Of a stretch of DNA of 64,000 nucleotides, positions 1 through 64,000 are shown one piece after another. This DNA comes from Rhizobium sp. WYJ-E13 (GTDB lineage Bacteria > Pseudomonadota > Alphaproteobacteria > Rhizobiales > Rhizobiaceae): NCBI RefSeq assembly GCF_018987265.1, contig NZ_CP076854.1, positions 930,001 through 994,000 of the forward strand, written 5' to 3'. Positions within the stretch are counted from its first letter, which is position 1, and each line of letters begins with the position of its first letter. The translations under genes and the position numbers were made by a program. The notes under the pieces were generated by a model that worked only from the letters and a program-made list of their open reading frames with translations, had not been told where the DNA came from and made no database searches.

Positions 1-1059
<1,059 letters not shown>

Positions 1060-1063
1060 GCCT

Positions 1064-1972
1064 CTATCCCTTAATGGCGCCAGCAGTGATGCCCTGCACG
1101 AAGAACCTGCCGAGAACGAAATAGATGACGAGCGGCGGCAGGGCGGTGAGCAGTGCCGAAGCCATGTCGACCGCATAGTTCTTGGCGCCTGTCGTCGTCA
1201 CCGTGATGTTGTTGAGCACGACCGTCATAGGCTGCGTGTCCTGCGCGCCGAAGGTGAGGCCGACCAGGAAGTCGTTCCAGATGCCCGTGATCATCAGGAT
1301 CAGCACGACGATCATGATATTGCCGGACATCGGCAGGACGATTTCGAAGAAGATCCGCCAGAAGGAGCCGGAATCGATCATGGCAGCGGCGATGATCTGC
1401 GGCGGCATGCCTCGAAAATAATTCCGAAAGATCAACGTCAAAAAGGGCAGCGACAAGACGCTGTGGATGACAGCGATGCCGAACGTCGTACCATAGATAT
1501 GCAGCGAGCCGGTGATCTTGATCAGCGGATACATGATGATCTGGAACGGCACAAAAGCGCAGATGAAGAGTATGAACAGGAAACCGTTCGCCCATTTGAT
1601 GTTCCAGAGCGCCAAGCCGTAGCCAGTGATGATCGATAGCGAAATCGTCAGGACTAGGCTCGGGGCGAGGATATAGAGCGAGTTGAGGAAGCCGATTCGC
1701 ACGCCGTTGCAGTTCATGCCGGAACAGGCCTGCATCCAGGCATAGGACCACGCATCGGTCGTCCAGGGTGAGGGCAGAGAGAAGATTTGCCCCTCGCGGA
1801 TCTGATCCATCGTCTTGAAGGACGTCACGATAATGACGTAGAGCGGGACTGCGAAGAAGGCGGCGGCCATCAGCAGGAAGACGAAGATCACCACCCGGCT
1901 CGGCCGGATCAGCGGGCGCCTGCGCACTTTCGTTTCGCGGCGGGGTTGGGATGTCGCTGAGATAGCCGTCAT
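1064..1972 (-). CDS. Sugar ABC transporter permease (MalG type)
   Basis: Inner-membrane permease of a carbohydrate importer. From ATG 1972 it is 302 residues with about six hydrophobic segments. The cytoplasmic EAA loop is present (AAAMIDSGSFWRIFFEIVLPM), and the C-terminus is typical of MalG (FFVQGITAGAIKG). The frame extends upstream to 2089, but that extension lies inside the preceding permease gene. ATG 1972 overlaps that gene's TGA by 4 bp (ATGA), the usual translationally coupled arrangement. It pairs with the MalF-type permease upstream and the ATPase downstream. Confidence 0.92.
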   Translation of the reverse strand: MTAISATSQPRRETKVRRRPLIRPSRVVIFVFLLMAAAFFAVPLYVIIVTSFKTMDQIREGQIFSLPSPWTTDAWSYAWMQACSGMNCNGVRIGFLNSLYILAPSLVLTISLSIITGYGLALWNIKWANGFLFILFICAFVPFQIIMYPLIKITGSLHIYGTTFGIAVIHSVLSLPFLTLIFRNYFRGMPPQIIAAAMIDSGSFWRIFFEIVLPMSGNIMIVVLILMITGIWNDFLVGLTFGAQDTQPMTVVLNNITVTTTGAKNYAVDMASALLTALPPLVIYFVLGRFFVQGITAGAIKG

Positions 1973-2844
1973 GCCGCTCTCCTCTGCCGGATGGCCGTGA
2001 TTATAACGAGCGGCAGGAAGAGAACGAGCGTCGTCAGTAGCATGACGGTCGCGCCCGCAGAGGCGAAGCCGAGGTTCTGCTTCTGCCAATAGGCGTCGAT
2101 AACGAAATAAGCGGGCATGACCGACGCACCGCCCGGACCGCCGTTGGTCATGGCGACGATAATGTCATAAGCCTTCACCACACCGATGCAGAGCAGGATG
2201 ATGCAGGTCAGGAAGGTCAGCTTCATCATGGGAATGATGACCTCGATATAGAGCCGCCAGAAGGGCACGCCATCAAGGCGCGCAGCTTGCCAGATCTCGG
2301 TGTTGATCGATTTCAAGCCGGCGAGCATGAGGGCCATGAAGAAGCCGGTCGATTGCCAGACCGCCGCCAGAATGACCCCGAACATGACCGTGTCCTGGCT
2401 TGCAAGCCAGTTGAAGGAGGCGCTCTCCCAGCCCATCGAGTGAAGAACGTTTTCGACGCCGAGGCCCGGATTGAAAAGCCAGCGCCAGACGAGCCCGGTG
2501 ACGATCAGCGAAACGGCAAGCGGATAGAGAAAAACCGTGCGGAAGATGCCTTCACCATGCACCTCCTTGTCGATCAGCGCCGCAAGGATGAAGCCCATGA
2601 CGATCGACAGCAGGCTGCCCACGGCGAAGATGACGAGGTTTTGCAGCGAAAGCATCCAGGACGGATCATGAAAAAGCCGCCAATATTGCTTCCAGCCGAC
2701 CAGTTCATAGTCGGGGAAGCGGCGGCTTGCCGTAAACGAGAGATAGACGGTCCAGCCTATCGCCCCAATGAAAAAGACAAGCGTCAACAGCGCTGCAGGC
2801 GCAACGGCCAGATGCGGGATGACGCGGCTCCATCGGATTCCCAT
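1969..2844 (-). CDS. Sugar ABC transporter permease (MalF type)
   Basis: Inner-membrane permease, 291 residues from ATG 2844, which follows a GGAGG ribosome-binding site; the longer frame to 2934 has no comparable site. The protein starts MGIRWSRVIPHLAVAPA, has six membrane segments and the EAA loop (AARLDGVPFWRLYIEVIIPMMK), and matches the UgpA/MalF architecture. It is the first gene of the leftward three-gene operon. The roughly 200 bases upstream hold an AT-rich stretch near 2920-2950 that could be the promoter, then the enolase pseudogene at 3053. Confidence 0.92.
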   Translation of the reverse strand: MGIRWSRVIPHLAVAPAALLTLVFFIGAIGWTVYLSFTASRRFPDYELVGWKQYWRLFHDPSWMLSLQNLVIFAVGSLLSIVMGFILAALIDKEVHGEGIFRTVFLYPLAVSLIVTGLVWRWLFNPGLGVENVLHSMGWESASFNWLASQDTVMFGVILAAVWQSTGFFMALMLAGLKSINTEIWQAARLDGVPFWRLYIEVIIPMMKLTFLTCIILLCIGVVKAYDIIVAMTNGGPGGASVMPAYFVIDAYWQKQNLGFASAGATVMLLTTLVLFLPLVIITAIRQRRAA

Positions 2845-3052
2845 GAGCCTCCTCCTCAGGCCACCAGCCTCCGCTCCTCCGGTTGGCCGCCGCCTGTTTC
2901 TTATATGAACAGCATGTAGTTCATAATAGACCAAATATAGGAATCAAAAGAACGCGATGTCAAATGACAATTGGCCGCGCCGCGATCTGGATGCACGCCG
3001 AAGTTGGATGAAACGCGACGACTGTTCAGCCAGCCGATCAATCGAAGACGGT

Positions 3053-3533
3053 CTAGTCATCTTCCGCCAGATAACGTCTTGCTGGTTCGGGCACGAGATC
3101 GACGCCCAGGCTCGGCCGGTCGATCACGTCGATGAGCCGTCCTTGACGATCGTCTGCGGCAGCCCGTCGACGATGTCGTACCACCGGTCCGGATCGCCAG
3201 TCGTCTACGCGAATGCAATGAAGTTGTGGGGCAGGGTGGCGCAGACCCGGATGAGTGCGGCCAGACCGAGGAGCTCGCTCGCCGTTCGATGCGGCGCCAT
3301 CAGGATCGAATGAAGGTGGACATATTAGCCGATCCATTCAAGCTCGGCGATCCTGCCGACATTAACCGCGTGACCTTCGATCAATTCCTTGAAGTTCTGG
3401 CGCAGATAGATCTGTTCGCCGAGATGGATCGGCGTCGTGCTGGAACGGGTCAGCTCACGATAGACGCCGGCATTGACCCATGGCGTGTAGTCGCAGGAGA
3501 GCAGGGCCTCGATCCAGAACAGTTGGGCCGTGG
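3053..3533 (-). pseudogene. Decayed enolase-superfamily (mandelate racemase/muconate lactonizing) gene, C-terminal half
   Basis: Read leftward from about 3533, the conceptual product is FWIEALLSCDYTPWVN, then YRELTRSSTTPIHLGEQIYL, a stop (TAA) after LEWIG, HSILMAPHRTASELLGL, CATLPHNFIAFA, a stop (TAG), DPDRWYDIVDGLPQTIVKDG, then a frame change into LIDVIDRPSLGVDL and the end RRYLAEDD. The order and spacing match the C-terminal half of the intact gene at 40589-41788. Compared with that gene it lacks the VIGPDPADI segment, which holds a conserved catalytic Asp. Two nonsense codons, one frameshift, one deletion and the missing N-terminal half make function impossible. It was probably part of the neighbouring ABC operon. 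Confidence 0.85.
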
Positions 3534-3763
3534 TTGATCAGGCGAGGGGCATTTTTGAGTTCGACGACTTTCATATGCTCGTTCATTCGAAGCCCACGAA
3601 ATATGAAGCTTCCCGGCATTTCTCCGTAGCTGAGACAGAGAAAGATGATGACGGCGAAGGCGCCGCAAAACCGAATGCATTCCGCATCTCAGTCCTTATC
3701 GTGCCGGTCACGATGGTGGGGAACTGAAATGATCGAGCTGTGAACCGCTTCACATGGAGGGCG

Positions 3764-4111
3764 CTAACGTTTCAGGTCATAGGCCTGGTGAGATGCACGA
3801 AGCTCTGCCAAGGTCTTGCCGACGCAGCTGCCGCCCTCCGCGCCTCCGGTTGCCTTCGCGTGGCCGTCCAGGGTGATCGTGCCGGCCATCCGCTCAGATG
3901 CCACATAGGTCGCGACACCGTCCTGCGAGATGCGCGATATGAAGAAGGCATGATAGGTGTCTTTGTACTTGCACTGGATGAGCAATGGAAATTGATCGAA
4001 CGGATCGTCCTGCGCCTGGAGCGCGGTGAGTGGAAGCCCCGCTAGCGAGACCAGACTTGCAAGAAGCGTTTTGGTCAATCCGTTCGATATTCGGCCGAAT
4101 GCGTACTTCAT
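3764..4111 (-). CDS. Small secreted protein of unknown function
   Basis: 115 residues from ATG 4111, preceded by AGGAGGGA at good spacing. An N-terminal signal peptide is clear: basic start, hydrophobic core TLLASLVSLAGLPLTAL, and likely cleavage after LQAQ. The mature part of about 80 residues has two Cys (QCKYKD and GGSCVG) that may form a disulfide, and no domain that I recognise. It lies alone between the enolase pseudogene and the Crp-type regulator, on the same strand as the regulator. Function unknown; periplasmic location is inferred from the signal. Confidence 0.7.
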   Translation of the reverse strand: MKYAFGRISNGLTKTLLASLVSLAGLPLTALQAQDDPFDQFPLLIQCKYKDTYHAFFISRISQDGVATYVASERMAGTITLDGHAKATGGAEGGSCVGKTLAELRASHQAYDLKR

Positions 4112-4160
4112 TGCTCAATCCCTCCTTTTGCACGATTAGTTCTTCCGAAATCCGCTGCCG

Positions 4161-4820
4161 CTAGATCGTCATTGCGATGAGTGCATCGCGGTCAAGAAGA
4201 CGAACAATGCGTTGCAGTTTACCGTTCAGGCAGAGGATGCGCTTTCCGCGGAGTTTCGTGAAGCAGCGGGCGACGGTTTCGACCGTCAGTCCGAGATAGT
4301 CGGCGATATCGCTGCGCGACATCATCATATCGAATTCGCAGCTTCCTGGATGACGATCGGCCATTTCGTAGACAAAGGCGGCAACGCGCTTCAGTGCGCT
4401 TTGCTCGGTGATGACGAGTTGTTTGTGCTGTGCCTTTGCGAGGCTCGTCAGCGCAATGTGGAGAAGGTCTATGGGGACGAGTGCGTCCCGATTGGCGCGA
4501 AAGGGCCTGATACAGGTCTCGCATACGGCTTCTGCGAAATCGGTTCGAACATTGCCCGTTTCCAGACCGAACCACTCACCCTTGCCGCAGAAAGACAGGA
4601 TGTATCGCTGCCCGCTGGCCGTCAGGCGATAGATGCGCACCGCACCCGCTTCGACCTGATAGATCGCAAGTGCATATTCGCCTTCGCTATAGATCGTCTC
4701 GTCGGCCTTGAGCTTGATCGACTGATCCTTGGCCGTCCCAGCAGTCGCGCCATAGCGGTACCCCGGAACTATCGTCTGCTTTACCATCGCGTGGTCTTGA
4801 AGCATATGCGTCGCCCCCAT
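4161..4820 (-). CDS. Crp/Fnr family transcriptional regulator, FixK-like
   Basis: 219 residues: an N-terminal cyclic-nucleotide-binding-type beta-barrel (ADETIYSEGEYALAIYQVEAGAVRIYR, FCGKGEWFGLETG) and a C-terminal winged helix with the recognition element SRSDIADYLGLTVETVARCFTKL, typical of FixK/Fnr proteins. The N-terminal Cys cluster that binds 4Fe-4S in Fnr is absent, so it is FixK-like rather than Fnr-like. ATG 4820 is used; ATG 4805 is a good alternative because GGGGGCG precedes it. It is divergent from the membrane protein at 4965 and lies near a FixJ/FixL-like pair, so a role in the same cascade is inferred. No perfect TTGAT-N4-ATCAA Fnr/FixK box was seen nearby. Confidence 0.88.
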   Translation of the reverse strand: MGATHMLQDHAMVKQTIVPGYRYGATAGTAKDQSIKLKADETIYSEGEYALAIYQVEAGAVRIYRLTASGQRYILSFCGKGEWFGLETGNVRTDFAEAVCETCIRPFRANRDALVPIDLLHIALTSLAKAQHKQLVITEQSALKRVAAFVYEMADRHPGSCEFDMMMSRSDIADYLGLTVETVARCFTKLRGKRILCLNGKLQRIVRLLDRDALIAMTI

Positions 4821-4854
4821 CCGTATCGCAGAATAGGCAATCGCGGCCTGACCC

Positions 4855-4885
4855 GGTATTCGAGATACCCCTTACGTATTGTTAC
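4855..4885 (+). promoter_or_regulatory. Candidate operator: GGTAT/ATACC palindrome plus TACG-N5-TTAC element
   Basis: An inverted repeat GGTAT-N5-ATACC (4855-4869) is followed by TACGTATTGTTAC (4873-4885), one copy of the 13-bp element also found at 9792, 14716, 14867 and 18728. It lies between the divergent Crp-type gene (start 4820) and the membrane protein gene (start 4965), about 80 bp before the latter. Binding protein unknown; the FixJ-like or FixK-like regulator encoded nearby is the obvious candidate. Confidence 0.5.
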
Positions 4886-4964
4886 GGAGGCCCGGGACCA
4901 TCGACAGGTGTATAAAGCTATTCCCCTTGATGAGAGCGATACGAGAATATCGCGGGAGGTCTCG

Positions 4965-5930
4965 ATGGCATCGGAAGAGGAAGGGGACAGTCGCGCATTT
5001 CAAGACTCTGCAAGCGTGCGTGCACAACTTGACCTTATACTCGCCAGTCCGGAATTCCTTGTCCCTGAGCGCGGACGCCGCTTCCTGCAATATATCGTTG
5101 AAGAGACGCTTGAAGGGCGCAGCGAGCAGCTTAAGGCCTATACGATTGCACAGGCGGTTTTTGGCCGCGATGCCTCCTTCGATGCGCAGAGTGATCCGGT
5201 CGTCCGCATCGAAGCGGGGCGGATCCGTCGCGCGCTCGAACGATACTACCTCGTCTGCGGACGCGGTGACCCGATCCGGATTACCGTCCCCAAAGGAGGC
5301 TATGCGCCGCACTTTTCCCGTGGGGAAGACAGTCCGGATGCGGGCGAAATCTCCGTTCTGCAGAACCGCGAGAACAAGCGGCGCCCCCTCGGGCGGGAGC
5401 GGCCGGCGAGTTATCGAGATCTCCTGTTGCCGATCGGCATCCCCGCGCTGTTCGGGGTCGTGGCTATACTCGCCCTTGTCCGTCCGCTGGAAACCTATCT
5501 CTCCCCACCAAAACCGTTGCCGGCCCCTGCCACATCATCATTGACGAGCAAGATCAGGATTGTTGTCGAACCCTTCGCCGCTCTCGGCGGTACCGTGCAG
5601 GGAGCTGATTTCGTGAAGGGATTGGCCGATCAGCTGATTGCAAAGCTGATGAAGGTGGAAAACCTTGTCGTGCTCGCTCCAGGCCGTTCCAGGACGGAAA
5701 CGACCGGTTCGCTTTTCAACCTGCAGGGAAGCGCCCTCGTCGAGGGCATGATCCTTCATCTGCATGTCCGCCTGATAAACGACGCCGACGGCACGGTTAT
5801 CTGGGCAAATCAATATGATCGAGACCTGCGCGGCCAGACCATTCTCGATGTTGAGGACGAGATCGCCGCACAGATCGCGATGGAGGTTTCGAACAGCCAG
5901 AGGCTGAACGGCACGGGCACCGATCCATAG
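4965..5930 (+). CDS. Membrane protein with conserved N-terminal 'SDPVVRIEAGRIRRAL' domain, short paralogue without TPRs
   Basis: 321 residues from ATG 4965, preceded by GGGAGGT (4954-4960); the frame is open much further upstream, but that part is antisense to the Crp-type gene. Residues about 20-120 form a domain (SPEFLVPERGRRFLQYIVEETL, FGRDASFDAQSDPVVRIEAG, RITVPKGGYAPHF) seen at the N-terminus of many adenylate-cyclase-annotated or TolB-like TPR proteins. One membrane helix follows (LLLPIGIPALFGVVAILALV), then a periplasmic TolB/FlgO-like segment (IRIVVEPFAALGG, VIWANQYDRDL). It is a paralogue of the proteins at 5937-7715 and 18908-20713 but ends before their TPR regions. It is convergent with the next gene, with only 6 bp between. 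Molecular function is unknown. Confidence 0.82.
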   Translation: MASEEEGDSRAFQDSASVRAQLDLILASPEFLVPERGRRFLQYIVEETLEGRSEQLKAYTIAQAVFGRDASFDAQSDPVVRIEAGRIRRALERYYLVCGRGDPIRITVPKGGYAPHFSRGEDSPDAGEISVLQNRENKRRPLGRERPASYRDLLLPIGIPALFGVVAILALVRPLETYLSPPKPLPAPATSSLTSKIRIVVEPFAALGGTVQGADFVKGLADQLIAKLMKVENLVVLAPGRSRTETTGSLFNLQGSALVEGMILHLHVRLINDADGTVIWANQYDRDLRGQTILDVEDEIAAQIAMEVSNSQRLNGTGTDP

Positions 5931-5936
5931 CTTATC

Positions 5937-7715
5937 TTATCTTGCCGACACGGGGTCGACGACCAGTCCTGAGGCGCGCAGCCCGTTCAGGAACCGTTCC
6001 TGGTCCTCCGGCCGCTGCAGGCGGAGCGACACTTCCTGACGGATATTCGTCATCAAAGCCGGCGCGTGGATTTTGAGCCAATCCTGTTCCAGCATGGCTT
6101 CATCAGTCTTTCCGGCCGCTCCGAGAATGGATAGCAGCACAAGGCGGTGCATGGGATTATTGTCGAGATCGGACCGTCTCGACCACTGCTCGGCCTTTCC
6201 GATATCTCCTTTCATGAATGCGCACAAAGCCATGCCGACCTCGTAATAACCTCTGGTGCCGACACCCTTGTTGAGGGCGACCGACAGCAACTCGCAGCCC
6301 GATTGCCATTTCCCCGACATCGCCAGTCGAAAACCGTATTCGCCTGCGAGTTCTACATCATCAGGGTCTGCATCGTAGGCTGCGGTGCCTGCCTTCAGGG
6401 CCTTGTCAATATCTCCCCTGAAGAAGCTCACCTGCATCTGCGCTTGCAGCACGCGGGGATTGTCCGGTGCGAGTGATGTTGCCCGCTCCACCGCAGCGCT
6501 CGCCAGTGCGAGAGGCTGGGTCGACGATGACGTGCCGAGCGTGTAACGGAATCTGATTTCGTCGAGATAGGCCATGGACAGCAGCGCCCAGGACACCGCG
6601 TCATTGGGAAAGCGCTGGGTCGCCTGTTGCAGGCATTCGCGTGCTGCACTGAGACTTTGCACAGTCATGGTCTGGCGGTAGTTGGAATAGGCGAGTGTAC
6701 AGGCATAAGCACTCTGGTTTCCCCTCTGCGCCGGTCGCGCTACCATATCCGCGTCGGTTTGGAAGAGGGCGCCATAGGGCTGCGCGACAGCATTGGCGAT
6801 TAACCGGGCGATATTGCTTTGAATCGCAAGCTCGTTTTGATCTTGAAGATCCGCATCGAAATTATCGGCCCAGATGACCGCTCCATCCAGTTGGCGGACC
6901 AGCCTGGCAACGGCACGCAGCCTGCTTCCATCGAGCTGGACATTGCCCTGCAATGCGTAGTTGGTACCGGTGGCGTGTTCACCACGCAGCGGATCGGCGA
7001 CCACGACGATGTCATCGAACTGGGCGAGCTGCCCGATAATGTCGTCCCTGAGACCACGCGCGATATCCGAACCGGCGTCAGCGGGGCTGCTTTCGGCAAA
7101 AAATTCGATGATCACCTTTGGCTTGGGAGATCCCTGCGGCATCGTTGCGGTTGGAGTATCACGCAAGGACAATGCGGACGTGAGAGCGAGAAGAAGAAGA
7201 GCGACGACGACGGCCAGCGCAGTTCCGAGACCGATAAGGGTGGCCAACCCCGGACGACGTGTTTCCTGAAGCGAATGATCTTGATCTTCGTGTTCGGCAT
7301 TTTGCGCATTATCCGAGACTTCGGCGGGATCTGCCGGGGCCGGCGCCTCCCGCGCATATTCGAAATGCGGGACATATCCACCCTTGGGCACAGTGATGAC
7401 GATGTCGTCCCTCTGGCCTGCGACGAGATAGTAACGCTCGAGCGCCTTTCGTATTCGGCCGGCCTCGATTCGAACAACCGGATCGTTCTGCGGGTCGAAC
7501 GAAGCTTCCCGGCCAAAAACCACATTTGCTATCGTAAATGCCTTCAGGAAGTCCGATCGGCCGGCGAGTGTCTCATTGACGACGAATGCCAGGAAATTCC
7601 GCCCGCGTTTCGGTGCGTGAAATTCCTCGCTTGTGAGAATTCGTTCGACCTGCCGGCTGATTTCGTCAGCTGTTGGCCCAAGACTACTGAAAGCATTGAT
7701 CTTTGCGCTTCTCAT
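5937..7715 (-). CDS. TPR-repeat membrane protein with conserved N-terminal domain (adenylate-cyclase-like annotation family)
   Basis: 592 residues from ATG 7715 (AGGGG upstream); a TTG at 7742 would add nine residues. It shows the N-terminal domain (SEEFHAPKRGRNFLAFVVNETL, FDPQNDPVVRIEAGRIRKAL, VPKGGYVPHF), one membrane helix near residues 165-190 (LATLIGLGTALAVVVALLLLAL), a TolB/FlgO-like domain (PKVIIEFFAESS, VIWADNFDADLQ) and tetratricopeptide-like repeats over the last 270 residues (LASAAVERATSLAPDNPRVL, PDDVELAGEYGFRLAMSGKW). No cyclase catalytic motif is visible, so the common annotation 'adenylate cyclase' is not supported. It is very similar along its length to 18908-20713. Likely a membrane-anchored sensor or scaffold; this is inference. 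Confidence 0.85.
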   Translation of the reverse strand: MRSAKINAFSSLGPTADEISRQVERILTSEEFHAPKRGRNFLAFVVNETLAGRSDFLKAFTIANVVFGREASFDPQNDPVVRIEAGRIRKALERYYLVAGQRDDIVITVPKGGYVPHFEYAREAPAPADPAEVSDNAQNAEHEDQDHSLQETRRPGLATLIGLGTALAVVVALLLLALTSALSLRDTPTATMPQGSPKPKVIIEFFAESSPADAGSDIARGLRDDIIGQLAQFDDIVVVADPLRGEHATGTNYALQGNVQLDGSRLRAVARLVRQLDGAVIWADNFDADLQDQNELAIQSNIARLIANAVAQPYGALFQTDADMVARPAQRGNQSAYACTLAYSNYRQTMTVQSLSAARECLQQATQRFPNDAVSWALLSMAYLDEIRFRYTLGTSSSTQPLALASAAVERATSLAPDNPRVLQAQMQVSFFRGDIDKALKAGTAAYDADPDDVELAGEYGFRLAMSGKWQSGCELLSVALNKGVGTRGYYEVGMALCAFMKGDIGKAEQWSRRSDLDNNPMHRLVLLSILGAAGKTDEAMLEQDWLKIHAPALMTNIRQEVSLRLQRPEDQERFLNGLRASGLVVDPVSAR

Positions 7716-7800
7716 GATCGCCCCTACGACAAGATCACGCAATTATTTAAGTTACTTCTAACGCATCATACCTCACAAGCCTGGGGTTGCAAGTTCTGCT

Positions 7801-8472
7801 TTAGGCTTGTCGAATATAAGCTGACCAGCTGCCGATCGGCGAAGCCTTTGCGGTTTCAAGCGGTTGCGCCGCATCGATGGCAATGGCCATGCGCATGAGC
7901 TCTGCCAGATTGCGCGCGCCCATCTTGGCCATCACATTGGCGCGATGGACCTCCACCGTGCGCGAGCTGATGCCGAGATGATAGGCGATCATCTTGTTCT
8001 GTAAGCCATCGAGCACGCCGGAGAGAACCTGATGTTCGCGGTCCGTGAGCTGACGAAGTCGCGCCGCAACGCTTTCGCAATCGGCCACGGCGCTGCCGCA
8101 CCGCCTTTGCCTCATTGCTCCGTTAATGGCCGAGATCAGCGCTTCTTCCTTCAGCGGTTTTTCCAGAAAATCGGATGCTCCCGCCTTCATCGCCTGAACC
8201 GCGGCGGCGATATCGCCCTGACCGGTAATGACGATCGCCGGCACGTCCGTGCTGACACGCCTTAACCGCTCAAGCAATTCGATGCCGTTGATATCGGGCA
8301 TGCATAGATCGGTAACAAGGCAACTTCGCCCCGACAGCGGCAGAAGTTCCAGAAAGGCTTTCGCACAGCTATGTGCACGAACGGCAAAGCCGGCCGACAC
8401 CAGCAGAAACGTCAGAGATCGCCGGAGCGACTCTTCGTCGTCGACGAGATGGATCGTAAGGTCATTCGCCAT
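7801..8472 (-). CDS. FixJ-family two-component response regulator
   Basis: 223 residues. The receiver domain (about 5-120) has the acidic pair DD 11-12, phospho-acceptor Asp55 (LVTDLCMPD), Thr in VITGQGD and Lys in EKPLKE. The C-terminal LuxR/FixJ helix-turn-helix (about 140-200) reads LTDREHQVLSGVLDGLQNKM, SSRTVEVHRANVMAKM. ATG 8472 has GGAGA upstream, and the gene overlaps the end of the histidine kinase gene by 11 bp, so the two are cotranslated partners. It probably acts as a phosphorylation-dependent activator, and the TACG-N5-TTAC elements in the surrounding intergenic regions are candidate targets. FixJ itself activates fixK and nifA in rhizobia, but the signal here may differ because the kinase has no haem-ligand His. 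Confidence 0.93.
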   Translation of the reverse strand: MANDLTIHLVDDEESLRRSLTFLLVSAGFAVRAHSCAKAFLELLPLSGRSCLVTDLCMPDINGIELLERLRRVSTDVPAIVITGQGDIAAAVQAMKAGASDFLEKPLKEEALISAINGAMRQRRCGSAVADCESVAARLRQLTDREHQVLSGVLDGLQNKMIAYHLGISSRTVEVHRANVMAKMGARNLAELMRMAIAIDAAQPLETAKASPIGSWSAYIRQA

Positions 8473-9685
8473 TGATTGTGGTCTCCGCCAGCGGCAGCGA
8501 AAACGAGAGGATGGAGCCTCCCTGTGTTCCCTTGCGCGCGCTTATGCGGCCTCCATGCGCTTCAATGATACGCTTGGACAATGCCAGGCCCATGCCAAGT
8601 CCGCGCGGTTTACTAGTGACGAAGGGACGAAACAGCGCCTCTTCGATCTCGACGGCAATTCCGCAACCATTATCGGACACGTCGACAACCAGATGCGAGC
8701 AATCATCGGTCCTCGAGTGGATCGCGATCGTCGGCCGCTCGACGCCGTCGGTCGCGTCCACGGCATTGTGAAGAAGGTTCATCAGCACCTGGACGATCTG
8801 GACACGGTCTGCGACTACGATGTCCCGCTCTGCTTCGAGTTGCAAATCGGTGTGAAGGCCTTTCCGGGGTGATCCGGCAAGCCCAAGCGCCGTCGCTTTG
8901 TGGATCAACGCGTGCATCGCCTCCAGTTGTTTCTCGCCGGTGCCGCGCTTTGCAAATTCCCTGATGTTCTGGACGATCGTTCCCGCCCACAAGGCGTGCT
9001 GTGTAATTTCCGACAAGGCTTCACGAAGCTCCGCGCCGTGCCGGCGGCGGTCGTTCGTCATGAGGCGCCCGCACCCCTCGGAGTAAGCGGCGATCAAGGA
9101 GAGCGGCTGAGACAGTTCGTGAGCCAGCGTCGTTGTCATTTCTCCAAGCGCGGCTACTCTTGCGAGACGCGCCAGCTCACACTGAAGCTCCTGAACCTGC
9201 TGCAATGTCTCGCGCTCTGTTCGGAAGTCCTCAAAGATCGCCGCAGCGAAGGTTTCTTTTTCGCCCTGTTCTCGGATGATGGTCAGCGTAGTTGGAAACT
9301 GGACGCCCCTCTTGGTCGTTGCTAGGCCGGCGCGTGCCGCGCCCTGGTCCGCCCAGCGTCCCCTGAGTTTGACATCCGGCGTCGCGGACCAGACGAGGTC
9401 GATCTTGCGGTCGAGCAATTCATCTTCCTCATAACCGAACAGGACCACCGCAGCCCTGTTACAGGCTGAAATTCTATTGTTGCCGGTCATGAAGAACACT
9501 GCGTCCGGTATGTGTTCATAGAGCTGCCGAATCCAGTTCGCCTGTGGCCGGTTATCACCCTTGGACGCAGCACGCACGGGTTCGCGCCGTGCTATTCGCG
9601 TTCCGATGAACGAGGTTCGTGCCGCCAGGCTTGAGACAGGGGAACTGAATTCGGTAGCATGCGGCGACTCCATCTTGGTGGACAT
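8462..9685 (-). CDS. PAS-domain sensor histidine kinase, FixL-like, lacking a haem His
   Basis: 407 residues from ATG 9685 with a strong GGAGGAGA site. There are no membrane segments, so it is cytosolic. A PAS domain (about 50-160: IRQLYEHIPDAVFFMTGNNR, FGYEEDELLDRKIDLVW) is followed by the dimerisation H-box LAHELSQPLSL with His189 as likely phospho-acceptor, then the HATPase boxes (LMNLLHNAVDAT, VSDNGCGI, GLGMGLALSKRIIEAHGG). The H-box resembles FixL (HELNQPL). The only His in the PAS part is His58 at its start, not where FixL carries its proximal haem ligand, so oxygen sensing through haem is unlikely. It overlaps the FixJ-like partner by 11 bp. Candidate element at 9792-9804 upstream. Confidence 0.92.
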   Translation of the reverse strand: MSTKMESPHATEFSSPVSSLAARTSFIGTRIARREPVRAASKGDNRPQANWIRQLYEHIPDAVFFMTGNNRISACNRAAVVLFGYEEDELLDRKIDLVWSATPDVKLRGRWADQGAARAGLATTKRGVQFPTTLTIIREQGEKETFAAAIFEDFRTERETLQQVQELQCELARLARVAALGEMTTTLAHELSQPLSLIAAYSEGCGRLMTNDRRRHGAELREALSEITQHALWAGTIVQNIREFAKRGTGEKQLEAMHALIHKATALGLAGSPRKGLHTDLQLEAERDIVVADRVQIVQVLMNLLHNAVDATDGVERPTIAIHSRTDDCSHLVVDVSDNGCGIAVEIEEALFRPFVTSKPRGLGMGLALSKRIIEAHGGRISARKGTQGGSILSFSLPLAETTINGE

Positions 9686-10129
9686 GGTGGTCTCCTCCGC
9701 CCTTGAGAAGCAATCCAGTGCCTCGACGCTAGTGCCTCGACGGCCTCCTCAACAATGGCGCGAGTTTACCATCTTTGGATGGGGGATCGGTGTAATATCG
9801 CGTAGACTCTATTGGTCTTCTCCTACAACCGGGCCTGCTGAAGGCCCAGCGAGCCAGCGCCTTGGCCCGGCCTCACCTCCATTGATCCGACTCAATGCCT
9901 CTGGCTCGTTGTTCCGCTAGTCTGAGACGTCGTGGGTATATGGCTATTTGAGAGAGCTGGTTCACTGCGAGGAGGGCTCGCGATCGCTGGTGCAACGCCA
10001 AGGCAGGACATGGCGAAATGCAACATCCGCAGACGTACAGGCAGGAAAAACCATGCCGGACGAGTGACTGGCACGCCGAAACGATAGCATCTTGCCGGTC
10101 GACGCCGGTGCATCGTCGGGGAGGGTTCG
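9686..10129. other. Intergenic region of about 440 bp between the kinase gene and the next small gene
   Basis: I see no convincing gene here. Its one notable element is the 13-bp motif at 9792-9804, about 107 bp upstream of the kinase start on the minus strand. Antisense frames around 9892-10390 overlap the small rightward gene and show no family resemblance. Confidence 0.6.
9792..9804 (-). promoter_or_regulatory. Candidate operator, TACGCGATATTAC
   Basis: Minus-strand match to the TACG-N5-TTAC element shared by five intergenic regions of this island. It lies upstream of the FixL-like kinase gene (start 9685), which would allow autoregulation. On the plus strand it reads GTAATATCGCGTA and continues GACTCTATT, resembling the copy at 14716 (followed by ACCTCTATT). 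Confidence 0.5.
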
Positions 10130-10339
10130 GTGATGTGGCGCTTGGTCGCTGAAGCTCCGTTCGAAGAGGACATAGAACTCGCCGTCATCGACGACGAAGG
10201 TACCCATGCCCTGGTCTTTCCTTGCCAACGTCTGCCCGGCGGATGGGCCAACGCCATGACCGGCGAGATGCTTGACATTCACCCGACCCATTGGCGCGCA
10301 TGGCAAATTCAGCGATGTGATCCGTCCGATCTTCATTGA
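10130..10339 (+). CDS. Small conserved hypothetical protein (ending PTHWRAW-type)
   Basis: 68-69 residues from GTG 10130 or the adjoining ATG 10133; GGGGAGGG lies just upstream. It reads MWRLVAEAPFEEDIELAVID, then HALVFPCQRLPGGW and IHPTHWRAWQ. This pattern (an N-terminal APF.xD.ELAV core and a PTHWR.W tail) is familiar from small rhizobial hypotheticals, some related to DUF551-like proteins. It is soluble, with no signal or membrane helix. Function unknown. A leftward 142-residue frame over the same DNA has no comparable pattern and is treated as a shadow. Confidence 0.6.
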   Translation: MMWRLVAEAPFEEDIELAVIDDEGTHALVFPCQRLPGGWANAMTGEMLDIHPTHWRAWQIQRCDPSDLH

Positions 10340-10409
10340 AAGGGACTGCGAATGCCTCGTCAGCCGGATCCCGACAGTTTTCGCTCTCACATCGGACCAT
10401 ATATTTGCT

Positions 10410-10430
10410 AGGTCGGGAACATTCCGACCT
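10410..10430 (+). terminator. Possible hairpin terminator
   Basis: Stem AGGTCGG (10410-10416) and CCGACCT (10424-10430) around a 7-base loop, followed by CTTTCTGCC. It lies 70 bp after the small gene ending at 10339. The T-run is weak, so intrinsic termination is only possible. Confidence 0.35.
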
Positions 10431-10480
10431 CTTTCTGCCTTCGTATCAATTGCAGACGTGCTTTGAATACGGAGCGATCC

Positions 10481-10717
10481 ATGAGCCTAGAACGCGGTCG
10501 CAGAAAACTGATGTTGCGGCTTCCCGATATCCGTCATCTTCTAGCGGAGATAACCAACGAGACACTCGGTGAGATGTTCGAGGCCTATGATCTTGCCGTC
10601 GATGCGTTGGACAGATTTCGGATTCAAAGACCGAGGGAAGATAAGCTGATTACAGAATATGAGCAGCTCTGCCGCGAAATAGAGCAGGAAGTTGTCGTCT
10701 ACTGCACCAGCCGATGA
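10481..10717 (+). CDS. Small hypothetical protein, helical
   Basis: 78 residues from ATG 10481 (GGAG at 10471-10474); a TTG at 10463 would add six residues. The sequence is largely charged and predicted helical (LPDIRHLLAEITNETLGEMF, ITEYEQLCREIEQEVVVYC). No family is recognised. It is convergent with the AI-2E family transporter, 12 bp away. Amino-acid composition looks like a real protein, but there is no independent support. Confidence 0.45.
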   Translation: MSLERGRRKLMLRLPDIRHLLAEITNETLGEMFEAYDLAVDALDRFRIQRPREDKLITEYEQLCREIEQEVVVYCTSR

Positions 10718-10729
10718 GCTTGCCGATAC

Positions 10730-11863
10730 CTATCCGATGTGTTCCGCTTCGGATCCATTTGAGGTCGCCGGCGGCCAGGCCCAGGCTCTCAGCAACTCGT
10801 AGAAGACGCTGAGGACGACCGGCCCAAGAAACAAACCCAGGAGCCCGTGAGAGAGCGTGCCGCCGATGACGCCGATCAGAATAACCGGCATCGGCGTCGA
10901 GAGGCCTTTCGCCATCAGGACGGGCTTCAGAATATTGTCCACGACGGTGATCGGCACCGCAAGGCAGGTAAAGATAAAGGCAGTCGCGAATGGCCAGGAG
11001 AACCACGCCCAGATGACGACCGGCAGCAGCACGAGCCCAGGACCCAGTTGCATCACGCAAAGCATGAAGACCGCAAAGGTCAGGGCACCGCGTGCCGGAA
11101 TGTCAAAGAAGGCAAAGCACACTCCGCAGAGCAGGGTCTGCAGGAAGGCAACGCCGATCACGCCTCGCGAAACATTCCGCACCGTGGTTCCTGCCAACCG
11201 GGCAAAACCGACACCCCTTTCGCCGGCGATCCGGCTCGCCAGCACCTGTATTGCCGCAGCCAGGCGCACGGACCACGTGAGAAACAGCCCGGAGAGTATG
11301 ATCGAAGCGACGAAGCTCAAGACGCCGCCGCCGATCGAGGCGAGCTTTGCGACGACAACACCCATGACCTCACGGATCGGCGCCTGAAACTTGATGATGG
11401 TGGAGGCCAGATCGCCCGCAATCTGGTTCCAGGTGTCATGGACACGCTCGCCGACGACAGGCCATTCCTTGATGGCGGCCGGTGCTGTGGGTAGCGTGAA
11501 GTTTCCCGTCCACAACTTGCCGATCAGTGCCTGCACCGCATCGGCAAAATTGACCGCAACGAGTGCGAGCGGTGCGATAATCAGCACAAGGCAGCCGACG
11601 ACGATGATAACAGCCGCAATCACCGGCCTGTTTCCAATCAGTCGCAAGAGAGTCTGGAACATCGGAAACAGCGCCACTGCGAGGATCGCCGACCAGATGA
11701 CGATCAGTGCGAAGGGCGCGATCAGAACCATCGTCCAGTAGGCGAAAAGCCCGATGATGCCCAACCGGACCAGATCACTTACTCTCGCCTCTATCGAAAT
11801 CTGGCCCGCATCGGTTTTCCGCGCCGGCGTATCGGCTATCTGCTCCATTGTTATATCCGCCAC
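10730..11863 (-). CDS. AI-2E family transporter (YdiK/PerM-like membrane protein)
   Basis: 377 residues from GTG 11863 (alternative ATG 11848). There are paired N-terminal hydrophobic segments (LGIIGLFAYWTMVLIAPFAL, PVIAAVIIVVGCLVLIIAPL), a roughly 90-residue soluble central part, and a C-terminal membrane block with the family hallmark DNILKPVLMAKGLSTPMPVI and GLLGLFLGPVVLSVFYELL. Members include TqsA and PerM-like permeases and some Na+/H+ antiporters, so the AI-2 label is not proof of substrate. It follows the PPK2 gene with a short gap, so it is likely the last gene of the operon DUF3302-SulP-PPK2-AI-2E. Confidence 0.88.
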   Translation of the reverse strand: MADITMEQIADTPARKTDAGQISIEARVSDLVRLGIIGLFAYWTMVLIAPFALIVIWSAILAVALFPMFQTLLRLIGNRPVIAAVIIVVGCLVLIIAPLALVAVNFADAVQALIGKLWTGNFTLPTAPAAIKEWPVVGERVHDTWNQIAGDLASTIIKFQAPIREVMGVVVAKLASIGGGVLSFVASIILSGLFLTWSVRLAAAIQVLASRIAGERGVGFARLAGTTVRNVSRGVIGVAFLQTLLCGVCFAFFDIPARGALTFAVFMLCVMQLGPGLVLLPVVIWAWFSWPFATAFIFTCLAVPITVVDNILKPVLMAKGLSTPMPVILIGVIGGTLSHGLLGLFLGPVVLSVFYELLRAWAWPPATSNGSEAEHIG

Positions 11864-11881
11864 GTTCCAGGCCGGCAGTGC

Positions 11882-12721
11882 TTACGACGTCATGTCGGGC
11901 ACGATATGGCGGATGCTGCTATCCTCTATGAAGTCGGCCGGACGCTTCTGACGTTTTCCGAGATCGGGCTCGTCAAACTTCACCCGCTCATAGGGAATGG
12001 ACTGCAGGATATGCGAGATGCAGTTGATCCGCGCGCGCTTCTTGTCGTCCGAAGGCACGATCCACCATGGTGCATGGTTGGTGTCGGTCATCCGCAGCAT
12101 CTCGTCATAGGCGCGCGTATAATCCCACCAGCGCTGATAGGATTCGAGATCCATGGGGCTGAGCTTCCACTGCCGCACCGGATCGTCGATCCGCCGCCTG
12201 AAGCGCCGCTCCTGTTCTTCCTCGCTGACGGTCAGGAAATATTTGAGCAGAATGACGCCGCTTTCGACGATGGCCGCTTCAAAGCGGGGCGCGAGCTCCA
12301 GAAAACGCCGCGCTTTCTTATCGCTGCAGAAGCCCATGACACGATCGACGCCCGCCCGATTATACCAGCTGCGGTCGAATATCACGACCTCGCCGGCCGC
12401 CGGCAGGTGAGCGATGTAACGCTGCATATAGCTCTGCGATTTCTCCCGATCTGTCGGCGCAGGCAGCGCCACGACGCGGAAGACACGCGGACTGACCTTT
12501 TCCGTTATCCGCTTGATCATTCCTCCCTTTCCGGCGGCATCGCGTCCCTCGAAGATGATGACGATTCTTGCGCCGGCTTTCTTCACCCAGGCCTGCAGAT
12601 GAGCGATTTCGACCTGCAGCCGGCCGACTTCTTTCTCATAATCCCATGATTTCTTTTTCTTTTTATCCTTGCCGCGGCTCTCATCGCCGGTGGCCTGCTT
12701 CGGCTTGTAATTCTCGTCCAT
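11882..12721 (-). CDS. ppk2: Polyphosphate kinase 2
   Basis: 279 residues from ATG 12721, preceded by GAAGGAGGGAG. PPK2 transfers phosphate between inorganic polyphosphate and nucleoside phosphates in the cytosol. It shows a lysine-rich N-terminal tail, Walker A FEGRDAAGKGG (57-67), Walker B and lid segment VIFDRSWYNRAGVDRVMGF (113-131), then FLTVSEEEQERRFRRRIDDP, WKLSPMDLESYQRWWDYTRA and PWWIVPSDDKKRARIN, all PPK2 signatures. Length fits single-domain class I enzymes acting on NDPs. It starts 20 bp after the SulP stop. A dead CYTH gene lies 5 kb away; CYTH proteins are tripolyphosphatases, so polyphosphate handling may once have been broader here. Confidence 0.95.
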   Translation of the reverse strand: MDENYKPKQATGDESRGKDKKKKKSWDYEKEVGRLQVEIAHLQAWVKKAGARIVIIFEGRDAAGKGGMIKRITEKVSPRVFRVVALPAPTDREKSQSYMQRYIAHLPAAGEVVIFDRSWYNRAGVDRVMGFCSDKKARRFLELAPRFEAAIVESGVILLKYFLTVSEEEQERRFRRRIDDPVRQWKLSPMDLESYQRWWDYTRAYDEMLRMTDTNHAPWWIVPSDDKKRARINCISHILQSIPYERVKFDEPDLGKRQKRPADFIEDSSIRHIVPDMTS

Positions 12722-12741
12722 GGTTCTCCCTCCTTCTATCA

Positions 12742-14457
12742 CTAAAGTGCACTGCTCGCCGGCGTGGCACTACCGATCTGGTCGATATCGCCGATCAGTG
12801 TCCGCAGGGCTTCTTCTCTGCCGTTAAAAATATTCTCGGCGCCGACCATCTTGATGACTCCGGCCCGTTCGAGAATGACCCGGCTTTCGTCGCTGAGATC
12901 GGCAAAGGCGAAGATGATGTTTCGATTCACGAGGATTTCGGCGACGGCCTCGAGCGCGGTCGCGCCGGTGCTGTCGATTTGTGTGATGGCGCTGGCATCG
13001 AGCACCAGACATTTGGTATCCGCGGGAAGCTCCTTTGCCACCGATGTCAGCCGGATGCGAACGTAATCAGCATTGTAGAACAGGATGCTGCCCTGCACCG
13101 CGAAGACGGCTGCGCCCGGGACGGGTCGGGCCTCCGGATAGCGCTTGAGATCGAAGAAACCGTGCCGTCCCTCGATGCGGCCAAGAAGGCCGTCGCGCGG
13201 AAACATGGTCTTCCGCAGGAGATAGACGAAGGTTGCGGCAATTGCGACGATGACGCCATTGAGGACACCGAAGCTGATCGCTCCCCACATGGCGATCAGC
13301 GCGAAGACGAATTCCATACGGCTGATGCGCCAGATCTTCCTGAGCTCGGGAAGATCGATCAGGCTGATGGCAGCCATTGCAAGGATTGCGGCGAGCGCGG
13401 GAATGGGAAGGATGCGCAACGCAGCATGGAGGAAAACCAGCACCGCGATCAGTGCTGCCGCGGAGACCAGTCCTGCGAGCTGCGACACGCCGCCCGTCGA
13501 CAGATTTATGGCGGTTCGAGAATCCGATACGCTGACCGGAAACGAACCGAAAAGCCCGGGCGCTATATTGGCCGCGCCAAGCCCGACCAACTCCTGATTT
13601 GCATCGACCTCGTCACCGGTCCGCGACGCGAAGCTGCGCGCCGCCACAATGCCGGAGCCGAAGCTGACAAGAAAGATCGCGACCGAACCGGTGACGATCT
13701 TGTCTAGGGGCATCTCATGAAGCGGGGGTAGGGAGAAACTCGGAAGTCCGCGCGGTATGTCCCCAACGACGGCAATGCCTTGGCCCCGAAAATCGAAAAT
13801 CGCGGAAAGAACGACCGAGATAACGACGACCAGGACAGGACCTGGAATTCTGAAAGGAAAAAAACGGAGGATCCACAGCAGCGCGAACATGCTGAAGCCA
13901 AAAATGAGCGACGGCCAGTGGATCAGACTGCTTTTGGCAAGAAATTCGACGAGCGGCTGGATCAACCCATCGGATTCGATCTTCATCCCCGTGAAACGGC
14001 CGATCTGTCCCACAAGGATCGAGAGGGACACGCCGGCAAAGAACCCGACCAGAATGGGGCGGGAAAGAAAGTTTGCGAGGACGCCAAGCCTCAACAATTT
14101 GGCGGCGATATAGCAGACGCCGACGCCGAGGGCGAGGGCTGCCGCGATCGCCACACGGTCGCCGCTGCCCGTGGGATCGGCAGCTATGATAGTGCCCATT
14201 GCAGCCGCCAGCACCGACATTGACGCGGCGTCGGGCCCCACGATCAGCAGCCGGGAAGGCCCGAAAATCGCATAGGCGATCGGCGCGACGATGCTCGCAT
14301 AGATGCCGGTCTCCGGCGGCAGGCCGGCGATAGCGGGATAGGCGATGGCGCTCGGCAGGCCGACGGCGGCGATCGACAGGCCGGCCGGGATATCGCTCCG
14401 GAGCCAGCCTCTGTTGAAGCCAGTCAAGCCTCGCAACATCGGAAGACTGCCTATCAC
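12742..14457 (-). CDS. SulP family inorganic anion transporter with STAS domain
   Basis: 571 residues from GTG 14457, with AAGGAG upstream. Residues about 20-420 hold 10-14 membrane segments with the SulP entry motif (GLSIAAVGLPSAIAYPAIAG, LPPETGIYASIVAPIAYAIF, VGPDAAS) and the conserved NIAPGLFGSFPVS. A C-terminal cytoplasmic STAS domain (about 455-560) follows (FYNADYVRIRLTSVAKEL, CLVLDASAITQIDSTGATAL). SulP proteins carry sulfate, bicarbonate or dicarboxylates; the substrate is not deducible. It sits between the short DUF3302-like gene and ppk2 in a leftward operon. Confidence 0.93.
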   Translation of the reverse strand: MIGSLPMLRGLTGFNRGWLRSDIPAGLSIAAVGLPSAIAYPAIAGLPPETGIYASIVAPIAYAIFGPSRLLIVGPDAASMSVLAAAMGTIIAADPTGSGDRVAIAAALALGVGVCYIAAKLLRLGVLANFLSRPILVGFFAGVSLSILVGQIGRFTGMKIESDGLIQPLVEFLAKSSLIHWPSLIFGFSMFALLWILRFFPFRIPGPVLVVVISVVLSAIFDFRGQGIAVVGDIPRGLPSFSLPPLHEMPLDKIVTGSVAIFLVSFGSGIVAARSFASRTGDEVDANQELVGLGAANIAPGLFGSFPVSVSDSRTAINLSTGGVSQLAGLVSAAALIAVLVFLHAALRILPIPALAAILAMAAISLIDLPELRKIWRISRMEFVFALIAMWGAISFGVLNGVIVAIAATFVYLLRKTMFPRDGLLGRIEGRHGFFDLKRYPEARPVPGAAVFAVQGSILFYNADYVRIRLTSVAKELPADTKCLVLDASAITQIDSTGATALEAVAEILVNRNIIFAFADLSDESRVILERAGVIKMVGAENIFNGREEALRTLIGDIDQIGSATPASSAL

Positions 14458-14475
14458 CGCTAGCTCCTTATGCTT

Positions 14476-14631
14476 TCACCGTTGGCGCATTTGCGTCTTG
14501 GCATTCCACTCGCATCGCCGGGACTGGCGCTTGGCCATGAAATGAGGAATGTCGTGGATCGCAATCACTGCGTAAAACAGGGTATCGATGACAAAGACCG
14601 GCACGCCCAGAGCAAAATAATCAAGAAACAC
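14476..14631 (-). CDS. Short DUF3302-like (YiaW-type) inner-membrane protein, probably truncated
   Basis: 51 residues from GTG 14631, directly after GGAGGGGA. The first 35 residues (FLDYFALGVPVFVIDTLFYA, then IAIHDIPHFMAK) match the start of DUF3302/YiaW proteins: FLDYFALG, one membrane helix, and HDIP followed by a basic residue run. Family members then continue with a conserved RNHPH motif and a second helix; here the frame instead reads RQSRRCEWNAKTQMRQR and stops 18 bp before the SulP start. I infer a C-terminal truncation. It is the first gene of the SulP-PPK2 operon, and the motif at 14716-14728 lies 85 bp upstream. Confidence 0.6.
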   Translation of the reverse strand: MFLDYFALGVPVFVIDTLFYAVIAIHDIPHFMAKRQSRRCEWNAKTQMRQR

Positions 14632-14715
14632 GGCTGCTCCCCTCCGGCCGGTTCGGCCGAGCCTTTCGATTGCTATCGACAACAGGATATTAGGCCCGTT
14701 TTGGCGCGGAGGCCC

Positions 14716-14728
14716 GTAGCATCGCGTA
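14716..14728 (-). promoter_or_regulatory. Candidate operator, TACGCGATGCTAC
   Basis: Minus-strand variant of the TACG-N5-TTAC element with one difference (CTAC for TTAC), 85 bp upstream of the DUF3302-like start codon at 14631, so placed to control the leftward membrane-transport and polyphosphate operon. Confidence 0.45.
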
Positions 14729-14866
14729 ACCTCTATTCACGCGTCGGCAGCAGACCCGCTTAAGCAGATCGTCCCTGCGGAAAATGAAGAAGGCGGGATC
14801 GGTGGGACGGGTGCCATTCCGGTCTCCGCGTACCGAATTGGCCAGGTTTTTTGGAAGCCGGCTAAT

Positions 14867-14885
14867 GTAAGATCGCGTATTTTAC
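14867..14885 (+). promoter_or_regulatory. Candidate operator, 19-bp imperfect palindrome
   Basis: GTAAGATCG-C-GTATTTTAC. The minus strand contains TACGCGATCTTAC, the shared element. The right arm reversed is GTAAAATAC, also present as an isolated half-site at 18701-18709. It lies 72 bp upstream of ATG 14957. Confidence 0.5.
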
Positions 14886-14956
14886 GTCTGCTGCCGATCC
14901 GCTTGATATATATAGTTTCTGCATCTGCTTGGCGCAGTTTGACGGCGGGGGCGGGG

Positions 14957-15271
14957 ATGGTCTCGGGAGAGCAAGGTTCGACATATTTGTCCGTCCTTGA
15001 GACGGCGGAGACTTATTTTCCCAATCAGAAGCGGCTGGTGCAGCGGCTTTTCTATGTAAACGAACCCTTTCACAGCATGTGCGAGGATCTCACGGCTGCG
15101 GCACAGGCGCTCGCGCATGTCGAGCGGTTACCGGAGGCGGTTAGGGAAGCACGGCGGCTGGAATACGCGGGTCTCGTCGATGCCCTCCTGAAAGAGATGG
15201 GGGAGGCCATCGCCCAATCGAAAATTGTGGTCCTCAGGCGGTCAACGCAGACTGGCCCGAAGCCTCTGTAG
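14957..15271 (+). CDS. Hypothetical protein, soluble and helical
   Basis: 104 residues from ATG 14957; an upstream start at 14903 would add 18 residues but runs through the promoter-like region. The sequence is mostly helical (YLSVLETAETYFPNQKRLVQ, MCEDLTAAAQALAHVERLPE, LEYAGLVDALLKEMGEAIAQ). No signal peptide or known domain is seen. It is followed after 41 bp by the DUF3300 gene on the same strand and is likely cotranscribed. The candidate operator at 14867-14885 precedes it. Function unknown. Confidence 0.62.
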   Translation: MVSGEQGSTYLSVLETAETYFPNQKRLVQRLFYVNEPFHSMCEDLTAAAQALAHVERLPEAVREARRLEYAGLVDALLKEMGEAIAQSKIVVLRRSTQTGPKPL

Positions 15272-15312
15272 CAGTATCTGTCGTTCAAGAACTCAAGGGA
15301 GGTCCGTGCGTG

Positions 15313-16707
15313 ATGAAAGCAATTTCCCGCAAACTGCTTGGCGGATTGTCGGCACTGGCAATTATTGCGTTGCAGCCGGCGCTCCCAATGCGCGCGCAGA
15401 CGCAGACCCCCGCACCGACAGCAGCACCAGCGCAGACAAGCACAGAACAGCCCGCAACCGCACTCCTGTCCGATGATGAGCTTGAAGTGCTCGTAGCGCG
15501 GATCGCGCTCTATCCGGATGAATTGGTCGCGGTAATTTCCGCCGCTTCGCTCTTTCCTCTTCAGATCATTGAAGCACAGCGCTTCCTCGAAGCGAAAAAG
15601 AAGAATTCCGACCTCAAGCCCAAAAGCGATTGGGACGGCAGCGTCGTTTCGCTGCTGAACTACCCAGACATCGTCAAGATGATGAGTGAGGATCTCGATT
15701 GGACGCAGTCGCTCGCCGATGCGCTCGCCAACCAGCAGAAGGATGTCTTGATTGCCATCCAGCAGCTTCGTGACGAAGCGGTGGAAAAGAACATCATCAA
15801 GACGGATGACAAGGTGACGATCGTCACCGAAAACGACAACATCATCATCCGGCCGACCGATCCGGAGAAGATCTATATCCCGCAATATCCGCCGGAAATG
15901 CTCTACGAACCGGGCTATGCGTCGGAACCGATCTCCTATTATCCGGATTATTACGACAGCTATTATTATCCCGGGGCAGGGTTCTTTGCCGCTGCGGTCA
16001 CCGGGTTGACCTGGGCTGCCATTGTCAACTGGGACGACTGGGGCGTGTGGGGCGGCCGCTGGGATGGCGATATCGACATTGACTGCAACAATTGCCTGAA
16101 CGACCGCAACTTCAACGGAAAGATGAAGTGGAACGACGTCGACTGGAGCAAGGTCGACCGGAGCAAGCTGAACATCAGCAAGGACCAGCTTGCGAAGATG
16201 GACCGGTCGGCGATCAAGTCCGGCTTGCAGGCCGACAATCGCAACCAGTTGCGCAACAGGGCCAACGACATCCAGGCGAGCCAGCGGCCCGGCAATCGCG
16301 CTAATTCGGCGCGTGCAGAAGATATCCGCAAGAGCACGGCTCAGGGCCTAAAGGACAGACCGCAGGCAACTAGGCCAACGGCAGCAAATCGACCGGCGGC
16401 GGCCAATCGGCCGACCGCATCCCGGCCCGAGGCACGTCCTCAGAAGGCCGCCAATCGCCCGTCCAAGCCTGCGCAGAAATCCGTCAATAGGCCCAATAAA
16501 CCGCAGATGGCTGCCAGACCCGATAATCGCGGACGCCAACCGAGCGCGCTCGGCAATGTCCAGTCCGGTCGTCGTGAGGCGGTTGCCTCGAAACGCGGAT
16601 CGCAGAGCATGGGCGCAAATCGCCAGTCAGCTCGCCCCGCACAGCATCGGCCACGCCCGCAGGGTGGTGGCGGTCGCGGTGGCGGTGGCGGTGGCAGACG
16701 GCGGTGA
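15313..16707 (+). CDS. DUF3300 domain-containing secreted protein
   Basis: 464 residues from ATG 15313 with GGGAGGTCC upstream. A signal peptide (KLLGGLSALAIIALQPALPM, cleavage near MRAQ) is followed by the DUF3300 domain at about 50-240 (LEVLVARIALYPDELVAVIS, WDGSVVSLLNYPDIVKMMSE, EKIYIPQYPPEMLYEP) and a Tyr/Trp/Asp-rich stretch. The C-terminal 180 residues are low-complexity, Arg/Asn/Ala/Pro-rich repeats (RPTAANRPAAANRPTASRPE) ending in a Gly/Arg tail. This is a periplasmic or envelope protein of unknown function. DUF3300 genes commonly sit next to DUF2950 genes, as here. Confidence 0.9.
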   Translation: MKAISRKLLGGLSALAIIALQPALPMRAQTQTPAPTAAPAQTSTEQPATALLSDDELEVLVARIALYPDELVAVISAASLFPLQIIEAQRFLEAKKKNSDLKPKSDWDGSVVSLLNYPDIVKMMSEDLDWTQSLADALANQQKDVLIAIQQLRDEAVEKNIIKTDDKVTIVTENDNIIIRPTDPEKIYIPQYPPEMLYEPGYASEPISYYPDYYDSYYYPGAGFFAAAVTGLTWAAIVNWDDWGVWGGRWDGDIDIDCNNCLNDRNFNGKMKWNDVDWSKVDRSKLNISKDQLAKMDRSAIKSGLQADNRNQLRNRANDIQASQRPGNRANSARAEDIRKSTAQGLKDRPQATRPTAANRPAAANRPTASRPEARPQKAANRPSKPAQKSVNRPNKPQMAARPDNRGRQPSALGNVQSGRREAVASKRGSQSMGANRQSARPAQHRPRPQGGGGRGGGGGGRRR

Positions 16708-16736
16708 GACCTCTTTTCAGCTCAGGGAGTAACCTC

Positions 16737-17675
16737 ATGGGACGCCAATCGATCGTAATTCCGCTTATGTTCGCGACAGTACTTTGCGCAATGCCGGCGC
16801 CGCCCGTGCTTTCGCAGGAGCAGACAGATCTTGCTGACTACAAGGCGGCAACGCCATCGCCGAAATTCGACAGTCCTGAGCTTGCGCTCGATAAGCTCAA
16901 ATCGGTGCTGGGCTCGAACAATATCGACGATCTTGCCACGTTGCTCGGCTTGAAGCCGGACAAGCTGCGCTCGAACAATGAGGCGATGATCGCCTACGGA
17001 TTGATCCGCGAAGGCGCCGAGCGGCGGGTGGTTTTGCGGGATTCAGAAGGCATGAAGATCGTTGCGATCGGGGATCGGCTTTGGCCCTTGCCGTTTCCGC
17101 TGACCGAGGGCAAGGACGACAAATGGTCTTTTGACACTCAGCGCGGCCTCGAAGAGATCATCAATCGCCGCATTGGCGAAAACGAACTCGCCACCATCGA
17201 CACCATGCATGAATATGTCGCGGCCCAGTATCAATTTGCATCCGAGGACCGTGATGGCGACGGCATCTATGAGTTCGCAAAGAAATTGATCAGCAGTCCA
17301 GGCAAGCTCGATGGCTTGTACTGGGATCCGAACGTTTATCCCGAGGAAAGCCCGGCAAGCGCGCTGGTCGAGACAGCTGCCTTCGGCGCCGCCAAACGCG
17401 GGGAGGGCTATTACGGCTATCGCTACCGCATCCTGACGTCTCAGGGAGACAACGTGCTTGGCGGCAAGCAAAGCTATATCATCAACGGTTATATGACCGG
17501 CGGCTTTGCGCTCATCGCCTGGCCGGTCAAATATCGGGTCACCGGCGTGCAGACATTTATGGTCAACGGGACGAGCGTCATCTACCAGCGCGATCTGGGA
17601 CCGGAAACGGAAGCGCGCGCGGCGGCGATCAAGGATTTCAATCCGGATGCCAACTGGACCGTCGTAAGCGAATAG
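16737..17675 (+). CDS. DUF2950 domain-containing secreted protein
   Basis: 312 residues from ATG 16737 (AGGGAGT upstream); the in-frame start at 16704 lies inside the DUF3300 gene. A signal peptide (IVIPLMFATVLCAMPAPPVLSQ) is followed by the DUF2950 body: SPELALDKLKSVLGSNNIDD, DTQRGLEEIINRRIGENELA, YQFASEDRDGDGIYEFAKKL, GEGYYGYRYRILTSQG and INGYMTGGFALIAWPVKYRV, which are family hallmarks. It is predicted periplasmic. It follows DUF3300 after 29 bp, the usual two-gene unit; function unproven. Confidence 0.92.
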   Translation: MGRQSIVIPLMFATVLCAMPAPPVLSQEQTDLADYKAATPSPKFDSPELALDKLKSVLGSNNIDDLATLLGLKPDKLRSNNEAMIAYGLIREGAERRVVLRDSEGMKIVAIGDRLWPLPFPLTEGKDDKWSFDTQRGLEEIINRRIGENELATIDTMHEYVAAQYQFASEDRDGDGIYEFAKKLISSPGKLDGLYWDPNVYPEESPASALVETAAFGAAKRGEGYYGYRYRILTSQGDNVLGGKQSYIINGYMTGGFALIAWPVKYRVTGVQTFMVNGTSVIYQRDLGPETEARAAAIKDFNPDANWTVVSE

Positions 17676-17819
17676 GATCTTAGTCCATGCTGCCGGTATC
17701 GCCGGCGGTATGCGCAAGACAGCGGCCATGGCGCTGTTAGAATAACGTTCGCTCCCATCCATGCGGCAGGTTCGGCCGATCATCCTCGCTCGCCATTCGG
17801 TCCCGGCGGCGTCAGTTCC

Positions 17820-18141
17820 TCATAGGCGCGCGCGCGCCAAAGGCGTCCAAATCTCGGCTTCTGCCATCATGAAGAACGCTGTCGCAATAATATGGTCGGC
17901 GGCGTGGAGCAGGAGGTTCCGTGCCTCTTCGACTGGAATCTCATATTCCTTTCGTCCGGGCGAGGCCGGCGCGAAATCTGATCGTCAGACGCGCGGAACG
18001 CCCGTCCATCAAGCGGACACGGATGGAGTTCTGATCCTGGCGGTAAAGGTAGGCCTCCTGCTGGAGGTCCAGGTCGTCGGCGCAAACGCGCCCACGGCCG
18101 TTGCGGACCGGGAACGTTCACTCGATCTCGGTCGCTCTCAA
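17820..18141 (-). pseudogene. Decayed CYTH-domain (triphosphatase-type) gene
   Basis: Leftward from about 18141 the frame reads LRATEIE, a TGA stop (18118-18120), then TFPVRN, LQQEAYLYRQDQNSIRVRLM, DGRSARLTI, followed by a frame change into KEYEIPVEEARNLLLHAADH and a stop at 17820. The CYTH consensus is EIERKFLV, RQGYL, VRVRxxDGxAxLTxK and EYEIPxxxAxxLL, in this order; the stop falls exactly at the Arg after EIE. The product would be about 105 residues against 150-200 for the family. CYTH enzymes hydrolyse triphosphates and tripolyphosphate and bind metal through the EIExK acidic set. Nonsense, frameshift and shortening make this a dead gene. Confidence 0.7.
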
Positions 18142-18176
18142 TTCGGTATTCCCTCGCTCATGCCCGACGTTGCCGG

Positions 18177-18644
18177 TCAGTCGACAGGCGGCTCCCAGGT
18201 GAGGAAGAAGCCCACATCCCCAGGCATGCCATCGGGAAAGTTGATGATCATCGCCTTGAGCCCGTAGCCTTGAGGCTTGGCGACCGTCTCGAAGAGTTCG
18301 AGAAGTTCCTTTGCCTTTCCCTGCAGTGTTTTCTGCCATCCAGGAAGGTTGTTGTTGATGGCTCGGCCGCTATCCGTGCAGAAGGTCGAGGGGAAACTGT
18401 AGATCAGCGCCTCGTATTTGCCGTCTGCAGCGGCTTTCATCACCAGTCGCTTGATGACGGCGCGTTCCGTTTCACCGATCTGTTTGCGGAAGAAATCCTC
18501 GACGAATTCCGAATGTTTCTTCGCTTCACGCGCCTTGATCTTTTCGTTGCGCTCCATTTCCAGAAGCTGGAGTTCCAGAGCACGTTTGCGCAGCTCCTCT
18601 GCGCTTGCCATGGATTGGGTTGTGGACGTCTCAGGTGATGTCAT
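18177..18644 (-). CDS. Hypothetical protein with coiled-coil segment
   Basis: 155 residues from ATG 18644, preceded by GGAGGAGA; the frame stays open to 18794 but the extra part covers the operator region. An N-terminal charged helix (SAEELRKRALELQLLEMERN, EKIKAREAKK) is likely a coiled coil. The C-terminal part (YEALIYSFPSTFCTDSGRAI, GYGLKAMIINFPDGMPGDVG, FFLTWEP) looks like a small folded domain. There is no signal or membrane helix and no family that I recognise. The palindrome at 18722-18740 lies 78 bp upstream. Confidence 0.68.
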   Translation of the reverse strand: MTSPETSTTQSMASAEELRKRALELQLLEMERNEKIKAREAKKHSEFVEDFFRKQIGETERAVIKRLVMKAAADGKYEALIYSFPSTFCTDSGRAINNNLPGWQKTLQGKAKELLELFETVAKPQGYGLKAMIINFPDGMPGDVGFFLTWEPPVD

Positions 18645-18700
18645 CGCCGTCTCCTCCAGAGTGCATGGGCGATGATAGAGCGCGCAGGCAGCCGAAGGCA

Positions 18701-18740
18701 GTAAAATACACGTCCGATCCGGTAGAATACGGTATCTTAC
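18701..18740. promoter_or_regulatory. Candidate operator pair: half-site GTAAAATAC and palindrome GTAGAATAC-G-GTATCTTAC
   Basis: A 19-bp inverted repeat at 18722-18740 contains TACGGTATCTTAC (18728-18740), the shared element. A further half-site GTAAAATAC sits at 18701-18709, exactly 21 bp before GTAGAATAC. The site lies between the divergent genes starting at 18644 and 18908 and could serve both. It is the most symmetrical copy in the window. Confidence 0.5.
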
Positions 18741-18907
18741 GCCGGCATATGGCCCGCGAAGACGTGTTAGGCCATCAGGTGATCCATTGCCCAAACTTTG
18801 TTTTATTAGCGTTTTCTACTAAATGACATTGCCGTCATGGCGACTTCGGACTATCGTCCAAGGCAGTATGCTGCAGGTTGTTATCAGTCGGATTCTTGGG
18901 GGAGCCG

Positions 18908-20713
18908 ATGGCAAATGCAGGCGTTGACAGGGCCGGCGACAGCACTTTTTCGCAGGAGGAGGTGCGGCAGCAGCTTGAGCGCATTCTTTCCAGCCCGGAG
19001 TTTCGTCTTCCCGAGCGGGCGAGAAGATTCTTCGAATTCGTCGTGACGGAAACACTTGAGGGCCGTCGCGAGTATCTGAAGGCCTTTACCATCGCGCAAG
19101 CTGTTTTCGGCAGGGATGCGAATTTCGATGCTCAACAGGATCCATGTGTCCGTATCGAAGCCGGGCGGCTGAGGAGGGAGCTGGAACACTATTACCTCAC
19201 CGCCGGCGGCGCTGACCGGATCATCATCACAGTTCCCCTGGGCGGCTACGCGCCGGTCTTCGACGTGAGGCAAGGCACTGAGCCCGCAGATATGCCGAAA
19301 CTCAGGCTCTCCAATCAGCCGATATCAGGGGGAGGCGATGCATCGCGGCAGGCCAATATCATCGGAGATACGGTCGGCCGAGATAGGGCGAGCTGGCGCT
19401 TGTCACGAACCCGATATTGGCTCCTTGCGGGGGGCGCAGTGATCCTCCTCGTCTCGGCGGCGATGCTTTTGCATGCAAAGTTGTTCGATATGGAAGCCGA
19501 GACAGCGACGGGGGCCGACAGCCGCCCCACCATCGTCGTCGAACGCTTCGCAAGTGCCTCTGAAGGAGGGCTTGCATCCGATATCTCCCGAGGCATTACC
19601 GACGACATCATCGAAAAACTCGTCCCCTTCAACGACATCGCCATCGCCGTCGCCGTGCTGCCGCGCAATGGGGAAGGCCAGGCTTCGTCGGACCCGCTCT
19701 ACGCTCTCCAGGGAAGCGTCCGGCTGGAAGGCAACACTCTGCGCTCAACGGCAAGGCTGGTGCGACGGGCGGATGGAGTTGTCATCTGGGCAAACAATTA
19801 CGATGCCGACACGAAAGTGCAGGGCATTCTGAAAACGCAGTCGAGCCTTGCCGAACATATCGCGACGGCGGTCGCACGGCCGTTCGGCGTTATGTTCGAA
19901 ACGGACACCGCCAGCATTGCCGGAAGTGGCGACACTTTTTCCTGCATTCTGTCATACTACAGCTATCGCAGCGAAATGACTGCGCAGGCGCATGAGGTAG
20001 CAAAATCATGTCTGCGGCGGGCCGTTGAAAAGAAACCCGATGTTTCCAATACTATCGCTCTTCTTTCGCTGATCCATCTCGACGAGTTCCGCTTTCTGTA
20101 CCAGCTGAACACCAAGCCGACAGCCGCTACGCTCCGCGTTGCGAAGGAACTTGCCGAACGCGCAGTAAGGCTCGACCCGAAGAATGCGCGCGCGCTTCAA
20201 GCACTAATGCTCGCCGATTTTTTCAGCAATGACCCAACCGGAGCCCTGAATGCCGGCGAGGCCGCCTATGCCAGCAACCCGAACGACACCGAAGTGGCGG
20301 GTGAATACGGCTTGCGCCTGTCGATGTCGGGAAAATGGGCCAGGGGTTGCGAACTGGTTTCCGAGGCGGTCAGCCGGAATGCCGGACCACGCGGATATTA
20401 CGAGGTTGGAATGGCGCTTTGTGCCTTCATGCGGGGCGACACGCAAGCCGCGGAACTCTGGTCCCGCATGTCGGACCTGAACTACAATCCGATGCATCGC
20501 CTCGTATTGCTCTCCATCCTCGGCACGCTGGGAAAAACGGCCGAGGCCAAGGAGCAGCTCGACTGGATCGAGCTCAGGTCACCCGCATTGATCCCGAACG
20601 TCAGGCGGGAGGTCGCCAGGCGGCTGGCGCGGACCGAAGACCAGGAGCGCTTTCTTGCGGGACTTAAGGCTGCGGGCCTGCCTGTGTCGGATGACGAGGC
20701 GTCAAAGGACTGA
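18908..20713 (+). CDS. TPR-repeat membrane protein, close paralogue of 5937-7715
   Basis: 601 residues from ATG 18908 (GGGGGAG upstream). The order is the same as in the paralogue: N-terminal domain (SSPEFRLPERARRFFEFVVT, FDAQQDPCVRIEAGRLRREL, TVPLGGYAPVF), a membrane helix at about residues 175-195 (YWLLAGGAVILLVSAAMLLH), a TolB/FlgO-like domain (TIVVERFASASEGG, VVIWANNYDADTK), then TPR-like helices (AKELAERAVRLDPKNARALQ, LNAGEAAYASNPNDTEVAGE, GYYEVGMALCAFMRGD). Identity with 5937-7715 is high through the tail, so the pair is a duplication or a maintained family. The protein at 4965 is the tail-less third member. No catalytic motif is visible. Confidence 0.86.
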   Translation: MANAGVDRAGDSTFSQEEVRQQLERILSSPEFRLPERARRFFEFVVTETLEGRREYLKAFTIAQAVFGRDANFDAQQDPCVRIEAGRLRRELEHYYLTAGGADRIIITVPLGGYAPVFDVRQGTEPADMPKLRLSNQPISGGGDASRQANIIGDTVGRDRASWRLSRTRYWLLAGGAVILLVSAAMLLHAKLFDMEAETATGADSRPTIVVERFASASEGGLASDISRGITDDIIEKLVPFNDIAIAVAVLPRNGEGQASSDPLYALQGSVRLEGNTLRSTARLVRRADGVVIWANNYDADTKVQGILKTQSSLAEHIATAVARPFGVMFETDTASIAGSGDTFSCILSYYSYRSEMTAQAHEVAKSCLRRAVEKKPDVSNTIALLSLIHLDEFRFLYQLNTKPTAATLRVAKELAERAVRLDPKNARALQALMLADFFSNDPTGALNAGEAAYASNPNDTEVAGEYGLRLSMSGKWARGCELVSEAVSRNAGPRGYYEVGMALCAFMRGDTQAAELWSRMSDLNYNPMHRLVLLSILGTLGKTAEAKEQLDWIELRSPALIPNVRREVARRLARTEDQERFLAGLKAAGLPVSDDEASKD

Positions 20714-20777
20714 AGTGGCGATAGCCATGCAAAATGCGGATGGCGCTGAAGCTTTCTCAAGCGCCGCCGCTCCTCGG

Positions 20778-21971
20778 CTACCGGCGCCTGTCGAGACACA
20801 GCAGCCAAGCGATCCCGAGAAGACCGGAGAGGGCACTGACCACCGCAGTGCCGGAATAGCTGGTGATGGCTGTGCCGGCGGCAAAGAGAAGAGCGCTCAG
20901 TCCGGCGCTGAGAAAGATGTTGACGGAAATCAGCGCGCTGCCGAGACCGGGCCGCTCGGCGATCAAATCCTGCAGATAGGTGATTGGAATGGAGATCAGT
21001 GACGCCGCGCCGATGCCACTGATCAAGGTGAGGGCATAGACATGCCAGGGCTCATGGGCAAAAGCCAGAAGCAGCAGGTAGACAGCATAGATCAATGCCC
21101 CGGCTGCAAGGGCTGCGAGTTGGCTGATGCGGCGCAACAGGCGTGACCAGACGATGATGAAGACCACCTCGAGGAGCGCGACGATCCCGACCAGAATGCC
21201 GATATCGGCGACAGTGCCGCGGGCGGCGCCGGTTACGACGAGGGGGAAAATGGCGTCGTTCACATGCAATGTGCTGCTGATCAGCGCGATTGCCGTGATC
21301 CGGCTGAAGATTTTCGGGGAAATCACTTGGCCCAGTGCGGCGAGATAGGAGAGATGGTGGGTGGCGGCACGATCCGTACCGCTCTGTCGGGGCAAAAAGA
21401 AACCCACGAGTCCCACACAGACAAGGCAGGAAATGGCGGCGAAGAGATAGGCTGGCAACATGGTCGAAGAGGGGGAGAGCAAAACCCCCGTGAGCCCGGG
21501 AACCAGGACCCAGGAAAGCGAGATCATCGCCCGCACGCCGGAATTGACGGTCGCCACGTCAGCCGGTGCCAGTCCATGGGCCGCGGCCCGGACATTGGCA
21601 AAGAGCAACGAGTTCAGGCAACCATAGACCGGAAGCAGCAGAAGTGCGCTGAGGACAAATATGTCCTGCGTCGGGAAGAAGAACACCGCGCCATAACCGA
21701 TAACGCCGAAGCTCGCCGCTACAAGCATCATCCTACGGTATTCACCGAGCCGGTCGGCAAGATTGCCGAGCAGAATGCTGACGATCACGTTGACTGCCGC
21801 GGCAGTGAAGATCAGCGTGGCATAGAGCTCATTCGACAGCCCGAGCTCGCGGATACCGACCACGGACCGATAGGGGGCCGTCGTCGCTCCGGCAAATCCG
21901 AACGTGAAGATGGCGATCATGCTCACCCGGATTGCAGGATTACGGAAAACGTCGGGAATCAAGCGGTTCAT
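20778..21971 (-). CDS. MFS transporter, sugar-efflux-like
   Basis: 397 residues from ATG 21971; an ATG at 22046 would add 25 residues ahead of the first helix. There are twelve hydrophobic segments with the MFS loop motif after helix 2 (GNLADRLGEYRRMM) and a pseudo-repeat in the second half. It resembles SetA-type sugar efflux proteins in outline (FTFGFAGATTAPYRSVVGIR, NSLLFANVRAAA), but substrate cannot be read from sequence. It lies downstream of the hexosaminidase gene on the same strand with a gap of about 250 bp, so cotranscription is possible. Convergent with the TPR gene. Confidence 0.82.
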   Translation of the reverse strand: MNRLIPDVFRNPAIRVSMIAIFTFGFAGATTAPYRSVVGIRELGLSNELYATLIFTAAAVNVIVSILLGNLADRLGEYRRMMLVAASFGVIGYGAVFFFPTQDIFVLSALLLLPVYGCLNSLLFANVRAAAHGLAPADVATVNSGVRAMISLSWVLVPGLTGVLLSPSSTMLPAYLFAAISCLVCVGLVGFFLPRQSGTDRAATHHLSYLAALGQVISPKIFSRITAIALISSTLHVNDAIFPLVVTGAARGTVADIGILVGIVALLEVVFIIVWSRLLRRISQLAALAAGALIYAVYLLLLAFAHEPWHVYALTLISGIGAASLISIPITYLQDLIAERPGLGSALISVNIFLSAGLSALLFAAGTAITSYSGTAVVSALSGLLGIAWLLCLDRRR

Positions 21972-22222
21972 TATCGTCGCCAGTTGGCTTTGAGGCGTCC
22001 TTGTGCGGGCCGGGAAACCGCTCCGCACAAGGATTGTCATGATCAATCTCGGTCGCGCCTGAGGGTGGGAAGGCGCGCATGCGGCGTGTAGCCGAAATCC
22101 TGATTCAGGGGAAAGACAAAGCGGCAGGCCTGACGCTCATCTGATATTCGATGTCTCGATCGACCGCCCCCGGGTTAGGACTGGCGAATATCGCTCCGAT
22201 GTCAATTTTCATCGTTGACAGC

Positions 22223-24139
22223 TCAGAGCCTCGGGCTAAGCGTCACGATCGCAGCGAAACGGTCCCAATCCTTCGACGCCTTCGGGGTCCAGGCAGCCTC
22301 TGCGATTGCCGGAAGACGCGGGAAGACGAGTCGATTGAAATAACCGCGCGACAGGAAGTGCTCCGACCAGATGCAGGCCTGGACGCCTTTCAGCTTATGC
22401 TTCAATTCCTCCGGGAATTCGCCAGCTGCCTCATAGGCATAGGTGTGGGCCGGCGGCACAGTGCCTGCCCAACTCGCACCCGGCTCCTGAAAGGCTTCGG
22501 CCTGGACCATGTCGAGATAGTAAGCCTGCCCCGGCGTCATGACGACCTCATAGCCTTGTCCGGCAAGCTCGATGCCGACCTGCGGATTTTCCCAGGCCAT
22601 CAAGAGGCTATCCTTCGCCGCGACTCCACCGCCATGGGCGACCTCGTTCCAGCCGGCGAGCTTGCGGCCGCGCTTGTCGAGCATCGACTTGATCTGATTC
22701 AGAAAATGGGACTGCAGCCCGAACGTGCCGGAAATGCCTTCTTCGGCCATCAGCTTCCGGGCAAGGGGCGAGGCCAGCCAGGAGCCGTTCGCCACTTCGT
22801 CGCCGCCGATATGGATGTAGGATGAGGGGAACAGCTCGACCATTTCGTCGAAGACCTTTTCCAGGAATTCGTAGGTCAGCGGCACCGCCGGGTTCAGTGC
22901 ATTGTTCGGATAGCCCTGGACAGAATGGTAACTTTCAGGTGCCTCCTGGCCATCAGTCAAATTGGGAAGGGCAACCAACGTCGCCGCATTGTGGCCGGGG
23001 ATGTCGATTTCCGGAACCACCTCGACATGAAGGGAACTCGCATGAGCAACGATGTCTCGGACATCGTCTTGCGAGTAGAAGCCGCCGACCGGCTCTGCGC
23101 CATTGCCCAGTTGCGGCAGCAGCGGTTCGTCCGGGCCTCGCAACACGCCCGTTGTCGTCAGTTGCGGATAGGCCTTGATCTCCAGACGCCAAGCCTCATC
23201 ATCGGTCAGATGCCAGTGGAAGATGTTGAGCTTAAACCAGGCAAGAATGTCGATCAGCCGCTTCACGTCGCCAACCGGATAAAATTGCCTGGAAACGTCG
23301 AGATGGCAGCCGCGCCAGCTATAGCGGGGCCGATCGGAAATCGTTCCCGAAACCGGGAAGCAGAATTTGCCCTTGGTGACGCGCGCACCGTTCAGCATCT
23401 GCGCGAGCGAGGTCAATCCGTACTGGCGCCCGGCGGAGCCGGAATAGGAAAGTGTCACACGATCGGCCGCGAAGGTCAGCCGGTAGGCTTCAGCGTCGAG
23501 CGAGGTGTCCTTGTTGAAGGTGAGTGCGCGGCCTTGCGGCGAGGCAACCAGATTGAAAACCGAATGATCGCTTTCGAAAAGGCGGCGCGTCAGGGAAATG
23601 CATGTTGATATTGCCGACAATTCGTCTGCGCTCGCACCTTCCGGATAAAGGACGACCGGAAAACTATCGCCCGGCTTCGCATCGATCTCGGCAGGCCACG
23701 GCTGCAACGCAAAGGGCAGGCCGATCCTGCCTTCAGGCAGGAGCGCAGGCGGAGGCTCGCTCACTCGGCCTTCGAGAAGCAGATCGGAAACGGCGACCGG
23801 TACATGCTTTCCGGACGACAGCGTCAGATAGGCGGACTTGGCGCCGTCAGTGCAATGCCGCGCAGGGCGGTGCAAGCCGGCGACCGTGAAGGTCCAGCTT
23901 TCGCCGGCTGCGAGGGTTAGCCCGGCCGGCGGCTCGAATTCATGAAAATTGGCATTGCGTCTGAGAAAGGTGGCATTGCCGCATGCGGCCGCATCAATGA
24001 CCCGCGTGAGCGAGGTGTAGACAAGCTTGAAACCGGAAAGCGCCTCACCGGAGAGATTGAAAAGCGTGAAGGTGAACGCGCCATGAGGCCCGCCATTGGG
24101 GTCCCAGCTGCTTTCCAGGCGATAGTCTGCCGGTTTCAT
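22223..24139 (-). CDS. Beta-N-acetylhexosaminidase, glycoside hydrolase family 20
   Basis: 638 residues, ATG 24139 with GAGGAACGAGAG. It removes terminal GlcNAc or GalNAc from oligosaccharides by substrate-assisted catalysis. The first 130 residues form a carbohydrate-binding-like beta domain, followed by GH20b (about 150-265). The catalytic barrel starts at RYSWRGCHLDVSRQFYPVGD and contains KLNIFHWHLTDDEAWRLEIK, EVVPEIDIPGH and IHIGGDEV, with the catalytic Asp447-Glu448 pair. No signal peptide is visible, so it likely acts in the cytosol on imported oligosaccharides. It is 31 bp downstream of the SDR gene in the operon RidA-RpiR-SDR-GH20. Confidence 0.95.
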   Translation of the reverse strand: MKPADYRLESSWDPNGGPHGAFTFTLFNLSGEALSGFKLVYTSLTRVIDAAACGNATFLRRNANFHEFEPPAGLTLAAGESWTFTVAGLHRPARHCTDGAKSAYLTLSSGKHVPVAVSDLLLEGRVSEPPPALLPEGRIGLPFALQPWPAEIDAKPGDSFPVVLYPEGASADELSAISTCISLTRRLFESDHSVFNLVASPQGRALTFNKDTSLDAEAYRLTFAADRVTLSYSGSAGRQYGLTSLAQMLNGARVTKGKFCFPVSGTISDRPRYSWRGCHLDVSRQFYPVGDVKRLIDILAWFKLNIFHWHLTDDEAWRLEIKAYPQLTTTGVLRGPDEPLLPQLGNGAEPVGGFYSQDDVRDIVAHASSLHVEVVPEIDIPGHNAATLVALPNLTDGQEAPESYHSVQGYPNNALNPAVPLTYEFLEKVFDEMVELFPSSYIHIGGDEVANGSWLASPLARKLMAEEGISGTFGLQSHFLNQIKSMLDKRGRKLAGWNEVAHGGGVAAKDSLLMAWENPQVGIELAGQGYEVVMTPGQAYYLDMVQAEAFQEPGASWAGTVPPAHTYAYEAAGEFPEELKHKLKGVQACIWSEHFLSRGYFNRLVFPRLPAIAEAAWTPKASKDWDRFAAIVTLSPRL

Positions 24140-24170
24140 CTCTCGTTCCTCTCGTTATGTTCTATGAATC

Positions 24171-24947
24171 TCAGTAGTGCTCGGACTGGGAAAACGTACG
24201 GGCAAGCTCGGCCTGGCCGGCCGTCAGGCCGCAGTCGACGGGCAGGCAGACGCCGGTGATCGCCGCAGCCTGCGGCCCAGCCAGGAAGGCCACGGCATTG
24301 GCGACGTCCTTAGGATCGACGACGCGCTGCAGCGGATACCAGCGACGGGCGTCCTCGAAGACATTGGGATTGGCGGCCGCCCGGGCTTCCCAGGCCTGGG
24401 TCTTTACCGTTCCGGGGGCAACGGCATTCGCGCGGATGCCGAATTTTCCATATTCGACGGCGACCAGCCGGGTGAAATGCAGAAGGCCGGCCTTGGCGGC
24501 GCTGTAGGCCGGATGTCCGAACACGTTCATGCCATTGACCGAGGCAATATTGACCATAGAGCCCCGCGAGGTCTTCAACTGGTCTTCGACGGCCCGGAAG
24601 CAGAGAAAGGCGGCTTCGAGGTTGAGCGCATTGTCGGCGCGCCAGATCTCCGGCGTCGTATCATGCAGGCTGACGGCGCGGGCTGCTCCCGCATTGTTGA
24701 CGAGGGTACGAAGACTGCCGAGCTCCGCCGCAGATCCGGCGAGAGCCGCAACGCTTGTCTCGCTGGTCACGTCGCATTCGATGGCGACGAAACGATCAGC
24801 CGGTCCAAGCCTGCCGGCAACGGCTGCCGCAGTGACGAGATCGATATCCGCAAGCAGAATGACGTCATGATCGGCGGCAAGTCGATCGGCAATCGCCGCG
24901 CCGATATCACCTGCTGCTCCCGTCACAATGGCCACCGATTGCGTCAT
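24171..24947 (-). CDS. SDR family NAD(P)-dependent oxidoreductase
   Basis: 258 residues, ATG 24947 with GAGGGAGCG upstream. A classical short-chain dehydrogenase: nucleotide motif TGAAGDIG (10-17), NNAG, catalytic Ser136, Tyr148 and Lys152 (ASVNGMNVFGHPAYSAAKAG), and a C-terminal GVCLPVDCGLTAGQ. An Asp after the second strand (LLADIDL) favours NAD over NADP. Its substrate is unknown; placement next to GH20 and an RpiR regulator suggests a sugar or sugar derivative. Confidence 0.92.
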   Translation of the reverse strand: MTQSVAIVTGAAGDIGAAIADRLAADHDVILLADIDLVTAAAVAGRLGPADRFVAIECDVTSETSVAALAGSAAELGSLRTLVNNAGAARAVSLHDTTPEIWRADNALNLEAAFLCFRAVEDQLKTSRGSMVNIASVNGMNVFGHPAYSAAKAGLLHFTRLVAVEYGKFGIRANAVAPGTVKTQAWEARAAANPNVFEDARRWYPLQRVVDPKDVANAVAFLAGPQAAAITGVCLPVDCGLTAGQAELARTFSQSEHY

Positions 24948-24966
24948 TGTCGCTCCCTCTTGTTGA

Positions 24967-25830
24967 TCAGTCTCCGAGCAGCTGCTTGTCGTCGCCGTCG
25001 CGGTGTGTGACCAGCTGCTGCTTGATGCGTCTCAGCGTCGTCGTCGCCTTCGGTTGGATCGCATAGGCGACGAGGCTCGCCAGGATATCGACGGTTGCGA
25101 TATAGGCGATACGCGTCGATGTCGGGCGGAAGATGTTCGTTCCTTCCGGAAGATCGATCGGCACGACGATTCCCGCGGCCCTTGCGACCGGGCTGTCGGT
25201 TTGCGTCAGCGCAATGGTCCTGACCTTGGCCTCGCGTGCCAGTGCAAAGGCTCGCACCAGCTCGGCATTGCGCCCTGAAAAGGACGAGCCGATGATTACA
25301 TCGCCAGCCTTCGCTGCCGCCGCCATCATCAGTTGCATGCTGTGATCGGAACTGGAGGTGATCCTGAGACCGAGCCGAAAGAGCCGATTCTGCAACTCAT
25401 CGGCGATCATCGAAGAATTGCCGCCCGATCCGAAGGCATAGATCATCTCCGCCTTGGCGATCTGCGCGACCGCAGCTTCGATCGCGGTGAGGTCCAGCGA
25501 GCGATGTAAGAGGAAAAGGGCATTCTGCGCCTTGGTGATGATATCCTGAGCGACATCGGCTGGATCGCTACTCTTTGATTCCGGCTTCAGGTAACGCACG
25601 CCGACATGGGCGGTGCGGGCAAGCTGCACCTTGAAATCGGAAAAGCTGTCGCAACCGAGGCGGCGGCAGAAACGTGTGACCGTTGGCGGCGAGACTTCCG
25701 CGCGTTCGGCAAGCTCGATGATCGAGGCATTCACCGCGAATTCGAAATCATTGACGATGATGTCGGCGATGCGGCTCTCGGAGGCGGAAAGCCGGCTTCT
25801 GTCTTCCTGTAATGTGGAAAAGATATCCAA
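24967..25830 (-). CDS. RpiR/MurR family transcriptional regulator with SIS domain
   Basis: 287 residues from TTG 25830, preceded by GGGAGGATC. The N-terminal HTH_6 domain (about 1-75: SASESRIADIIVNDFEFAVN, ELAERAEVSPPTVTRFCRRL) and C-terminal SIS sugar-phosphate domain (about 125-255: IYAFGSGGNSSMIADELQNR, AKAGDVIIGSSFSGRNAELV, IALTQTDSPVAR) define the family. Such regulators sense phosphosugars. It is encoded between RidA and the SDR in the same operon. The AATT-N-TTTTC elements before the starts at 26242, 26354 and 34865 are candidate targets. Confidence 0.94.
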   Translation of the reverse strand: MDIFSTLQEDRSRLSASESRIADIIVNDFEFAVNASIIELAERAEVSPPTVTRFCRRLGCDSFSDFKVQLARTAHVGVRYLKPESKSSDPADVAQDIITKAQNALFLLHRSLDLTAIEAAVAQIAKAEMIYAFGSGGNSSMIADELQNRLFRLGLRITSSSDHSMQLMMAAAAKAGDVIIGSSFSGRNAELVRAFALAREAKVRTIALTQTDSPVARAAGIVVPIDLPEGTNIFRPTSTRIAYIATVDILASLVAYAIQPKATTTLRRIKQQLVTHRDGDDKQLLGD

Positions 25831-25855
25831 GCCGATCCTCCCGCCGATCCGTCAG

Positions 25856-26242
25856 TCAACTCTTCTTCTTATAGGCAACGCAGTCGATCTCGACCTTGCA
25901 ATCCACCATCATCGACGATTGGACGCAGGCACGAGCCGGCGGGTGCGCGCCGAAATAATCCTGATAGATCTTGTTGAATGTCCAGAAGTCGCGCGGATCG
26001 TCCAGCCAGACGCCGACGCGCACCACGTCCTCGACGCCATATCCGGCTTCGTCGAGAATGGCGAGCACATTGGCGATCGTCTTATGCGTCTGGGCAACGA
26101 TATTGCCGTCGATGATCTCGCCGTTTTCCATCGCCACCTGACCGGAAACATAGAGCCAGCCATCGGCCTCGACGGCGCGCGCAAAAGGCAGCGGCTTGCC
26201 GCCGGCGCCGGTCTGAACAGTGCCATATCGCTTGATGGGCAT
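25856..26242 (-). CDS. RidA family (enamine/imine deaminase-like) protein
   Basis: 128 residues from ATG 26242 with AGGAAT upstream; the longer frame to 26323 lacks support. The RidA/YjgF fold shows KPLPFARAVEADGWLYVSGQ, TIANVLAILDEAGYGVEDVV, GVWLDDPRDFWTFNKIYQDY and ARACVQSSMMVDCKVEIDCV. The conserved catalytic-site Arg of true RidA (R105 region, PARA) is present. Members hydrolyse reactive enamines and imines from PLP enzymes, which fits the D-threonine aldolase-like PLP enzyme encoded at 28347. First gene of the leftward operon. Confidence 0.9.
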   Translation of the reverse strand: MPIKRYGTVQTGAGGKPLPFARAVEADGWLYVSGQVAMENGEIIDGNIVAQTHKTIANVLAILDEAGYGVEDVVRVGVWLDDPRDFWTFNKIYQDYFGAHPPARACVQSSMMVDCKVEIDCVAYKKKS

Positions 26243-26256
26243 GTTTGGATTCCTGC

Positions 26257-26340
26257 AAATTATTTTCTTGATAAGTTGACAAGGGACCATAGAAAGCAGA
26301 TTTTGACCAGTGAAAAACACCATTTATGAAAAGAATTTAA
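26257..26340. promoter_or_regulatory. Divergent promoter region with two AATT-N-TTTTC elements
   Basis: AAATTATTTTCTTG at 26257-26270 (plus strand) lies 15 bp before the RidA start at 26242, and TTAAATTCTTTTCAT is read on the minus strand of 26326-26340, 14 bp before the NTF2-like start at 26354. Very similar sequences occur at 34888-34900 and 34960-34973 before the Gfo/Idh gene. Likely operators of one regulator, with the RpiR protein the natural candidate. Confidence 0.45.
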
Positions 26341-26353
26341 ATCGGGGGCGAAG

Positions 26354-26839
26354 ATGCGTGATCCTTTCAAGAATCCTTTTCCGCCCTCCGATACTGCACG
26401 GCACGCCATCTGGGAGATGCTCGTGCCTCGCGACATCGATGCATTTCTGGCAGCCGACTGGTCGATGGTCGAAGATGATTTCGTCGAGGAAGGTTTCATC
26501 GGCATCGATGGCCGCAAAGAGGTCAACCCTGACAAGTGGCGCCTGGCATTCCCCGCACTCAGCGCCTATCGCGACGAGTGGCTGAGACAGGCAAAGGATT
26601 TTGCGACGCAGAGCTTTGCCGAGGACACCCGAACGGCGATCTTCACCACCACGACGCTCGAGGACATCGAGATCGAGGGCGACATGGCGCTTGTCCGCAA
26701 GAAGTTCGACGGAAGTCTCACCAAGAGCGATGGCACCCGCGATATCATGCAGTGGCAGACGCTCTATTATTGCAGGCTCCACGAAGGACGATGGAAGATC
26801 TGCGGATTTACAGGCTACCTGCCGAACCCAATGGGTTGA
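26354..26839 (+). CDS. NTF2/SnoaL-like conserved protein
   Basis: 161 residues from ATG 26354 (GGGGGCG upstream). The pattern of an N-terminal helix pair (ARHAIWEMLVPRDIDAFLAA, DWSMVEDDFVEEGFIGIDG) and a curved beta-sheet end (LEDIEIEGDMALVRKKFDGS, QWQTLYYCRLHEGRWKICGF) resembles the NTF2-like fold. It has no signal peptide and no obvious catalytic set. It is followed after 30 bp by the M81 peptidase gene and begins a rightward operon divergent from RidA-RpiR. Function unknown. Confidence 0.75.
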   Translation: MRDPFKNPFPPSDTARHAIWEMLVPRDIDAFLAADWSMVEDDFVEEGFIGIDGRKEVNPDKWRLAFPALSAYRDEWLRQAKDFATQSFAEDTRTAIFTTTTLEDIEIEGDMALVRKKFDGSLTKSDGTRDIMQWQTLYYCRLHEGRWKICGFTGYLPNPMG

Positions 26840-26869
26840 GGCGGGACCGCAAAAACGAGGCCAACTCAT

Positions 26870-28345
26870 TTGCGTATTTTCACGGCAGCACTGGCGACCG
26901 AAACCAATACGTTTTCCCCGATCTGTGTGGACCGCCGCGCGTTCGAGGCGTCTCTTTATGCCCCGCCCGGCCAGCATCCGGAAACGCCCACACTCTGCAC
27001 CGCGCCGATCACTGTCGGTCGCCGTGTCGCCGCTGAGAAGGGCTGGGAGCTGATCGAAGGCACGGCAGCCTGGGCAGACCCAGCCGGCCTCGTCAACCGC
27101 CAGGCCTACGAAGGGCTGCGAGACGAAATCCTCGACCAGCTCCGTGCCGCAATGCCTGTCGATGCCGTGGTTATGGGCCTGCATGGGGCAATGGTGGCTG
27201 CAGGATATGAGGACACGGAAGGCGACCTCCTGACCCGCATCCGCGACATCGTCGGGGCTGATGTGCTGATCTGCGCCGAGCTCGACCCACATAGCCATTT
27301 GACCAGGAAGCGTCTCGAAGCGCTGAATTTCGCAGTCTATTTCAAGGAATTTCCGCATACGGATTTCGTCGACCGCGCCGAGGATCTCTGGCACATCGCC
27401 GTCGACGCGCTTGAGGGCAGGGTAAAGCCTGTTAATTCGATATTCGACTGCCGGATGATCGATGTCTTCCCGACCTCACGCGATCCAATGCGTTCCTTCG
27501 TCGACAAGATCATGCGGATCGAGAAGGAAGATCCTGAAATCCTGTCGATCTCCGTGGTCCACGGCTTCATGGTCGGCGATGTGCCGGAGATGGGGACCAA
27601 GCTGCTTGTCGTCACCGACAACAATCCGCAAAAGGGTGCGGCCCTGGCGCGCGAGCTTGGCATGGAGCTATTTTCCAAGCGCGGCACTTTCATGGTGCCG
27701 CAGATCGACGAGAAGGAAGCCGTCTCCCGGGCGATGGCTGCCGAAGCCTGGCCGGTCGTCATTGCCGATGTATGGGACAATCCGGGCGGTGGGACGGCTG
27801 GCGATGCCACTGTCATTGTCGAGGAGCTTCTGGCCCGCGGTGTGGCAAGTGCTGCTGTCGGCACGATCTGGGATCCGGTCGCCGTTCAGATTTGTTTTGC
27901 CGCAGGCGAGGGGGCTGAAATTCCGCTGCGCTTCGGCGCGAAATCGGCGCCCGGAACCGGCAATCCCGTCGATGGCATGGTGAGGGTCGTCAAACTGGTG
28001 AAGAACGCCGAGATGCAGTTCGGCGAGAGCCTCGCCCCCTTCGGCGATGCGGCGCTTATCGTGCTTGATGGTATCGACATCATCCTGAATTCGACACGGG
28101 CGCAGAGCTTCGATCCGAGCCTGTTTTCCGTGATGGGCATCGATCCGACCAGGCAGAAGATCCTGGTGATCAAATCGACCAACCATTTCTTCGCATCCTT
28201 CTCGAAGATCGCCGCTGAAATCCTGTACTGTTCGGCGGGAACTCCCTATCCCAACAATCCGGCGACGACCCGCTATCGCCGGGCACCGAAGACCATCTGG
28301 CCGATCGTGGCCGACCCTCATGGAACCGAACGCGGAGCTGCCTGA
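26870..28345 (+). CDS. M81 family metallopeptidase (MlrC-like)
   Basis: 491 residues from TTG 26870 (GAGG upstream); the sequence begins RIFTAALATETNTFSP, the invariant start of MlrC proteins, so TTG is credible. Further hallmarks are VVMGLHGAMVAAGYEDTEGD, CAELDPHSHLT and KEFPHTD (metal-binding His), and DNPGGGTAGDAT. MlrC takes part in linear-peptide hydrolysis during microcystin degradation; most homologues, including this one, have unknown natural substrates. It is translationally close to the D-threonine aldolase-like gene that starts 2 bp later, which hints that both act on one D-amino-acid-containing compound. Confidence 0.92.
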   Translation: MRIFTAALATETNTFSPICVDRRAFEASLYAPPGQHPETPTLCTAPITVGRRVAAEKGWELIEGTAAWADPAGLVNRQAYEGLRDEILDQLRAAMPVDAVVMGLHGAMVAAGYEDTEGDLLTRIRDIVGADVLICAELDPHSHLTRKRLEALNFAVYFKEFPHTDFVDRAEDLWHIAVDALEGRVKPVNSIFDCRMIDVFPTSRDPMRSFVDKIMRIEKEDPEILSISVVHGFMVGDVPEMGTKLLVVTDNNPQKGAALARELGMELFSKRGTFMVPQIDEKEAVSRAMAAEAWPVVIADVWDNPGGGTAGDATVIVEELLARGVASAAVGTIWDPVAVQICFAAGEGAEIPLRFGAKSAPGTGNPVDGMVRVVKLVKNAEMQFGESLAPFGDAALIVLDGIDIILNSTRAQSFDPSLFSVMGIDPTRQKILVIKSTNHFFASFSKIAAEILYCSAGTPYPNNPATTRYRRAPKTIWPIVADPHGTERGAA

Positions 28346-28346
28346 G

Positions 28347-29447
28347 ATGCATGACAACCGGTTCGCCGTGGTCGCGAAGGCTGGAGACAGGATCACCGAT
28401 CTTTCCACGCCGCGCCCGATCATCGACGAGGACAAGCTGGCCGCCAACATATCAAGGGTTCAGTCCTACATGGACGAGCACGGGCTGAATTTCCGCCCGC
28501 ATATCAAGACGCACAAGATACCCGCACTTGCAGCCGCGCAAGTCGCGGCCGGCGCCAAGGGCATCAATTGCCAGAAGGTGACAGAGGCAGAGGTCTTTGC
28601 CGAAGCCGGTTTCGAAGACATCCTGATCACCTTCAATATTATCGGAGCCCCGAAGCTCGAACGGCTCGCAGCGCTGAACGATCGCATTTCCGGTCTCAAG
28701 GTCGTCGCCGACAGCCAAGTCACGGTCGACGGGCTGTCTGCACATTTTTCCGGCCGCAAACCGCTCACCGTCCTCGTGGAATGCGACACCGGCGGCGCGC
28801 GCTGCGGTGTGCAGACACCCGAGCAGGCGGTCTCGCTCGCCAGACGTATCCTTGCCGCCGACGGGCTGTCATTCGGTGGTATCCTCACCTATCCGAAGCC
28901 GCAGTCGGCTGATGCCGTCGAAGCCTTCATCCAGGCTACATTGAAGCAATTAGCGGCAGAGGGTATCGCCTGTCCGATCGTCAGCAACGGCGGAACACCC
29001 AGTCTCTTTCAAGCGCACCTGGTCAAGTCGGCGACCGAACACCGGGCCGGGACCTATATCTACAATGACCGGCAGATGATCCGGATGGGACATTGCACGC
29101 AAGACGATTGCGCGATGCACGTTTTGGCAACAGTGGTGTCACGGCCGAATGCCGACCGCGCCGTTATCGATGCAGGTTCGAAGGCGCTGACCTCCGATCT
29201 TCAGGGCTTTACCGATTTCGGCCTCGTCGTCGGATATCCCGAGGCGAAGATAGCCAGCCTCTCCGAAGAGCATGGCGTTATCGACCTTTCGGCCTGTACC
29301 GGTGCACGGCCTCAGATCGGCGAAAAGCTCTCCATCATCCCGAACCACACATGCGTGGTTTCGAACCTGTTCGATACGATGGTCTTCCATCGCAACGGCA
29401 TCGTCACGCGCGTCGAGGCCGTCGCCGCGCGCGGATTTGTCTGGTAG
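28347..29447 (+). CDS. D-threonine aldolase/D-serine dehydratase-like PLP enzyme
   Basis: 366 residues from ATG 28347, immediately after the M81 stop; ATG 28320 would overlap it by 26 bp. It has an alanine-racemase-type barrel with PLP Lys in FRPHIKTHK, VECDTGGARCGVQTPEQAV, the phosphate loop CPIVSNGGTPS, and C-terminal metal-binding His and Cys in IPNHTCVVSN. This combination marks the DSD1/D-threonine aldolase family, which cleaves beta-hydroxy-D-amino acids or deaminates D-serine. It is convergent with the ABC ATPase gene. Confidence 0.9.
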   Translation: MHDNRFAVVAKAGDRITDLSTPRPIIDEDKLAANISRVQSYMDEHGLNFRPHIKTHKIPALAAAQVAAGAKGINCQKVTEAEVFAEAGFEDILITFNIIGAPKLERLAALNDRISGLKVVADSQVTVDGLSAHFSGRKPLTVLVECDTGGARCGVQTPEQAVSLARRILAADGLSFGGILTYPKPQSADAVEAFIQATLKQLAAEGIACPIVSNGGTPSLFQAHLVKSATEHRAGTYIYNDRQMIRMGHCTQDDCAMHVLATVVSRPNADRAVIDAGSKALTSDLQGFTDFGLVVGYPEAKIASLSEEHGVIDLSACTGARPQIGEKLSIIPNHTCVVSNLFDTMVFHRNGIVTRVEAVAARGFVW

Positions 29448-29463
29448 CTGATCAATCGACCCT

Positions 29464-30597
29464 TCACGCCGTTGCCGGAGCCAGCAGGCTCATGTCGATA
29501 TCGGTGAGTTCGACGCGGCGTTCGAAGGCGACACCGTCCTCGTCAAAGAGATGGCAATCCGCGGCGTTGATGCCGACGGCAACCGGCGCCTCTGTGCGGA
29601 TACCGACACTGCCGGGCAGCATGGCGCAGAAGTTTTCCGTTTCGCTGCCGAGCGCCGCATAGGCCACGGTGTTCGCGCCAAGCCGCTCGATGACGCTGGG
29701 CGTAACCGTCAGCGAAATATCGCCGGAACTGAGCTGGATATGTTCCGGCCGGATACCGAGTGTCATCATCTTACCGACCATACCGTCACGCGGCTTTACG
29801 GGCAGGGTTGCCATCTGGCCGCGATAGTCGACGGTGACGCCTGCCTCGCTTGCCGACGTGCAGGTCACGGGCAGGAAATTCATTTTCGGATTGCCGATGA
29901 AGCCGGCGACGAACTGGTTGGCGGGCTTATGGTAGAGCTCGAGCGGCGCACCGGTCTGTGAAATATTGCCGGCATCCAGGACGACGATGCGGTCGGCCAT
30001 CGTCATGGCTTCCACCTGGTCGTGGGTCACATAGATCATCGTCGCCTTCAACTGCCGGTGCAGCTTGGCGAGTTCGATGCGCATGTCGGCGCGAAGGGCT
30101 GCATCAAGGTTGGAAAGAGGCTCGTCGAACAGGAAGATCTTTGGCTCGCGGACGATGGCGCGGCCGATCGCGACGCGCTGGCGCTGTCCGCCCGAGAGCA
30201 TGCCGGGTTTCTGCTGCAGCCGCGTTTCGAGATGCAGGATACGAGCGGCATTCTCGACCTTGGCCTTGAGCTTTTCCTCCTCCATCTTTTCCACACGAAG
30301 AGGGAAGGCGATATTTTCGAAAACCGTCATGTGCGGGTAGAGCGCATAGGACTGGAAGACCATGGCGATGCCGCGCTTGACCGGCGGCAGGTCGTTGACC
30401 CTGACGCCATTGATGATGATGTCGCCTTTGCTCGTCGCATCAAGACCTGCGATCATGCGCAGGAGGGTGGACTTGCCGCATCCCGAAGGCCCGACGAAGA
30501 CGACGAACTCGCCGTCCCTGACGTCGAGTTCGACGCCTTTCAGAACTTCGTAGTCGCCATAGAATTTCTGAACCTTGTTGAGCTGAAGCTGTCCCAA
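29464..30597 (-). CDS. Sugar ABC transporter ATP-binding protein (MsmK/UgpC type)
   Basis: 377 residues from TTG 30597 with GGAGACAG upstream, giving the usual start GQLQLNKVQKFYGDYEVLKG; the frame is open to 30630. Walker A GPSGCGKST, VFQSYALYPHMTVFENIAFP, signature MLSGGQRQR, Walker B IFLFDEPLSNLD and YVTHDQVEAMT are all present, with a MalK-type C-terminal domain (FIGNPKMNFLPV, LGIRPEHIQL). Last gene of the operon Gfo/Idh-permease-permease-SBP-ATPase, separated from the binding-protein gene by a strong hairpin. Confidence 0.94.
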   Translation of the reverse strand: MGQLQLNKVQKFYGDYEVLKGVELDVRDGEFVVFVGPSGCGKSTLLRMIAGLDATSKGDIIINGVRVNDLPPVKRGIAMVFQSYALYPHMTVFENIAFPLRVEKMEEEKLKAKVENAARILHLETRLQQKPGMLSGGQRQRVAIGRAIVREPKIFLFDEPLSNLDAALRADMRIELAKLHRQLKATMIYVTHDQVEAMTMADRIVVLDAGNISQTGAPLELYHKPANQFVAGFIGNPKMNFLPVTCTSASEAGVTVDYRGQMATLPVKPRDGMVGKMMTLGIRPEHIQLSSGDISLTVTPSVIERLGANTVAYAALGSETENFCAMLPGSVGIRTEAPVAVGINAADCHLFDEDGVAFERRVELTDIDMSLLAPATA

Positions 30598-30640
30598 AAA
30601 TCTGTCTCCGGTCCCGGCCTGAATGCGCAAGAGTTTGGTC

Positions 30641-30677
30641 GTCGAGGATCGCAGATCGTCGACCTGCGATCCTCGAC
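30641..30677 (-). repeat. Perfect 14-bp inverted repeat between SBP and ATPase genes
   Basis: GTCGAGGATCGCAG (30641-30654) and CTGCGATCCTCGAC (30664-30677) around a 9-base loop. It starts 7 bp after the binding-protein stop codon in transcript order. There is no T-run on the minus strand, so it is more likely an mRNA-stabilising or partial-attenuation hairpin, which would keep the binding protein more abundant than the ATPase. Confidence 0.75.
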
Positions 30678-30683
30678 GTCGAT

Positions 30684-31913
30684 TTACTTGAAGGCCTCGA
30701 TCTCGCCGGCCGCCTTCTTCAGAGCGGCTTCAGGCTCGGCCTTGCCGGTGACGACGGACTGGACCATCTCGATCATCGAATTCTGGAAGCCCTTGTAATC
30801 GGTGAAAAGCGGCTCGGGACCACCGAAGGCGATGCCGTCGATGAACGGCTTCCACGACGGGTCGGCCTTGACGAATTCGTCGACCTTGGCGGACGGACGC
30901 AGCGGGGTGAGGCCCGCACCGCCCTGGAGCTCGTATTCACCCTGCGGACCCGGCGAGGTGATGTACTTGGCAAATTCCGCCGCCTTTTCTTCGACCCCCG
31001 TGCCCTTGAATACGACGAGGCTGTCGGTAATCAGCAGCGTGCCTTCACCCTTGGCCGAAGGTCCGAGCGGCAGCGCTGCGACGCCCCAGTTGATCTTGGT
31101 GTCTTTCAGGCGGGCAGCAGCGCCCGAACCTGCCTGTATCATGCCGACCTTGCCGTCGAGGAAAATGGCACGGATTTCATTTTGTTCGTAGGCGGTTGCG
31201 CCTTCGACGGAGTAGGGGATGATGTCCTTGTAGGCCTGCAGGGCAGCCAGCACTTCCGGGCTGTCCATGACGATCTTGTCGCCATCGATGACCTTACCGT
31301 TATTCGTGTAAACCCAATGCATGAACTGATGCATGGTGTTGTCGAAAGTCTTGGCCGGAAGACCGTAGCCTGCGATACCGGTCTTTTCCTTGATGGCTTT
31401 GGCATCGGCGATTTCTTCGGCCCAGGTCTTGGGCGGCGTTTCCGGGTCGAGGCCGGCCTGCTTGAAGAGGTCCTTGTTCCAGTAGAGGGCCTTGGTCGAG
31501 AATGCGACCGGCACGCCCCACTGCGTATCGTTAAAGGTGACGGTATCGACGATGTTGGGATAATAGCTTTTCTTCTCTTCGTCGGTCATGGGCACCGGAA
31601 CGATCAACTCGTTCTGGGCGAATTCCTTGAGCGTACGCGAGCCAACATAGGCCATGCCGACCGGCGTGCCTGCTGCAGCAAGCGTCGTCGCCTTGTCCTG
31701 GCACTGTTCCCAGCCGACAACTTCCGGCTTGACCTTCCAGCCGGCATTTTTGCCTTCCCATTCCTTGATGTACTTCTCATGGATGGGGTCGATCTTGTCG
31801 CCGCAATAGATCCAGCTGATTTCCTGGTCAGCGGCATGAGCAGTCATGGTACCGAGCGCGGTGGAGCCGAGCAGGGCGAGGGCCATGAGCCCGGTCTTGA
31901 ATTGGATTGTCAC
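30684..31913 (-). CDS. Extracellular sugar-binding protein, ABC family 1
   Basis: 409 residues from GTG 31913 with GGGAG upstream. A signal peptide (FKTGLMALALLGSTALGTMT, cleavage near AHAAD) is followed by the family-1 solute-binding fold: VEVGWEQCQDK-like hinge region (PEVVGWEQCQDKATTLAAAG), VPVAFSTKALYWNKDLFKQA, GLDPETPPKTWAEEIADAKA, and AAEFAKYITSPGPQGEYELQ near the end. It is periplasmic and captures the substrate for the two permeases upstream. Context (GH20, SDR, Gfo/Idh, SIS regulator) points to an amino sugar or oligosaccharide. Confidence 0.93.
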   Translation of the reverse strand: MTIQFKTGLMALALLGSTALGTMTAHAADQEISWIYCGDKIDPIHEKYIKEWEGKNAGWKVKPEVVGWEQCQDKATTLAAAGTPVGMAYVGSRTLKEFAQNELIVPVPMTDEEKKSYYPNIVDTVTFNDTQWGVPVAFSTKALYWNKDLFKQAGLDPETPPKTWAEEIADAKAIKEKTGIAGYGLPAKTFDNTMHQFMHWVYTNNGKVIDGDKIVMDSPEVLAALQAYKDIIPYSVEGATAYEQNEIRAIFLDGKVGMIQAGSGAAARLKDTKINWGVAALPLGPSAKGEGTLLITDSLVVFKGTGVEEKAAEFAKYITSPGPQGEYELQGGAGLTPLRPSAKVDEFVKADPSWKPFIDGIAFGGPEPLFTDYKGFQNSMIEMVQSVVTGKAEPEAALKKAAGEIEAFK

Positions 31914-31952
31914 TTTTTAGCTCCCGTTTTCTCTGGTGGTTCTGGTCTTGTC

Positions 31953-32813
31953 TTACTGTTTCACCGCGCCGGCGGTCAGACCGCTGACGAGATACCGTTG
32001 AAGGAAGAAAATCACGATCATTGCTGGCGCGATGCCAACGAAACTTGCGGCCATCAGCTCATTCCAAACGACTTCCTGACGGCCGAAATAGGCGAAGAGT
32101 CCAACTGGCAGCGGTGCGAATTCGGTCTTGGAGTTGAAGGTCAGGGCGTAGATGAACTGCTGGGCGTAGGATCCGATGAAGGTGGTGATCGCCACCACTG
32201 TAACGCCGGGCATGGCGATCGGCAGGATGACGCGCCGCAGCGTGTAGAAATGGCTGGCGCCGTCGACAAAGGCCGCTTCATCCAATTCCCTCGGAATGCG
32301 CATCATATAGGTGCGAAGTAGCCAGATCGCCGAGGGGATCAGGAAGGCGATGCCCGGGACCATGATGGCGAAATAGGTATTCAAGAGGCCGAAGGAGCGC
32401 ATCAGCCGGAAGAGAGGAATGAGCAATACAGCGCCCGAAAACATGTTGACCGCCAAGAACGCGCCGAGCAGCAGCCCGGCGCCTTTGAACTCGAAGCGCG
32501 CGAAGGCATAGGAAGCCGGAACGACGAGGATCAGCACAGCGGTGGTGACGACGGTCGAGATAAAGAAGGAATTGAAGATGTATCGTGCAAAGCCCGGTAC
32601 GCTGACCCACATCGTCCGGTAGGCCTCAAACGAGCCGTTTTCGGGAATGAACCGGTAGGGGGAAGAAAACAGCTGGCTCAGAGGTTTCAGCGAGACGAGA
32701 AAACCCTCGACGAAGGGGGCGAGAACGAAGGTGAGGAACACCAGGATACCGGCATAGATGCCGACGACTTCATACCATTTGTACCGATTGATCAGCAGAT
32801 GGGGTGTCTTCAT
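31953..32813 (-). CDS. Sugar ABC transporter permease (MalG type)
   Basis: 286 residues, ATG 32813 overlapping the preceding permease stop by 4 bp (ATGA). Six membrane segments, the EAA loop DEAAFVDGASHFYTLRRVIL and the MalG-type end YLVSGLTAGAVKQ are present. It is the second permease of the operon and is followed by the binding-protein gene after 39 bp. Confidence 0.93.
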   Translation of the reverse strand: MKTPHLLINRYKWYEVVGIYAGILVFLTFVLAPFVEGFLVSLKPLSQLFSSPYRFIPENGSFEAYRTMWVSVPGFARYIFNSFFISTVVTTAVLILVVPASYAFARFEFKGAGLLLGAFLAVNMFSGAVLLIPLFRLMRSFGLLNTYFAIMVPGIAFLIPSAIWLLRTYMMRIPRELDEAAFVDGASHFYTLRRVILPIAMPGVTVVAITTFIGSYAQQFIYALTFNSKTEFAPLPVGLFAYFGRQEVVWNELMAASFVGIAPAMIVIFFLQRYLVSGLTAGAVKQ

Positions 32814-33694
32814 CGCTTGTCTCCGGAAGCAAGGTGGCTGGTAATGCGGAAGTAGCAGACGCAGAAGATCGAAAGGAAGATGCAGATCAGCACGGCGCGC
32901 GCGGCGCCTTCGCCATATTTGTTCGAACCGATCGCCGTGCGATAGGTATCGATGATCATCGTCGTGGTCTCGCCGCTCGGGCCGCCCCGCGTCAGGATCC
33001 AGATAATGTCGAAGGAGTTGAAAGTGGAGATCAGCGACAGCATCGACATAGTGATCATCGAGGGCACGATCAGCGGCAGAGTGATGCGACGGAAACGATA
33101 GAAGCGCCCGGCGCCATCCGTCCAGGCTGCCTCATAGAGATCCTGCGGGATTGCCTGCATGGCGGCCAGCATATAGAGCGTCACCATCGGAACGCCGATC
33201 CATACATCGGTGATGATCGTCGCCCAGAAGGCAGTCGACCCTTCGGCAAGGAAGGCGACTGGGCCGGAGACGAGGCCAAAGCGCTGAAGCATGCCGGAAA
33301 TCATCCCGAACTGGCCATTATACATCCAGCCCCACATGAAGATGCCGATTGCCATCGGAACGATCCATGGTGGCATTGTCAATACGCGAAAGAGCGCGCG
33401 GCCGGGCACGGCGGCGTTCAGCATGGTGGCGCCGAAGACGCCGATGATCATCTTGATCGAGACAGAGAAAAACGTCCAGATGAAGGTCCGGATGATGACC
33501 TCGGCGAAGGTCGAATTGAAGATCTTGCCGTAGTTGACCCAGCCCACCCAGTTGGTGGTCTTCTTCAGCGATGCGTCAGTGAACGACAGGATGAAGGTGT
33601 CGAGTAGCGGATAGGCAACGATCACAGTGACGTAGAGGACAGCCGGAAGGAGAAGGATCCAGGCGAAGATGACGGCACTTTTCTGAGCACTCAT
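32810..33694 (-). CDS. Sugar ABC transporter permease (MalF type)
   Basis: 294 residues, ATG 33694 with GAGGAGAACGG upstream. Six membrane segments (AVIFAWILLLPAVLYVTVIV onward), the EAA loop YEAAWTDGAGRFYRFRRITL, and a large periplasmic loop after helix 1 are typical of MalF/UgpA subunits. It lies 13 bp after the Gfo/Idh gene in the same operon. Confidence 0.93.
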   Translation of the reverse strand: MSAQKSAVIFAWILLLPAVLYVTVIVAYPLLDTFILSFTDASLKKTTNWVGWVNYGKIFNSTFAEVIIRTFIWTFFSVSIKMIIGVFGATMLNAAVPGRALFRVLTMPPWIVPMAIGIFMWGWMYNGQFGMISGMLQRFGLVSGPVAFLAEGSTAFWATIITDVWIGVPMVTLYMLAAMQAIPQDLYEAAWTDGAGRFYRFRRITLPLIVPSMITMSMLSLISTFNSFDIIWILTRGGPSGETTTMIIDTYRTAIGSNKYGEGAARAVLICIFLSIFCVCYFRITSHLASGDKR

Positions 33695-33707
33695 CTTGCC
33701 GTTCTCC

Positions 33708-34865
33708 TCAGGCCGCTCTGGCGTGTAGCGCCTCGTCGAACCGGTCCCATATGGGACGAAGGTCGATTACGGCCTTCTTCATGCGAGCCTCGTCCATGGC
33801 GAGGGCGAGAATACCCGCCTCCAACGCGTTGAGCGTGGAGACCGGGAGTTCCGAACCGGTGCGCACGCTCTGCAGAATATCGGCCGCCATCTGCTCGTCG
33901 GCGCCGTAATGCTGCGACAACTCGGTCGCGGCATATTTGTTTCCGACGATCTTGTTGCCGGTCAGCTGCTCGTGGACATCGAGATAACCGCGGACGAAGT
34001 CGCCTTCAGCCATGCCGCGCGAGCCCATGATGGCGAAGCGGCGGAACTGGTCCGGAACATTCAGGTTGGTATGAAAATTCATGCCGACGCCATTTGCGTA
34101 TTCGACGATCGCCACCTGGTAATCGATGATGTCGGCATCGCTGTCGAACACCTTGTCCGAGCCCATCCAGCCGCTCGGCTTGCTGTGGAAGAGTTCCAGA
34201 TCGTTGATCCCTTCGCGCGCCGGGTCGTTGGCGGGGATAAAGCTCTTGCGGCCGCCGAAGCTTGCAACACGTTCGGGACGGGCGCCGACCACACCATTAT
34301 AGAGGTCGAGGTCGTGGCAGCATTTTTCCAGCATGAAACTGCCGGAATAGCGCTCGTAGCGGCGCCAGTCGCGCATGAAGAATGCGCCGTGATAGGGCTC
34401 GATATGCTCGGAGGCTTCGATGGAAACGATATGCCCGAGCTTGCCCTCGGCCTGGATGGCACGCAGATCCTTATAAAGGGGGGAGTAGCGCAGCACGAGA
34501 CCGACCATCAGCCGCTCATGGCCGAACTTCGCCATCAGATGGGCAAGTTCGATGCTCTCGGCGATCGTCGTCACGATCGGCTTTTCGCAGAAGACCTTAA
34601 GACCAGCCTCGAGACCGAGGCGGATATGATCGAGATGCATGTGATTGGGAGAGCCGATCATCAAGAGATCGAGCTTTTCTGAAGCAAGGAGCTCTTGCGG
34701 CGAACCATAAGCCTTGCCGACAGAGACGCCCTTTTCCGTCAGTCCGGGAAGTCCTGCGGGGTCCGGATCGACGTAACCGACGATCTCGAAGCTGCTGTCG
34801 ATAGCCTTGAAGACATAGCCAAGATACCCGAGCCGGAATCCCAGCCCTATGATTCCCACTTTCAT
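33708..34865 (-). CDS. Gfo/Idh/MocA family oxidoreductase
   Basis: 385 residues from ATG 34865; the frame is open to 34913 but MKVGIIGLGFRLGYLG is the natural start. The N-terminal Rossmann fold has GLGFRLGYLG, MIGSPNHMHLDHIRLGLEAG and CEKPIVTT (the conserved EKP with catalytic Lys); the C-terminal alpha/beta substrate domain carries SGSFMLEKCCHDLDLYNG with the catalytic Asp-His type set. Members oxidise sugars, inositols or aminosugars using NAD(P). It is the first gene of the operon, so probably acts on the imported sugar. Confidence 0.92.
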   Translation of the reverse strand: MKVGIIGLGFRLGYLGYVFKAIDSSFEIVGYVDPDPAGLPGLTEKGVSVGKAYGSPQELLASEKLDLLMIGSPNHMHLDHIRLGLEAGLKVFCEKPIVTTIAESIELAHLMAKFGHERLMVGLVLRYSPLYKDLRAIQAEGKLGHIVSIEASEHIEPYHGAFFMRDWRRYERYSGSFMLEKCCHDLDLYNGVVGARPERVASFGGRKSFIPANDPAREGINDLELFHSKPSGWMGSDKVFDSDADIIDYQVAIVEYANGVGMNFHTNLNVPDQFRRFAIMGSRGMAEGDFVRGYLDVHEQLTGNKIVGNKYAATELSQHYGADEQMAADILQSVRTGSELPVSTLNALEAGILALAMDEARMKKAVIDLRPIWDRFDEALHARAA

Positions 34866-34887
34866 GCGAGCAATGTTCCCAATTCGT

Positions 34888-34976
34888 AATTTATTTTCTT
34901 CAGGTTGGGACAAAAAATGAAGGCCGTCAACTGGAAACGGGTTTCAAAGGGGATTGATGAAATTAATTTTCATCAA
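34888..34976. promoter_or_regulatory. Operator-like cluster upstream of the Gfo/Idh-ABC operon
   Basis: Three elements lie within 90 bp: AATTTATTTTCTT (34888-34900), the LacI-like inverted repeat GAAAC-GG-GTTTC (34934-34945), and the palindrome TTGATGAAA-N5-TTTCATCAA (34954-34976), whose core contains a second AATT-N-TTTTC element. The right arm of the last palindrome abuts the broken end of an ISNCY remnant, so part of the symmetry may come from the junction. Confidence 0.5.
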
Positions 34977-35340
34977 CGATTGGCTGGTGGGCGATGTTCC
35001 ACCCGGCTCTTGGCCCGCGAAATGTTGGCGCAGATAATGTCTATGTTCAGCTCATAAAGCGGCCGGCCAAATTGCGTCAGGCCGCGCGTCCGGTCTTTCT
35101 CTGGCGCATGGGTGGAGCGAAAGACGCCGTGCTTGTCGCTACAGAAGGCCAGCGGCTGCCCCATTGCTGCAGATACGCCTTCGTCGCATGCAGATAGTCG
35201 AACGTATTCTCCGATCCGGCAAAGCGAGATTGCAATTCTTTCTGCGACATGGTGATCAAACAGGACATGACGACTCCGACCGCTCCTGATCTCGACCAGG
35301 CTGAAGGTCGTCATCCTTGCTCCCAACGTTGGCTTTGACC
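34973..35340 (-). pseudogene. ISNCY-family transposase remnant, C-terminal catalytic part
   Basis: Two leftward frames together give FAGSENTFDYLHATKAYLQQ, then QPLAFCSDKHGVFRS, LTQFGRPLYELNIDIICANI and AKSRVE. This order (SENTF.YxxAT.xYL, YSDKHxVFR, MTQFGRALxELNIDIICAN, AKGRVER) is that of the DDE core of ISNCY transposases. The frame breaks between the two parts, the N-terminal half is gone, and the C-terminus stops right after RVE. A dead, truncated element. Confidence 0.75.
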
Positions 35341-35358
35341 AGTGCATCGAGAGGCGAG

Positions 35359-35392
35359 ACTGTCGCATCTCTAACTGGCCCAACTGTCGCAT
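35359..35392. mobile_element. Probable ISNCY terminal repeats
   Basis: Two copies of ACTGTCGCAT (35359-35368 and 35383-35392), 24 bp apart, lie just upstream of the transposase remnant. Repeated short motifs of this kind occur at ISNCY ends; I infer this is the left end of the same dead element. Confidence 0.4.
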
Positions 35393-35605
35393 TACTAAAT
35401 AGCCGCTACACATGAACATCGCATAACATACGTTATGGAACTCATAGGGGAATAGTTTGCGTGGAATTCTGTACCGCCGGACCAAAGACCGGATTTATAG
35501 GAACGAAACGCTAAAAAACCGAAACTAGAGCCGGATCGGTATCTACTACGCGAATTTATTCCCACTCGTTTAGTGGCGCCTGGCTGCCGAATTTGCCCGT
35601 CAACC

Positions 35606-35962
35606 TCACGGCCCCGCGACAAGACCGTAGAACGATGCAAACAGAAGCGCGACCAAGCAATACGATAGCGCCCAGTTTAGTGTGTGGATCGGGTTGGTGA
35701 TGTCAACATTGCGGAAGATCCAGTAAACGGTGCAAAAAATGAGAGCGAAAGCGGGCACCAATCCCCACATAGCTTTTCGCTTGTAAACCCGAACACTCCA
35801 TGTGGATACAACCGCAACGAAGAACGGAAGAAGGAGAAAGGCCTCATAGCCTTTGTAAATGCCAGGCTGATAGAGCGACCATCGGCGATCGATGAAAATC
35901 GCGACGAGTCCGGGGATCTGTGAGAAGATCAGTTGGCCCCACCCCAGCACCTTGTCCCACAT
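35606..35962 (-). CDS. Small integral membrane protein of unknown function
   Basis: 118 residues from ATG 35962, which overlaps the stop of the preceding gene by 3-4 bp (ATGA). Four hydrophobic segments are seen (GWGQLIFSQIPGLVAIFI, AFLLLPFFVAVVSTW, LVPAFALIFCTVYWIF, WALSYCLVALLFASFYGLVA). I recognise no family. Translational coupling with the secreted protein upstream suggests the two work together. GC content here is lower than in the flanking operons, in line with acquired DNA. Confidence 0.65.
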   Translation of the reverse strand: MWDKVLGWGQLIFSQIPGLVAIFIDRRWSLYQPGIYKGYEAFLLLPFFVAVVSTWSVRVYKRKAMWGLVPAFALIFCTVYWIFRNVDITNPIHTLNWALSYCLVALLFASFYGLVAGP

Positions 35963-37044
35963 CAATCACCTATGCCGAAGACGATTCGAGGATTGCAGGT
36001 CTGCAGCTCTCTTGGCATAGGCACCGGAGAGAATGTTGCGGCAAGAAAACATGTCCTCCCGCCCGTTGGCAACGTAAGAACCACCGGCTGCTTAATCGGG
36101 TACAGGCTCGTATTCATGGACTTAACATCAATTTCCGCTACGGAAGCGTAGCTCGTCATGTCTCCGCCAGAAAAATCGATCGGGGAGTTTCTGAATTCGC
36201 CAATCAGAGCGGGGATACTACTCGTTTCCTTTGCTGTGGCGAGGGCCCGTGCATACGGAATGAGTACTTGCTTAAACTGCGAACCCTTTCCCTTCTCAAC
36301 TAGGATTTCGATGGTTCCTGAAGGCAAATTAGGATGAACGACCGTCGCAACTGATAGTTCGGCATCCCCACTTGCCCAAACCGCGCCGACGGGAGTGATC
36401 GGCGCTTCCGCCAAAGCCGTGGGCTCCCCCTGGGCAACGACACTTTCCATATCGGCTGGACTCGAAGGCGTCTGAATCTCATTTGCCTTGAGTGCAACTA
36501 ATGTGCTGATGAGCGACTTACTGCGCTTAAGGGCCGCAGCCTTGTACGCGTTGACTGCAAAGGAGGAATTTTTGAAAGCATAGACGGTTGTGCTCTGGAT
36601 GCTGGGCACCTGCTTCCCGTCATCTGTCTGATAAAGCGATTGCCGATACGACGAGCCAGACTCCAGCTTCTCGATGGACCAGTCCACAACATCCCAATAG
36701 AAAATATCCACTCGGCCGTTATTAGGCAGCGAGCCAGTCTTGGCTGAGAAGTTCTCAGCCTCATACAGCATGCAATACGTTGTGCTCTGGTTCGCCGTTC
36801 TGGCTGAAAAAGCCGATGCCAACTCCATTTGATAACTGAAGTGGTCGGCACTGAACGTCTGCAACTCTGACGTCGTGTTCACCATTCCTTGCTGCAGCCC
36901 GATTGCGGGACATCCGGCCTTCAAGGATGGAACTTGCGCAGCGACCGGCAACGGCAGGGCTGTCACAAGTGCGGCAATGCCAACTGAGAGGACTGCGGTA
37001 ACGATCTTCTTTTCACATGATCGCGCTAGTAGAGCATCATACAT
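35962..37044 (-). CDS. Secreted protein of unknown function
   Basis: 360 residues from ATG 37044 (GGGAGTTGCT upstream). A signal peptide (KKIVTAVLSVGIAALVTALP, cleavage near VAAQ) precedes an all-soluble mature part with Cys residues at both ends (KAGCPAIGL, GGRTCFLAATF, LQTCNPRIV). A Ser/Tyr-rich beta-like middle (VDIFYWDVVDWSIEKLESGS, YKAAALKRSKSLISTLVALK) is seen but no known domain. Codon use is less GC-biased than in neighbouring operons. It is the first gene of a two-gene unit bounded by IS remnants on both sides, so possibly acquired. Confidence 0.68.
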   Translation of the reverse strand: MYDALLARSCEKKIVTAVLSVGIAALVTALPLPVAAQVPSLKAGCPAIGLQQGMVNTTSELQTFSADHFSYQMELASAFSARTANQSTTYCMLYEAENFSAKTGSLPNNGRVDIFYWDVVDWSIEKLESGSSYRQSLYQTDDGKQVPSIQSTTVYAFKNSSFAVNAYKAAALKRSKSLISTLVALKANEIQTPSSPADMESVVAQGEPTALAEAPITPVGAVWASGDAELSVATVVHPNLPSGTIEILVEKGKGSQFKQVLIPYARALATAKETSSIPALIGEFRNSPIDFSGGDMTSYASVAEIDVKSMNTSLYPIKQPVVLTLPTGGRTCFLAATFSPVPMPRELQTCNPRIVFGIGD

Positions 37045-37800
37045 AGCAACTCCCTCTAACATCACTGGATGAAGTCATACGAATTGCGACGTGGAAAGAA
37101 TATATTCAAACCGTTGCGCACACAACTTGCCCGCCTACTACGTTTGAGGGAAGTTTCGGAATCTTGTGATGTCAACCGGCGCACAAGACTGACCCCTTAT
37201 CGGCGTCCAATATTGGGTCTGACGCAATCTCGATGACATCAGGGCGCTCCCACGATACGTGCCTCAAGGAAATCGAGCTTCCCGCGCCCGTACATCTGCC
37301 GCTTGATGAGTTTCAGCTTGGTGATCTGACCCTCTCGCGAAGCGCAGAGGTCGTGGTCGCATAATTCCCCCAAGCTTTGACATTTCCGCGATGGGGCGAG
37401 TTGCGGACTAAGTCCTCACTCGGGAGCCGTGATCGCTGCCAAGGCCCAAACGGAGGGCCGCTTTCCGATGCACCGCGCGCGCACGAGTGGGCACGGAACT
37501 GGAACAAAATTCTAAGAAATCAGCTCGTAAGTTGCATAGGAAAAGACGATCCGGCGCTATCGCAGGTTTGATCCGGGAGATCCTTCCTAATATCCGGTAA
37601 AAAGCTTGCGTTTTCAGCGCTTTCAATCCGGTCTTTACTCCGGTTTTACAAATTCTTCCATGTTACGGGTCTGGAGCGACGCTATGCACGACGCGTCAGG
37701 CCGGACACAATCCGGTTCAAATATCACGGTATTGGCTGCGTTCAAAAGGTGCGCAGTTTTTCCAACGTAAGAGAGCGTTGACGCCTTATGAAGGCGAATG
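37045..37800. other. Low-coding scar with IS fragments
   Basis: No intact gene. It holds an ISL3-type transposase tail (37239-37343) and, at about 37165-37225, sequence resembling IS21-family ends (GACTGACCCCTTATCGGCGT). A frame fragment ending RNMEEFVKPE near 37640 is not recognised. Confidence 0.55.
37239..37343 (-). pseudogene. ISL3-family transposase C-terminal fragment
   Basis: Leftward reading gives EGQITKLKLIKRQMYGRGKL, then DFLEARIVGAP and a stop at 37239. ISL3 transposases end with EGQINRLKxLKRQMYGRAxFxLLRxRVL. Only the last 35 or so codons remain. Confidence 0.7.
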
Positions 37801-37971
37801 CCACTCAGATGGAAGGCAAGTCGTACCGATCCACAGTGAACGTTCGGTCGGCCGTGACTGAAATCTCCAGAACCTCGTTCCAACGCTCCTTCCCTTCCAG
37901 CGTTTCCAGCGCAAGAAGAAGCCTACGTTGCAGCTCGAGCGTCATGACGCCTGCGGCCGTGTTCAGCGCGA

Positions 37972-38130
37972 TCAGTCCGAGCGGATACGCGTTCCGGTCA
38001 GGGCCGGTTCTCCTGAAAGGATGTCGGGATCCGAGGTGACCGCCGCACGCGCGCGTTCGAGGCGGTCGAGGCCGGCCTCGACTTCAAGGATCATCGGCTG
38101 CAGATCGACATGCAGCGGCGCTTGCTCAAT
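37972..38130 (-). pseudogene. DUF433-type protein fragment
   Basis: Leftward reading gives LHVDLQPMILEVEAGLDRLE, RARAAVTSDPDILSGEPALT and GTRIRSD, then a stop. DUF433 proteins (often antitoxin-like on plasmids) carry SDPxILxGxPVLxGTRIPV followed by 40-50 more residues, missing here. A second coding-like piece in another frame (VMTLELQRRLLLALETLEGK) follows at about 37800-37965. The overlapping plus-strand reading at 38044-38223 also looks coding, so strand assignment is uncertain. Confidence 0.45.
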
Positions 38131-38223
38131 GACGGTGCTTGTCCGATCAGCGAGGACCTTGGCAAGAATCCGCTGGCGTGCCGCTGGCCGCCCTGCCTGA
38201 CCTGTCCCGACGGGTGGGCATGA
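38044..38223 (+). pseudogene. 3' fragment of an unidentified plasmid gene with Cys-rich tail
   Basis: Rightward reading gives FEAVEAGLDFKDHRLQIDMQ, CPISEDLGKNPLACRWPPCL and TCPDGWA, then a stop at 38223. The CxxxxC/CxxC-like tail and high GC at third codon positions look like genuine coding sequence, and it points toward the ParB gene. No start is visible. Origin unknown; it conflicts with the antisense DUF433 reading. Confidence 0.3.
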
Positions 38224-38563
38224 GCGGCGCGGGGACAAAGCGCAACCCCGTTGCCAGGACCGGTCGCCTGCCGGCAAGGACTAAGCGCAGTCCAGCTCTG
38301 TCTCGTCGATCGCTCGCTGAGACCATGCGCGGTCAAAGGCCGTCCCAAGGGGAAAGGGGCGCTCCCCCCCTCTCCCCGACAAGCGGAAAATCGGTCTCCC
38401 CATCCTTCGCGGCTCGAGCCGCTGCAGGACCGGCGGCATGTGCCCCTCCGATTTGTCCGCTTGTCCCCTCTTCCGCGCTGTTCCGCACGAGCTCGCGGTA
38501 CAGGAGCGAGGCTCCTGCTCCGCAGGCGAGCCGCTTCGCGGAAGATCAAGAGAGGAATCGAAA
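38224..38563. other. Non-coding stretch upstream of the ParB-like gene
   Basis: About 340 bp with several short overlapping frames but none with a recognisable family or ribosome-binding site. It contains a GC-rich homopolymer-like patch near 38358-38385. I see no gene in it. Confidence 0.5.
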
Positions 38564-39142
38564 ATGGGCGTGAATAAGTCGACCGGAAGCATCGCGATCG
38601 GACTGGGCAAGTTCGATCCCGATCCGAAGAATGTTCGTCGTACCTATACGGAGAGCGGCATCAGGGAGCTTGCCGTCAGCATCAAGGCCAACGGGCTCTT
38701 GCAAAACTCGATGGTGCGTGCAGGGAAAAATGGACGCTATTTCATCATCGCCGGCGGACGGCGGCTTGCGGCCCTGCGTCTGCTTGTCGAGGCAGGAGAT
38801 GTCGCAGCCGACCTTCCAGTCGAACGCTGGCTGCGCGACGCTGGAGAGGCGATGGAAATCAGTCTTGCCGAAAACACGATCCGCGAGGCGATGAACCCCG
38901 CCGATGAATTGGCGGCCTTCTCTGCGCTCGTCGAGGAGGGGCATGCGCCCGCCGATATCGCCGTACGCTTCGGCACGACAGGAGGCCCGAAACACGGAGG
39001 CTGGCACTGCCGGAAGGCGACGCGAAAAAAGGAAAGATCGTCAGTCGCTCCGACCAAGCGCAGACCCATAGACCAGTATTCAGATAATCTTTACTCGGCG
39101 TCGAACCGCTTCAGCATCGATCTCAGCTCGGCATTTTCTTGA
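38564..39142 (+). pseudogene. ParB/RepB-like partition (ParB-N) protein, 3' truncated
   Basis: From ATG 38564 (AGAGGAATCG upstream) about 141 codons read as a plasmid ParB-nuclease-like protein: LGKFDPDPKNVRRTYTESGI, RELAVSIKANGLLQNSMVRA, FIIAGGRRLAALRLL, EISLAENTIREAMNPADELA, AFSALVEEGHAPADIAVRFG. The box IIAGGRRLAAL is the ParB-N motif. After RFGTT (about 38986) the frame runs into unrelated sequence and stops at 39142, where family members continue with a helix-turn-helix and several hundred residues. At the junction another frame reads LALPEGDAKKGKIVSRSDQA, so foreign DNA has replaced the rest. Confidence 0.75.
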
Positions 39143-39663
39143 CGAAGCTTGATGATCATCAGAGTCTTCAATCGGCGATTTTCTTTCTCGATCGCATCAA
39201 GGTCGTCCTCGCCATTGCGGTGAGCGGAGACTTCGGAGCTACCTTCGACGACGGTCCGCTCCTGAATGGACACGCGCTCATCGCGCATCGAAGAACGGGT
39301 CTCCTCACCGGCATTCCGTGCGTAATCGCGCACCGTTTGTGCCTCAATGGTCGGAAGCTCCTGTGGCAGCTCTTCCTGGGATACACCGTCGTTACTAGCT
39401 ACCGTCTGTTCGATTGAAGTGAGAGCATGGTCCTCGACTGGCGCTTGGGGATGCTGCGAAGGAGCAATCGCCGCGATCGGAGCTCTGCCGCTGTTGGCGA
39501 GATGCGGATCGAGCGCAGCCGCATCAACCAAGATGCCATCGGCCTCTACCTGCCGCGCGACCGCCTGCAGATCAAGATTGCCCCAAATGGATGGAGGCCT
39601 TGTTTGGGCTTGTCGCCGGTTTGTCTTGTATTCGACCACGAAGTTGCGCCGTGGTGTCTTCAT
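39091..39663 (-). CDS. SyrB-associated hypothetical protein with C-terminal coiled coil
   Basis: 190 residues from ATG 39663. It starts MKTPRRNFVVEYKTNRRQAQ, SIWGNLDLQAVARQVEAD, a pattern familiar from rhizobial proteins encoded beside SyrB-like genes. The C-terminus IEKENRRLKTLMIIKLRQEN, AELRSMLKRFD is a leucine-zipper-like coiled coil similar to the end of the SyrB-like protein at 39746. The two genes are on the same strand, 82 bp apart. The DNA-binding role is inferred from the partner. Confidence 0.7.
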   Translation of the reverse strand: MKTPRRNFVVEYKTNRRQAQTRPPSIWGNLDLQAVARQVEADGILVDAAALDPHLANSGRAPIAAIAPSQHPQAPVEDHALTSIEQTVASNDGVSQEELPQELPTIEAQTVRDYARNAGEETRSSMRDERVSIQERTVVEGSSEVSAHRNGEDDLDAIEKENRRLKTLMIIKLRQENAELRSMLKRFDAE

Positions 39664-39745
39664 CGCTCATCCAATGCATATCGATTGCAGCAGCGCGGTG
39701 ACCACTGGATCATTGATTGTGTCATCTGAAATTTGGTGTCTTGGT

Positions 39746-40201
39746 CTAACTCATGCCCAGCCGCTTGCGCAACGCGGCGTTTTCGGCACGAAGTTTTTCG
39801 GCAAGCAGCGTGCGCAGCCTACGATTTTCTTCCTCAAGCTCGGTGAACTCGGCGAGTTCATCGTCAAATGCGACCATACCTGAGGGAGCCTCACCACTCG
39901 CCGCAGCAAAGGCTTTCTTCCATGTGTAGTAGGTCTGATCGGATATAGCCGCGGCACTCACGGCATCCTTCAATGTCGTGCCACCGGCAACGGCAGCTTC
40001 GACCTGCTTGATCTTCACGAGCTTTTCTTCGTCGCTCAAACCGCGTGACTTGGGCTTTGCCGTCTTTTGAGCGACCGTGTCAGCCTTCCCCCCTTTCTTC
40101 TTGGAATTTGAGCGTTGTGCACCAACGGCAGTTGCGGTCTTCTCCGCTTCAGGCTTTGTGGCGGTGCTAGCAAGCGATGTTGGGAATTCGTCGTCAGCCA
40201 T
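39746..40201 (-). CDS. syrB: SyrB-like transcriptional regulator
   Basis: 151 residues from ATG 40201 (GAGGAT upstream). A Lys/Ala-rich N-terminal tail is followed by a transposase-type helix-turn-helix (LSDEEKLVKIKQVEAAVAGG, TLKDAVSAAAISDQTYYTWK) and a C-terminal coiled coil (ELEEENRRLRTLLAEKLRAE, NAALRKRLGM). This layout matches SyrB, a repressor of syrM in Sinorhizobium meliloti. Such genes are common on rhizobial plasmids near IS elements; no syrM is visible here, so the target is unknown. Confidence 0.8.
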   Translation of the reverse strand: MADDEFPTSLASTATKPEAEKTATAVGAQRSNSKKKGGKADTVAQKTAKPKSRGLSDEEKLVKIKQVEAAVAGGTTLKDAVSAAAISDQTYYTWKKAFAAASGEAPSGMVAFDDELAEFTELEEENRRLRTLLAEKLRAENAALRKRLGMS

Positions 40202-40588
40202 CGATGATCCTCATATTGTTCCGAGCGTTTTCGGCCAGGTCGCTGCAGGAGTCAACGTCGCCGCTTCACAGGCCGCCCACGATCAAATTGGATCCGCTGA
40301 AGGACCTGTAACAGATGACCTTTCTGTAGCGTCATAGGTTATGGATCGCATCGGAGTCTCGCGGGTCAGTGTGTCGGCATGACGAACTATCGTGCTGTCC
40401 TGCAGTCCAGGCAAACGGCCCCACGATGAACGGTGCCGAGGACACTTTCCGCCGCCCGCTCGGTTGAAGATCGAGACCTCCCCGGTCGCGCGAAGCACTG
40501 TACCATGATTTCAACGGTCGCCTGCCGCCGCATCTCCGCCGGAAACGCTGCCGATCGTGATGTCGACGACCACATTGGGAGGGAGGTT
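40202..40588. other. Intergenic region of about 390 bp between syrB-like and enolase-family genes
   Basis: No gene or clear regulatory element recognised. A GAGGAT site belongs to the syrB-like gene. Short frames here have no resemblance to known proteins. Confidence 0.55.
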
Positions 40589-41788
40589 TCAGTCGAAGAA
40601 GCCCGCATCCTCTTCGCTGAGGTATCTCCTGGCTCCTTCAGCGTCGATATCGAGGCCCAGGCCAGGCGCTTCCAGTAGGTCTACCATGCTGTCCTTCACG
40701 ATCTGCGACGGCAAGCCGATTACCAGATCCTCCCACCAGGGGTCGGAGGCGGTCGGATATTCGAACGCAATGTAATTTGCCGGCAACGTGGCGCAGACAT
40801 TGATCAACGCGCCGAGGCCCAGCAGTCCGTTGGCCGTGCCGTGCGGTGCCATCAGGATCGAGTGCATGTAGGCGTGCTCGGCGACCCATTTGAGCTCGGC
40901 AATACCGCCAATGTCGGCTGGATCGGGGCCGATGACGCGTACCGCCTGCGTCTCGATCAGTTCCTTGAAATTGTGCCGCAGGTAGATCTGCTCACCCGTG
41001 TGGATTGGCGTCGAGGTGGAGGTCGTCAATTCCCGATAGGCCTGCGGATTGACCCACGGCACGTAGTCGCCAGTGAGCATATCCTCGAGCCACATCAGAT
41101 TGTATTTCTCGACCGCGCGAGCGAACCTGATCGCATCGGGCAGCATCCAGCCCGGGCCGCAGTCGAGCGCCAGACTGACTTTATCGCCCAGCACTTCCTT
41201 CATCGCGATCACGCAGTCGAGCATGTGATTGAAACCGCGCTCGCTGATCACGCCTTGATCCATGGCGCCGTGATAGCCGGCCTTCTTCTGGGTCACGCCG
41301 TAGTGGAAGCCCTCAATGGTATCCTTCATGTTGGAGTGGAACGAGATTCCTTGCTTGACCATGAAGAAGTTCTGCGGCTGCTCCATCATCCATTTGACGT
41401 CAGCGGCGTAATCCTCCGGCCGGTCACCCGTGCGTTTCTGGCGGACCGAGCCGTTGTAGACGCGCACCTTGTCCCGCACCTTGCCGCCGAGCAGTTTATA
41501 GACGGGTACGCCCGCCGCCTTGCCGGCAATATCCCACAGCGCATGCTCAATAGCGCTCACCGCCGCGCCGTACGGCTTGAAAGAGCCGCGTTGGCGGATC
41601 TTCAGCATGACTCTTTCGACGTCGGTCGGGTCCTCGCCGATGAGCGCCTCGCGGAAATGCAGCACAAAGGGCTTGAGATAGGTCTTGGTGAATTCGACTT
41701 CGCCCAAGCCATAGAGGCCCTCGTCGGTCACGATGCGCACGATCGGGTGCTTGCCGATGACGGCGCAACGGAGATCGGTGATCTTCAT
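40589..41788 (-). CDS. Enolase-superfamily dehydratase (mandelate racemase/MLE, ManD-like)
   Basis: 399 residues, ATG 41788 with AGGAACG upstream. N-terminal capping domain (IVRIVTDEGLYGLGEVEFTK, AAVSAIEHALWDIAGKAAGV, PVYKLLGGKVRDKVRVYNG) and a barrel with metal ligands Asp209 (LALDCGPG), Glu235 (LMWLEDM) and Glu266 (HTGEQIYL), plus His316 (MAPHGTAN). The family dehydrates acid sugars such as mannonate, gluconate or galactarate. A decayed relative lies at 3053-3533. It is the last of three such genes in a leftward operon divergent from an ABC transporter. Confidence 0.93.
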   Translation of the reverse strand: MKITDLRCAVIGKHPIVRIVTDEGLYGLGEVEFTKTYLKPFVLHFREALIGEDPTDVERVMLKIRQRGSFKPYGAAVSAIEHALWDIAGKAAGVPVYKLLGGKVRDKVRVYNGSVRQKRTGDRPEDYAADVKWMMEQPQNFFMVKQGISFHSNMKDTIEGFHYGVTQKKAGYHGAMDQGVISERGFNHMLDCVIAMKEVLGDKVSLALDCGPGWMLPDAIRFARAVEKYNLMWLEDMLTGDYVPWVNPQAYRELTTSTSTPIHTGEQIYLRHNFKELIETQAVRVIGPDPADIGGIAELKWVAEHAYMHSILMAPHGTANGLLGLGALINVCATLPANYIAFEYPTASDPWWEDLVIGLPSQIVKDSMVDLLEAPGLGLDIDAEGARRYLSEEDAGFFD

Positions 41789-41806
41789 CTTCGTTCCTTT
41801 TTTACC

Positions 41807-43168
41807 TCAGCTCCAGGTGCGATCCCAGGAATACTCGTCGTCCCAATGATCCGTAGGCCGCCAAATGCCGGTGACACCCGGCTGCAAATGCTGCGAGATC
41901 ACCTCGTCGACGATGTCGTCGATCCCGAGCCCCGGCTTGTCCGAAACGGTGATAAAGCCGTCCTTCACCAGGGGCCTCGGAAGGCCCGTGACGATATCGT
42001 CCCACCAGTCGACATCGGCAGAATGGTATTCGAGCGCCATGAAATTTTCGGTCGCGGTCGCGACATGTGCGGCGGCCATTGCGGCGATTGGACTTTCCGC
42101 CATGTGAATGGCCATGGCGACGCCATGGTCCTGCGCCATGTCGCCGATCTTCTTGGTCTCCAGGATGCCCCCGCTGGTGAGCAGGTCAGGGTGGATAACG
42201 GAGACGCCGCCGCTGTTGAGCAGAGGCTCGAAGCCCTCCTTCAGGTATATATCCTCACCGGTGCAGATCGGCACCGTGGTGGCGTCCTGGAGTTGTCGGT
42301 ATTGCTCGGTATACTGCCACGGGATCACATCCTCGAGCCAGGCTGGCACGTATTTTTCAATTCGCCTGGCAAGGCGAATGCCGTTCTGCATCGAGATATG
42401 GCCGATATGGTCGATGGCAAGCGGCACATCCATGCCGATGACCTCACGAACCTCGGCGATATATTGCTCTAGCAGGTCGAGGCCCTTGTCGGAAAAATGC
42501 AGGCCGGTAAACGGGTGCTGGACATTGTGCAAATCGTACGCTGCGTTGCGGCGTCGCCGCTCTTCAATGGTCTTCAGTGGCCCGCGACGGGGATCGTCGC
42601 GGTATCCTTCCAGAGAGCCGGCCGGAAACACTACCGCACCGGGCACATCCGCGATCTGCATCAGCCCCAGATCCATCTTGAGAAAGGTGTATCCGAGCGC
42701 CATGCGTTCTCTGAGGCGCTTGCCGGTCTCGGTACCGCTCGGTACGGTGGCGTCGGTATCGCAATAGACGCGCACTTTGTCCCGAAACCGGCCGCCGAGC
42801 ATCTGGTAGATGGGAACGCCATAGGCCTTGCCGGCAAGATCCCACAAGGCGATTTCAACCGCCGACACGCCGCCGCCTTGCCGCCCGTGCCCGCCGAACT
42901 GCTTGATCCGGCGAAACAGGCGATCAATGTCGCAAGGGTTTTCGCCAAGCAACCGGCTCTTCAGCATCAGCGCATAGGTGGCGCTGGCACCGTCGCGCAC
43001 CTCGCCCAGCCCGACGATGCCCTGGTTGGTGTATATCTTGAGTAGCACTGAGGTGAACGGCGCGCCGACGATTTCGGCCACCCGCATGTCGGTGATGCGA
43101 AGATCGGACGGCCTGGAATGCGTATTCACCCGATTGAGCGCTTCGTCGGCTCCATCTGCCTCTAGCAT
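41807..43168 (-). CDS. Enolase-superfamily dehydratase (mandelate racemase/MLE), longer form
   Basis: 453 residues, ATG 43168 with GAGGATAA upstream. Hallmarks: [60 protein letters not shown], then metal-ligand stretches [21 protein letters not shown] and ICTGEDIYL, and a C-terminal [20 protein letters not shown]. It is longer than the family norm of about 400 because of an insert around residues 165-225. The distinct active-site sequence suggests a different reaction or substrate stereochemistry from its neighbours. The gap to the following gene is 19 bp. Confidence 0.92.
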
Positions 43169-43223
43169 GATTTATCCTCGTTCTGGTGGGAGGGCACTTT
43201 GGGGTGGCGTCGAGCGTGGCGAG

Positions 43224-44390
43224 CTAATCCAGCTCTATCTCGTGATCTTGAAGATAGTCGCGGTTCATTTCGACGCCGAGACCGGGCTTGGAGGTAAGCT
43301 TGAGGCTGCCGTTCGAGACATCGAGTGGTCTGTCGATGAGGTGATCATATTTGCCCAGATTCCATTCCGACGTTTCGAGTTTGTAGAAATTTGGAACGGT
43401 CATCATCACCTGCGCTCCCGCAACCACGTTGATCGGCCCTGCGGCGTCATGCGGCGAGACCGGAATGTAGTAGGCTTCGCAAAGGGCAGATATCTTCTTG
43501 AGTTCGGTAATGCCGCCGGTCCAGGTGACATCAGGCATGATATAGTCGGCGAGCTTGTTTTCGAGCACCGGCACGAAATCCCACTTCGTGTGGCCGCGCT
43601 CGCCCCACGAGATAGCGGCGCTGACCTTCTCACGGACCTGCTTGAGAGCGTTGAGGCTCTCCGGTGGACAGGGCTCCTCAAACCAGTCGATCTGACCGGC
43701 TTCCTCGAGGCTCCGGCAAAGGCGGATGGCGGTCGGAACGTCGAAACGGCCATGGGCATCGATGAGGATGTCGATGTCAGGCCCCGCCGTTTCGCGGATC
43801 AGGGCGGTAAGCTCGGCGGCTTCGCGCTCGTCCTTGCGAGTCATGCTGCCATCGAGATAGCCATCCCGCTGCTCGCGAGCCTGTCCGCCGGCGGTGCGGC
43901 CCTGGTGGGGAAAGGGATCGAACTTGAGTGCAGTGTGGCCTGACTCGACGATGTCTCGAATTTCCCGGACCACAGCCTCCTTGCTGGTAAACTTGCGCTG
44001 GTCGGGATGGGTGTAGAGCGAAATTTCATCGCGCACCGGTCCGCCCAGCAGTTCGTAGATCGGCTTGCCAAGGACTTTGCCGCGGATGTCCCAGAGGGCG
44101 ATGTCGATGGCGCTTATGCATTCGACTGCGGCGCCGCGACTGCCCATGTAGGTGAAGCTGCGGAATATCTTGTGCCACAGATACTCGATCCGCGCCGGGT
44201 CTTCGCCGGCAATAGCGGTGCCGATCTGCCGCAGGATCGTACAGAGGGCGCGATTGGCGAGCCTTGTCGTGGTGGTGATCTCGCCCCAGCCGCTCACCCC
44301 CTCGTCGGTCGTCACTTCGACGAACAGGAACTCCCCCCAATAAGAAGCATCGGATTTGATAAGCCACGGCCGAACGCTGGTGATTTTCAT
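43224..44390 (-). CDS. Enolase-superfamily dehydratase (galactonate/gluconate dehydratase-like)
   Basis: 388 residues, ATG 44390. It begins MKITSVRPWLIKSDASYWGE, FLFVEVTTDEGVSGWGEITT and has CISAIDIALWDIRGKVLGKP, IYELLGGPVRDEISLYTH. Catalytic stretches are ALKFDPFP, DILIDAHGRFD, IDWFEEPCPPE, ISWGERGHTKWDF and IPVSPHDAAGP with a His in the dyad position. This pattern is closest to galactonate-dehydratase-type members. First gene of the three-enzyme leftward operon, lying just after the GntR gene (54 bp). Confidence 0.92.
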   Translation of the reverse strand: MKITSVRPWLIKSDASYWGEFLFVEVTTDEGVSGWGEITTTTRLANRALCTILRQIGTAIAGEDPARIEYLWHKIFRSFTYMGSRGAAVECISAIDIALWDIRGKVLGKPIYELLGGPVRDEISLYTHPDQRKFTSKEAVVREIRDIVESGHTALKFDPFPHQGRTAGGQAREQRDGYLDGSMTRKDEREAAELTALIRETAGPDIDILIDAHGRFDVPTAIRLCRSLEEAGQIDWFEEPCPPESLNALKQVREKVSAAISWGERGHTKWDFVPVLENKLADYIMPDVTWTGGITELKKISALCEAYYIPVSPHDAAGPINVVAGAQVMMTVPNFYKLETSEWNLGKYDHLIDRPLDVSNGSLKLTSKPGLGVEMNRDYLQDHEIELD

Positions 44391-44444
44391 CTCAACTGCC
44401 TTTAACTGAAGTGGTGGGGATAACGATATTAAGGGTGATGGATT

Positions 44445-45155
44445 CTATCCTGCCCGAGCGGCGTTACGCGCGCGCATATGTTCGAGGATGTGCCGGCCGG
44501 AGCCCTCGACATGGCGTGCAATGAGGTCGGCTGCCTCGTTCGCATGTCCCGCTTTTACATGCGCGATGAGCTCGCGATGCTCGCTGAGGATCGCGGCACG
44601 CCGGGCGAGCGTGAAGTCGAAACGTCGGCTCACGGCTCGCAGCACTTCGCGATGCTTCCACCAAAGCTCGGCGGCATGGCGGTTGTAGTGCTTCTGGTAC
44701 ATGACGGTATGAAAGGCGGTGTCCAGCTCGCTGTGCCTGAACGGGTCGGCGAAGTTGTTCTCTTCAATCAGGCCCTGGATGCGTTCGAGTTCAGCAATGT
44801 CCTCGACGGTGGCCATATTCACGAACCATTTCGTCAATGCCGGCTCGATCAGGACGCCGATCTCGTAGATGTCCCGAACGAAATCCTGATCTATGGGCCT
44901 CACGCGCGCTCCGCGGTTGGGAACGAAGGTGACAAAGCCCTCCCCGCGCAACAGTTGCAGAGCCTCGCGCACGGGGTTGGTTGAAGTGCCGTGGCGCCGG
45001 GCGAGATCCGTGACAACAAGCCGCTCGTTGGCCGCGAGTCGACCCTCGATGATGTCTTCCCTGATCAGCTGATAAAGCGAGGCGCCCTCGCTGGAGGCCC
45101 CGATAGCGTCGATCCCTTCGGGTGGCTGCGCCCTGAAATCACTTGTTTCGGCCAA
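44445..45155 (-). CDS. GntR family regulator with FCD domain
   Basis: About 236 residues if started at TTG 45155, which has GGGGA upstream and starts LAETSDFRAQPPEG. The frame is open to 45326, but that DNA is AT-rich and promoter-like. The winged helix shows SLYQLIREDIIEGRLAANER, TDLARRHGTSTNPVREALQL and EGFVTFVPNRGARVRP; the FCD domain shows DIYEIGVLIEPAL, HSELDTAFHTVMY and EHRELIAHVKAGHANEAADL with metal-binding His. FCD regulators usually respond to sugar acids or carboxylates, which suits the flanking dehydratases. It is divergent from the ABC operon at 45360. Confidence 0.9.
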   Translation of the reverse strand: MAETSDFRAQPPEGIDAIGASSEGASLYQLIREDIIEGRLAANERLVVTDLARRHGTSTNPVREALQLLRGEGFVTFVPNRGARVRPIDQDFVRDIYEIGVLIEPALTKWFVNMATVEDIAELERIQGLIEENNFADPFRHSELDTAFHTVMYQKHYNRHAAELWWKHREVLRAVSRRFDFTLARRAAILSEHRELIAHVKAGHANEAADLIARHVEGSGRHILEHMRARNAARAG

Positions 45156-45359
45156 GACTGTCCCCAATAAATACACATACTGTTCGGATATCACGCAAAT
45201 TTTCCATAAACAATGTACGATTTCTCTCATTGACAGGCAATCTGTGATCTGAAAACGTATGATCAGGTCGAAGGGATACATTAGGAGAAGTCCTGCGACC
45301 GGGGAGAAGACCGCTCGCCTCGACACAGAGCGGCATGGGAGAGAACCTGGGAGGTACCT
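45156..45359. promoter_or_regulatory. Divergent promoter region between GntR and the sugar-acid ABC operon
   Basis: A roughly 200-bp AT-rich interval. Half-site-like sequences TGTACGAT (45214-45221) and CGTATGAT (45256-45263) resemble each other and could be GntR/FCD operator halves; the assignment is weak. GGGAGGT just before 45360 is the ribosome-binding site of the binding-protein gene. Confidence 0.35.
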
Positions 45360-46838
45360 ATGACGAGGATTTCACTCGGCTGTGCCGTTTTGCGCGGCAC
45401 TGTGTCGACTGCTTTGATGGTATCGTTGATGTCCGTGTCTGCGCTGGGTGCGCCGGTCGACCTGAGCAAGTGGTCGCCGGAATATGTCCGCTCCATCGCC
45501 GGCACACAGGATTTTGACACGGCCGGCGATTGCGCCAAGGTCACTCCGCTCGACTATAAGGGGCGACTGACTTTCTGGTATCAGGGCGTGTTCGAGGGCG
45601 ACCCCGACCTCCTGCGCCAGTATTACAAGGACTTCTTCGAGACCTTCCGCAAAACCTATCCAAACATCCAGCTTGAGGAACAAGCCCTCACCTATAATGA
45701 CCTTCTGGACAAGTTCCGGACTGCGCTTCTGGGCAATGCAGCGCCCATGGCGGTGCGCCTGCAAATCCTTGGTGGCACCGAATTCGCCTCTAAGGGCTAT
45801 CTGGAACCGCTCAAACCCGAAGATATCGGGTATTCGACCGACGACTTCTGGCCCGGTGCGATGAAGGCCGTAACCTGGGAGGGGGTGACCTACGGCATCC
45901 CAACCAATAATGAGACGATGGCGTTCATCTGGAACGCCGACATCTTCAAGCGTGCAGGCCTCGATCCGGACAAGGCTCCGGCAACCTGGGACGACGTCGT
46001 CAAATATTCCAAGCAGATCCACGACAGGCTCGGCATTGCCGGTTACGGCCTCGTGGCGCGCAAGAATGCCGGTAATACACCGTACCGTTTCATGCCGCAG
46101 CTGTGGGCCTATGGCGGCGGCGTCTTCGACGAAGCTGCCGCCAACCCGACCTATAAGGAAGTCGAGCTCAACAGCCCGCAGAGCAAGGCGGCATTGCAGG
46201 CCTCCTACGATATGTATGTTCGCGACAAGTCGGTTCCGGTCTCGGCGCTCACCAATCAGCAGGCAGATAACCAGCCCCTCTTTCTCGCTGGCCAGCTCGG
46301 CATGATGATCTCGCACCCGTCCGACTATAACGTCATGCTCGACCTACAGAAGAAGACGACGGGCAGCGACAAGGAAAAAGCGCAGACCGTCATCGACAAT
46401 ATGCGCTACGGCCTGATTCCGACAGGCCCCGACGGCAAGCGTGCCGTCGTGTTTGGCGGCTCCAACATTCACATCTTGAAGCCCGAATATGTCGAGGGCG
46501 GCAAGGTAGACGAGCCGGCTGCAAAGGCTATCATCTGCATGTGGACGAGCCCCGAATGGTCACTGAAGATGGCCTATGCCGGCTCTAACCCGGGAAACCT
46601 TAATGGCTTCAAGACCAAATGGATGAAGGAGCGTCTTGACAGCATCAAGTTCCTCGATGTCACGACCTCGATGCTGCCGTATGGCATCCCCTTCCCGGCG
46701 CTGCCACAGTCGCCCGAGATCATGAATATCATCGTACCGGACATGCTGCAGAATGCCCTGACCGGAGCCATGTCCGTCGACCAAGCAGCGGACGACGCGG
46801 CCAAAAAGGTCAAAGACCTGATGGATGGCGGTCTCTAG
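45360..46838 (+). CDS. Extracellular sugar-binding protein, ABC family 1
   Basis: 492 residues, ATG 45360 with GGGAGGT upstream. A signal peptide (LRGTVSTALMVSLMSVSALG, cleavage after SALGA) is followed by a type-1 solute-binding fold: KGRLTFWYQGVFEGDPDLLR, YPNIQLEEQALTYNDLLDKF, GIPTNNETMAFIWNADIFKR, AGLDPDKAPATWDDVVKYSK, FLAGQLGMMISHPSDYNVML. It is periplasmic. It is longer than most members (about 420), owing to an extended N-terminal segment. First gene of the rightward transport-catabolism operon. Confidence 0.94.
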   Translation: MTRISLGCAVLRGTVSTALMVSLMSVSALGAPVDLSKWSPEYVRSIAGTQDFDTAGDCAKVTPLDYKGRLTFWYQGVFEGDPDLLRQYYKDFFETFRKTYPNIQLEEQALTYNDLLDKFRTALLGNAAPMAVRLQILGGTEFASKGYLEPLKPEDIGYSTDDFWPGAMKAVTWEGVTYGIPTNNETMAFIWNADIFKRAGLDPDKAPATWDDVVKYSKQIHDRLGIAGYGLVARKNAGNTPYRFMPQLWAYGGGVFDEAAANPTYKEVELNSPQSKAALQASYDMYVRDKSVPVSALTNQQADNQPLFLAGQLGMMISHPSDYNVMLDLQKKTTGSDKEKAQTVIDNMRYGLIPTGPDGKRAVVFGGSNIHILKPEYVEGGKVDEPAAKAIICMWTSPEWSLKMAYAGSNPGNLNGFKTKWMKERLDSIKFLDVTTSMLPYGIPFPALPQSPEIMNIIVPDMLQNALTGAMSVDQAADDAAKKVKDLMDGGL

Positions 46839-46917
46839 TCCAAGCCTGACCACGATCGATCTGACCGGCTGCGCCGAGATTGCAGCCGGTTTCTTCCGAA
46901 GAACGAGGGCAGGCACA

Positions 46918-47874
46918 GTGACGATCTTGACTGATAAGGCCGATGCGCGCCGAGGACTGCAACCCGACAGGTCCGGCGTGCTGCGAAAGATTTGGGAGCA
47001 TCGCGCTGACTATGCGTATGTGCTTCCTTCGATCGCCGTCATGCTCATCGTCATCGCCTACCCTATCTATTATACGATCGAGCTGTCGTTCTTCAATACA
47101 CCGCCTGGCCTGCAGCTTCGGGACAAGATTTTTGTCGGCCTCGACAACTACACCGCCATCCTCACAAGTCCGGTGTTCTGGAAGGTCACCTCCAACACTC
47201 TTATCTGGACACTGGGATCCACGTTCATCTCATTTGTCTTGGGGTTTGCCTGCGCGCTCGCGCTCCATGGCGACTTTGTCGGCCGCGGCATCCTGCGCGC
47301 CATCCTGATCATTCCCTGGGTCATCAGCGCGGTCGCCGCGTCCTATATCTGGAAGTGGATCTACCATTCGGACTTCGGAATCATCGGCGCGGTGCTGGTC
47401 GGCCTCGGATTGGCCGATCGGCCGCCAAACTTCATCGACAGCGTCAGCACGGTGCTGCCCTCGCTGATCGTCGTCAATATCTGGCGAGAGTTTCCGTTTG
47501 CCATGATCATGATGATGGCTGGCCTGCAGACGGTTCCCGACCAGTTGCTGCGCGCCGCGAAAGTCGACGGAGCCAATGCGTGGCAGCGGTTCTGGCACGT
47601 CACCTTTCCGCACTTAAGAAACGTCTCGACGGTGACGGTTCTTCTGCTTGCAGTGGCCAATTTCAATTCCTTCATCATCCCCTGGATCATGACCGGCGGC
47701 GGGCCGTCGAATGCATCGCATATCTGGATCACTCACATTTATGAACTCGCCTTCGGCCGCCAGCGCTGGGGGGTGGCATCAGCCTATTCGGTGCTGCTGT
47801 TCCTGATCCTGATGTCGCTCGGCTACTTCTACGTCCGTGCGCTGAGCGGCAACGAAAAGGATGGAAGCGAATGA
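46918..47874 (+). CDS. Sugar ABC transporter permease (MalF type)
   Basis: 318 residues from GTG 46918, which has GAGGGCAGG upstream; ATG 46825 gives 349 residues and overlaps the binding-protein gene by 14 bp, but adds a tail without membrane features. Six helices (YVLPSIAVMLIVIAYPIYYT onward) and the EAA loop LRAAKVDGANAWQRFWHVTF are seen. It overlaps the next permease by 4 bp (ATGA). Confidence 0.9.
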   Translation: MTILTDKADARRGLQPDRSGVLRKIWEHRADYAYVLPSIAVMLIVIAYPIYYTIELSFFNTPPGLQLRDKIFVGLDNYTAILTSPVFWKVTSNTLIWTLGSTFISFVLGFACALALHGDFVGRGILRAILIIPWVISAVAASYIWKWIYHSDFGIIGAVLVGLGLADRPPNFIDSVSTVLPSLIVVNIWREFPFAMIMMMAGLQTVPDQLLRAAKVDGANAWQRFWHVTFPHLRNVSTVTVLLLAVANFNSFIIPWIMTGGGPSNASHIWITHIYELAFGRQRWGVASAYSVLLFLILMSLGYFYVRALSGNEKDGSE

Positions 47875-48761
47875 GCGCGATTGCCGAGACTGCTCATCGA
47901 GATCAGGCGCGTCGCCGTACACGCATCGATGGATGGCGGTGGGGTGGACGCATCTTCCTTGTGTTCATGCTCCTTTACACTGCGCTACCGATGATCTGGA
48001 TGCTGATCACCTCGATCAAGTCCGGCTTCGCCGCCATGCAATTCCCGCCGCAATGGTGGCCGGACCAACCGACCCTCGACAGCTACCAGAAGCTGCTCGA
48101 TCCGCAAAACAGCGTCGGCCAGGACTTCCTGCGCTTCTTCTGGAACAGCCTTTTCGTCTCCACTGCCACGACCATCCTTTCGGTGATCGTCGCAGTTCCT
48201 GCGGCCTACGCGTTTTCGCGCTTCAAATTCCCGGGCCGGAACTTTCTGTTCTTCGCCGTCCTGCTTCGCAACATGTTCCCGGCAGTGATCTTTCTCGTGC
48301 CGCTCTTCATCCTGATGCGCGCGATCGGGCTGGTGAATACGCATGGGTCGCTTGTCCTCACCTACCTCACATTCGGCCTGCCGCTGGCAATCTGGCTCCT
48401 GAAGGGCTTCTACGACAACATCCCGGTGCAGCTCGAGCAGGCCGCACGCATCGACGGGGCAACGCGGTTCCAGGCCTTTGTCCTGATCGTGATGCCGCTC
48501 TCGGCGCCAGGAATCATCGCCACGGCGATCTATTCCTTCATCGGTGCGTGGAACGAGTACATCTACGCCTACACCTTCCTCTCCAAGAACGAGCAATTGA
48601 CGCTGCCGGTCGGCATCCAGCGCTTCTTCTCGGAAAACACGACGGACTTTCCGGGCCTGATGGCGGCAAGCTTCATGATGAGCGTGCCCGTCGTGGTCCT
48701 GTTCCTCGTTCTTCAACGATACTTCGTACGCGCCCTTACCGAAGGCGCAGTCAAGCACTAG
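47871..48761 (+). CDS. Sugar ABC transporter permease (MalG type)
   Basis: 296 residues, ATG 47871 within the stop of the previous gene. Six helices (GRIFLVFMLLYTALPMIWML onward), a periplasmic loop with QWWPDQPTLDSYQKLLDPQN, the EAA loop EQAARIDGATRFQAFVLIVM and the MalG end FVRALTEGAVKH. It forms the membrane channel with the MalF-type subunit. Confidence 0.93.
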   Translation: MSAIAETAHRDQARRRTRIDGWRWGGRIFLVFMLLYTALPMIWMLITSIKSGFAAMQFPPQWWPDQPTLDSYQKLLDPQNSVGQDFLRFFWNSLFVSTATTILSVIVAVPAAYAFSRFKFPGRNFLFFAVLLRNMFPAVIFLVPLFILMRAIGLVNTHGSLVLTYLTFGLPLAIWLLKGFYDNIPVQLEQAARIDGATRFQAFVLIVMPLSAPGIIATAIYSFIGAWNEYIYAYTFLSKNEQLTLPVGIQRFFSENTTDFPGLMAASFMMSVPVVVLFLVLQRYFVRALTEGAVKH

Positions 48762-48772
48762 GGGAGTTGCCT

Positions 48773-49870
48773 GTGGCCCACGTGGTCCTCAAAGATCTGG
48801 TCAAGACCTATGGCGCCTTCAAAGCTGTCAACGATGTTTCGCTGACGGTCAACGACGGCGAATTCGTTGCGCTTGTCGGCCCTTCAGGCTGCGGGAAGAC
48901 AACCACGCTCAATCTTGTGGCAGGGCTTATCCCCATCACATCTGGGGACATCGTCATCGGCGACCGGGTGGTCAACGACCTCGACCCCAAGGACCGGGAC
49001 ATCGCAATGGTGTTCCAGAACTATGCGCTCTATCCGCAGAAATCTGTCTACAAAAATCTGGCCTTCCCGCTGCAGATGCGCAAACTGCCGCGAGACGAGA
49101 TCGACAAGAAGGTCAGGGAAGCAGCGCGCGTGCTGGACATGACGCAGCTGCTCGAACGCAAGCCACGCGAACTTTCGGGCGGCCAACAGCAGCGTGTCGC
49201 GCTCGGCCGTGCCCTCGTTCGCGATCCGGCAGTATTCCTGATGGATGAGCCGCTCTCCAACCTCGACGCAAAGCTGCGCGTGCAGATGCGCTCGGAGATC
49301 AAGCGCTTCCACCAGGACCTCAAGGCGACGATCATCTACGTGACGCACGACCAGCTCGAAGCCGTAACCATGGCTGACAGGATGGCGGTGATGAACGGAG
49401 GCTACCTGCAGCAATACGATACTCCGGCGCAGGTCTTTGCCCATCCGGTGAACATGTTCGTCGCCAGCTTCGTCGGCAGCCCGGCGATGAGCCTCGTCCC
49501 ATTGGAGGTGTCAACGGCAGGCGGCGAGACCGTGTTGACCAGCGCGGAGGGCTGGCGCCTCGAACTTTCGCCAGAAAACGCCCAGAAGGTCGCAGGGTCA
49601 TCCACCAAGAAAGTCGTGCTCGGCGCGCGCCACTCGACGATCAAGCTACATAAAAGTGCGGTGCCTGGAAGCGTCCCTGCCAAGGCCTACACGGTGGAGC
49701 CGACCGGAGACGTCACCTTCGTACAGGCGTTTCTCTCCGGCGCCATCGTCAATGTCAGCGTGCCGCCGACCATTGCCGTCACGCCCGACGAACAGATTTG
49801 GCTCGAGTTCGATCAGGAGCGGATGCATCTGTTCGACGGCGAAACGGAAATGGCGCTCAAGGCCAACTGA
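48773..49870 (+). CDS. Sugar ABC transporter ATP-binding protein (UgpC/MalK type)
   Basis: 365 residues from GTG 48773 (GGGGAG at 48761-48766); the same frame is open upstream, but there it runs through the permease gene in another frame. It begins AHVVLKDLVKTYGAFKAVND. Walker A GPSGCGKTT, VFQNYALYPQKSVYKNLAFP, signature ELSGGQQQR, Walker B VFLMDEPLSNLD, YVTHDQLEAVT and a MalK-like C-terminal domain (SFVGSPAMSLVPL, LEFDQERMHLFDGE) are present. Completes the SBP-permease-permease-ATPase set. Confidence 0.94.
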   Translation: MAHVVLKDLVKTYGAFKAVNDVSLTVNDGEFVALVGPSGCGKTTTLNLVAGLIPITSGDIVIGDRVVNDLDPKDRDIAMVFQNYALYPQKSVYKNLAFPLQMRKLPRDEIDKKVREAARVLDMTQLLERKPRELSGGQQQRVALGRALVRDPAVFLMDEPLSNLDAKLRVQMRSEIKRFHQDLKATIIYVTHDQLEAVTMADRMAVMNGGYLQQYDTPAQVFAHPVNMFVASFVGSPAMSLVPLEVSTAGGETVLTSAEGWRLELSPENAQKVAGSSTKKVVLGARHSTIKLHKSAVPGSVPAKAYTVEPTGDVTFVQAFLSGAIVNVSVPPTIAVTPDEQIWLEFDQERMHLFDGETEMALKAN

Positions 49871-49903
49871 GACCAGGCGGATGCGCGTGAAACGAGGGCG
49901 TGG

Positions 49904-51067
49904 ATGACTGCGAAACTTAAAATCACGGCGATCAAGCCCTATCCAGTATGGGTAGGAACGCGCAACCAGATGCTGGTCAAGGTGGAGACCGACAATGGCA
50001 TCTTCGGCTGGGGCGAGAGCGGTTTGAGCGGCCGCGAGAAGGCTGTGACCGGCGCGATCGAGCACTATCGCGAGTTCCTCATCGGCCGCGACCCCATGCA
50101 GATTGGCCGGATCTGGCAGGAGATTTATCGCAGCCAATATTTCGAAGGCGGGCGCGTTCTGCAGGCGGCGATTTCCGCGATCGACATTGCGCTTCACGAC
50201 ATCAAGGGCAAGGCGCTGGGCGTGCCGGCCTACGAACTCTTGGGCGGCAAGCAGCGCGACCGCATTCCGACCTTCGCCTCGACCGGCGACGAGGCCGAGG
50301 GCGATGTTGCCATCGAACGAGCCCGCGAACTCCGTGTACAAGGGTGGCAGGCGATCCGCTTCTTCCCAATCGGTCAAAGCAGTAACGACATCTTCGAGCC
50401 GCGCGAGTCGATCGGGCCCACCGCACGGATGCTGAACAAGGCGCGCGAGGCGCTCGGCGACGACGTCGTCCTCGGCATCGACTATCATCATCGATTGTCG
50501 GTGGCAGAGGCGGCGAGCTTCTGCAACAAGCTCGGCCGTGGCGTGCTTGATTTCCTCGAGGAGCCGATACGAGACGAGACACCTGAAGCCTACGAATCCC
50601 TGCGCAGGATGACTGACGTCCCCTTCGCCATTGGCGAGGAATTTGCCAGCAAGTGGCAGTTCCTGCCCTATATCGAGCGCGGCATCCATCAGTTCAACCG
50701 GCTCGATGTCTGCAACGTTGGCGGGCTCACTGAAGCGATGAAGGTCGCTGGCTGGAGCGAGGCGCACTATGTCGACCTGATGCCGCACAATCCCCTTGGC
50801 CCGGTCTGCACGGCCGCCACCATCCATCTTGCTGCTGCGGTGCCGAATTTCGCCTGGCTCGAGACCAGGGTGCCAGAAGCAAAGCTCGGCTTCGACAATT
50901 CCGACTTCTTCCCCGTGCAACCACGGCTCGACGGCCCTGACTATCCGGTGAGCGACCTGCCGGGGCTCGGCGTCGAGGTCAACGAAGAAGCTGTCAAGGC
51001 GGAGAGCTTTCGTTTCTGGGAAGCGCCTCACCTGAAGCGCCGCGACGGTTCTGTCACAAACTGGTAG
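49904..51067 (+). CDS. Enolase-superfamily dehydratase (galactonate dehydratase-like)
   Basis: 387 residues, ATG 49904 with GAGGGCG upstream. Hallmarks: QMLVKVETDNGIFGWGESGL, AAISAIDIALHDIKGKALGV, PAYELLGGKQRDRIPTFAST, metal-ligand stretches VVLGIDYHHRLS, LDFLEEPIRDE and FAIGEEFAS, and MPHNPLGPVCTAAT with the active-site His. The FASTGDE and HNPLGP elements resemble DgoD-type galactonate dehydratases. It is cotranscribed with the ABC transporter, so it is the likeliest enzyme to act first on the imported acid sugar. Confidence 0.92.
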   Translation: MTAKLKITAIKPYPVWVGTRNQMLVKVETDNGIFGWGESGLSGREKAVTGAIEHYREFLIGRDPMQIGRIWQEIYRSQYFEGGRVLQAAISAIDIALHDIKGKALGVPAYELLGGKQRDRIPTFASTGDEAEGDVAIERARELRVQGWQAIRFFPIGQSSNDIFEPRESIGPTARMLNKAREALGDDVVLGIDYHHRLSVAEAASFCNKLGRGVLDFLEEPIRDETPEAYESLRRMTDVPFAIGEEFASKWQFLPYIERGIHQFNRLDVCNVGGLTEAMKVAGWSEAHYVDLMPHNPLGPVCTAATIHLAAAVPNFAWLETRVPEAKLGFDNSDFFPVQPRLDGPDYPVSDLPGLGVEVNEEAVKAESFRFWEAPHLKRRDGSVTNW

Positions 51068-51088
51068 TTTCATCCACCGGAGCTTAAA

Positions 51089-51835
51089 ATGACGCATACG
51101 CCCGATATTACGCGACCGCCCAGAGAGCTGATCGATGCGCTGAAGGAGATCGGCGCCGCGACCATTGCAGGTACGCTCGGCCACATGGGCTTCCGCAATC
51201 CGCATATGGTCGGCCCGGTATCGCAGAGCCGCGGCAAGTCGATCGTCGGCCCGGCGCTGACGCTTCAATTCATGCCGCAGCGGCCGGATCTTTTCACCGA
51301 GGGAGAATATGCAGATCCGGAGACGCAGTTGCACCGGCACGTGCTCTATCACGCGCAGGAGGGGGATGTGGTCGTGGTCGACGCGCGGGCCGATATGAGC
51401 TCGGGCGTCTTCGGCGACATGATGTCGACCTATTTCAAGGGTAGAGGCGGCGCCGGCATCGTGATCGATGGCTGCATGCGCGATCGGCCCAATGTCGAGA
51501 AGCTAGATCTCGCCCTCTGGCTGCGCGGCTGGACACCCAACTACCATGTGCAGACCAGCATTTATCCCAACGCCGTCAACGTTCCGATTGCCTGCGGCGG
51601 TGTCACGGTCATCCCCGGAGACATCATCGTCGCCGACGATGACGGGGTGGTGGTGCTTCCAGTCGCAATGGCCTCGAAGGTGATCGAAGAATCGCAAAAG
51701 CATCACGATTGGGAGGAGTTCTCGCGCATGAAGCTCATGGGGGGCGGGTCGTTGCAGCGCTACTATCCGCTGCATGACGATGCCCGCGGAGAGTACGAAG
51801 AATGGTGCAAAATTAACCGCTCGGGAAAGACTTAG
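51089..51835 (+). CDS. RraA-like/HMG aldolase-type protein
   Basis: 248 residues, ATG 51089 with GGAGC upstream. Hallmarks of the RraA/HMG-CHA aldolase fold: AATIAGTLGHMGFRN, VGPALTLQFMPQ, AQEGDVVVVDARADMSSGVF, GDMMSTYFKGRGGAGIVIDG, CMRD, and IACGGVTVIPGDIIVADDDG. The GDxxxxxxxxxGxxGxVxDGxxRD signature supports a metal-dependent class II aldolase or decarboxylase rather than RNase E regulation. As the last gene after the dehydratase, it could cleave a keto-deoxy acid to pyruvate plus an aldehyde; this is inference. Confidence 0.88.
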   Translation: MTHTPDITRPPRELIDALKEIGAATIAGTLGHMGFRNPHMVGPVSQSRGKSIVGPALTLQFMPQRPDLFTEGEYADPETQLHRHVLYHAQEGDVVVVDARADMSSGVFGDMMSTYFKGRGGAGIVIDGCMRDRPNVEKLDLALWLRGWTPNYHVQTSIYPNAVNVPIACGGVTVIPGDIIVADDDGVVVLPVAMASKVIEESQKHHDWEEFSRMKLMGGGSLQRYYPLHDDARGEYEEWCKINRSGKT

Positions 51836-51981
51836 CCAAGGGATTACCCTACCAACCACAAATCGATCTTATACGGTCGATAAGGAAATCGCCCCGGGCG
51901 CGTAGCGTCGATGGTCCAGTCCTGGCGATCACATGACTCCATCCGGTCATGTCGAACAAACGCAGGGCAATTGCCGAGAGG

Positions 51982-54078
51982 TCAAAACAACGAACATAAT
52001 CTCAGAGCGTCATAAACGGCAGCATGGATGTTGCGGCTGGAAACCGCATCGCCGATTCGCACGAGATCGAAACGCCCCTGACGACCGAGCTTCGGCAATG
52101 GCGCCCGACGATTGATCAAGGCGGCATAATCCACGGCTCCAAGATTTCGCGAAAGCGGCTTCAGCTCGAGATAAAGCCCATCATTGGCAAGCGTGCCATG
52201 CTCTACAACGACCTGAGAGACGCGCCGCTCCCATTGTGCGCCGTCTGCAAAATCCGATCCGAGTGCGGCGACAAGAGCATTGCCGTCGCGCCGGACGGAT
52301 TTGAGCCGCGTGTTGATGGTGACCCTGACGTTCCGTTCTGCGAAGGTACGGGCATAGGGCACGTGGTTCATGCCTCCCATATCGGGCGCGAAAAAGCGTT
52401 CGGGTGACACAATCTCGAGCTCGGCGCCGCTTCTGGCGATCACTTCGGCGGCCGACATGCCCGGATGTCCGCCATTGTCATCGAAGAGCAGGACCGCATC
52501 CGCAATCCTGACGCCGCCTGAAAGGATGTCCCAGGAAGAGGTCACGAGTTCATCGCCTGCAACGAGTTCGGGCTGCTGCGCAATGCCGCCGGTCGCAATG
52601 ACAACGAGGTCGGGTTCAAGAGCAAGGACATCGCTTGCCTCCGCATAGATATCATAATGCATGCGAACACCCAGCCGCTCGAGTTCCGCCAGCCGCCAGT
52701 CGATGATGCCTATCATCTCCTTGCGTCTGACATTGCGGACGAGTAGATTGACCTGTCCGCCGGCTTTTCCCGTCGCTTCCAGGACATCGACCACATGCCC
52801 GCGCTCGGCGAGCACACGGGCGGCCTCGAGGCCGGCCGGTCCCGCACCGACCACGACGGCCTTGCGGTGAACCTCGGCCTTTTGGATCTCATGCGGGATC
52901 TGTCCCTCGCGGCCGGTCGCGGCATTGTGGATACAGAGTGCCTCCCCGCCTTCGTAGATCCGGTCGAGGCAGTAGGTGGCGCCGACGCAGGGCCGGATGC
53001 GTGCCTCCTCGCCGCTCTCGATCTTGCGCACGATATACGGGTCGGCGATATGGGCGCGTGTCATGCCAACCATGTCGAGCTTTCCCTCGGCGATCGCATG
53101 ACGGGCTGTTGCTACATCACCGATGCGCGCGGCATGAAAGACCGGAAACTTGGTGATCGCCCTCACCTCGCCGGCAAAATCGAGATGCGGGGCAGATGCC
53201 ATGCCCTGGATCGGGATGACCTCGTTGAGCGCAACGTCACTGTCGATATGGCCGCGAATGATGTTGAGAAAATCGATTTCGCCGGATCGGGCAAATCGTG
53301 ATGCAATCTCTATGCCTTCCTGTCGCGACAAGCCCTTCTCCCAGTCCTCGTCTGCGACGAGACGCATGCCAACGATGAAATCCGGCCCGACCGCCTTGCG
53401 AACCGCCTGCGTGACCATGACAGAAAAACGCATACGATTGTCGAGCGAGCCGCCAAATTCGTCCTCACGCCGGTTGGTTGCCGGCGACCAGAAGCCATCG
53501 AGCAGATGGCCGTAAGCTTCGATCTCGATACCGTCGAGGCCGGCTTCCTGCATGCGCTGCGCGGCTCTTGCATAATCGGCCACGATACGCTCGATGTCCC
53601 AGTCTTCCACCTCTTTCGGGAAGGCCCGGTGCGCCGGCTCGCGGATCGGCGAAGCCGCCAGGACGGGCAGCCAGTCGCCCTTGTTCCAGCTTGTGCGGCG
53701 GCCAAGATGCGTAAGCTGGATCATGACCGCCGCACCGAACTCATGACAGTCGTCGGCAAGTCTCTTCAACCACGGCACGATCTCGTCGCGGTAGGCATGG
53801 AGATTGCCGAAGGATGGCGGAGAGTCGTGCGAGACGACCGCCGATCCTGCCGTCATGGTCAGTGCGATGCCGCCTCTCGCCTTTTCCCTGTGATAAAGCC
53901 TGTAGCGATCCGTCGGCATGCCGTTTTCCGAATAGGCCGGCTCGTGAGCGGTCGACATGACGCGGTTTTTCAGCGTCAGGTGCTTGAGTTGGAAAGGCTG
54001 CAGCAGGGGATCTTTGGAGGACATGTCCGCACTCGTTGCTTGGGTGGGAGTGGCAATCGAACCGCTATTCTGACCCAT
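51982..54078 (-). CDS. FMN/Fe-S/FAD oxidoreductase, TMADH/2,4-dienoyl-CoA reductase family (dimethylglycine or stachydrine demethylase-like)
   Basis: 698 residues, ATG 54078 (alternative ATG 54024). Residues about 25-360 form an Old-Yellow-Enzyme barrel (LKNRVMSTAHEPAYSENGMP, GAAVMIQLTHLGRRTSWNKG, GLDGIEIEAYGHLLDGFWSP, GMTRAHIADPYIVRKIESGE). A Cys cluster for Fe-S follows (RPCVGATYCLDRIYEGGEAL, CIHNAATG), then an FAD/NAD part (VVVGAGPAGLEAARVLAERG, LVVIATGG). The family includes trimethylamine dehydrogenase, DgcA-type dimethylglycine demethylases and stachydrine demethylases. Next to a carnitine-to-betaine operon, N-demethylation of a betaine product is the best guess. Operon with the DMT transporter (36 bp gap). 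Confidence 0.88.
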   Translation of the reverse strand: MGQNSGSIATPTQATSADMSSKDPLLQPFQLKHLTLKNRVMSTAHEPAYSENGMPTDRYRLYHREKARGGIALTMTAGSAVVSHDSPPSFGNLHAYRDEIVPWLKRLADDCHEFGAAVMIQLTHLGRRTSWNKGDWLPVLAASPIREPAHRAFPKEVEDWDIERIVADYARAAQRMQEAGLDGIEIEAYGHLLDGFWSPATNRREDEFGGSLDNRMRFSVMVTQAVRKAVGPDFIVGMRLVADEDWEKGLSRQEGIEIASRFARSGEIDFLNIIRGHIDSDVALNEVIPIQGMASAPHLDFAGEVRAITKFPVFHAARIGDVATARHAIAEGKLDMVGMTRAHIADPYIVRKIESGEEARIRPCVGATYCLDRIYEGGEALCIHNAATGREGQIPHEIQKAEVHRKAVVVGAGPAGLEAARVLAERGHVVDVLEATGKAGGQVNLLVRNVRRKEMIGIIDWRLAELERLGVRMHYDIYAEASDVLALEPDLVVIATGGIAQQPELVAGDELVTSSWDILSGGVRIADAVLLFDDNGGHPGMSAAEVIARSGAELEIVSPERFFAPDMGGMNHVPYARTFAERNVRVTINTRLKSVRRDGNALVAALGSDFADGAQWERRVSQVVVEHGTLANDGLYLELKPLSRNLGAVDYAALINRRAPLPKLGRQGRFDLVRIGDAVSSRNIHAAVYDALRLCSLF

Positions 54079-54113
54079 GCCGCCTGAAATGACGATCCGA
54101 TCGGCGGCGCTTT

Positions 54114-55019
54114 CTAGCCGGCATGCGCCCGCCGGCTGCGGCTGAGGTCGACGGCGGTATGCCAGAGAACGGCTACGAAGATGATGACGCCGCCGAAGAA
54201 GGTGGCGACAGGCGGTTGCTCGGAAAACAGAAGCCAGACCCAGAACGGGGTCAGCACGATCTCCATCGTCCCTATCAGCGCAGCTTCGGCCGGCGGCATG
54301 CGTCTGGCCCCAGCCAGGAAAAGCACAAGCGCCAGCGAAAAATTGGTCGCACCGAAAGCAGCAAGCACGATCCAGTTGTGAAGATCAAGCGAGCCGACCG
54401 AGCCGAATGGAGCGAAGATGACGAGTGTCAGGAAGGCGCTGACAACAGTCGGCGGCAGGCTCGGAACCTCGGGATTGATGCGCGGGATGATGATGACGAG
54501 GGCGAAGGAGACCGTCATGCCAAGCGCCAAGAGGTCGCCGATCCCGGTGCCACCGCCGATCGACGAGGCGACGATGACCACGACACCCAGAAGAGAAATG
54601 CCCCCGGCAATCAGCGTGCGCCGTCCGACGCCCTCTTTCAGGATGATCCATCCGAACAGGGCGGCGATGAAGGGTGCCGTCGAATAGATCATTGTCACAT
54701 TCGCGACGCTGGTCATATAGAGCGCCCCGATGAAGCAGCCCTGACTGACGGTCTGGCAGACAATCATCGCCAGGCCGGACGGATGCAGGACCGAACGCCA
54801 TTGCTTTCGTGATATCCCGCCTTCGAGGAACAGGCAGGGGATCACCAGGAACAGCCCGCCGAACAGCGAACGCCAGGCGATCGCCGTCCAGACATCTGTC
54901 GTCAGGAGCCGCGAGTAGACCCCGCTGGCGCTCCAGGCAAGTGTCGCCCCGATGACGAGAAGGATGCCCTTCTCGCGCTCGCCGGCACCGAGATGCCTGG
55001 CCGAATGGTCAATGGTCAC
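54114..55019 (-). CDS. EamA/DMT family transporter
   Basis: About 301 residues from GTG 55019; ATG 55112 would add 31 residues read from the promoter region. Ten membrane helices in two EamA repeats (GILLVIGATLAWSASGVYSR, NVTMIYSTAPFIAALFGWII and VSAFLTLVIFAPFG, AALIGTMEIVLTPFWVWLLF). Such proteins export or import small metabolites; direction and substrate are unknown. It precedes the demethylase-like gene and is divergent from the LysR gene. Confidence 0.88.
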   Translation of the reverse strand: MTIDHSARHLGAGEREKGILLVIGATLAWSASGVYSRLLTTDVWTAIAWRSLFGGLFLVIPCLFLEGGISRKQWRSVLHPSGLAMIVCQTVSQGCFIGALYMTSVANVTMIYSTAPFIAALFGWIILKEGVGRRTLIAGGISLLGVVVIVASSIGGGTGIGDLLALGMTVSFALVIIIPRINPEVPSLPPTVVSAFLTLVIFAPFGSVGSLDLHNWIVLAAFGATNFSLALVLFLAGARRMPPAEAALIGTMEIVLTPFWVWLLFSEQPPVATFFGGVIIFVAVLWHTAVDLSRSRRAHAG

Positions 55020-55133
55020 GCAAGTTAGTCTCGAAGGAGGAAAAGTCGAACGCACCTCCTTTCTGCACCCGCGATTGACATCAGACAAACGAATAGTAGA
55101 GATGGATGCCATCGATTTTTTCTATGGCTGTCC

Positions 55134-56009
55134 ATGCGCGAACCCATCGAGAGTGATCTACTCCGGACCTTCCTCGTCGTCGTCGAGACCACCAATTTTT
55201 CGGCGGCCGCACAACGCGTCGGCAGAACGCAGTCTGCGATCAGCGCGGCGATGAAGAAGCTCGAAGACACGATCGGCGAAACATTGTTCGAACGCGGCGC
55301 CCGAGGGGTGGTGCTGACACGTCAGGGCGTCCAGCTCGTCCCCTATGCCCGCCGTGTCATCGATCTCCTGAGCGAGGCAGCGGCGACGATCCGCAGCAAA
55401 CCGCTCGGCGGACCGGTTCGCATCGGCATTCCCGAGGAATATAGCCAGACCGTGCTGCCCGCAGCACTTGCAGCCTTCGCCGTGCGTCATCCGGCCGTCG
55501 AGGTCACGATCTCCTGCGATTATACTGTCCGCAACATCGCCGCCCTGGAACGCGACGAGCTCGATCTCGCCGTCGTCTTCGACTGGAGCGATCAGATGAG
55601 TGGCGAGGTGCTCTGCATCGACCCGACCGTCTGGGTGACCTCGATCGTCCACCGGCTGCACGACATCGATCCGCTGCCAATCGCCACCTATAGAGACTCG
55701 AGCTGGTGTCGCGAGTTTGCATTGAAGTCGCTGCACCAGCTCGGACGCAACTACCGGGTCGCCTTCATTGCCGACACCAGCTCCGGGCTGAAGAACGCCG
55801 TGACCGCCGGTCTTGCCGTCACCACGCTGTCGCGCAGCAACATCCCGCCCGGCTGCCGGGAACTGACGACGGAGGACGGTTTTCCGCCGGTCGATTCCTC
55901 CAAGGTTGTGCTGCGTCGCAACACCTTCCGGTCGAGCGAAGCGGTTCGCGAGCTTGCCGAGATGGTCCGCGACGCCTTCCAGCCTATGGCCGGGCCTCCG
56001 ATGGCCTGA
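55134..56009 (+). CDS. LysR family transcriptional regulator
   Basis: 291 residues, ATG 55134. N-terminal helix-turn-helix DLLRTFLVVVETTNFSAAAQ, RVGRTQSAISAAMKKLEDTI, then a periplasmic-binding-like effector domain (GPVRIGIPEEYSQTVLPAAL, GLKNAVTAGLAVTTLSRSNI). It probably controls the divergent DMT-demethylase operon across the 115-bp gap. Its 3' end overlaps the convergent AraC-type gene by 26 bp. Confidence 0.92.
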   Translation: MREPIESDLLRTFLVVVETTNFSAAAQRVGRTQSAISAAMKKLEDTIGETLFERGARGVVLTRQGVQLVPYARRVIDLLSEAAATIRSKPLGGPVRIGIPEEYSQTVLPAALAAFAVRHPAVEVTISCDYTVRNIAALERDELDLAVVFDWSDQMSGEVLCIDPTVWVTSIVHRLHDIDPLPIATYRDSSWCREFALKSLHQLGRNYRVAFIADTSSGLKNAVTAGLAVTTLSRSNIPPGCRELTTEDGFPPVDSSKVVLRRNTFRSSEAVRELAEMVRDAFQPMAGPPMA

Positions 56010-56967
56010 CCGGACGCCGCAGCCGTCGCCGCGTTTCCGACGGGCTTTCGGAATAGCTTGCCCGATAGCTTCGCGCGAAGGCGGAGGCCGAATTGAAGCC
56101 GGTTGCGGCCGCAATATCGGCGAAGGACGCCGTCGTCTCGATCACCTTGCGCCGCGCCGCGTTCAATCTGAGCGCAAGATAGTGGATATGGGGCGGCGCA
56201 CCGATCGAGGCCTGGAAGAGATCCTGCAGGTGCCGGGCGCTGATCCCGACCCTGCGGGCAAGACGCGCCAGCACGATCGGCTGCTCGATATTGTCCTCCA
56301 TCAGCCGCACGGCGTGGGCCACCCGCGGATCATCCATGCGCAAGCCTGCCGACAGCGCCTCGTCGGCATGAAAGGATGGCTGCTCGTAGCGGAACAGCCG
56401 GCTGACCTCGAGCGCCAGCGAATAGCTCTGGCGCCGCCGGATGATCTCCAGCATCAGGTCGACGGTCGGCAGCGAGCCTGATGTCGTCAACCGCTTGCCG
56501 TCGATGACGAACCGGTCCTTGACGGCCGCCACCTGCGGATAGGCGAGCGCGAAGTCCTCGTAATCCTCCCAATGCACGGTCGCCGACAAGCCGTCGAGCA
56601 GGCATGCTTCGGCAAGCAGCCAGGTGCCGGATTCGATGCCGGCGATCATCGTCCGGTGACGTGCCGCCTGCGATAACTGCATCTTCAGGGAAGCAGTTGC
56701 GCTTTGCCGCCAGTTGTAGCTCGCCAGCACGAAGAGCGGCGTGTCCGATGCCGTCGTCTGGAACGTCCCCTGAGCCGGTATGGAAATGTGGCTGGTTGTC
56801 GGAACAGCTTCTCCATCAGGCGTGAAGATGTGCCAGCGATAGAGCTCGCTGCCGGAGATGCGGTTTGCCCCGCGCAGCGGTTCGATGACGGAGGCAATGA
56901 GGATGAGATTGGTGTCCGGCAGGACGAGAAGATCGATGTCGAGCCGTTCCGTCGATCGCTCCAGCAC
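55984..56967 (-). CDS. cdhR: GlxA/CdhR-type AraC family regulator
   Basis: 327 residues from GTG 56967, with GGAGGGG upstream. An N-terminal DJ-1/PfpI-like amidotransferase domain (about 8-190: LDIDLLVLPDTNLILIASVI, MIAGIESGTWLLAEACLLDG, ATVHWEDYEDFALAYPQVAA) and a C-terminal AraC double HTH (IVLARLARRVGISARHLQDL, FADIAAATGFNSASAFARSY). This architecture is that of CdhR, GbdR and SouR, regulators of carnitine, betaine and sarcosine catabolism. It is divergent from the BKACE-carnitine dehydrogenase operon, where Pseudomonas places cdhR, so the name is inferred from context and architecture. Confidence 0.85.
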   Translation of the reverse strand: MLERSTERLDIDLLVLPDTNLILIASVIEPLRGANRISGSELYRWHIFTPDGEAVPTTSHISIPAQGTFQTTASDTPLFVLASYNWRQSATASLKMQLSQAARHRTMIAGIESGTWLLAEACLLDGLSATVHWEDYEDFALAYPQVAAVKDRFVIDGKRLTTSGSLPTVDLMLEIIRRRQSYSLALEVSRLFRYEQPSFHADEALSAGLRMDDPRVAHAVRLMEDNIEQPIVLARLARRVGISARHLQDLFQASIGAPPHIHYLALRLNAARRKVIETTASFADIAAATGFNSASAFARSYRASYSESPSETRRRLRRPVRPSEARP

Positions 56968-56995
56968 AGTCCCCTCCCACAGTCACTCCTTGCTG

Positions 56996-57027
56996 TTCCG
57001 ATAATGTATCGATCGATTCCGAAAATG
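56996..57027 (+). promoter_or_regulatory. Candidate CdhR operator: direct repeat with 21-bp period
   Basis: TTCCGATAATG (56996-57006) and TTCCGAAAATG (57017-57027), 10 of 11 bases identical and 21 bp (two helical turns) apart, in the divergent promoter between cdhR (start 56967) and the BKACE gene (57087). AraC-family proteins typically bind such phased direct repeats. Confidence 0.55.
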
Positions 57028-57086
57028 CAAAGCATCCTCGCTCATCCTGGCGCGTAATGGCCTCAAGACGAGGGAGAACAACAAAC

Positions 57087-57989
57087 ATGCCTCTTGCGAT
57101 GAACCGCGATGTCTTCATCACCTGTGCCGTCACCGGTGCCGGCGATACGGTTTCGAAATCCAGCCACGTTCCCATTACTCCCAAGCAGATCGCGGCCTCC
57201 GCGATCGATGCCGCCAAGGCTGGGGCGGCAGTCGTTCACTGCCATGTCCGCGATCCGGAAACCGGTGCCGCAAGCCGCCGCAACGACCTCTACAGGGAGG
57301 TCACCGACCGCATCCGATCGGCCGATGTCGACGTGGTGCTGAACCTGACGGCCGGCATGGGCGGTGACCTGATTTTCGGCGATGTCGAAAGCCCGCTTCC
57401 CCTGAAGGCGGCTGGAACGGACATGGCAGGGGCAACCGAGCGGGTTAGCCATGTCGCCGAATGCCTGCCCGAAATCTGCACGCTCGACTGCGGCACGATG
57501 AACTTCAATCTCGGCGATTACGTCATGACCAACACGCCCGCCATGCTGCGGGCAATGGCGAAGAAGATGACCGATCTCGGCGTGCGCCCTGAGATTGAGG
57601 CCTTCGACACAGGGCATCTTTGGTTTGCAAAACAGCTCGCCGAAGAGGGCCTGATCGAAGATCCGGTGCTGATCCAGCTCTGCATGGGCATTCCCTGGGG
57701 TGCTCCAGACGACCTCAATACCTTCATGGCCATGGTCAACAACGTGCCCGACAGCTGGACCTTCTCGGCCTTTTCGATCGGTCGCAACGCCATGGCCTAT
57801 CCGGCTGCCGCGGTTCTGGCGGGCGGCAATGTCCGCGTTGGCCTGGAGGATAATCTCTATATCGGCAAGGGCGCTCTCGCCACCAATGCGCAGCTCGTCG
57901 AAAAGGCCGTGCAGGTTGTCGAAGGCATGGGTGCCAGGATCATCGGTCCTGAGGACGTCCGCAGGAAACTGAATCTGACGAAGCGCTGA
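57087..57989 (+). CDS. cdhC: Beta-keto acid cleavage enzyme (BKACE, DUF849), 3-dehydrocarnitine-cleaving type
   Basis: 300 residues from ATG 57087 (GAGGGAG upstream); an in-frame ATG at 57057 and another at 57099 exist. The family condenses a beta-keto acid with acetyl-CoA and splits it into acetoacetate and a new acyl-CoA, using a metal held by His residues (here AAVVHCHVRDPETG, His51 and His53, and a later CMGIPWGAP segment). Other motifs are FITCAVTGAGDT, LNLTAGMGGDL, CTLDCGTMNF, and AVLAGGNVRVGLEDNLYIGK. With carnitine dehydrogenase next door, the substrate is probably 3-dehydrocarnitine, giving betainyl-CoA and acetoacetate. Confidence 0.92.
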   Translation: MPLAMNRDVFITCAVTGAGDTVSKSSHVPITPKQIAASAIDAAKAGAAVVHCHVRDPETGAASRRNDLYREVTDRIRSADVDVVLNLTAGMGGDLIFGDVESPLPLKAAGTDMAGATERVSHVAECLPEICTLDCGTMNFNLGDYVMTNTPAMLRAMAKKMTDLGVRPEIEAFDTGHLWFAKQLAEEGLIEDPVLIQLCMGIPWGAPDDLNTFMAMVNNVPDSWTFSAFSIGRNAMAYPAAAVLAGGNVRVGLEDNLYIGKGALATNAQLVEKAVQVVEGMGARIIGPEDVRRKLNLTKR

Positions 57990-57996
57990 GGACGAC

Positions 57997-59487
57997 ATGA
58001 CAAGGATTACCAAAGCGGCCTGTATCGGCGGCGGCGTCATCGGCGGCGGATGGATTGCACGTTTTCTGCTTGCCGGCATCGATGTCAGCGTCTTCGATCC
58101 GCATCCGGAAGCAAGCCGCATCGTCAGCGAAGTCCTTGCCAATGCGGAAAAAGCCTATGCCATGCTGACCGGCGCGCCGTTGCCGCCGCGCGGCCGGCTT
58201 ACCTTCGAAACGTCGCTGCAAGAGGCCGTCTCCGGTGCGGACTGGATCCAGGAAAGCGTACCGGAACGGCTCGACCTCAAGCGCCGCGTCTTGACGGAAA
58301 TCGATGCTGCGGCACGACCAGACGCGCTGATCGGCTCATCCACCTCCGGCCTGCTGCCGAGCGACCTGCAGCGCGACATGAAGCATCCCGAGCGCCTCTT
58401 CGTTGCCCATCCCTACAATCCCGTCTACCTGCTGCCATTGGTGGAAATCGTCGGCGGCGAGAAGACCTCGAAAGCGACTATCGAGACAGCGATGGAGCGC
58501 CTGGCTCCAATCGGCATGAAAGGCGTTCATATTGCCAAGGAGATCGAGGCCTTCGTCGGCGACCGACTGCTCGAAGCGCTCTGGCGCGAGGCGCTCTGGC
58601 TCATCCATGACGATATCTGCACCGTCGAGACGCTCGATGACGTCATCCGCTATTCTTTCGGACTGCGCTGGGCGCAGATGGGCCTGTTCCAGACCTATCG
58701 CATCGCCGGGGGCGAGGCCGGAATGCGCCATTTCCTCGCCCAGTTCGGGCCATGCCTTGCCTGGCCCTGGACGAAGCTGACCGATGTCGTCGATCTCGAC
58801 GACGCGCTGATCGAGAAGATCGGAAAACAGTCCGACGAACAGGCTGCCGGCCTTTCAATCCGCGCACTGGAGCGCATCCGCGACGAAAATCTCGTCGGCA
58901 TCCTGCAGGCGCTGAAGACCGGAAACAACGGCAAGGGCTGGGGTGCCGGCGAGTTGCTGAAGGATTTTGAACGGTCCCTCTGGGCCGCAGGCGGCGGGAA
59001 AACCATTGCTGCTGATCCTGCAGGCCCCCTCAAGCTCGTCGAGACGAAGGTGAGCCCAGCCTGGGTCGACTATAACGGCCATATGACAGAGCATCGCTAC
59101 CTGCAGGTTTTCGGCGATACGTCCGACGCGCTTTTGCGCCTGATCGGGGTCGATCTTGCCTATGTCGAGGCCGGACAGAGCTACTATACGGTCGAGACCC
59201 ATATCCGCCATCTTGGCGAAGCAAAACTCGGGCAGGCGATCCATTCGACTTGCCAGATCCTCGCAGTCGACGACAAGCGGCTGCACCTCTTCCACACGAT
59301 CCGCGACAATGAGAGCGGCGCCGTGCTCGCCACTGCCGAGCAGATGCTGCTGCATGTCGATACCGAAGCCGCCAAGGCGACCCCGGCACCTGCCGCCGTA
59401 CTCGACAAGGCGAATGCTATTGCCGCGGCTCACGCAAAGCTGCCTCCCCCCGATGGGGTTGGCCGCCATGTCGGCCAGAAACGATAG
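57997..59487 (+). CDS. cdhA: L-carnitine dehydrogenase fused to a hot-dog thioesterase (betainyl-CoA thioesterase)
   Basis: 496 residues, ATG 57997, 7 bp after BKACE. Residues 1-320 are a 3-hydroxyacyl-CoA dehydrogenase-type NAD enzyme: Rossmann motif CIGGGVIGGGWIARFLLAGI, DPHPEA, GSSTSGLLPSDL, catalytic His138 (LFVAHPYNPVYLLPLVEIVG). Residues about 346-480 are a thioesterase domain (VSPAWVDYNGHMTEHRYLQV, YTVETHIRHLGEAKLGQAI). The fusion is known in rhizobial carnitine dehydrogenases, whereas Pseudomonas uses separate CdhA and CdhB. It oxidises carnitine to 3-dehydrocarnitine, and the second domain would release glycine betaine from betainyl-CoA. Confidence 0.92.
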   Translation: MTRITKAACIGGGVIGGGWIARFLLAGIDVSVFDPHPEASRIVSEVLANAEKAYAMLTGAPLPPRGRLTFETSLQEAVSGADWIQESVPERLDLKRRVLTEIDAAARPDALIGSSTSGLLPSDLQRDMKHPERLFVAHPYNPVYLLPLVEIVGGEKTSKATIETAMERLAPIGMKGVHIAKEIEAFVGDRLLEALWREALWLIHDDICTVETLDDVIRYSFGLRWAQMGLFQTYRIAGGEAGMRHFLAQFGPCLAWPWTKLTDVVDLDDALIEKIGKQSDEQAAGLSIRALERIRDENLVGILQALKTGNNGKGWGAGELLKDFERSLWAAGGGKTIAADPAGPLKLVETKVSPAWVDYNGHMTEHRYLQVFGDTSDALLRLIGVDLAYVEAGQSYYTVETHIRHLGEAKLGQAIHSTCQILAVDDKRLHLFHTIRDNESGAVLATAEQMLLHVDTEAAKATPAPAAVLDKANAIAAAHAKLPPPDGVGRHVGQKR

Positions 59488-59497
59488 GGAGATCGAC

Positions 59498-60658
59498 ATG
59501 GATTTCGGCCTCAGCGAAGAACAGGAAATGATCGTCGAGACGGTCCGCGGCTTCGTCGAAACCGAAATCCATCCGCATGAGAACGAAGTCGAGCGCACAG
59601 GTGCCGTCCCGCCGGATCTCGCAGCGGAGATCAGGCGCAAATGCATCGAACTCGGCTTCTACGCCTGCAATTTCCCCGAAGAAGCAGGCGGCGCCGGCCT
59701 CGATCATGTCACCTTCACGCTGGTCGAGCGGGAACTTGGCCACGGCTCCATGGCGCTGACGGTCTTTTTCGGCCGTCCCTCCGGCATTCTGATGGCCTGC
59801 GAGGGCGAGCAGCGCGAACGCTATTTGCTTCCTGCCGTCCGCGGAGAAAAGATCGACGCGCTGGCGATTACCGAGCCCGATGCCGGTTCTGATATGCGCG
59901 GCATGAAATGCACCGCTCGCAGCGACGGCGGCGATTTCGTTCTCAATGGCACCAAGCATTTCATCTCGCATGCCGATGTCGCCGATTTCATCATCGTCTT
60001 TGCCGCAACCGGTGAGGAGGAAACATCGAGAGGTCTCAAGAAGAAGATCACCGCGTTTCTGGTCGATCGCGGCACGCCAGGCTTCGAAATCCTCAAGGGT
60101 TACGATTCCGTCTCCCACCGCGGCTATCGCAACTGCACCCTGAGCTTTGCCGATTGCCGGATTCCGGCCTCCCAAGTGCTGGGAGAGGTGCATCGCGGTT
60201 TCGAACTCGCCAATCAATGGCTCTACGGCACGCGGCTGACTGTCGCCGCCACCTGCGTCGGCCGGGCACGTCGCGTCTTTGACATGGCGCTTTCCTATGC
60301 TGCCGAGCGCAAGCAGTTCGGCAGGCCGATCGGCGCCAACCAGGGGGTCTCCTTCAAGCTTGCCGACATGATCACCGAGATCGACGCAGCCGAATGGCTG
60401 ACACTCTCGGCGGCATGGCGGCTGGATGCAGGCCTGACTTCCGATCGCGAAATCGCTTCGGCCAAGCTTTACGCCTCCGAAATGCTTGCCCGCGTCACCG
60501 ATGAAGCGATCCAGATCTATGGCGGAATGGGCCTGATGGACGATCTGCCGCTTGCCCGCTTCTGGCGGGATGCGCGCGTCGAACGCATCTGGGACGGCAC
60601 GTCGGAAATCCAGCGCCACATCATCAGCCGCGATCTCCTGCGGCCTCTGGGAGCGTAG
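59498..60658 (+). CDS. Acyl-CoA dehydrogenase (gamma-butyrobetainyl/crotonobetainyl-CoA type inferred)
   Basis: 386 residues from ATG 59498 with AGGGAG upstream; the frame is open further upstream inside the dehydrogenase gene. Full ACAD fold: DFGLSEEQEMIVETVRGFVE, ALAITEPDAGSDMRGMKCTA, FVLNGTKHFISHADVADFII, RKQFGRPIGANQGVSFKLAD, QIYGGMGLMDDLPLARFWRD. The usual catalytic IxEGT motif reads IWDGTSEIQ, with Asp in place of Glu. FAD-dependent; the neighbours suggest oxidation of gamma-butyrobetainyl-CoA to crotonobetainyl-CoA. Confidence 0.92.
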   Translation: MDFGLSEEQEMIVETVRGFVETEIHPHENEVERTGAVPPDLAAEIRRKCIELGFYACNFPEEAGGAGLDHVTFTLVERELGHGSMALTVFFGRPSGILMACEGEQRERYLLPAVRGEKIDALAITEPDAGSDMRGMKCTARSDGGDFVLNGTKHFISHADVADFIIVFAATGEEETSRGLKKKITAFLVDRGTPGFEILKGYDSVSHRGYRNCTLSFADCRIPASQVLGEVHRGFELANQWLYGTRLTVAATCVGRARRVFDMALSYAAERKQFGRPIGANQGVSFKLADMITEIDAAEWLTLSAAWRLDAGLTSDREIASAKLYASEMLARVTDEAIQIYGGMGLMDDLPLARFWRDARVERIWDGTSEIQRHIISRDLLRPLGA

Positions 60659-60661
60659 CCG

Positions 60662-62716
60662 ATGCCAGCACGCACGCTCGATCGCCTGTTCAGACCGCAA
60701 ACGATCGCCGTCTTCGGCGGCCGGGAAGCGCGTCGGGTGATCGAGCAGTGCGACCGGATGGGGTTTGCGGGTGAGCTCTGGCCCGTTCACCCGACGCTCG
60801 ACGAGGTCCTCGGGCGGCGGTGCTACAGAAGCGTTTCCGACCTGCCGTCGCCACCAGACGCGGCCTTCGTCGGGGTCAACAGGATATTGACCATCGAGAT
60901 CGTGCGCAGCCTGTCGGCAGCGGGTGCCGGCGGTGCGGTCTGTTATGCCTCCGGCTTCAGCGAAGCTGTGGCGGAGCTCGCAGATGGCAGTGACCTGCAA
61001 TGGGCGCTGGTTGGCGCCGCGGGCGACATGCCGATCCTTGGACCAAACTGCTACGGCTTCATCAACGGCCTCGACGGCGCGCTGCTCTGGCCCGATCAGC
61101 ACGGCATGAAGCGCGTCGAACGCGGCGTGGCGATCCTGACCCAATCGTCGAACATAGCGCTCAACCTGACCATGCAGACACGCGGCCTGCCGATCGCCTA
61201 TGTCGTGACGTCAGGCAACCAGGCGCAAACCTCGCTCTGCGATCTCGCCTGCGGCCTGCTTGAAGATCCGCGCGTGACGGCACTCGGCCTCCACGTTGAA
61301 GGCTTTGGCGACAAGACCGCGCTTGAGCGCCTTGCCGCCACAGCTCGCCTGACGAAGAAGCCTGTTGTTGTTTTGAAAGTCGGCAAGTCCGAACAGGCAA
61401 GACAGGCAACGCTCTCCCACACAGCATCCCTTGCCGGCGGCGATGCCGTGGCCGATGCGGTGCATGCCCGCCTCGGCCTCGGCCGCGTCGAGACGTTGCC
61501 GGCGCTGCTTGAAACGCTGAAACTCCTGCATGTCGCAGGCCCGCTGCAAGGTGCCTCGATCTCCTCGATGAGTTGCTCGGGTGGCGAAGCCTCGCTGATG
61601 TCGGATGCTGCGATCGGACGCGCTGTCACGTTCCGAGATCTCGAACAAAAGCAACTGCCGCGCCTGAGAAAGATCCTCGGCGACATGGTGACGCTCTCCA
61701 ATCCGCTCGATTACCACACGTTCGTGTGGGGCGATCTCGCGCGTCAGACAGAGGCTTTCACCGCCATGTTCGAAGGTAGCTACGACCTCAATCTCGTCGT
61801 CCTCGATTTTCCGCGCGGCGATCGATGCGAGGCGGCAGATTGGGTGACGACGGTTGACGCGGTCACCGCTGCGGCGTCTGCGACAGGCGCGCTTGCCGGG
61901 ATCATGGCGACCCTCCCCGAAAACATGCCGGAGGCCGTCGCCGACCGTCTGATCGCTGAAGGCGTCGTCCCCTTCTGCGGTATTGATGAAACCCTGATTG
62001 CCGCAGAAATCGCAGCCGGCATCGGCCATGCCTGGCGCAAGCCGCCTTCCCTGCCGCTTCTCAATGTGGCGCCAGTCGAAGGCGCAATCGAAACACTAAC
62101 GGAGGCTGATGCAAAGACCGAACTCGATCTCGCCGGCCTTCGGATCCCCAAAGGCCGAGTTGCAAGCTCGCCGCTTCAGGCGGCAGATTGTGCCGCGCGG
62201 CTCGGCTTTCCTGTTGTCCTGAAAGCTCTTGGCGTCCCGCACAAGACCGAAGCAGGCGCCGTCGCACTCAACCTGAAGGATGCCAAGGCAGTATCGGATG
62301 CCGCATCAAAGATGACTGCGACACGCGGTTTTCTGGTCGAGCAGATGATCGACCGGCCCGTCGCCGAGCTGATCGTCGGCGCCTCTCGCGACCCGGTCTT
62401 CGGATTATCGCTAACGCTCGGCGCCGGCGGAATTTTCGTCGAATTGCTGGAGGATTCCGTCATTTTGCCGCTGCCGACGACGAGGTCGGAAATTTCCGAG
62501 GCAATTTCACGCCTGAAGATCGGAAAATTGATCGAGGGATATCGCGGGCGTCCGAAAGGAGACCTCGAAGCGACCGTAACGGCTGTCGCACGGGCGGCAG
62601 ATTATGTCGTAATGAATGCGGCACGGCTGGAGGAACTGGACATTAATCCATTGATGGTTCTTCCTGAAGGTCACGGCGTGGCCGCAGTCGATGCCCTGAT
62701 CCGGCGGAGGAGGTAG
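60662..62716 (+). CDS. Acyl-CoA synthetase, NDP-forming (acetate-CoA ligase family)
   Basis: 684 residues, ATG 60662, 3 bp after the dehydrogenase stop. Domain order: CoA-binding (1-130, RLFRPQTIAVFGGREARRVI, PILGPNCYGFIN), succinyl-CoA ligase-like flavodoxin fold (about 150-290; phosphoryl-His253 in LSHTASLAGGD), and a C-terminal ATP-grasp (about 470-680: TELDLAGLRIPKGRVASSPL, LGFPVVLKALGVPHKTEAGA, LEELDINPLMVLPEG). It uses ATP and CoA to activate a carboxylate; in this operon probably gamma-butyrobetaine, crotonobetaine or carnitine. Confidence 0.92.
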   Translation: MPARTLDRLFRPQTIAVFGGREARRVIEQCDRMGFAGELWPVHPTLDEVLGRRCYRSVSDLPSPPDAAFVGVNRILTIEIVRSLSAAGAGGAVCYASGFSEAVAELADGSDLQWALVGAAGDMPILGPNCYGFINGLDGALLWPDQHGMKRVERGVAILTQSSNIALNLTMQTRGLPIAYVVTSGNQAQTSLCDLACGLLEDPRVTALGLHVEGFGDKTALERLAATARLTKKPVVVLKVGKSEQARQATLSHTASLAGGDAVADAVHARLGLGRVETLPALLETLKLLHVAGPLQGASISSMSCSGGEASLMSDAAIGRAVTFRDLEQKQLPRLRKILGDMVTLSNPLDYHTFVWGDLARQTEAFTAMFEGSYDLNLVVLDFPRGDRCEAADWVTTVDAVTAAASATGALAGIMATLPENMPEAVADRLIAEGVVPFCGIDETLIAAEIAAGIGHAWRKPPSLPLLNVAPVEGAIETLTEADAKTELDLAGLRIPKGRVASSPLQAADCAARLGFPVVLKALGVPHKTEAGAVALNLKDAKAVSDAASKMTATRGFLVEQMIDRPVAELIVGASRDPVFGLSLTLGAGGIFVELLEDSVILPLPTTRSEISEAISRLKIGKLIEGYRGRPKGDLEATVTAVARAADYVVMNAARLEELDINPLMVLPEGHGVAAVDALIRRRR

Positions 62717-62722
62717 CATAGG

Positions 62723-63505
62723 TTGAGCGACCCCATTCGCACCCGACAGGTTGGCGCAGTGCTGGAAGTCATCATCGACCGGCCGAAGGCGAACGCAATC
62801 GATCTTGCTACCAGCCGCACCATGGGACTGATATTCCGTGATTTCCGCGACGATCCATCGCTGCGCGTGGCAATCATCTCCGGTGCAGGCGAGAAATTCT
62901 TCTGTGCCGGATGGGACCTGAAGGCTGCCGCAGCAGGCGACGCGGTCGACGGCGATTATGGTGTTGGCGGTTTCGGCGGGTTGCAGGAGCTGCGCGATCT
63001 CAACAAGCCTGTCATCTGCGCCGTCAACGGCATCTGTTGTGGAGGCGGACTGGAGATCGCGCTAGCGGCCGACCTGATCCTCGCCGCCGAACATGCGACC
63101 TTCGCCCTTCCGGAAATCCGCTCCGGCACGGTTGCCGACGCCGCCTCGGTGAAGCTTCCGAAGCGCATCCCCTATCACATCGCCATGGACATGCTTTTGA
63201 CCGGCCGCTGGCTTGACGTCCAGGAGGCGCATCGCTGGGGTTTCGTCAACGAAATCCTGCCAGCGGACAGGCTGATGGAGCGGGCTTGGGATCTCGCCCG
63301 CCTGCTCGAAAGCGGGCCGCCGCTTGTCTATGCGGCCATCAAGGAAATCGTGCGTGAATCGGAGGGTTCGACCTTCCAGACTGCCATGAACAAGATCACC
63401 AAACGGCAGTTTGCAACGGTTGACCAGCTTTATTCGAGCGAGGACCAATTGGAAGGCGCACGGGCTTTCGCCGAAAAAAGAAGCCCCAACTGGAAAGGAC
63501 GGTAA
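62723..63505 (+). CDS. caiD: Enoyl-CoA hydratase, crotonobetainyl-CoA hydratase (CaiD)-like
   Basis: 260 residues from TTG 62723, with GGAGGAGG 7-14 bp upstream. Crotonase fold: VIIDRPKANAIDLATSRTMG, FFCAGWDLKAAAAGD, oxyanion-hole and Glu stretch CAVNGICCGGGLEIALAADL, and FALPEIRSGTVADAASVKLP with the second catalytic Glu. Both Glu positions and the surrounding sequence resemble E. coli CaiD (FELALAAD, FALPEAKLG). It would hydrate crotonobetainyl-CoA to carnitinyl-CoA. Confidence 0.88.
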   Translation: MSDPIRTRQVGAVLEVIIDRPKANAIDLATSRTMGLIFRDFRDDPSLRVAIISGAGEKFFCAGWDLKAAAAGDAVDGDYGVGGFGGLQELRDLNKPVICAVNGICCGGGLEIALAADLILAAEHATFALPEIRSGTVADAASVKLPKRIPYHIAMDMLLTGRWLDVQEAHRWGFVNEILPADRLMERAWDLARLLESGPPLVYAAIKEIVRESEGSTFQTAMNKITKRQFATVDQLYSSEDQLEGARAFAEKRSPNWKGR

Positions 63506-63530
63506 CAGGCGGCGACAACAGCATCATCTT

Positions 63531-63546
63531 CCCGCAAGCGTGCGGG
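63531..63546 (+). repeat. Small intergenic hairpin
   Basis: CCCGCA-AGCG-TGCGGG between the hydratase gene and the binding-protein gene. No T-run follows, so a processing or stabilising hairpin is more likely than a terminator. Confidence 0.35.
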
Positions 63547-63624
63547 CACCTCGAACGGAAGAGGAAACCGTTCGGGACCATGCCCAAAAATCGAAGTCAA
63601 CGCAGCATAAGAAGGAGAAGGGGA

Positions 63625-64000
63625 ATGAACGACTACACGAAATATCTTGCAAGTCGGGTGACAGCCGGCGGCCTCAGCCGCCGCGAATTCCTGGGACGTG
63701 CCATGGCAGCCGGCCTGACGCTTGCCGTTGCCGACAAGCTCTTTACCGAAAGTGCTAGAGCCGCCGAGCCGAAGCGCGGCGGTCATCTGAAGCTTGGCCT
63801 GGAGGGCGGAGCTGCAACCGATTCCAAGGACCCGGCGAAATTTCTGTCGCAATTCATGTTCTGCGTCGGTCGCTGCTGGGGCGACATGCTGGTCGAATCC
63901 GATCCACTGACGGGCGCCGCCGTACCGGCGCTTGCTGAATCCTGGGAACCGTCGAAGGATGCGGCAACCTGGACCTTCAAGATCCGCAAGGGCGTCAAGT
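63625..64000 (+). CDS. Tat-exported ABC transporter substrate-binding protein, family 5 (peptide/opine type), 5' part
   Basis: First 125 residues from ATG 63625 (GAAGGAGAAGGGGA upstream); the gene runs past the right edge. A Tat signal SRREFLGRAMAAGLTLAVAD precedes the mature start AAEPKRGGHLKLGLEGGAAT. The family-5 hallmarks VESDPLTGAAVPALAESWEP and ATWTFKIRKGVK follow. It is likely the binding protein of a dipeptide-type importer for carnitine, gamma-butyrobetaine or a related compound, judged from the upstream operon. Confidence 0.9.
   Translation, partial: MNDYTKYLASRVTAGGLSRREFLGRAMAAGLTLAVADKLFTESARAAEPKRGGHLKLGLEGGAATDSKDPAKFLSQFMFCVGRCWGDMLVESDPLTGAAVPALAESWEPSKDAATWTFKIRKGVK

Follow-up and report, generated by a model that had tools for sequence, protein, structure and literature searches.

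A shared promoter element in the island

Five promoters within one gene island of Rhizobium sp. WYJ-E13 carry the same short sequence element, raising the question of whether the genes behind them form a regulon and which of several candidate regulators reads the element. The island lies in the window, by which we mean the whole stretch of 64,000 nucleotides that was analysed, and contains the following genes.

4161..4820, minus strand: FixK/FNR-like regulator
4965..5930, plus strand: wh1, predicted winged helix, probable transmembrane (TM) helix, CadC/TolB-like domain
5937..7742, minus strand: tpr1, N-domain as in wh1, with TPRs
7801..8472, minus strand: FixJ-like response regulator (RR), Response_reg and GerE
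8462..9685, minus strand: FixL-like PAS histidine kinase (HK)
10133..10339, plus strand: conserved 68-aa ORF downstream of an FNR box
10730..14457, minus strand: SulP-PPK2-AI-2E operon
14521..14631, minus strand: DUF3302 remnant (37 of 115 aa match)
14957..17675, plus strand: small ORF (no Pfam domain), DUF3300, DUF2950
18180..18644, minus strand: g18, conserved 155-aa protein, no Pfam family above cut-off
18878..20713, plus strand: tpr2, N-domain as in wh1, with TPRs, divergent from g18, start codon uncertain

The control elements are these.

4873..4885, plus strand: wh1 promoter motif site TACGTATTGTTAC; -10-like TATAAA at 4911-4916, 25 nt downstream
7765..7792, minus strand: sigma70-like promoter of tpr1 (TTGCAA 7787-7792, N16, TATGAT 7765-7770)
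9792..9811, minus strand: HK-RR promoter motif site TAGAGTCTACGCGATATTAC; -10-like TAAACT at 9763-9768, 23 nt downstream
9882..9895, minus strand: FNR/FixK-type box TTGAGTCGGATCAA
14716..14735, minus strand: DUF3302(-HlyD)-SulP-PPK2-AI-2E promoter motif site; -10-like TAATAT at 14687-14692, 23 nt downstream
14867..14885, plus strand: GTA-N13-TAC site GTAAGATCGCGTATTTTAC of the small ORF-DUF3300-DUF2950 promoter; -10-like TATATA at 14907-14912, 21 nt downstream
18701..18740, minus strand: g18 promoter element, palindrome 18722-18740 with in-phase GTATTTTAC at 18701-18709; -10-like TATCAT at 18672-18677, 23 nt downstream

The five sequences lie exactly where the initial annotation had placed them, and each has its pair of TACs at the 10-bp spacing that it had described. 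The annotation gave the form as TACG-N5-TTAC; among relatives, however, CTAC predominates over TTAC as the second half, and we write the motif as TACG-N5-YTAC. The distance from the last TAC to the -10-like box is 21-25 nt at all five promoters. Across sites the common denominator is a direct rather than an inverted repeat, and the g18 form is palindromic. The site at 18728-18740 had been credited to the membrane protein beginning at 18878; the site exists, and because the spacing is conserved we assign it to g18 on the minus strand (start near 18644). It does not demonstrably belong to tpr2 (18878-20713), whose control by the motif we leave undecided.

A weaker form of the motif had also been proposed at 7759-7772, ahead of tpr1. 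On the minus strand this stretch covers the -10 hexamer TATGAT of the sigma70-like promoter, and a TTGMAA-N(15-19)-TAT promoter occurs in 16/16 orthologous tpr1 regions, window included, while the motif occurs in none of the 16. We therefore rejected this position as a regulon site. The proposed list of controlled genes had taken in all three domain-sharing membrane proteins, which does not hold for the one at 5937-7742.

Extended forms of the motif across the genus

The window holds six exact copies of TACGN5TTAC where 0.18 would be expected, a count reached in 0/100 shuffles, and four of the six matches are in the island. The other two, at 46072-46084 and 48727-48739, lie within long ORFs of the catabolic half, where the motif had previously gone unnoticed. 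Allowing one mismatch leaves a weak excess, with 18 matches where 12.2 are expected (3/100 shuffles reach 18). In the whole genome the exact 13-mer occurs 42 times, 36 of them outside the window, against 217 for the reversed control pattern, so the bare 13-mer is an unspecific marker. TACGNNATNNTAC alone shows no genome-wide enrichment (14 against 11 for the control), and the palindrome with two mismatches is uninformative in this genome (6 against 4 for its control). A one-mismatch palindrome is present at C1:1093533.

Unlike the bare 13-mer, two extended forms are specific markers, one with TAGA added upstream and the other completed to GTA-N13-TAC. Among 60 genomes of the genus the TAGA-extended form has 61 sites (reversed-pattern control 0), of which 30 were examined for context, and the palindromic form has 35 (control 1). 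The palindrome adjoins g18 in 29 of the 30 loci checked for context; the remaining five (in L076, L126, L127 and L137) fall outside that count. Neither exact extended form was found in 24 of the 60 genomes, although one of these (G018) has near forms and five have a variant.

Conservation at orthologous promoters points the same way. The motif is present in 15/18 regions upstream of hk and, as TACGN5YTAC, in 15/16 fnr-wh1 intergenic regions (both sets include the window); ahead of the small ORF that accompanies DUF3300 it is found in 13/15 regions. With the near-constant distance to the -10-like box and the near-zero controls, this supports the shared regulon proposed at the outset. An FNR-type box is present upstream of hk in 18/18 regions.

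Unlinked targets were found as well. For example, the motif precedes a lactate-type dehydrogenase gene in 6/6 genomes possessing it; the L168 enzyme is a D-2-hydroxyacid dehydrogenase for which D-lactate models rank top but score under their cut-offs. The motif core also precedes an aspartate decarboxylase gene in three of five genomes, the L185 homologue (65% identity) having no site and that of L182 only a variant. In L127 a palindrome lies near an Orn/Lys/Arg-type decarboxylase (model scores below cut-offs), which we left out of the targets because the direction of the palindrome is ambiguous.

A membrane-protein family as candidate reader of the motif

The proteins wh1, tpr1 and tpr2 form a family now annotated as 'TolB-like protein', 'adenylate cyclase' or hypothetical. 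Their N-domain is predicted to be an OmpR/PhoB-type winged helix; we base this on fold comparison, since Pfam, a PDB profile search (0 hits) and hhalign did not confirm it, and no OmpR-type chain was among the 50 plain Foldseek matches listed for the domain. The predicted helix 154-179 that follows is probably a TM helix. By fold comparison the C-domain resembles TolB-N and the periplasmic domain of CadC, and it may itself be periplasmic.

The family is present in 36/36 motif-bearing genomes and in 1/24 of the others, under a wH cut-off of 1e-60 set after the tables were seen; some of the pieces compared span +-6 kb, within which absence means little. The motif is tracked better by this family than by the FixJ-like RR. 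The dependence of the co-occurrence on the threshold and the wh1 promoter of G007 slightly lower our confidence in the family as reader.

Known membrane-bound regulators of the CadC/ToxR kind offer a partial likeness. The island differs in that Pfam does not recognise the N-domain, the C-domain is also TolB-N-like, TPRs are present in two of three paralogues, and all three paralogues lie within one island. The CadC site, in the accessible part of PMC5430869, is an AT-rich TTA-x4-T arranged head-to-head, whereas the island motif is a direct repeat of TAC. Regulators of the HilA/EilA type combine a winged helix with TPRs, and HilA is not known to have a TM helix; NCBIfam models of this type match the island TPR part weakly (E 0.004-0.01), far under cut-off.

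Alternative readers of the motif

Another candidate, though an unlikely one, is a response regulator of the OmpR family whose gene lies elsewhere, for example one like FxkR. FxkR is itself OmpR-type, the fold suits direct-repeat geometry, and the genome holds 32 PF00486 matches above cut-off. The K-box of the hFixL-FxkR system, given in the accessible part of PMC4999443 as GTTACA-N4-GTTACA, has identical spacing, with its two TACs 10 bp apart. However, its flanking bases differ, and the best window matches have three mismatches, numbering 17 against 10.7 expected (4/100 shuffles reach 17), of which two overlap motif sites. The lack of both exact extended forms in 24/60 congeners is what an accessory binder predicts; for a core regulator, sites would be expected in a larger share of genomes.

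In the initial annotation the favoured binder was the FixJ-like regulator. Once the FixL-like kinase had phosphorylated it, this protein would bind the motif and autoregulate its own operon, with another FixJ-family regulator replacing it where absent, a reading that we consider quite unlikely. The kinase transmitter is nearest FixL and the regulator, with receiver and GerE domains, nearest FixJ, missing the NCBIfam FixJ model NF006900 narrowly (251.5 bits against 255); the kinase scores 253 bits against a cut-off of 850 for FixL and has no His at the alignment column that we take to be the FixL haem-binding proximal His position (RHD). The protein at 4161-4820 has a CRP fold with HTH_Crp in Pfam and 138 bits against 300 for the NCBIfam FixK model. 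The motif precedes the HK gene, it is present in 25/25 genomes with the RR (orthologues defined by at least 58% identity, set after the tables were seen), and the RR is in 0/24 motif-less genomes. The FixJ site is an imperfect palindrome in the accessible part of PMC4999443, and the g18 form is palindromic. Nevertheless, 10 of the 36 motif genomes are without an RR orthologue, and G007, after loss of both HK and RR, still has sites at four promoters; the RR is therefore probably not the binder, and we dropped it as sole binder. An intact orthologue is missing in 11/36 motif genomes, counting G059 (a kinase-regulator fusion) and G003 (82% complete, fragmented), both omitted from one comparison. 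The sites share a direct rather than an inverted repeat, and they differ from both the FixJ site TAAGTAATTTCCCTTA and the SELEX consensus GTAMGTAG, whose 0 matches in the window (0.23 expected) are weak evidence. A 48-49% identical RR relative is present in G018 and in G001 and G052, the latter two belonging to the ten motif genomes that lack the RR. The 47-49% clade was rejected as substitute binder, being found in G004 and G013 too, both without either exact motif form.

A reading in which no dedicated regulator exists and the sites reflect promoter sequence or chance is very improbable: the bare 13-mer does recur, also inside ORFs, and TACGNNATNNTAC is not enriched, but footprints over 16-18 loci with near-constant spacing and the near-zero controls for the extended forms contradict it.

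A proposed regulon and its significance

We found no published account of this regulon in the literature searched, nor, among the papers listed, of ToxR/CadC-like signalling in root-nodule bacteria. In our best explanation, which we hold to be probable, the motif acts as operator for an accessory regulon of the Rhizobiaceae comprising wh1, HK-RR, DUF3302-HlyD-SulP-PPK2-AI-2E, DUF3300-DUF2950 and g18, read by wh1, tpr1 and tpr2 as ToxR/CadC-like one-component activators. A membrane-anchored sensor family is a more likely reader of the signal than the FixJ-like regulator. We envisage a cytoplasmic OmpR/PhoB-type winged helix, one transmembrane helix and a periplasmic CadC/TolB-like domain, followed in tpr1 and tpr2 by TPRs. 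Two winged-helix domains would sit head to tail on the TAC half-sites, one helical turn apart and centred near -42, over the -35 position, and would recruit RNA polymerase to a -10 beginning 21-25 nt later. The genes activated would be those listed and, in some strains, the lactate-type 2-hydroxyacid dehydrogenase and an aspartate decarboxylase-antiporter pair, and the output may be an envelope, acid or oxygen-limitation response.

In root-nodule bacteria, DUF3300 and DUF2950 were singled out for their induction by two RNA-seq studies, with no functional hint in the accessible part of the report (PMC4653623). We put forward tentatively, at close to even chances, that a widespread unrecognised ToxR/CadC-like family of Rhizobiaceae reads TAC-N7-TAC and governs a regulon for envelope stress of the acid/fermentation type that includes these nodule-induced genes, with the FixLJ-like and FixK-like genes as subordinate, dispensable additions. 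The operator, the promoter layout and the candidate membrane-bound sensor give DUF3300 and DUF2950 a testable regulatory context. If true, the model would assign a function to proteins that currently carry the names TolB-like or adenylate cyclase, and would add ToxR/CadC-like signalling to the root-nodule bacteria.

Conservation and specificity of the promoter motif

The initial annotation had proposed that a 13-bp element, TACG-N5-TTAC or a one-base variant, occurs at five promoters of one regulon. All five sites are where it had placed them; conserved promoter sites and near-zero controls show that the motif and the regulon are real, and the target list now has one target withdrawn, one reassigned and several added. 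The exact form TACGN5TTAC occurs six times in the 64-kb window (0.18 expected), four times within the island and twice within long ORFs beyond it, at 46072 and 48727. The 6.9-Mb genome holds 42 copies, and the bare 13-mer is therefore unspecific on its own. In the window, the last TAC lies 23 nt upstream of a -10-like hexamer at the promoters of the kinase gene hk, of DUF3302 and of g18, which encodes a conserved 155-aa protein; the distance is 25 nt at the membrane-protein gene wh1 and 21 nt at the small ORF preceding DUF3300. This spacing places the TAC repeat at about -48 to -36, a region bound by class II activators.

To examine footprints, 20 regions were fetched via the response regulator and their promoters aligned with the window. 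The intergenic region between the FNR-like gene and wh1 contains ATTCGAGATACCCCTTACGTATTGYTACGGAAGC and GGTGTATAA, and TACGN5YTAC is found there in 15/16 regions, the remaining one (L072) being one change off. Sites resembling AATAGAGNCTACGCGATACTAC precede hk in 15 of 18 regions; the other three are all distant loci whose hk is 47-49% identical. The SulP/DUF3300 intergenic region usually carries a pair of sites: GTAGCATCRCGTAACCTCTA faces DUF3302-SulP, and GTAGGATCGCGTATTTTAC faces the small ORF and DUF3300. At least one of them is present in 13/15 regions and both in 12/15. At the g18 promoter the layout is GTAGGATACCGTATCCTAC, 12 nt and GTATTTTACTGCC, with TATCAT 23 nt beyond the last TAC. 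In the window, at 14458-14631, only 37 residues of DUF3302 still match and SulP is not preceded by an HlyD match; Rhizobium sp. Pop5 is among the relatives having both.

Revised and additional targets

What had been taken for a weaker form of the motif before the membrane-protein gene tpr1 belongs to a conserved promoter of the TTGCAA/TATGAT type, of which it is the -10; such a promoter is present in 16/16 upstream regions (motif, 0/16). The site at 18728 (+) is indeed present and is accounted for by g18 on the minus strand; it may also act on the membrane-protein gene tpr2 (+). Across 60 congeners, GTANNATACNGTATNNTAC yields 35 sites in 31 genomes (reversed control, 1) and adjoins g18 in 29 of 30 loci inspected. 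Similarly, TAGANNYTACGYGATNYTAC yields 61 sites in 34 of the 60 genomes (control, 0); 30 inspected loci include DUF3302/SulP (16), hk (7), a D-2-hydroxyacid dehydrogenase (3) and a DUF900 alpha/beta hydrolase (3). The hydrolase gene follows the extended motif in L148, L149 and L157 (position 1501; family checked in L149 only). With up to two mismatches, TAGANNYTACGYGATNYTAC has four sites in the own genome (control, 0), including one at the chromosomal dehydrogenase (C1:3172570). Six of the 60 genomes bear this dehydrogenase (E<=1e-100), all six with a site 180-260 bp upstream.

Aspartate 4-decarboxylase, above its NCBIfam cut-off, is encoded in 5/60 genomes. A GTA-N7-GTA core lies within 150 bp of three of the five genes and a TAC-N7-TAC variant near one; neither was found at the fifth homologue (65% identical). 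The palindrome seen at g18 also stands upstream of the decarboxylase in L125 (9943), L137 (9909), L181 and L183, with a second, GTA-type unit 13 nt on, and in L125 an aspartate-alanine antiporter follows the decarboxylase.

Winged-helix membrane proteins as the candidate binder

The FixJ-like response regulator had been put forward as the binder. Judged by its matches it is FixJ-like, with FixJ as best PDB match and 251.5 bits against the NCBI FixJ model (cut-off 255); the kinase transmitter is FixL-like, but its PAS domain lacks a His at the haem position. The proposed role as binder was not borne out: a regulator orthologue (at least 58% identity) occurs in 25 of the 36 genomes with the extended motif and 0/24 others (Fisher, 1.4e-8), as against 36/36 and 1/24 (1e-15) for the membrane-protein family with a predicted winged helix, at a cut-off of E<=8.2e-63 picked after the fact; at 1e-45, 1e-30 and 1e-12 the family is found in 5/24, 8/24 and 12/24 of the others. 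The one motif-less genome with the family at the strictest cut-off, G018, has two near sites missed by the exact patterns. In ten locus sets lacking the regulator, the winged-helix family, SulP, PPK2 and a small ORF are common to all ten; three of these genomes (G001, G052, G018) have a 48-49% identical regulator relative elsewhere. Both SulP/DUF3300 sites are present in 7/8 regions from regulator-less genomes (G059 not counted), and neither was found within 700 bp in regulator-less G025.

In G007 (L186) the kinase and regulator genes have been lost from between AI-2E and tpr1, and the fetched piece shows no FNR-like gene past wh1. The old hk site is kept, now in front of tpr1, as are the DUF3302, DUF3300 and g18 sites; the wh1 promoter has no motif site. 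G059 carries an in-frame kinase-regulator fusion (L141, 13528-14451) matching kinase residues 1-195 at its N-terminus and regulator residues 91-221 at its C-terminus.

Of 80 named winged-helix loci, 58 have the extended motif, with 83 occurrences in all (control, 3): 30/43 without and 28/37 with the regulator in the piece. Six of seven Sinorhizobium/Ensifer winged-helix loci have it. Seven additional motif-less genomes were inspected at their winged-helix genes, and GTATGTTACGGTTACCTAC is kept between an HlyD-like gene and the winged-helix gene in five (G053, G026, G011, G047, G039); it is absent at these genes in G038, G030 and a second G053 locus. L205, L207, L208, L209 and L210 each hold a diverged island (HlyD-like gene, winged-helix gene) with its own conserved variant site, near DUF3300/DUF2950 or g18/SulP/PPK2. 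Two additional winged-helix paralogues in the own genome have isolated core matches only. With moderate confidence, from these comparisons of genomes, we favour the winged-helix membrane proteins over the FixJ-like regulator as binder of the motif.

Possible regulatory input and proposed mechanism

An FNR-type box lies upstream of hk in 18/18 regions, 175-210 bp away in 15 and 72-104 bp away in the three distant loci, which suggests a FixK-like input. The features in the window are:

9882-9895, FNR/FixK-type box, between hk and the ORF listed next
10133-10339, + strand, conserved 68-aa ORF

In the proposed mechanism, the winged-helix membrane proteins would receive a periplasmic signal, bind the TAC direct repeat at about -42 and activate transcription with sigma70-type polymerase. 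DUF3300/DUF2950 were reportedly induced in RNA-seq studies of rhizobia (PMC4653623). The signal is likely to be acidity, envelope stress or oxygen limitation, a suggestion drawn from the nature of the targets, which are a decarboxylase-antiporter pair, a lactate-type dehydrogenase, PPK2 and envelope proteins.
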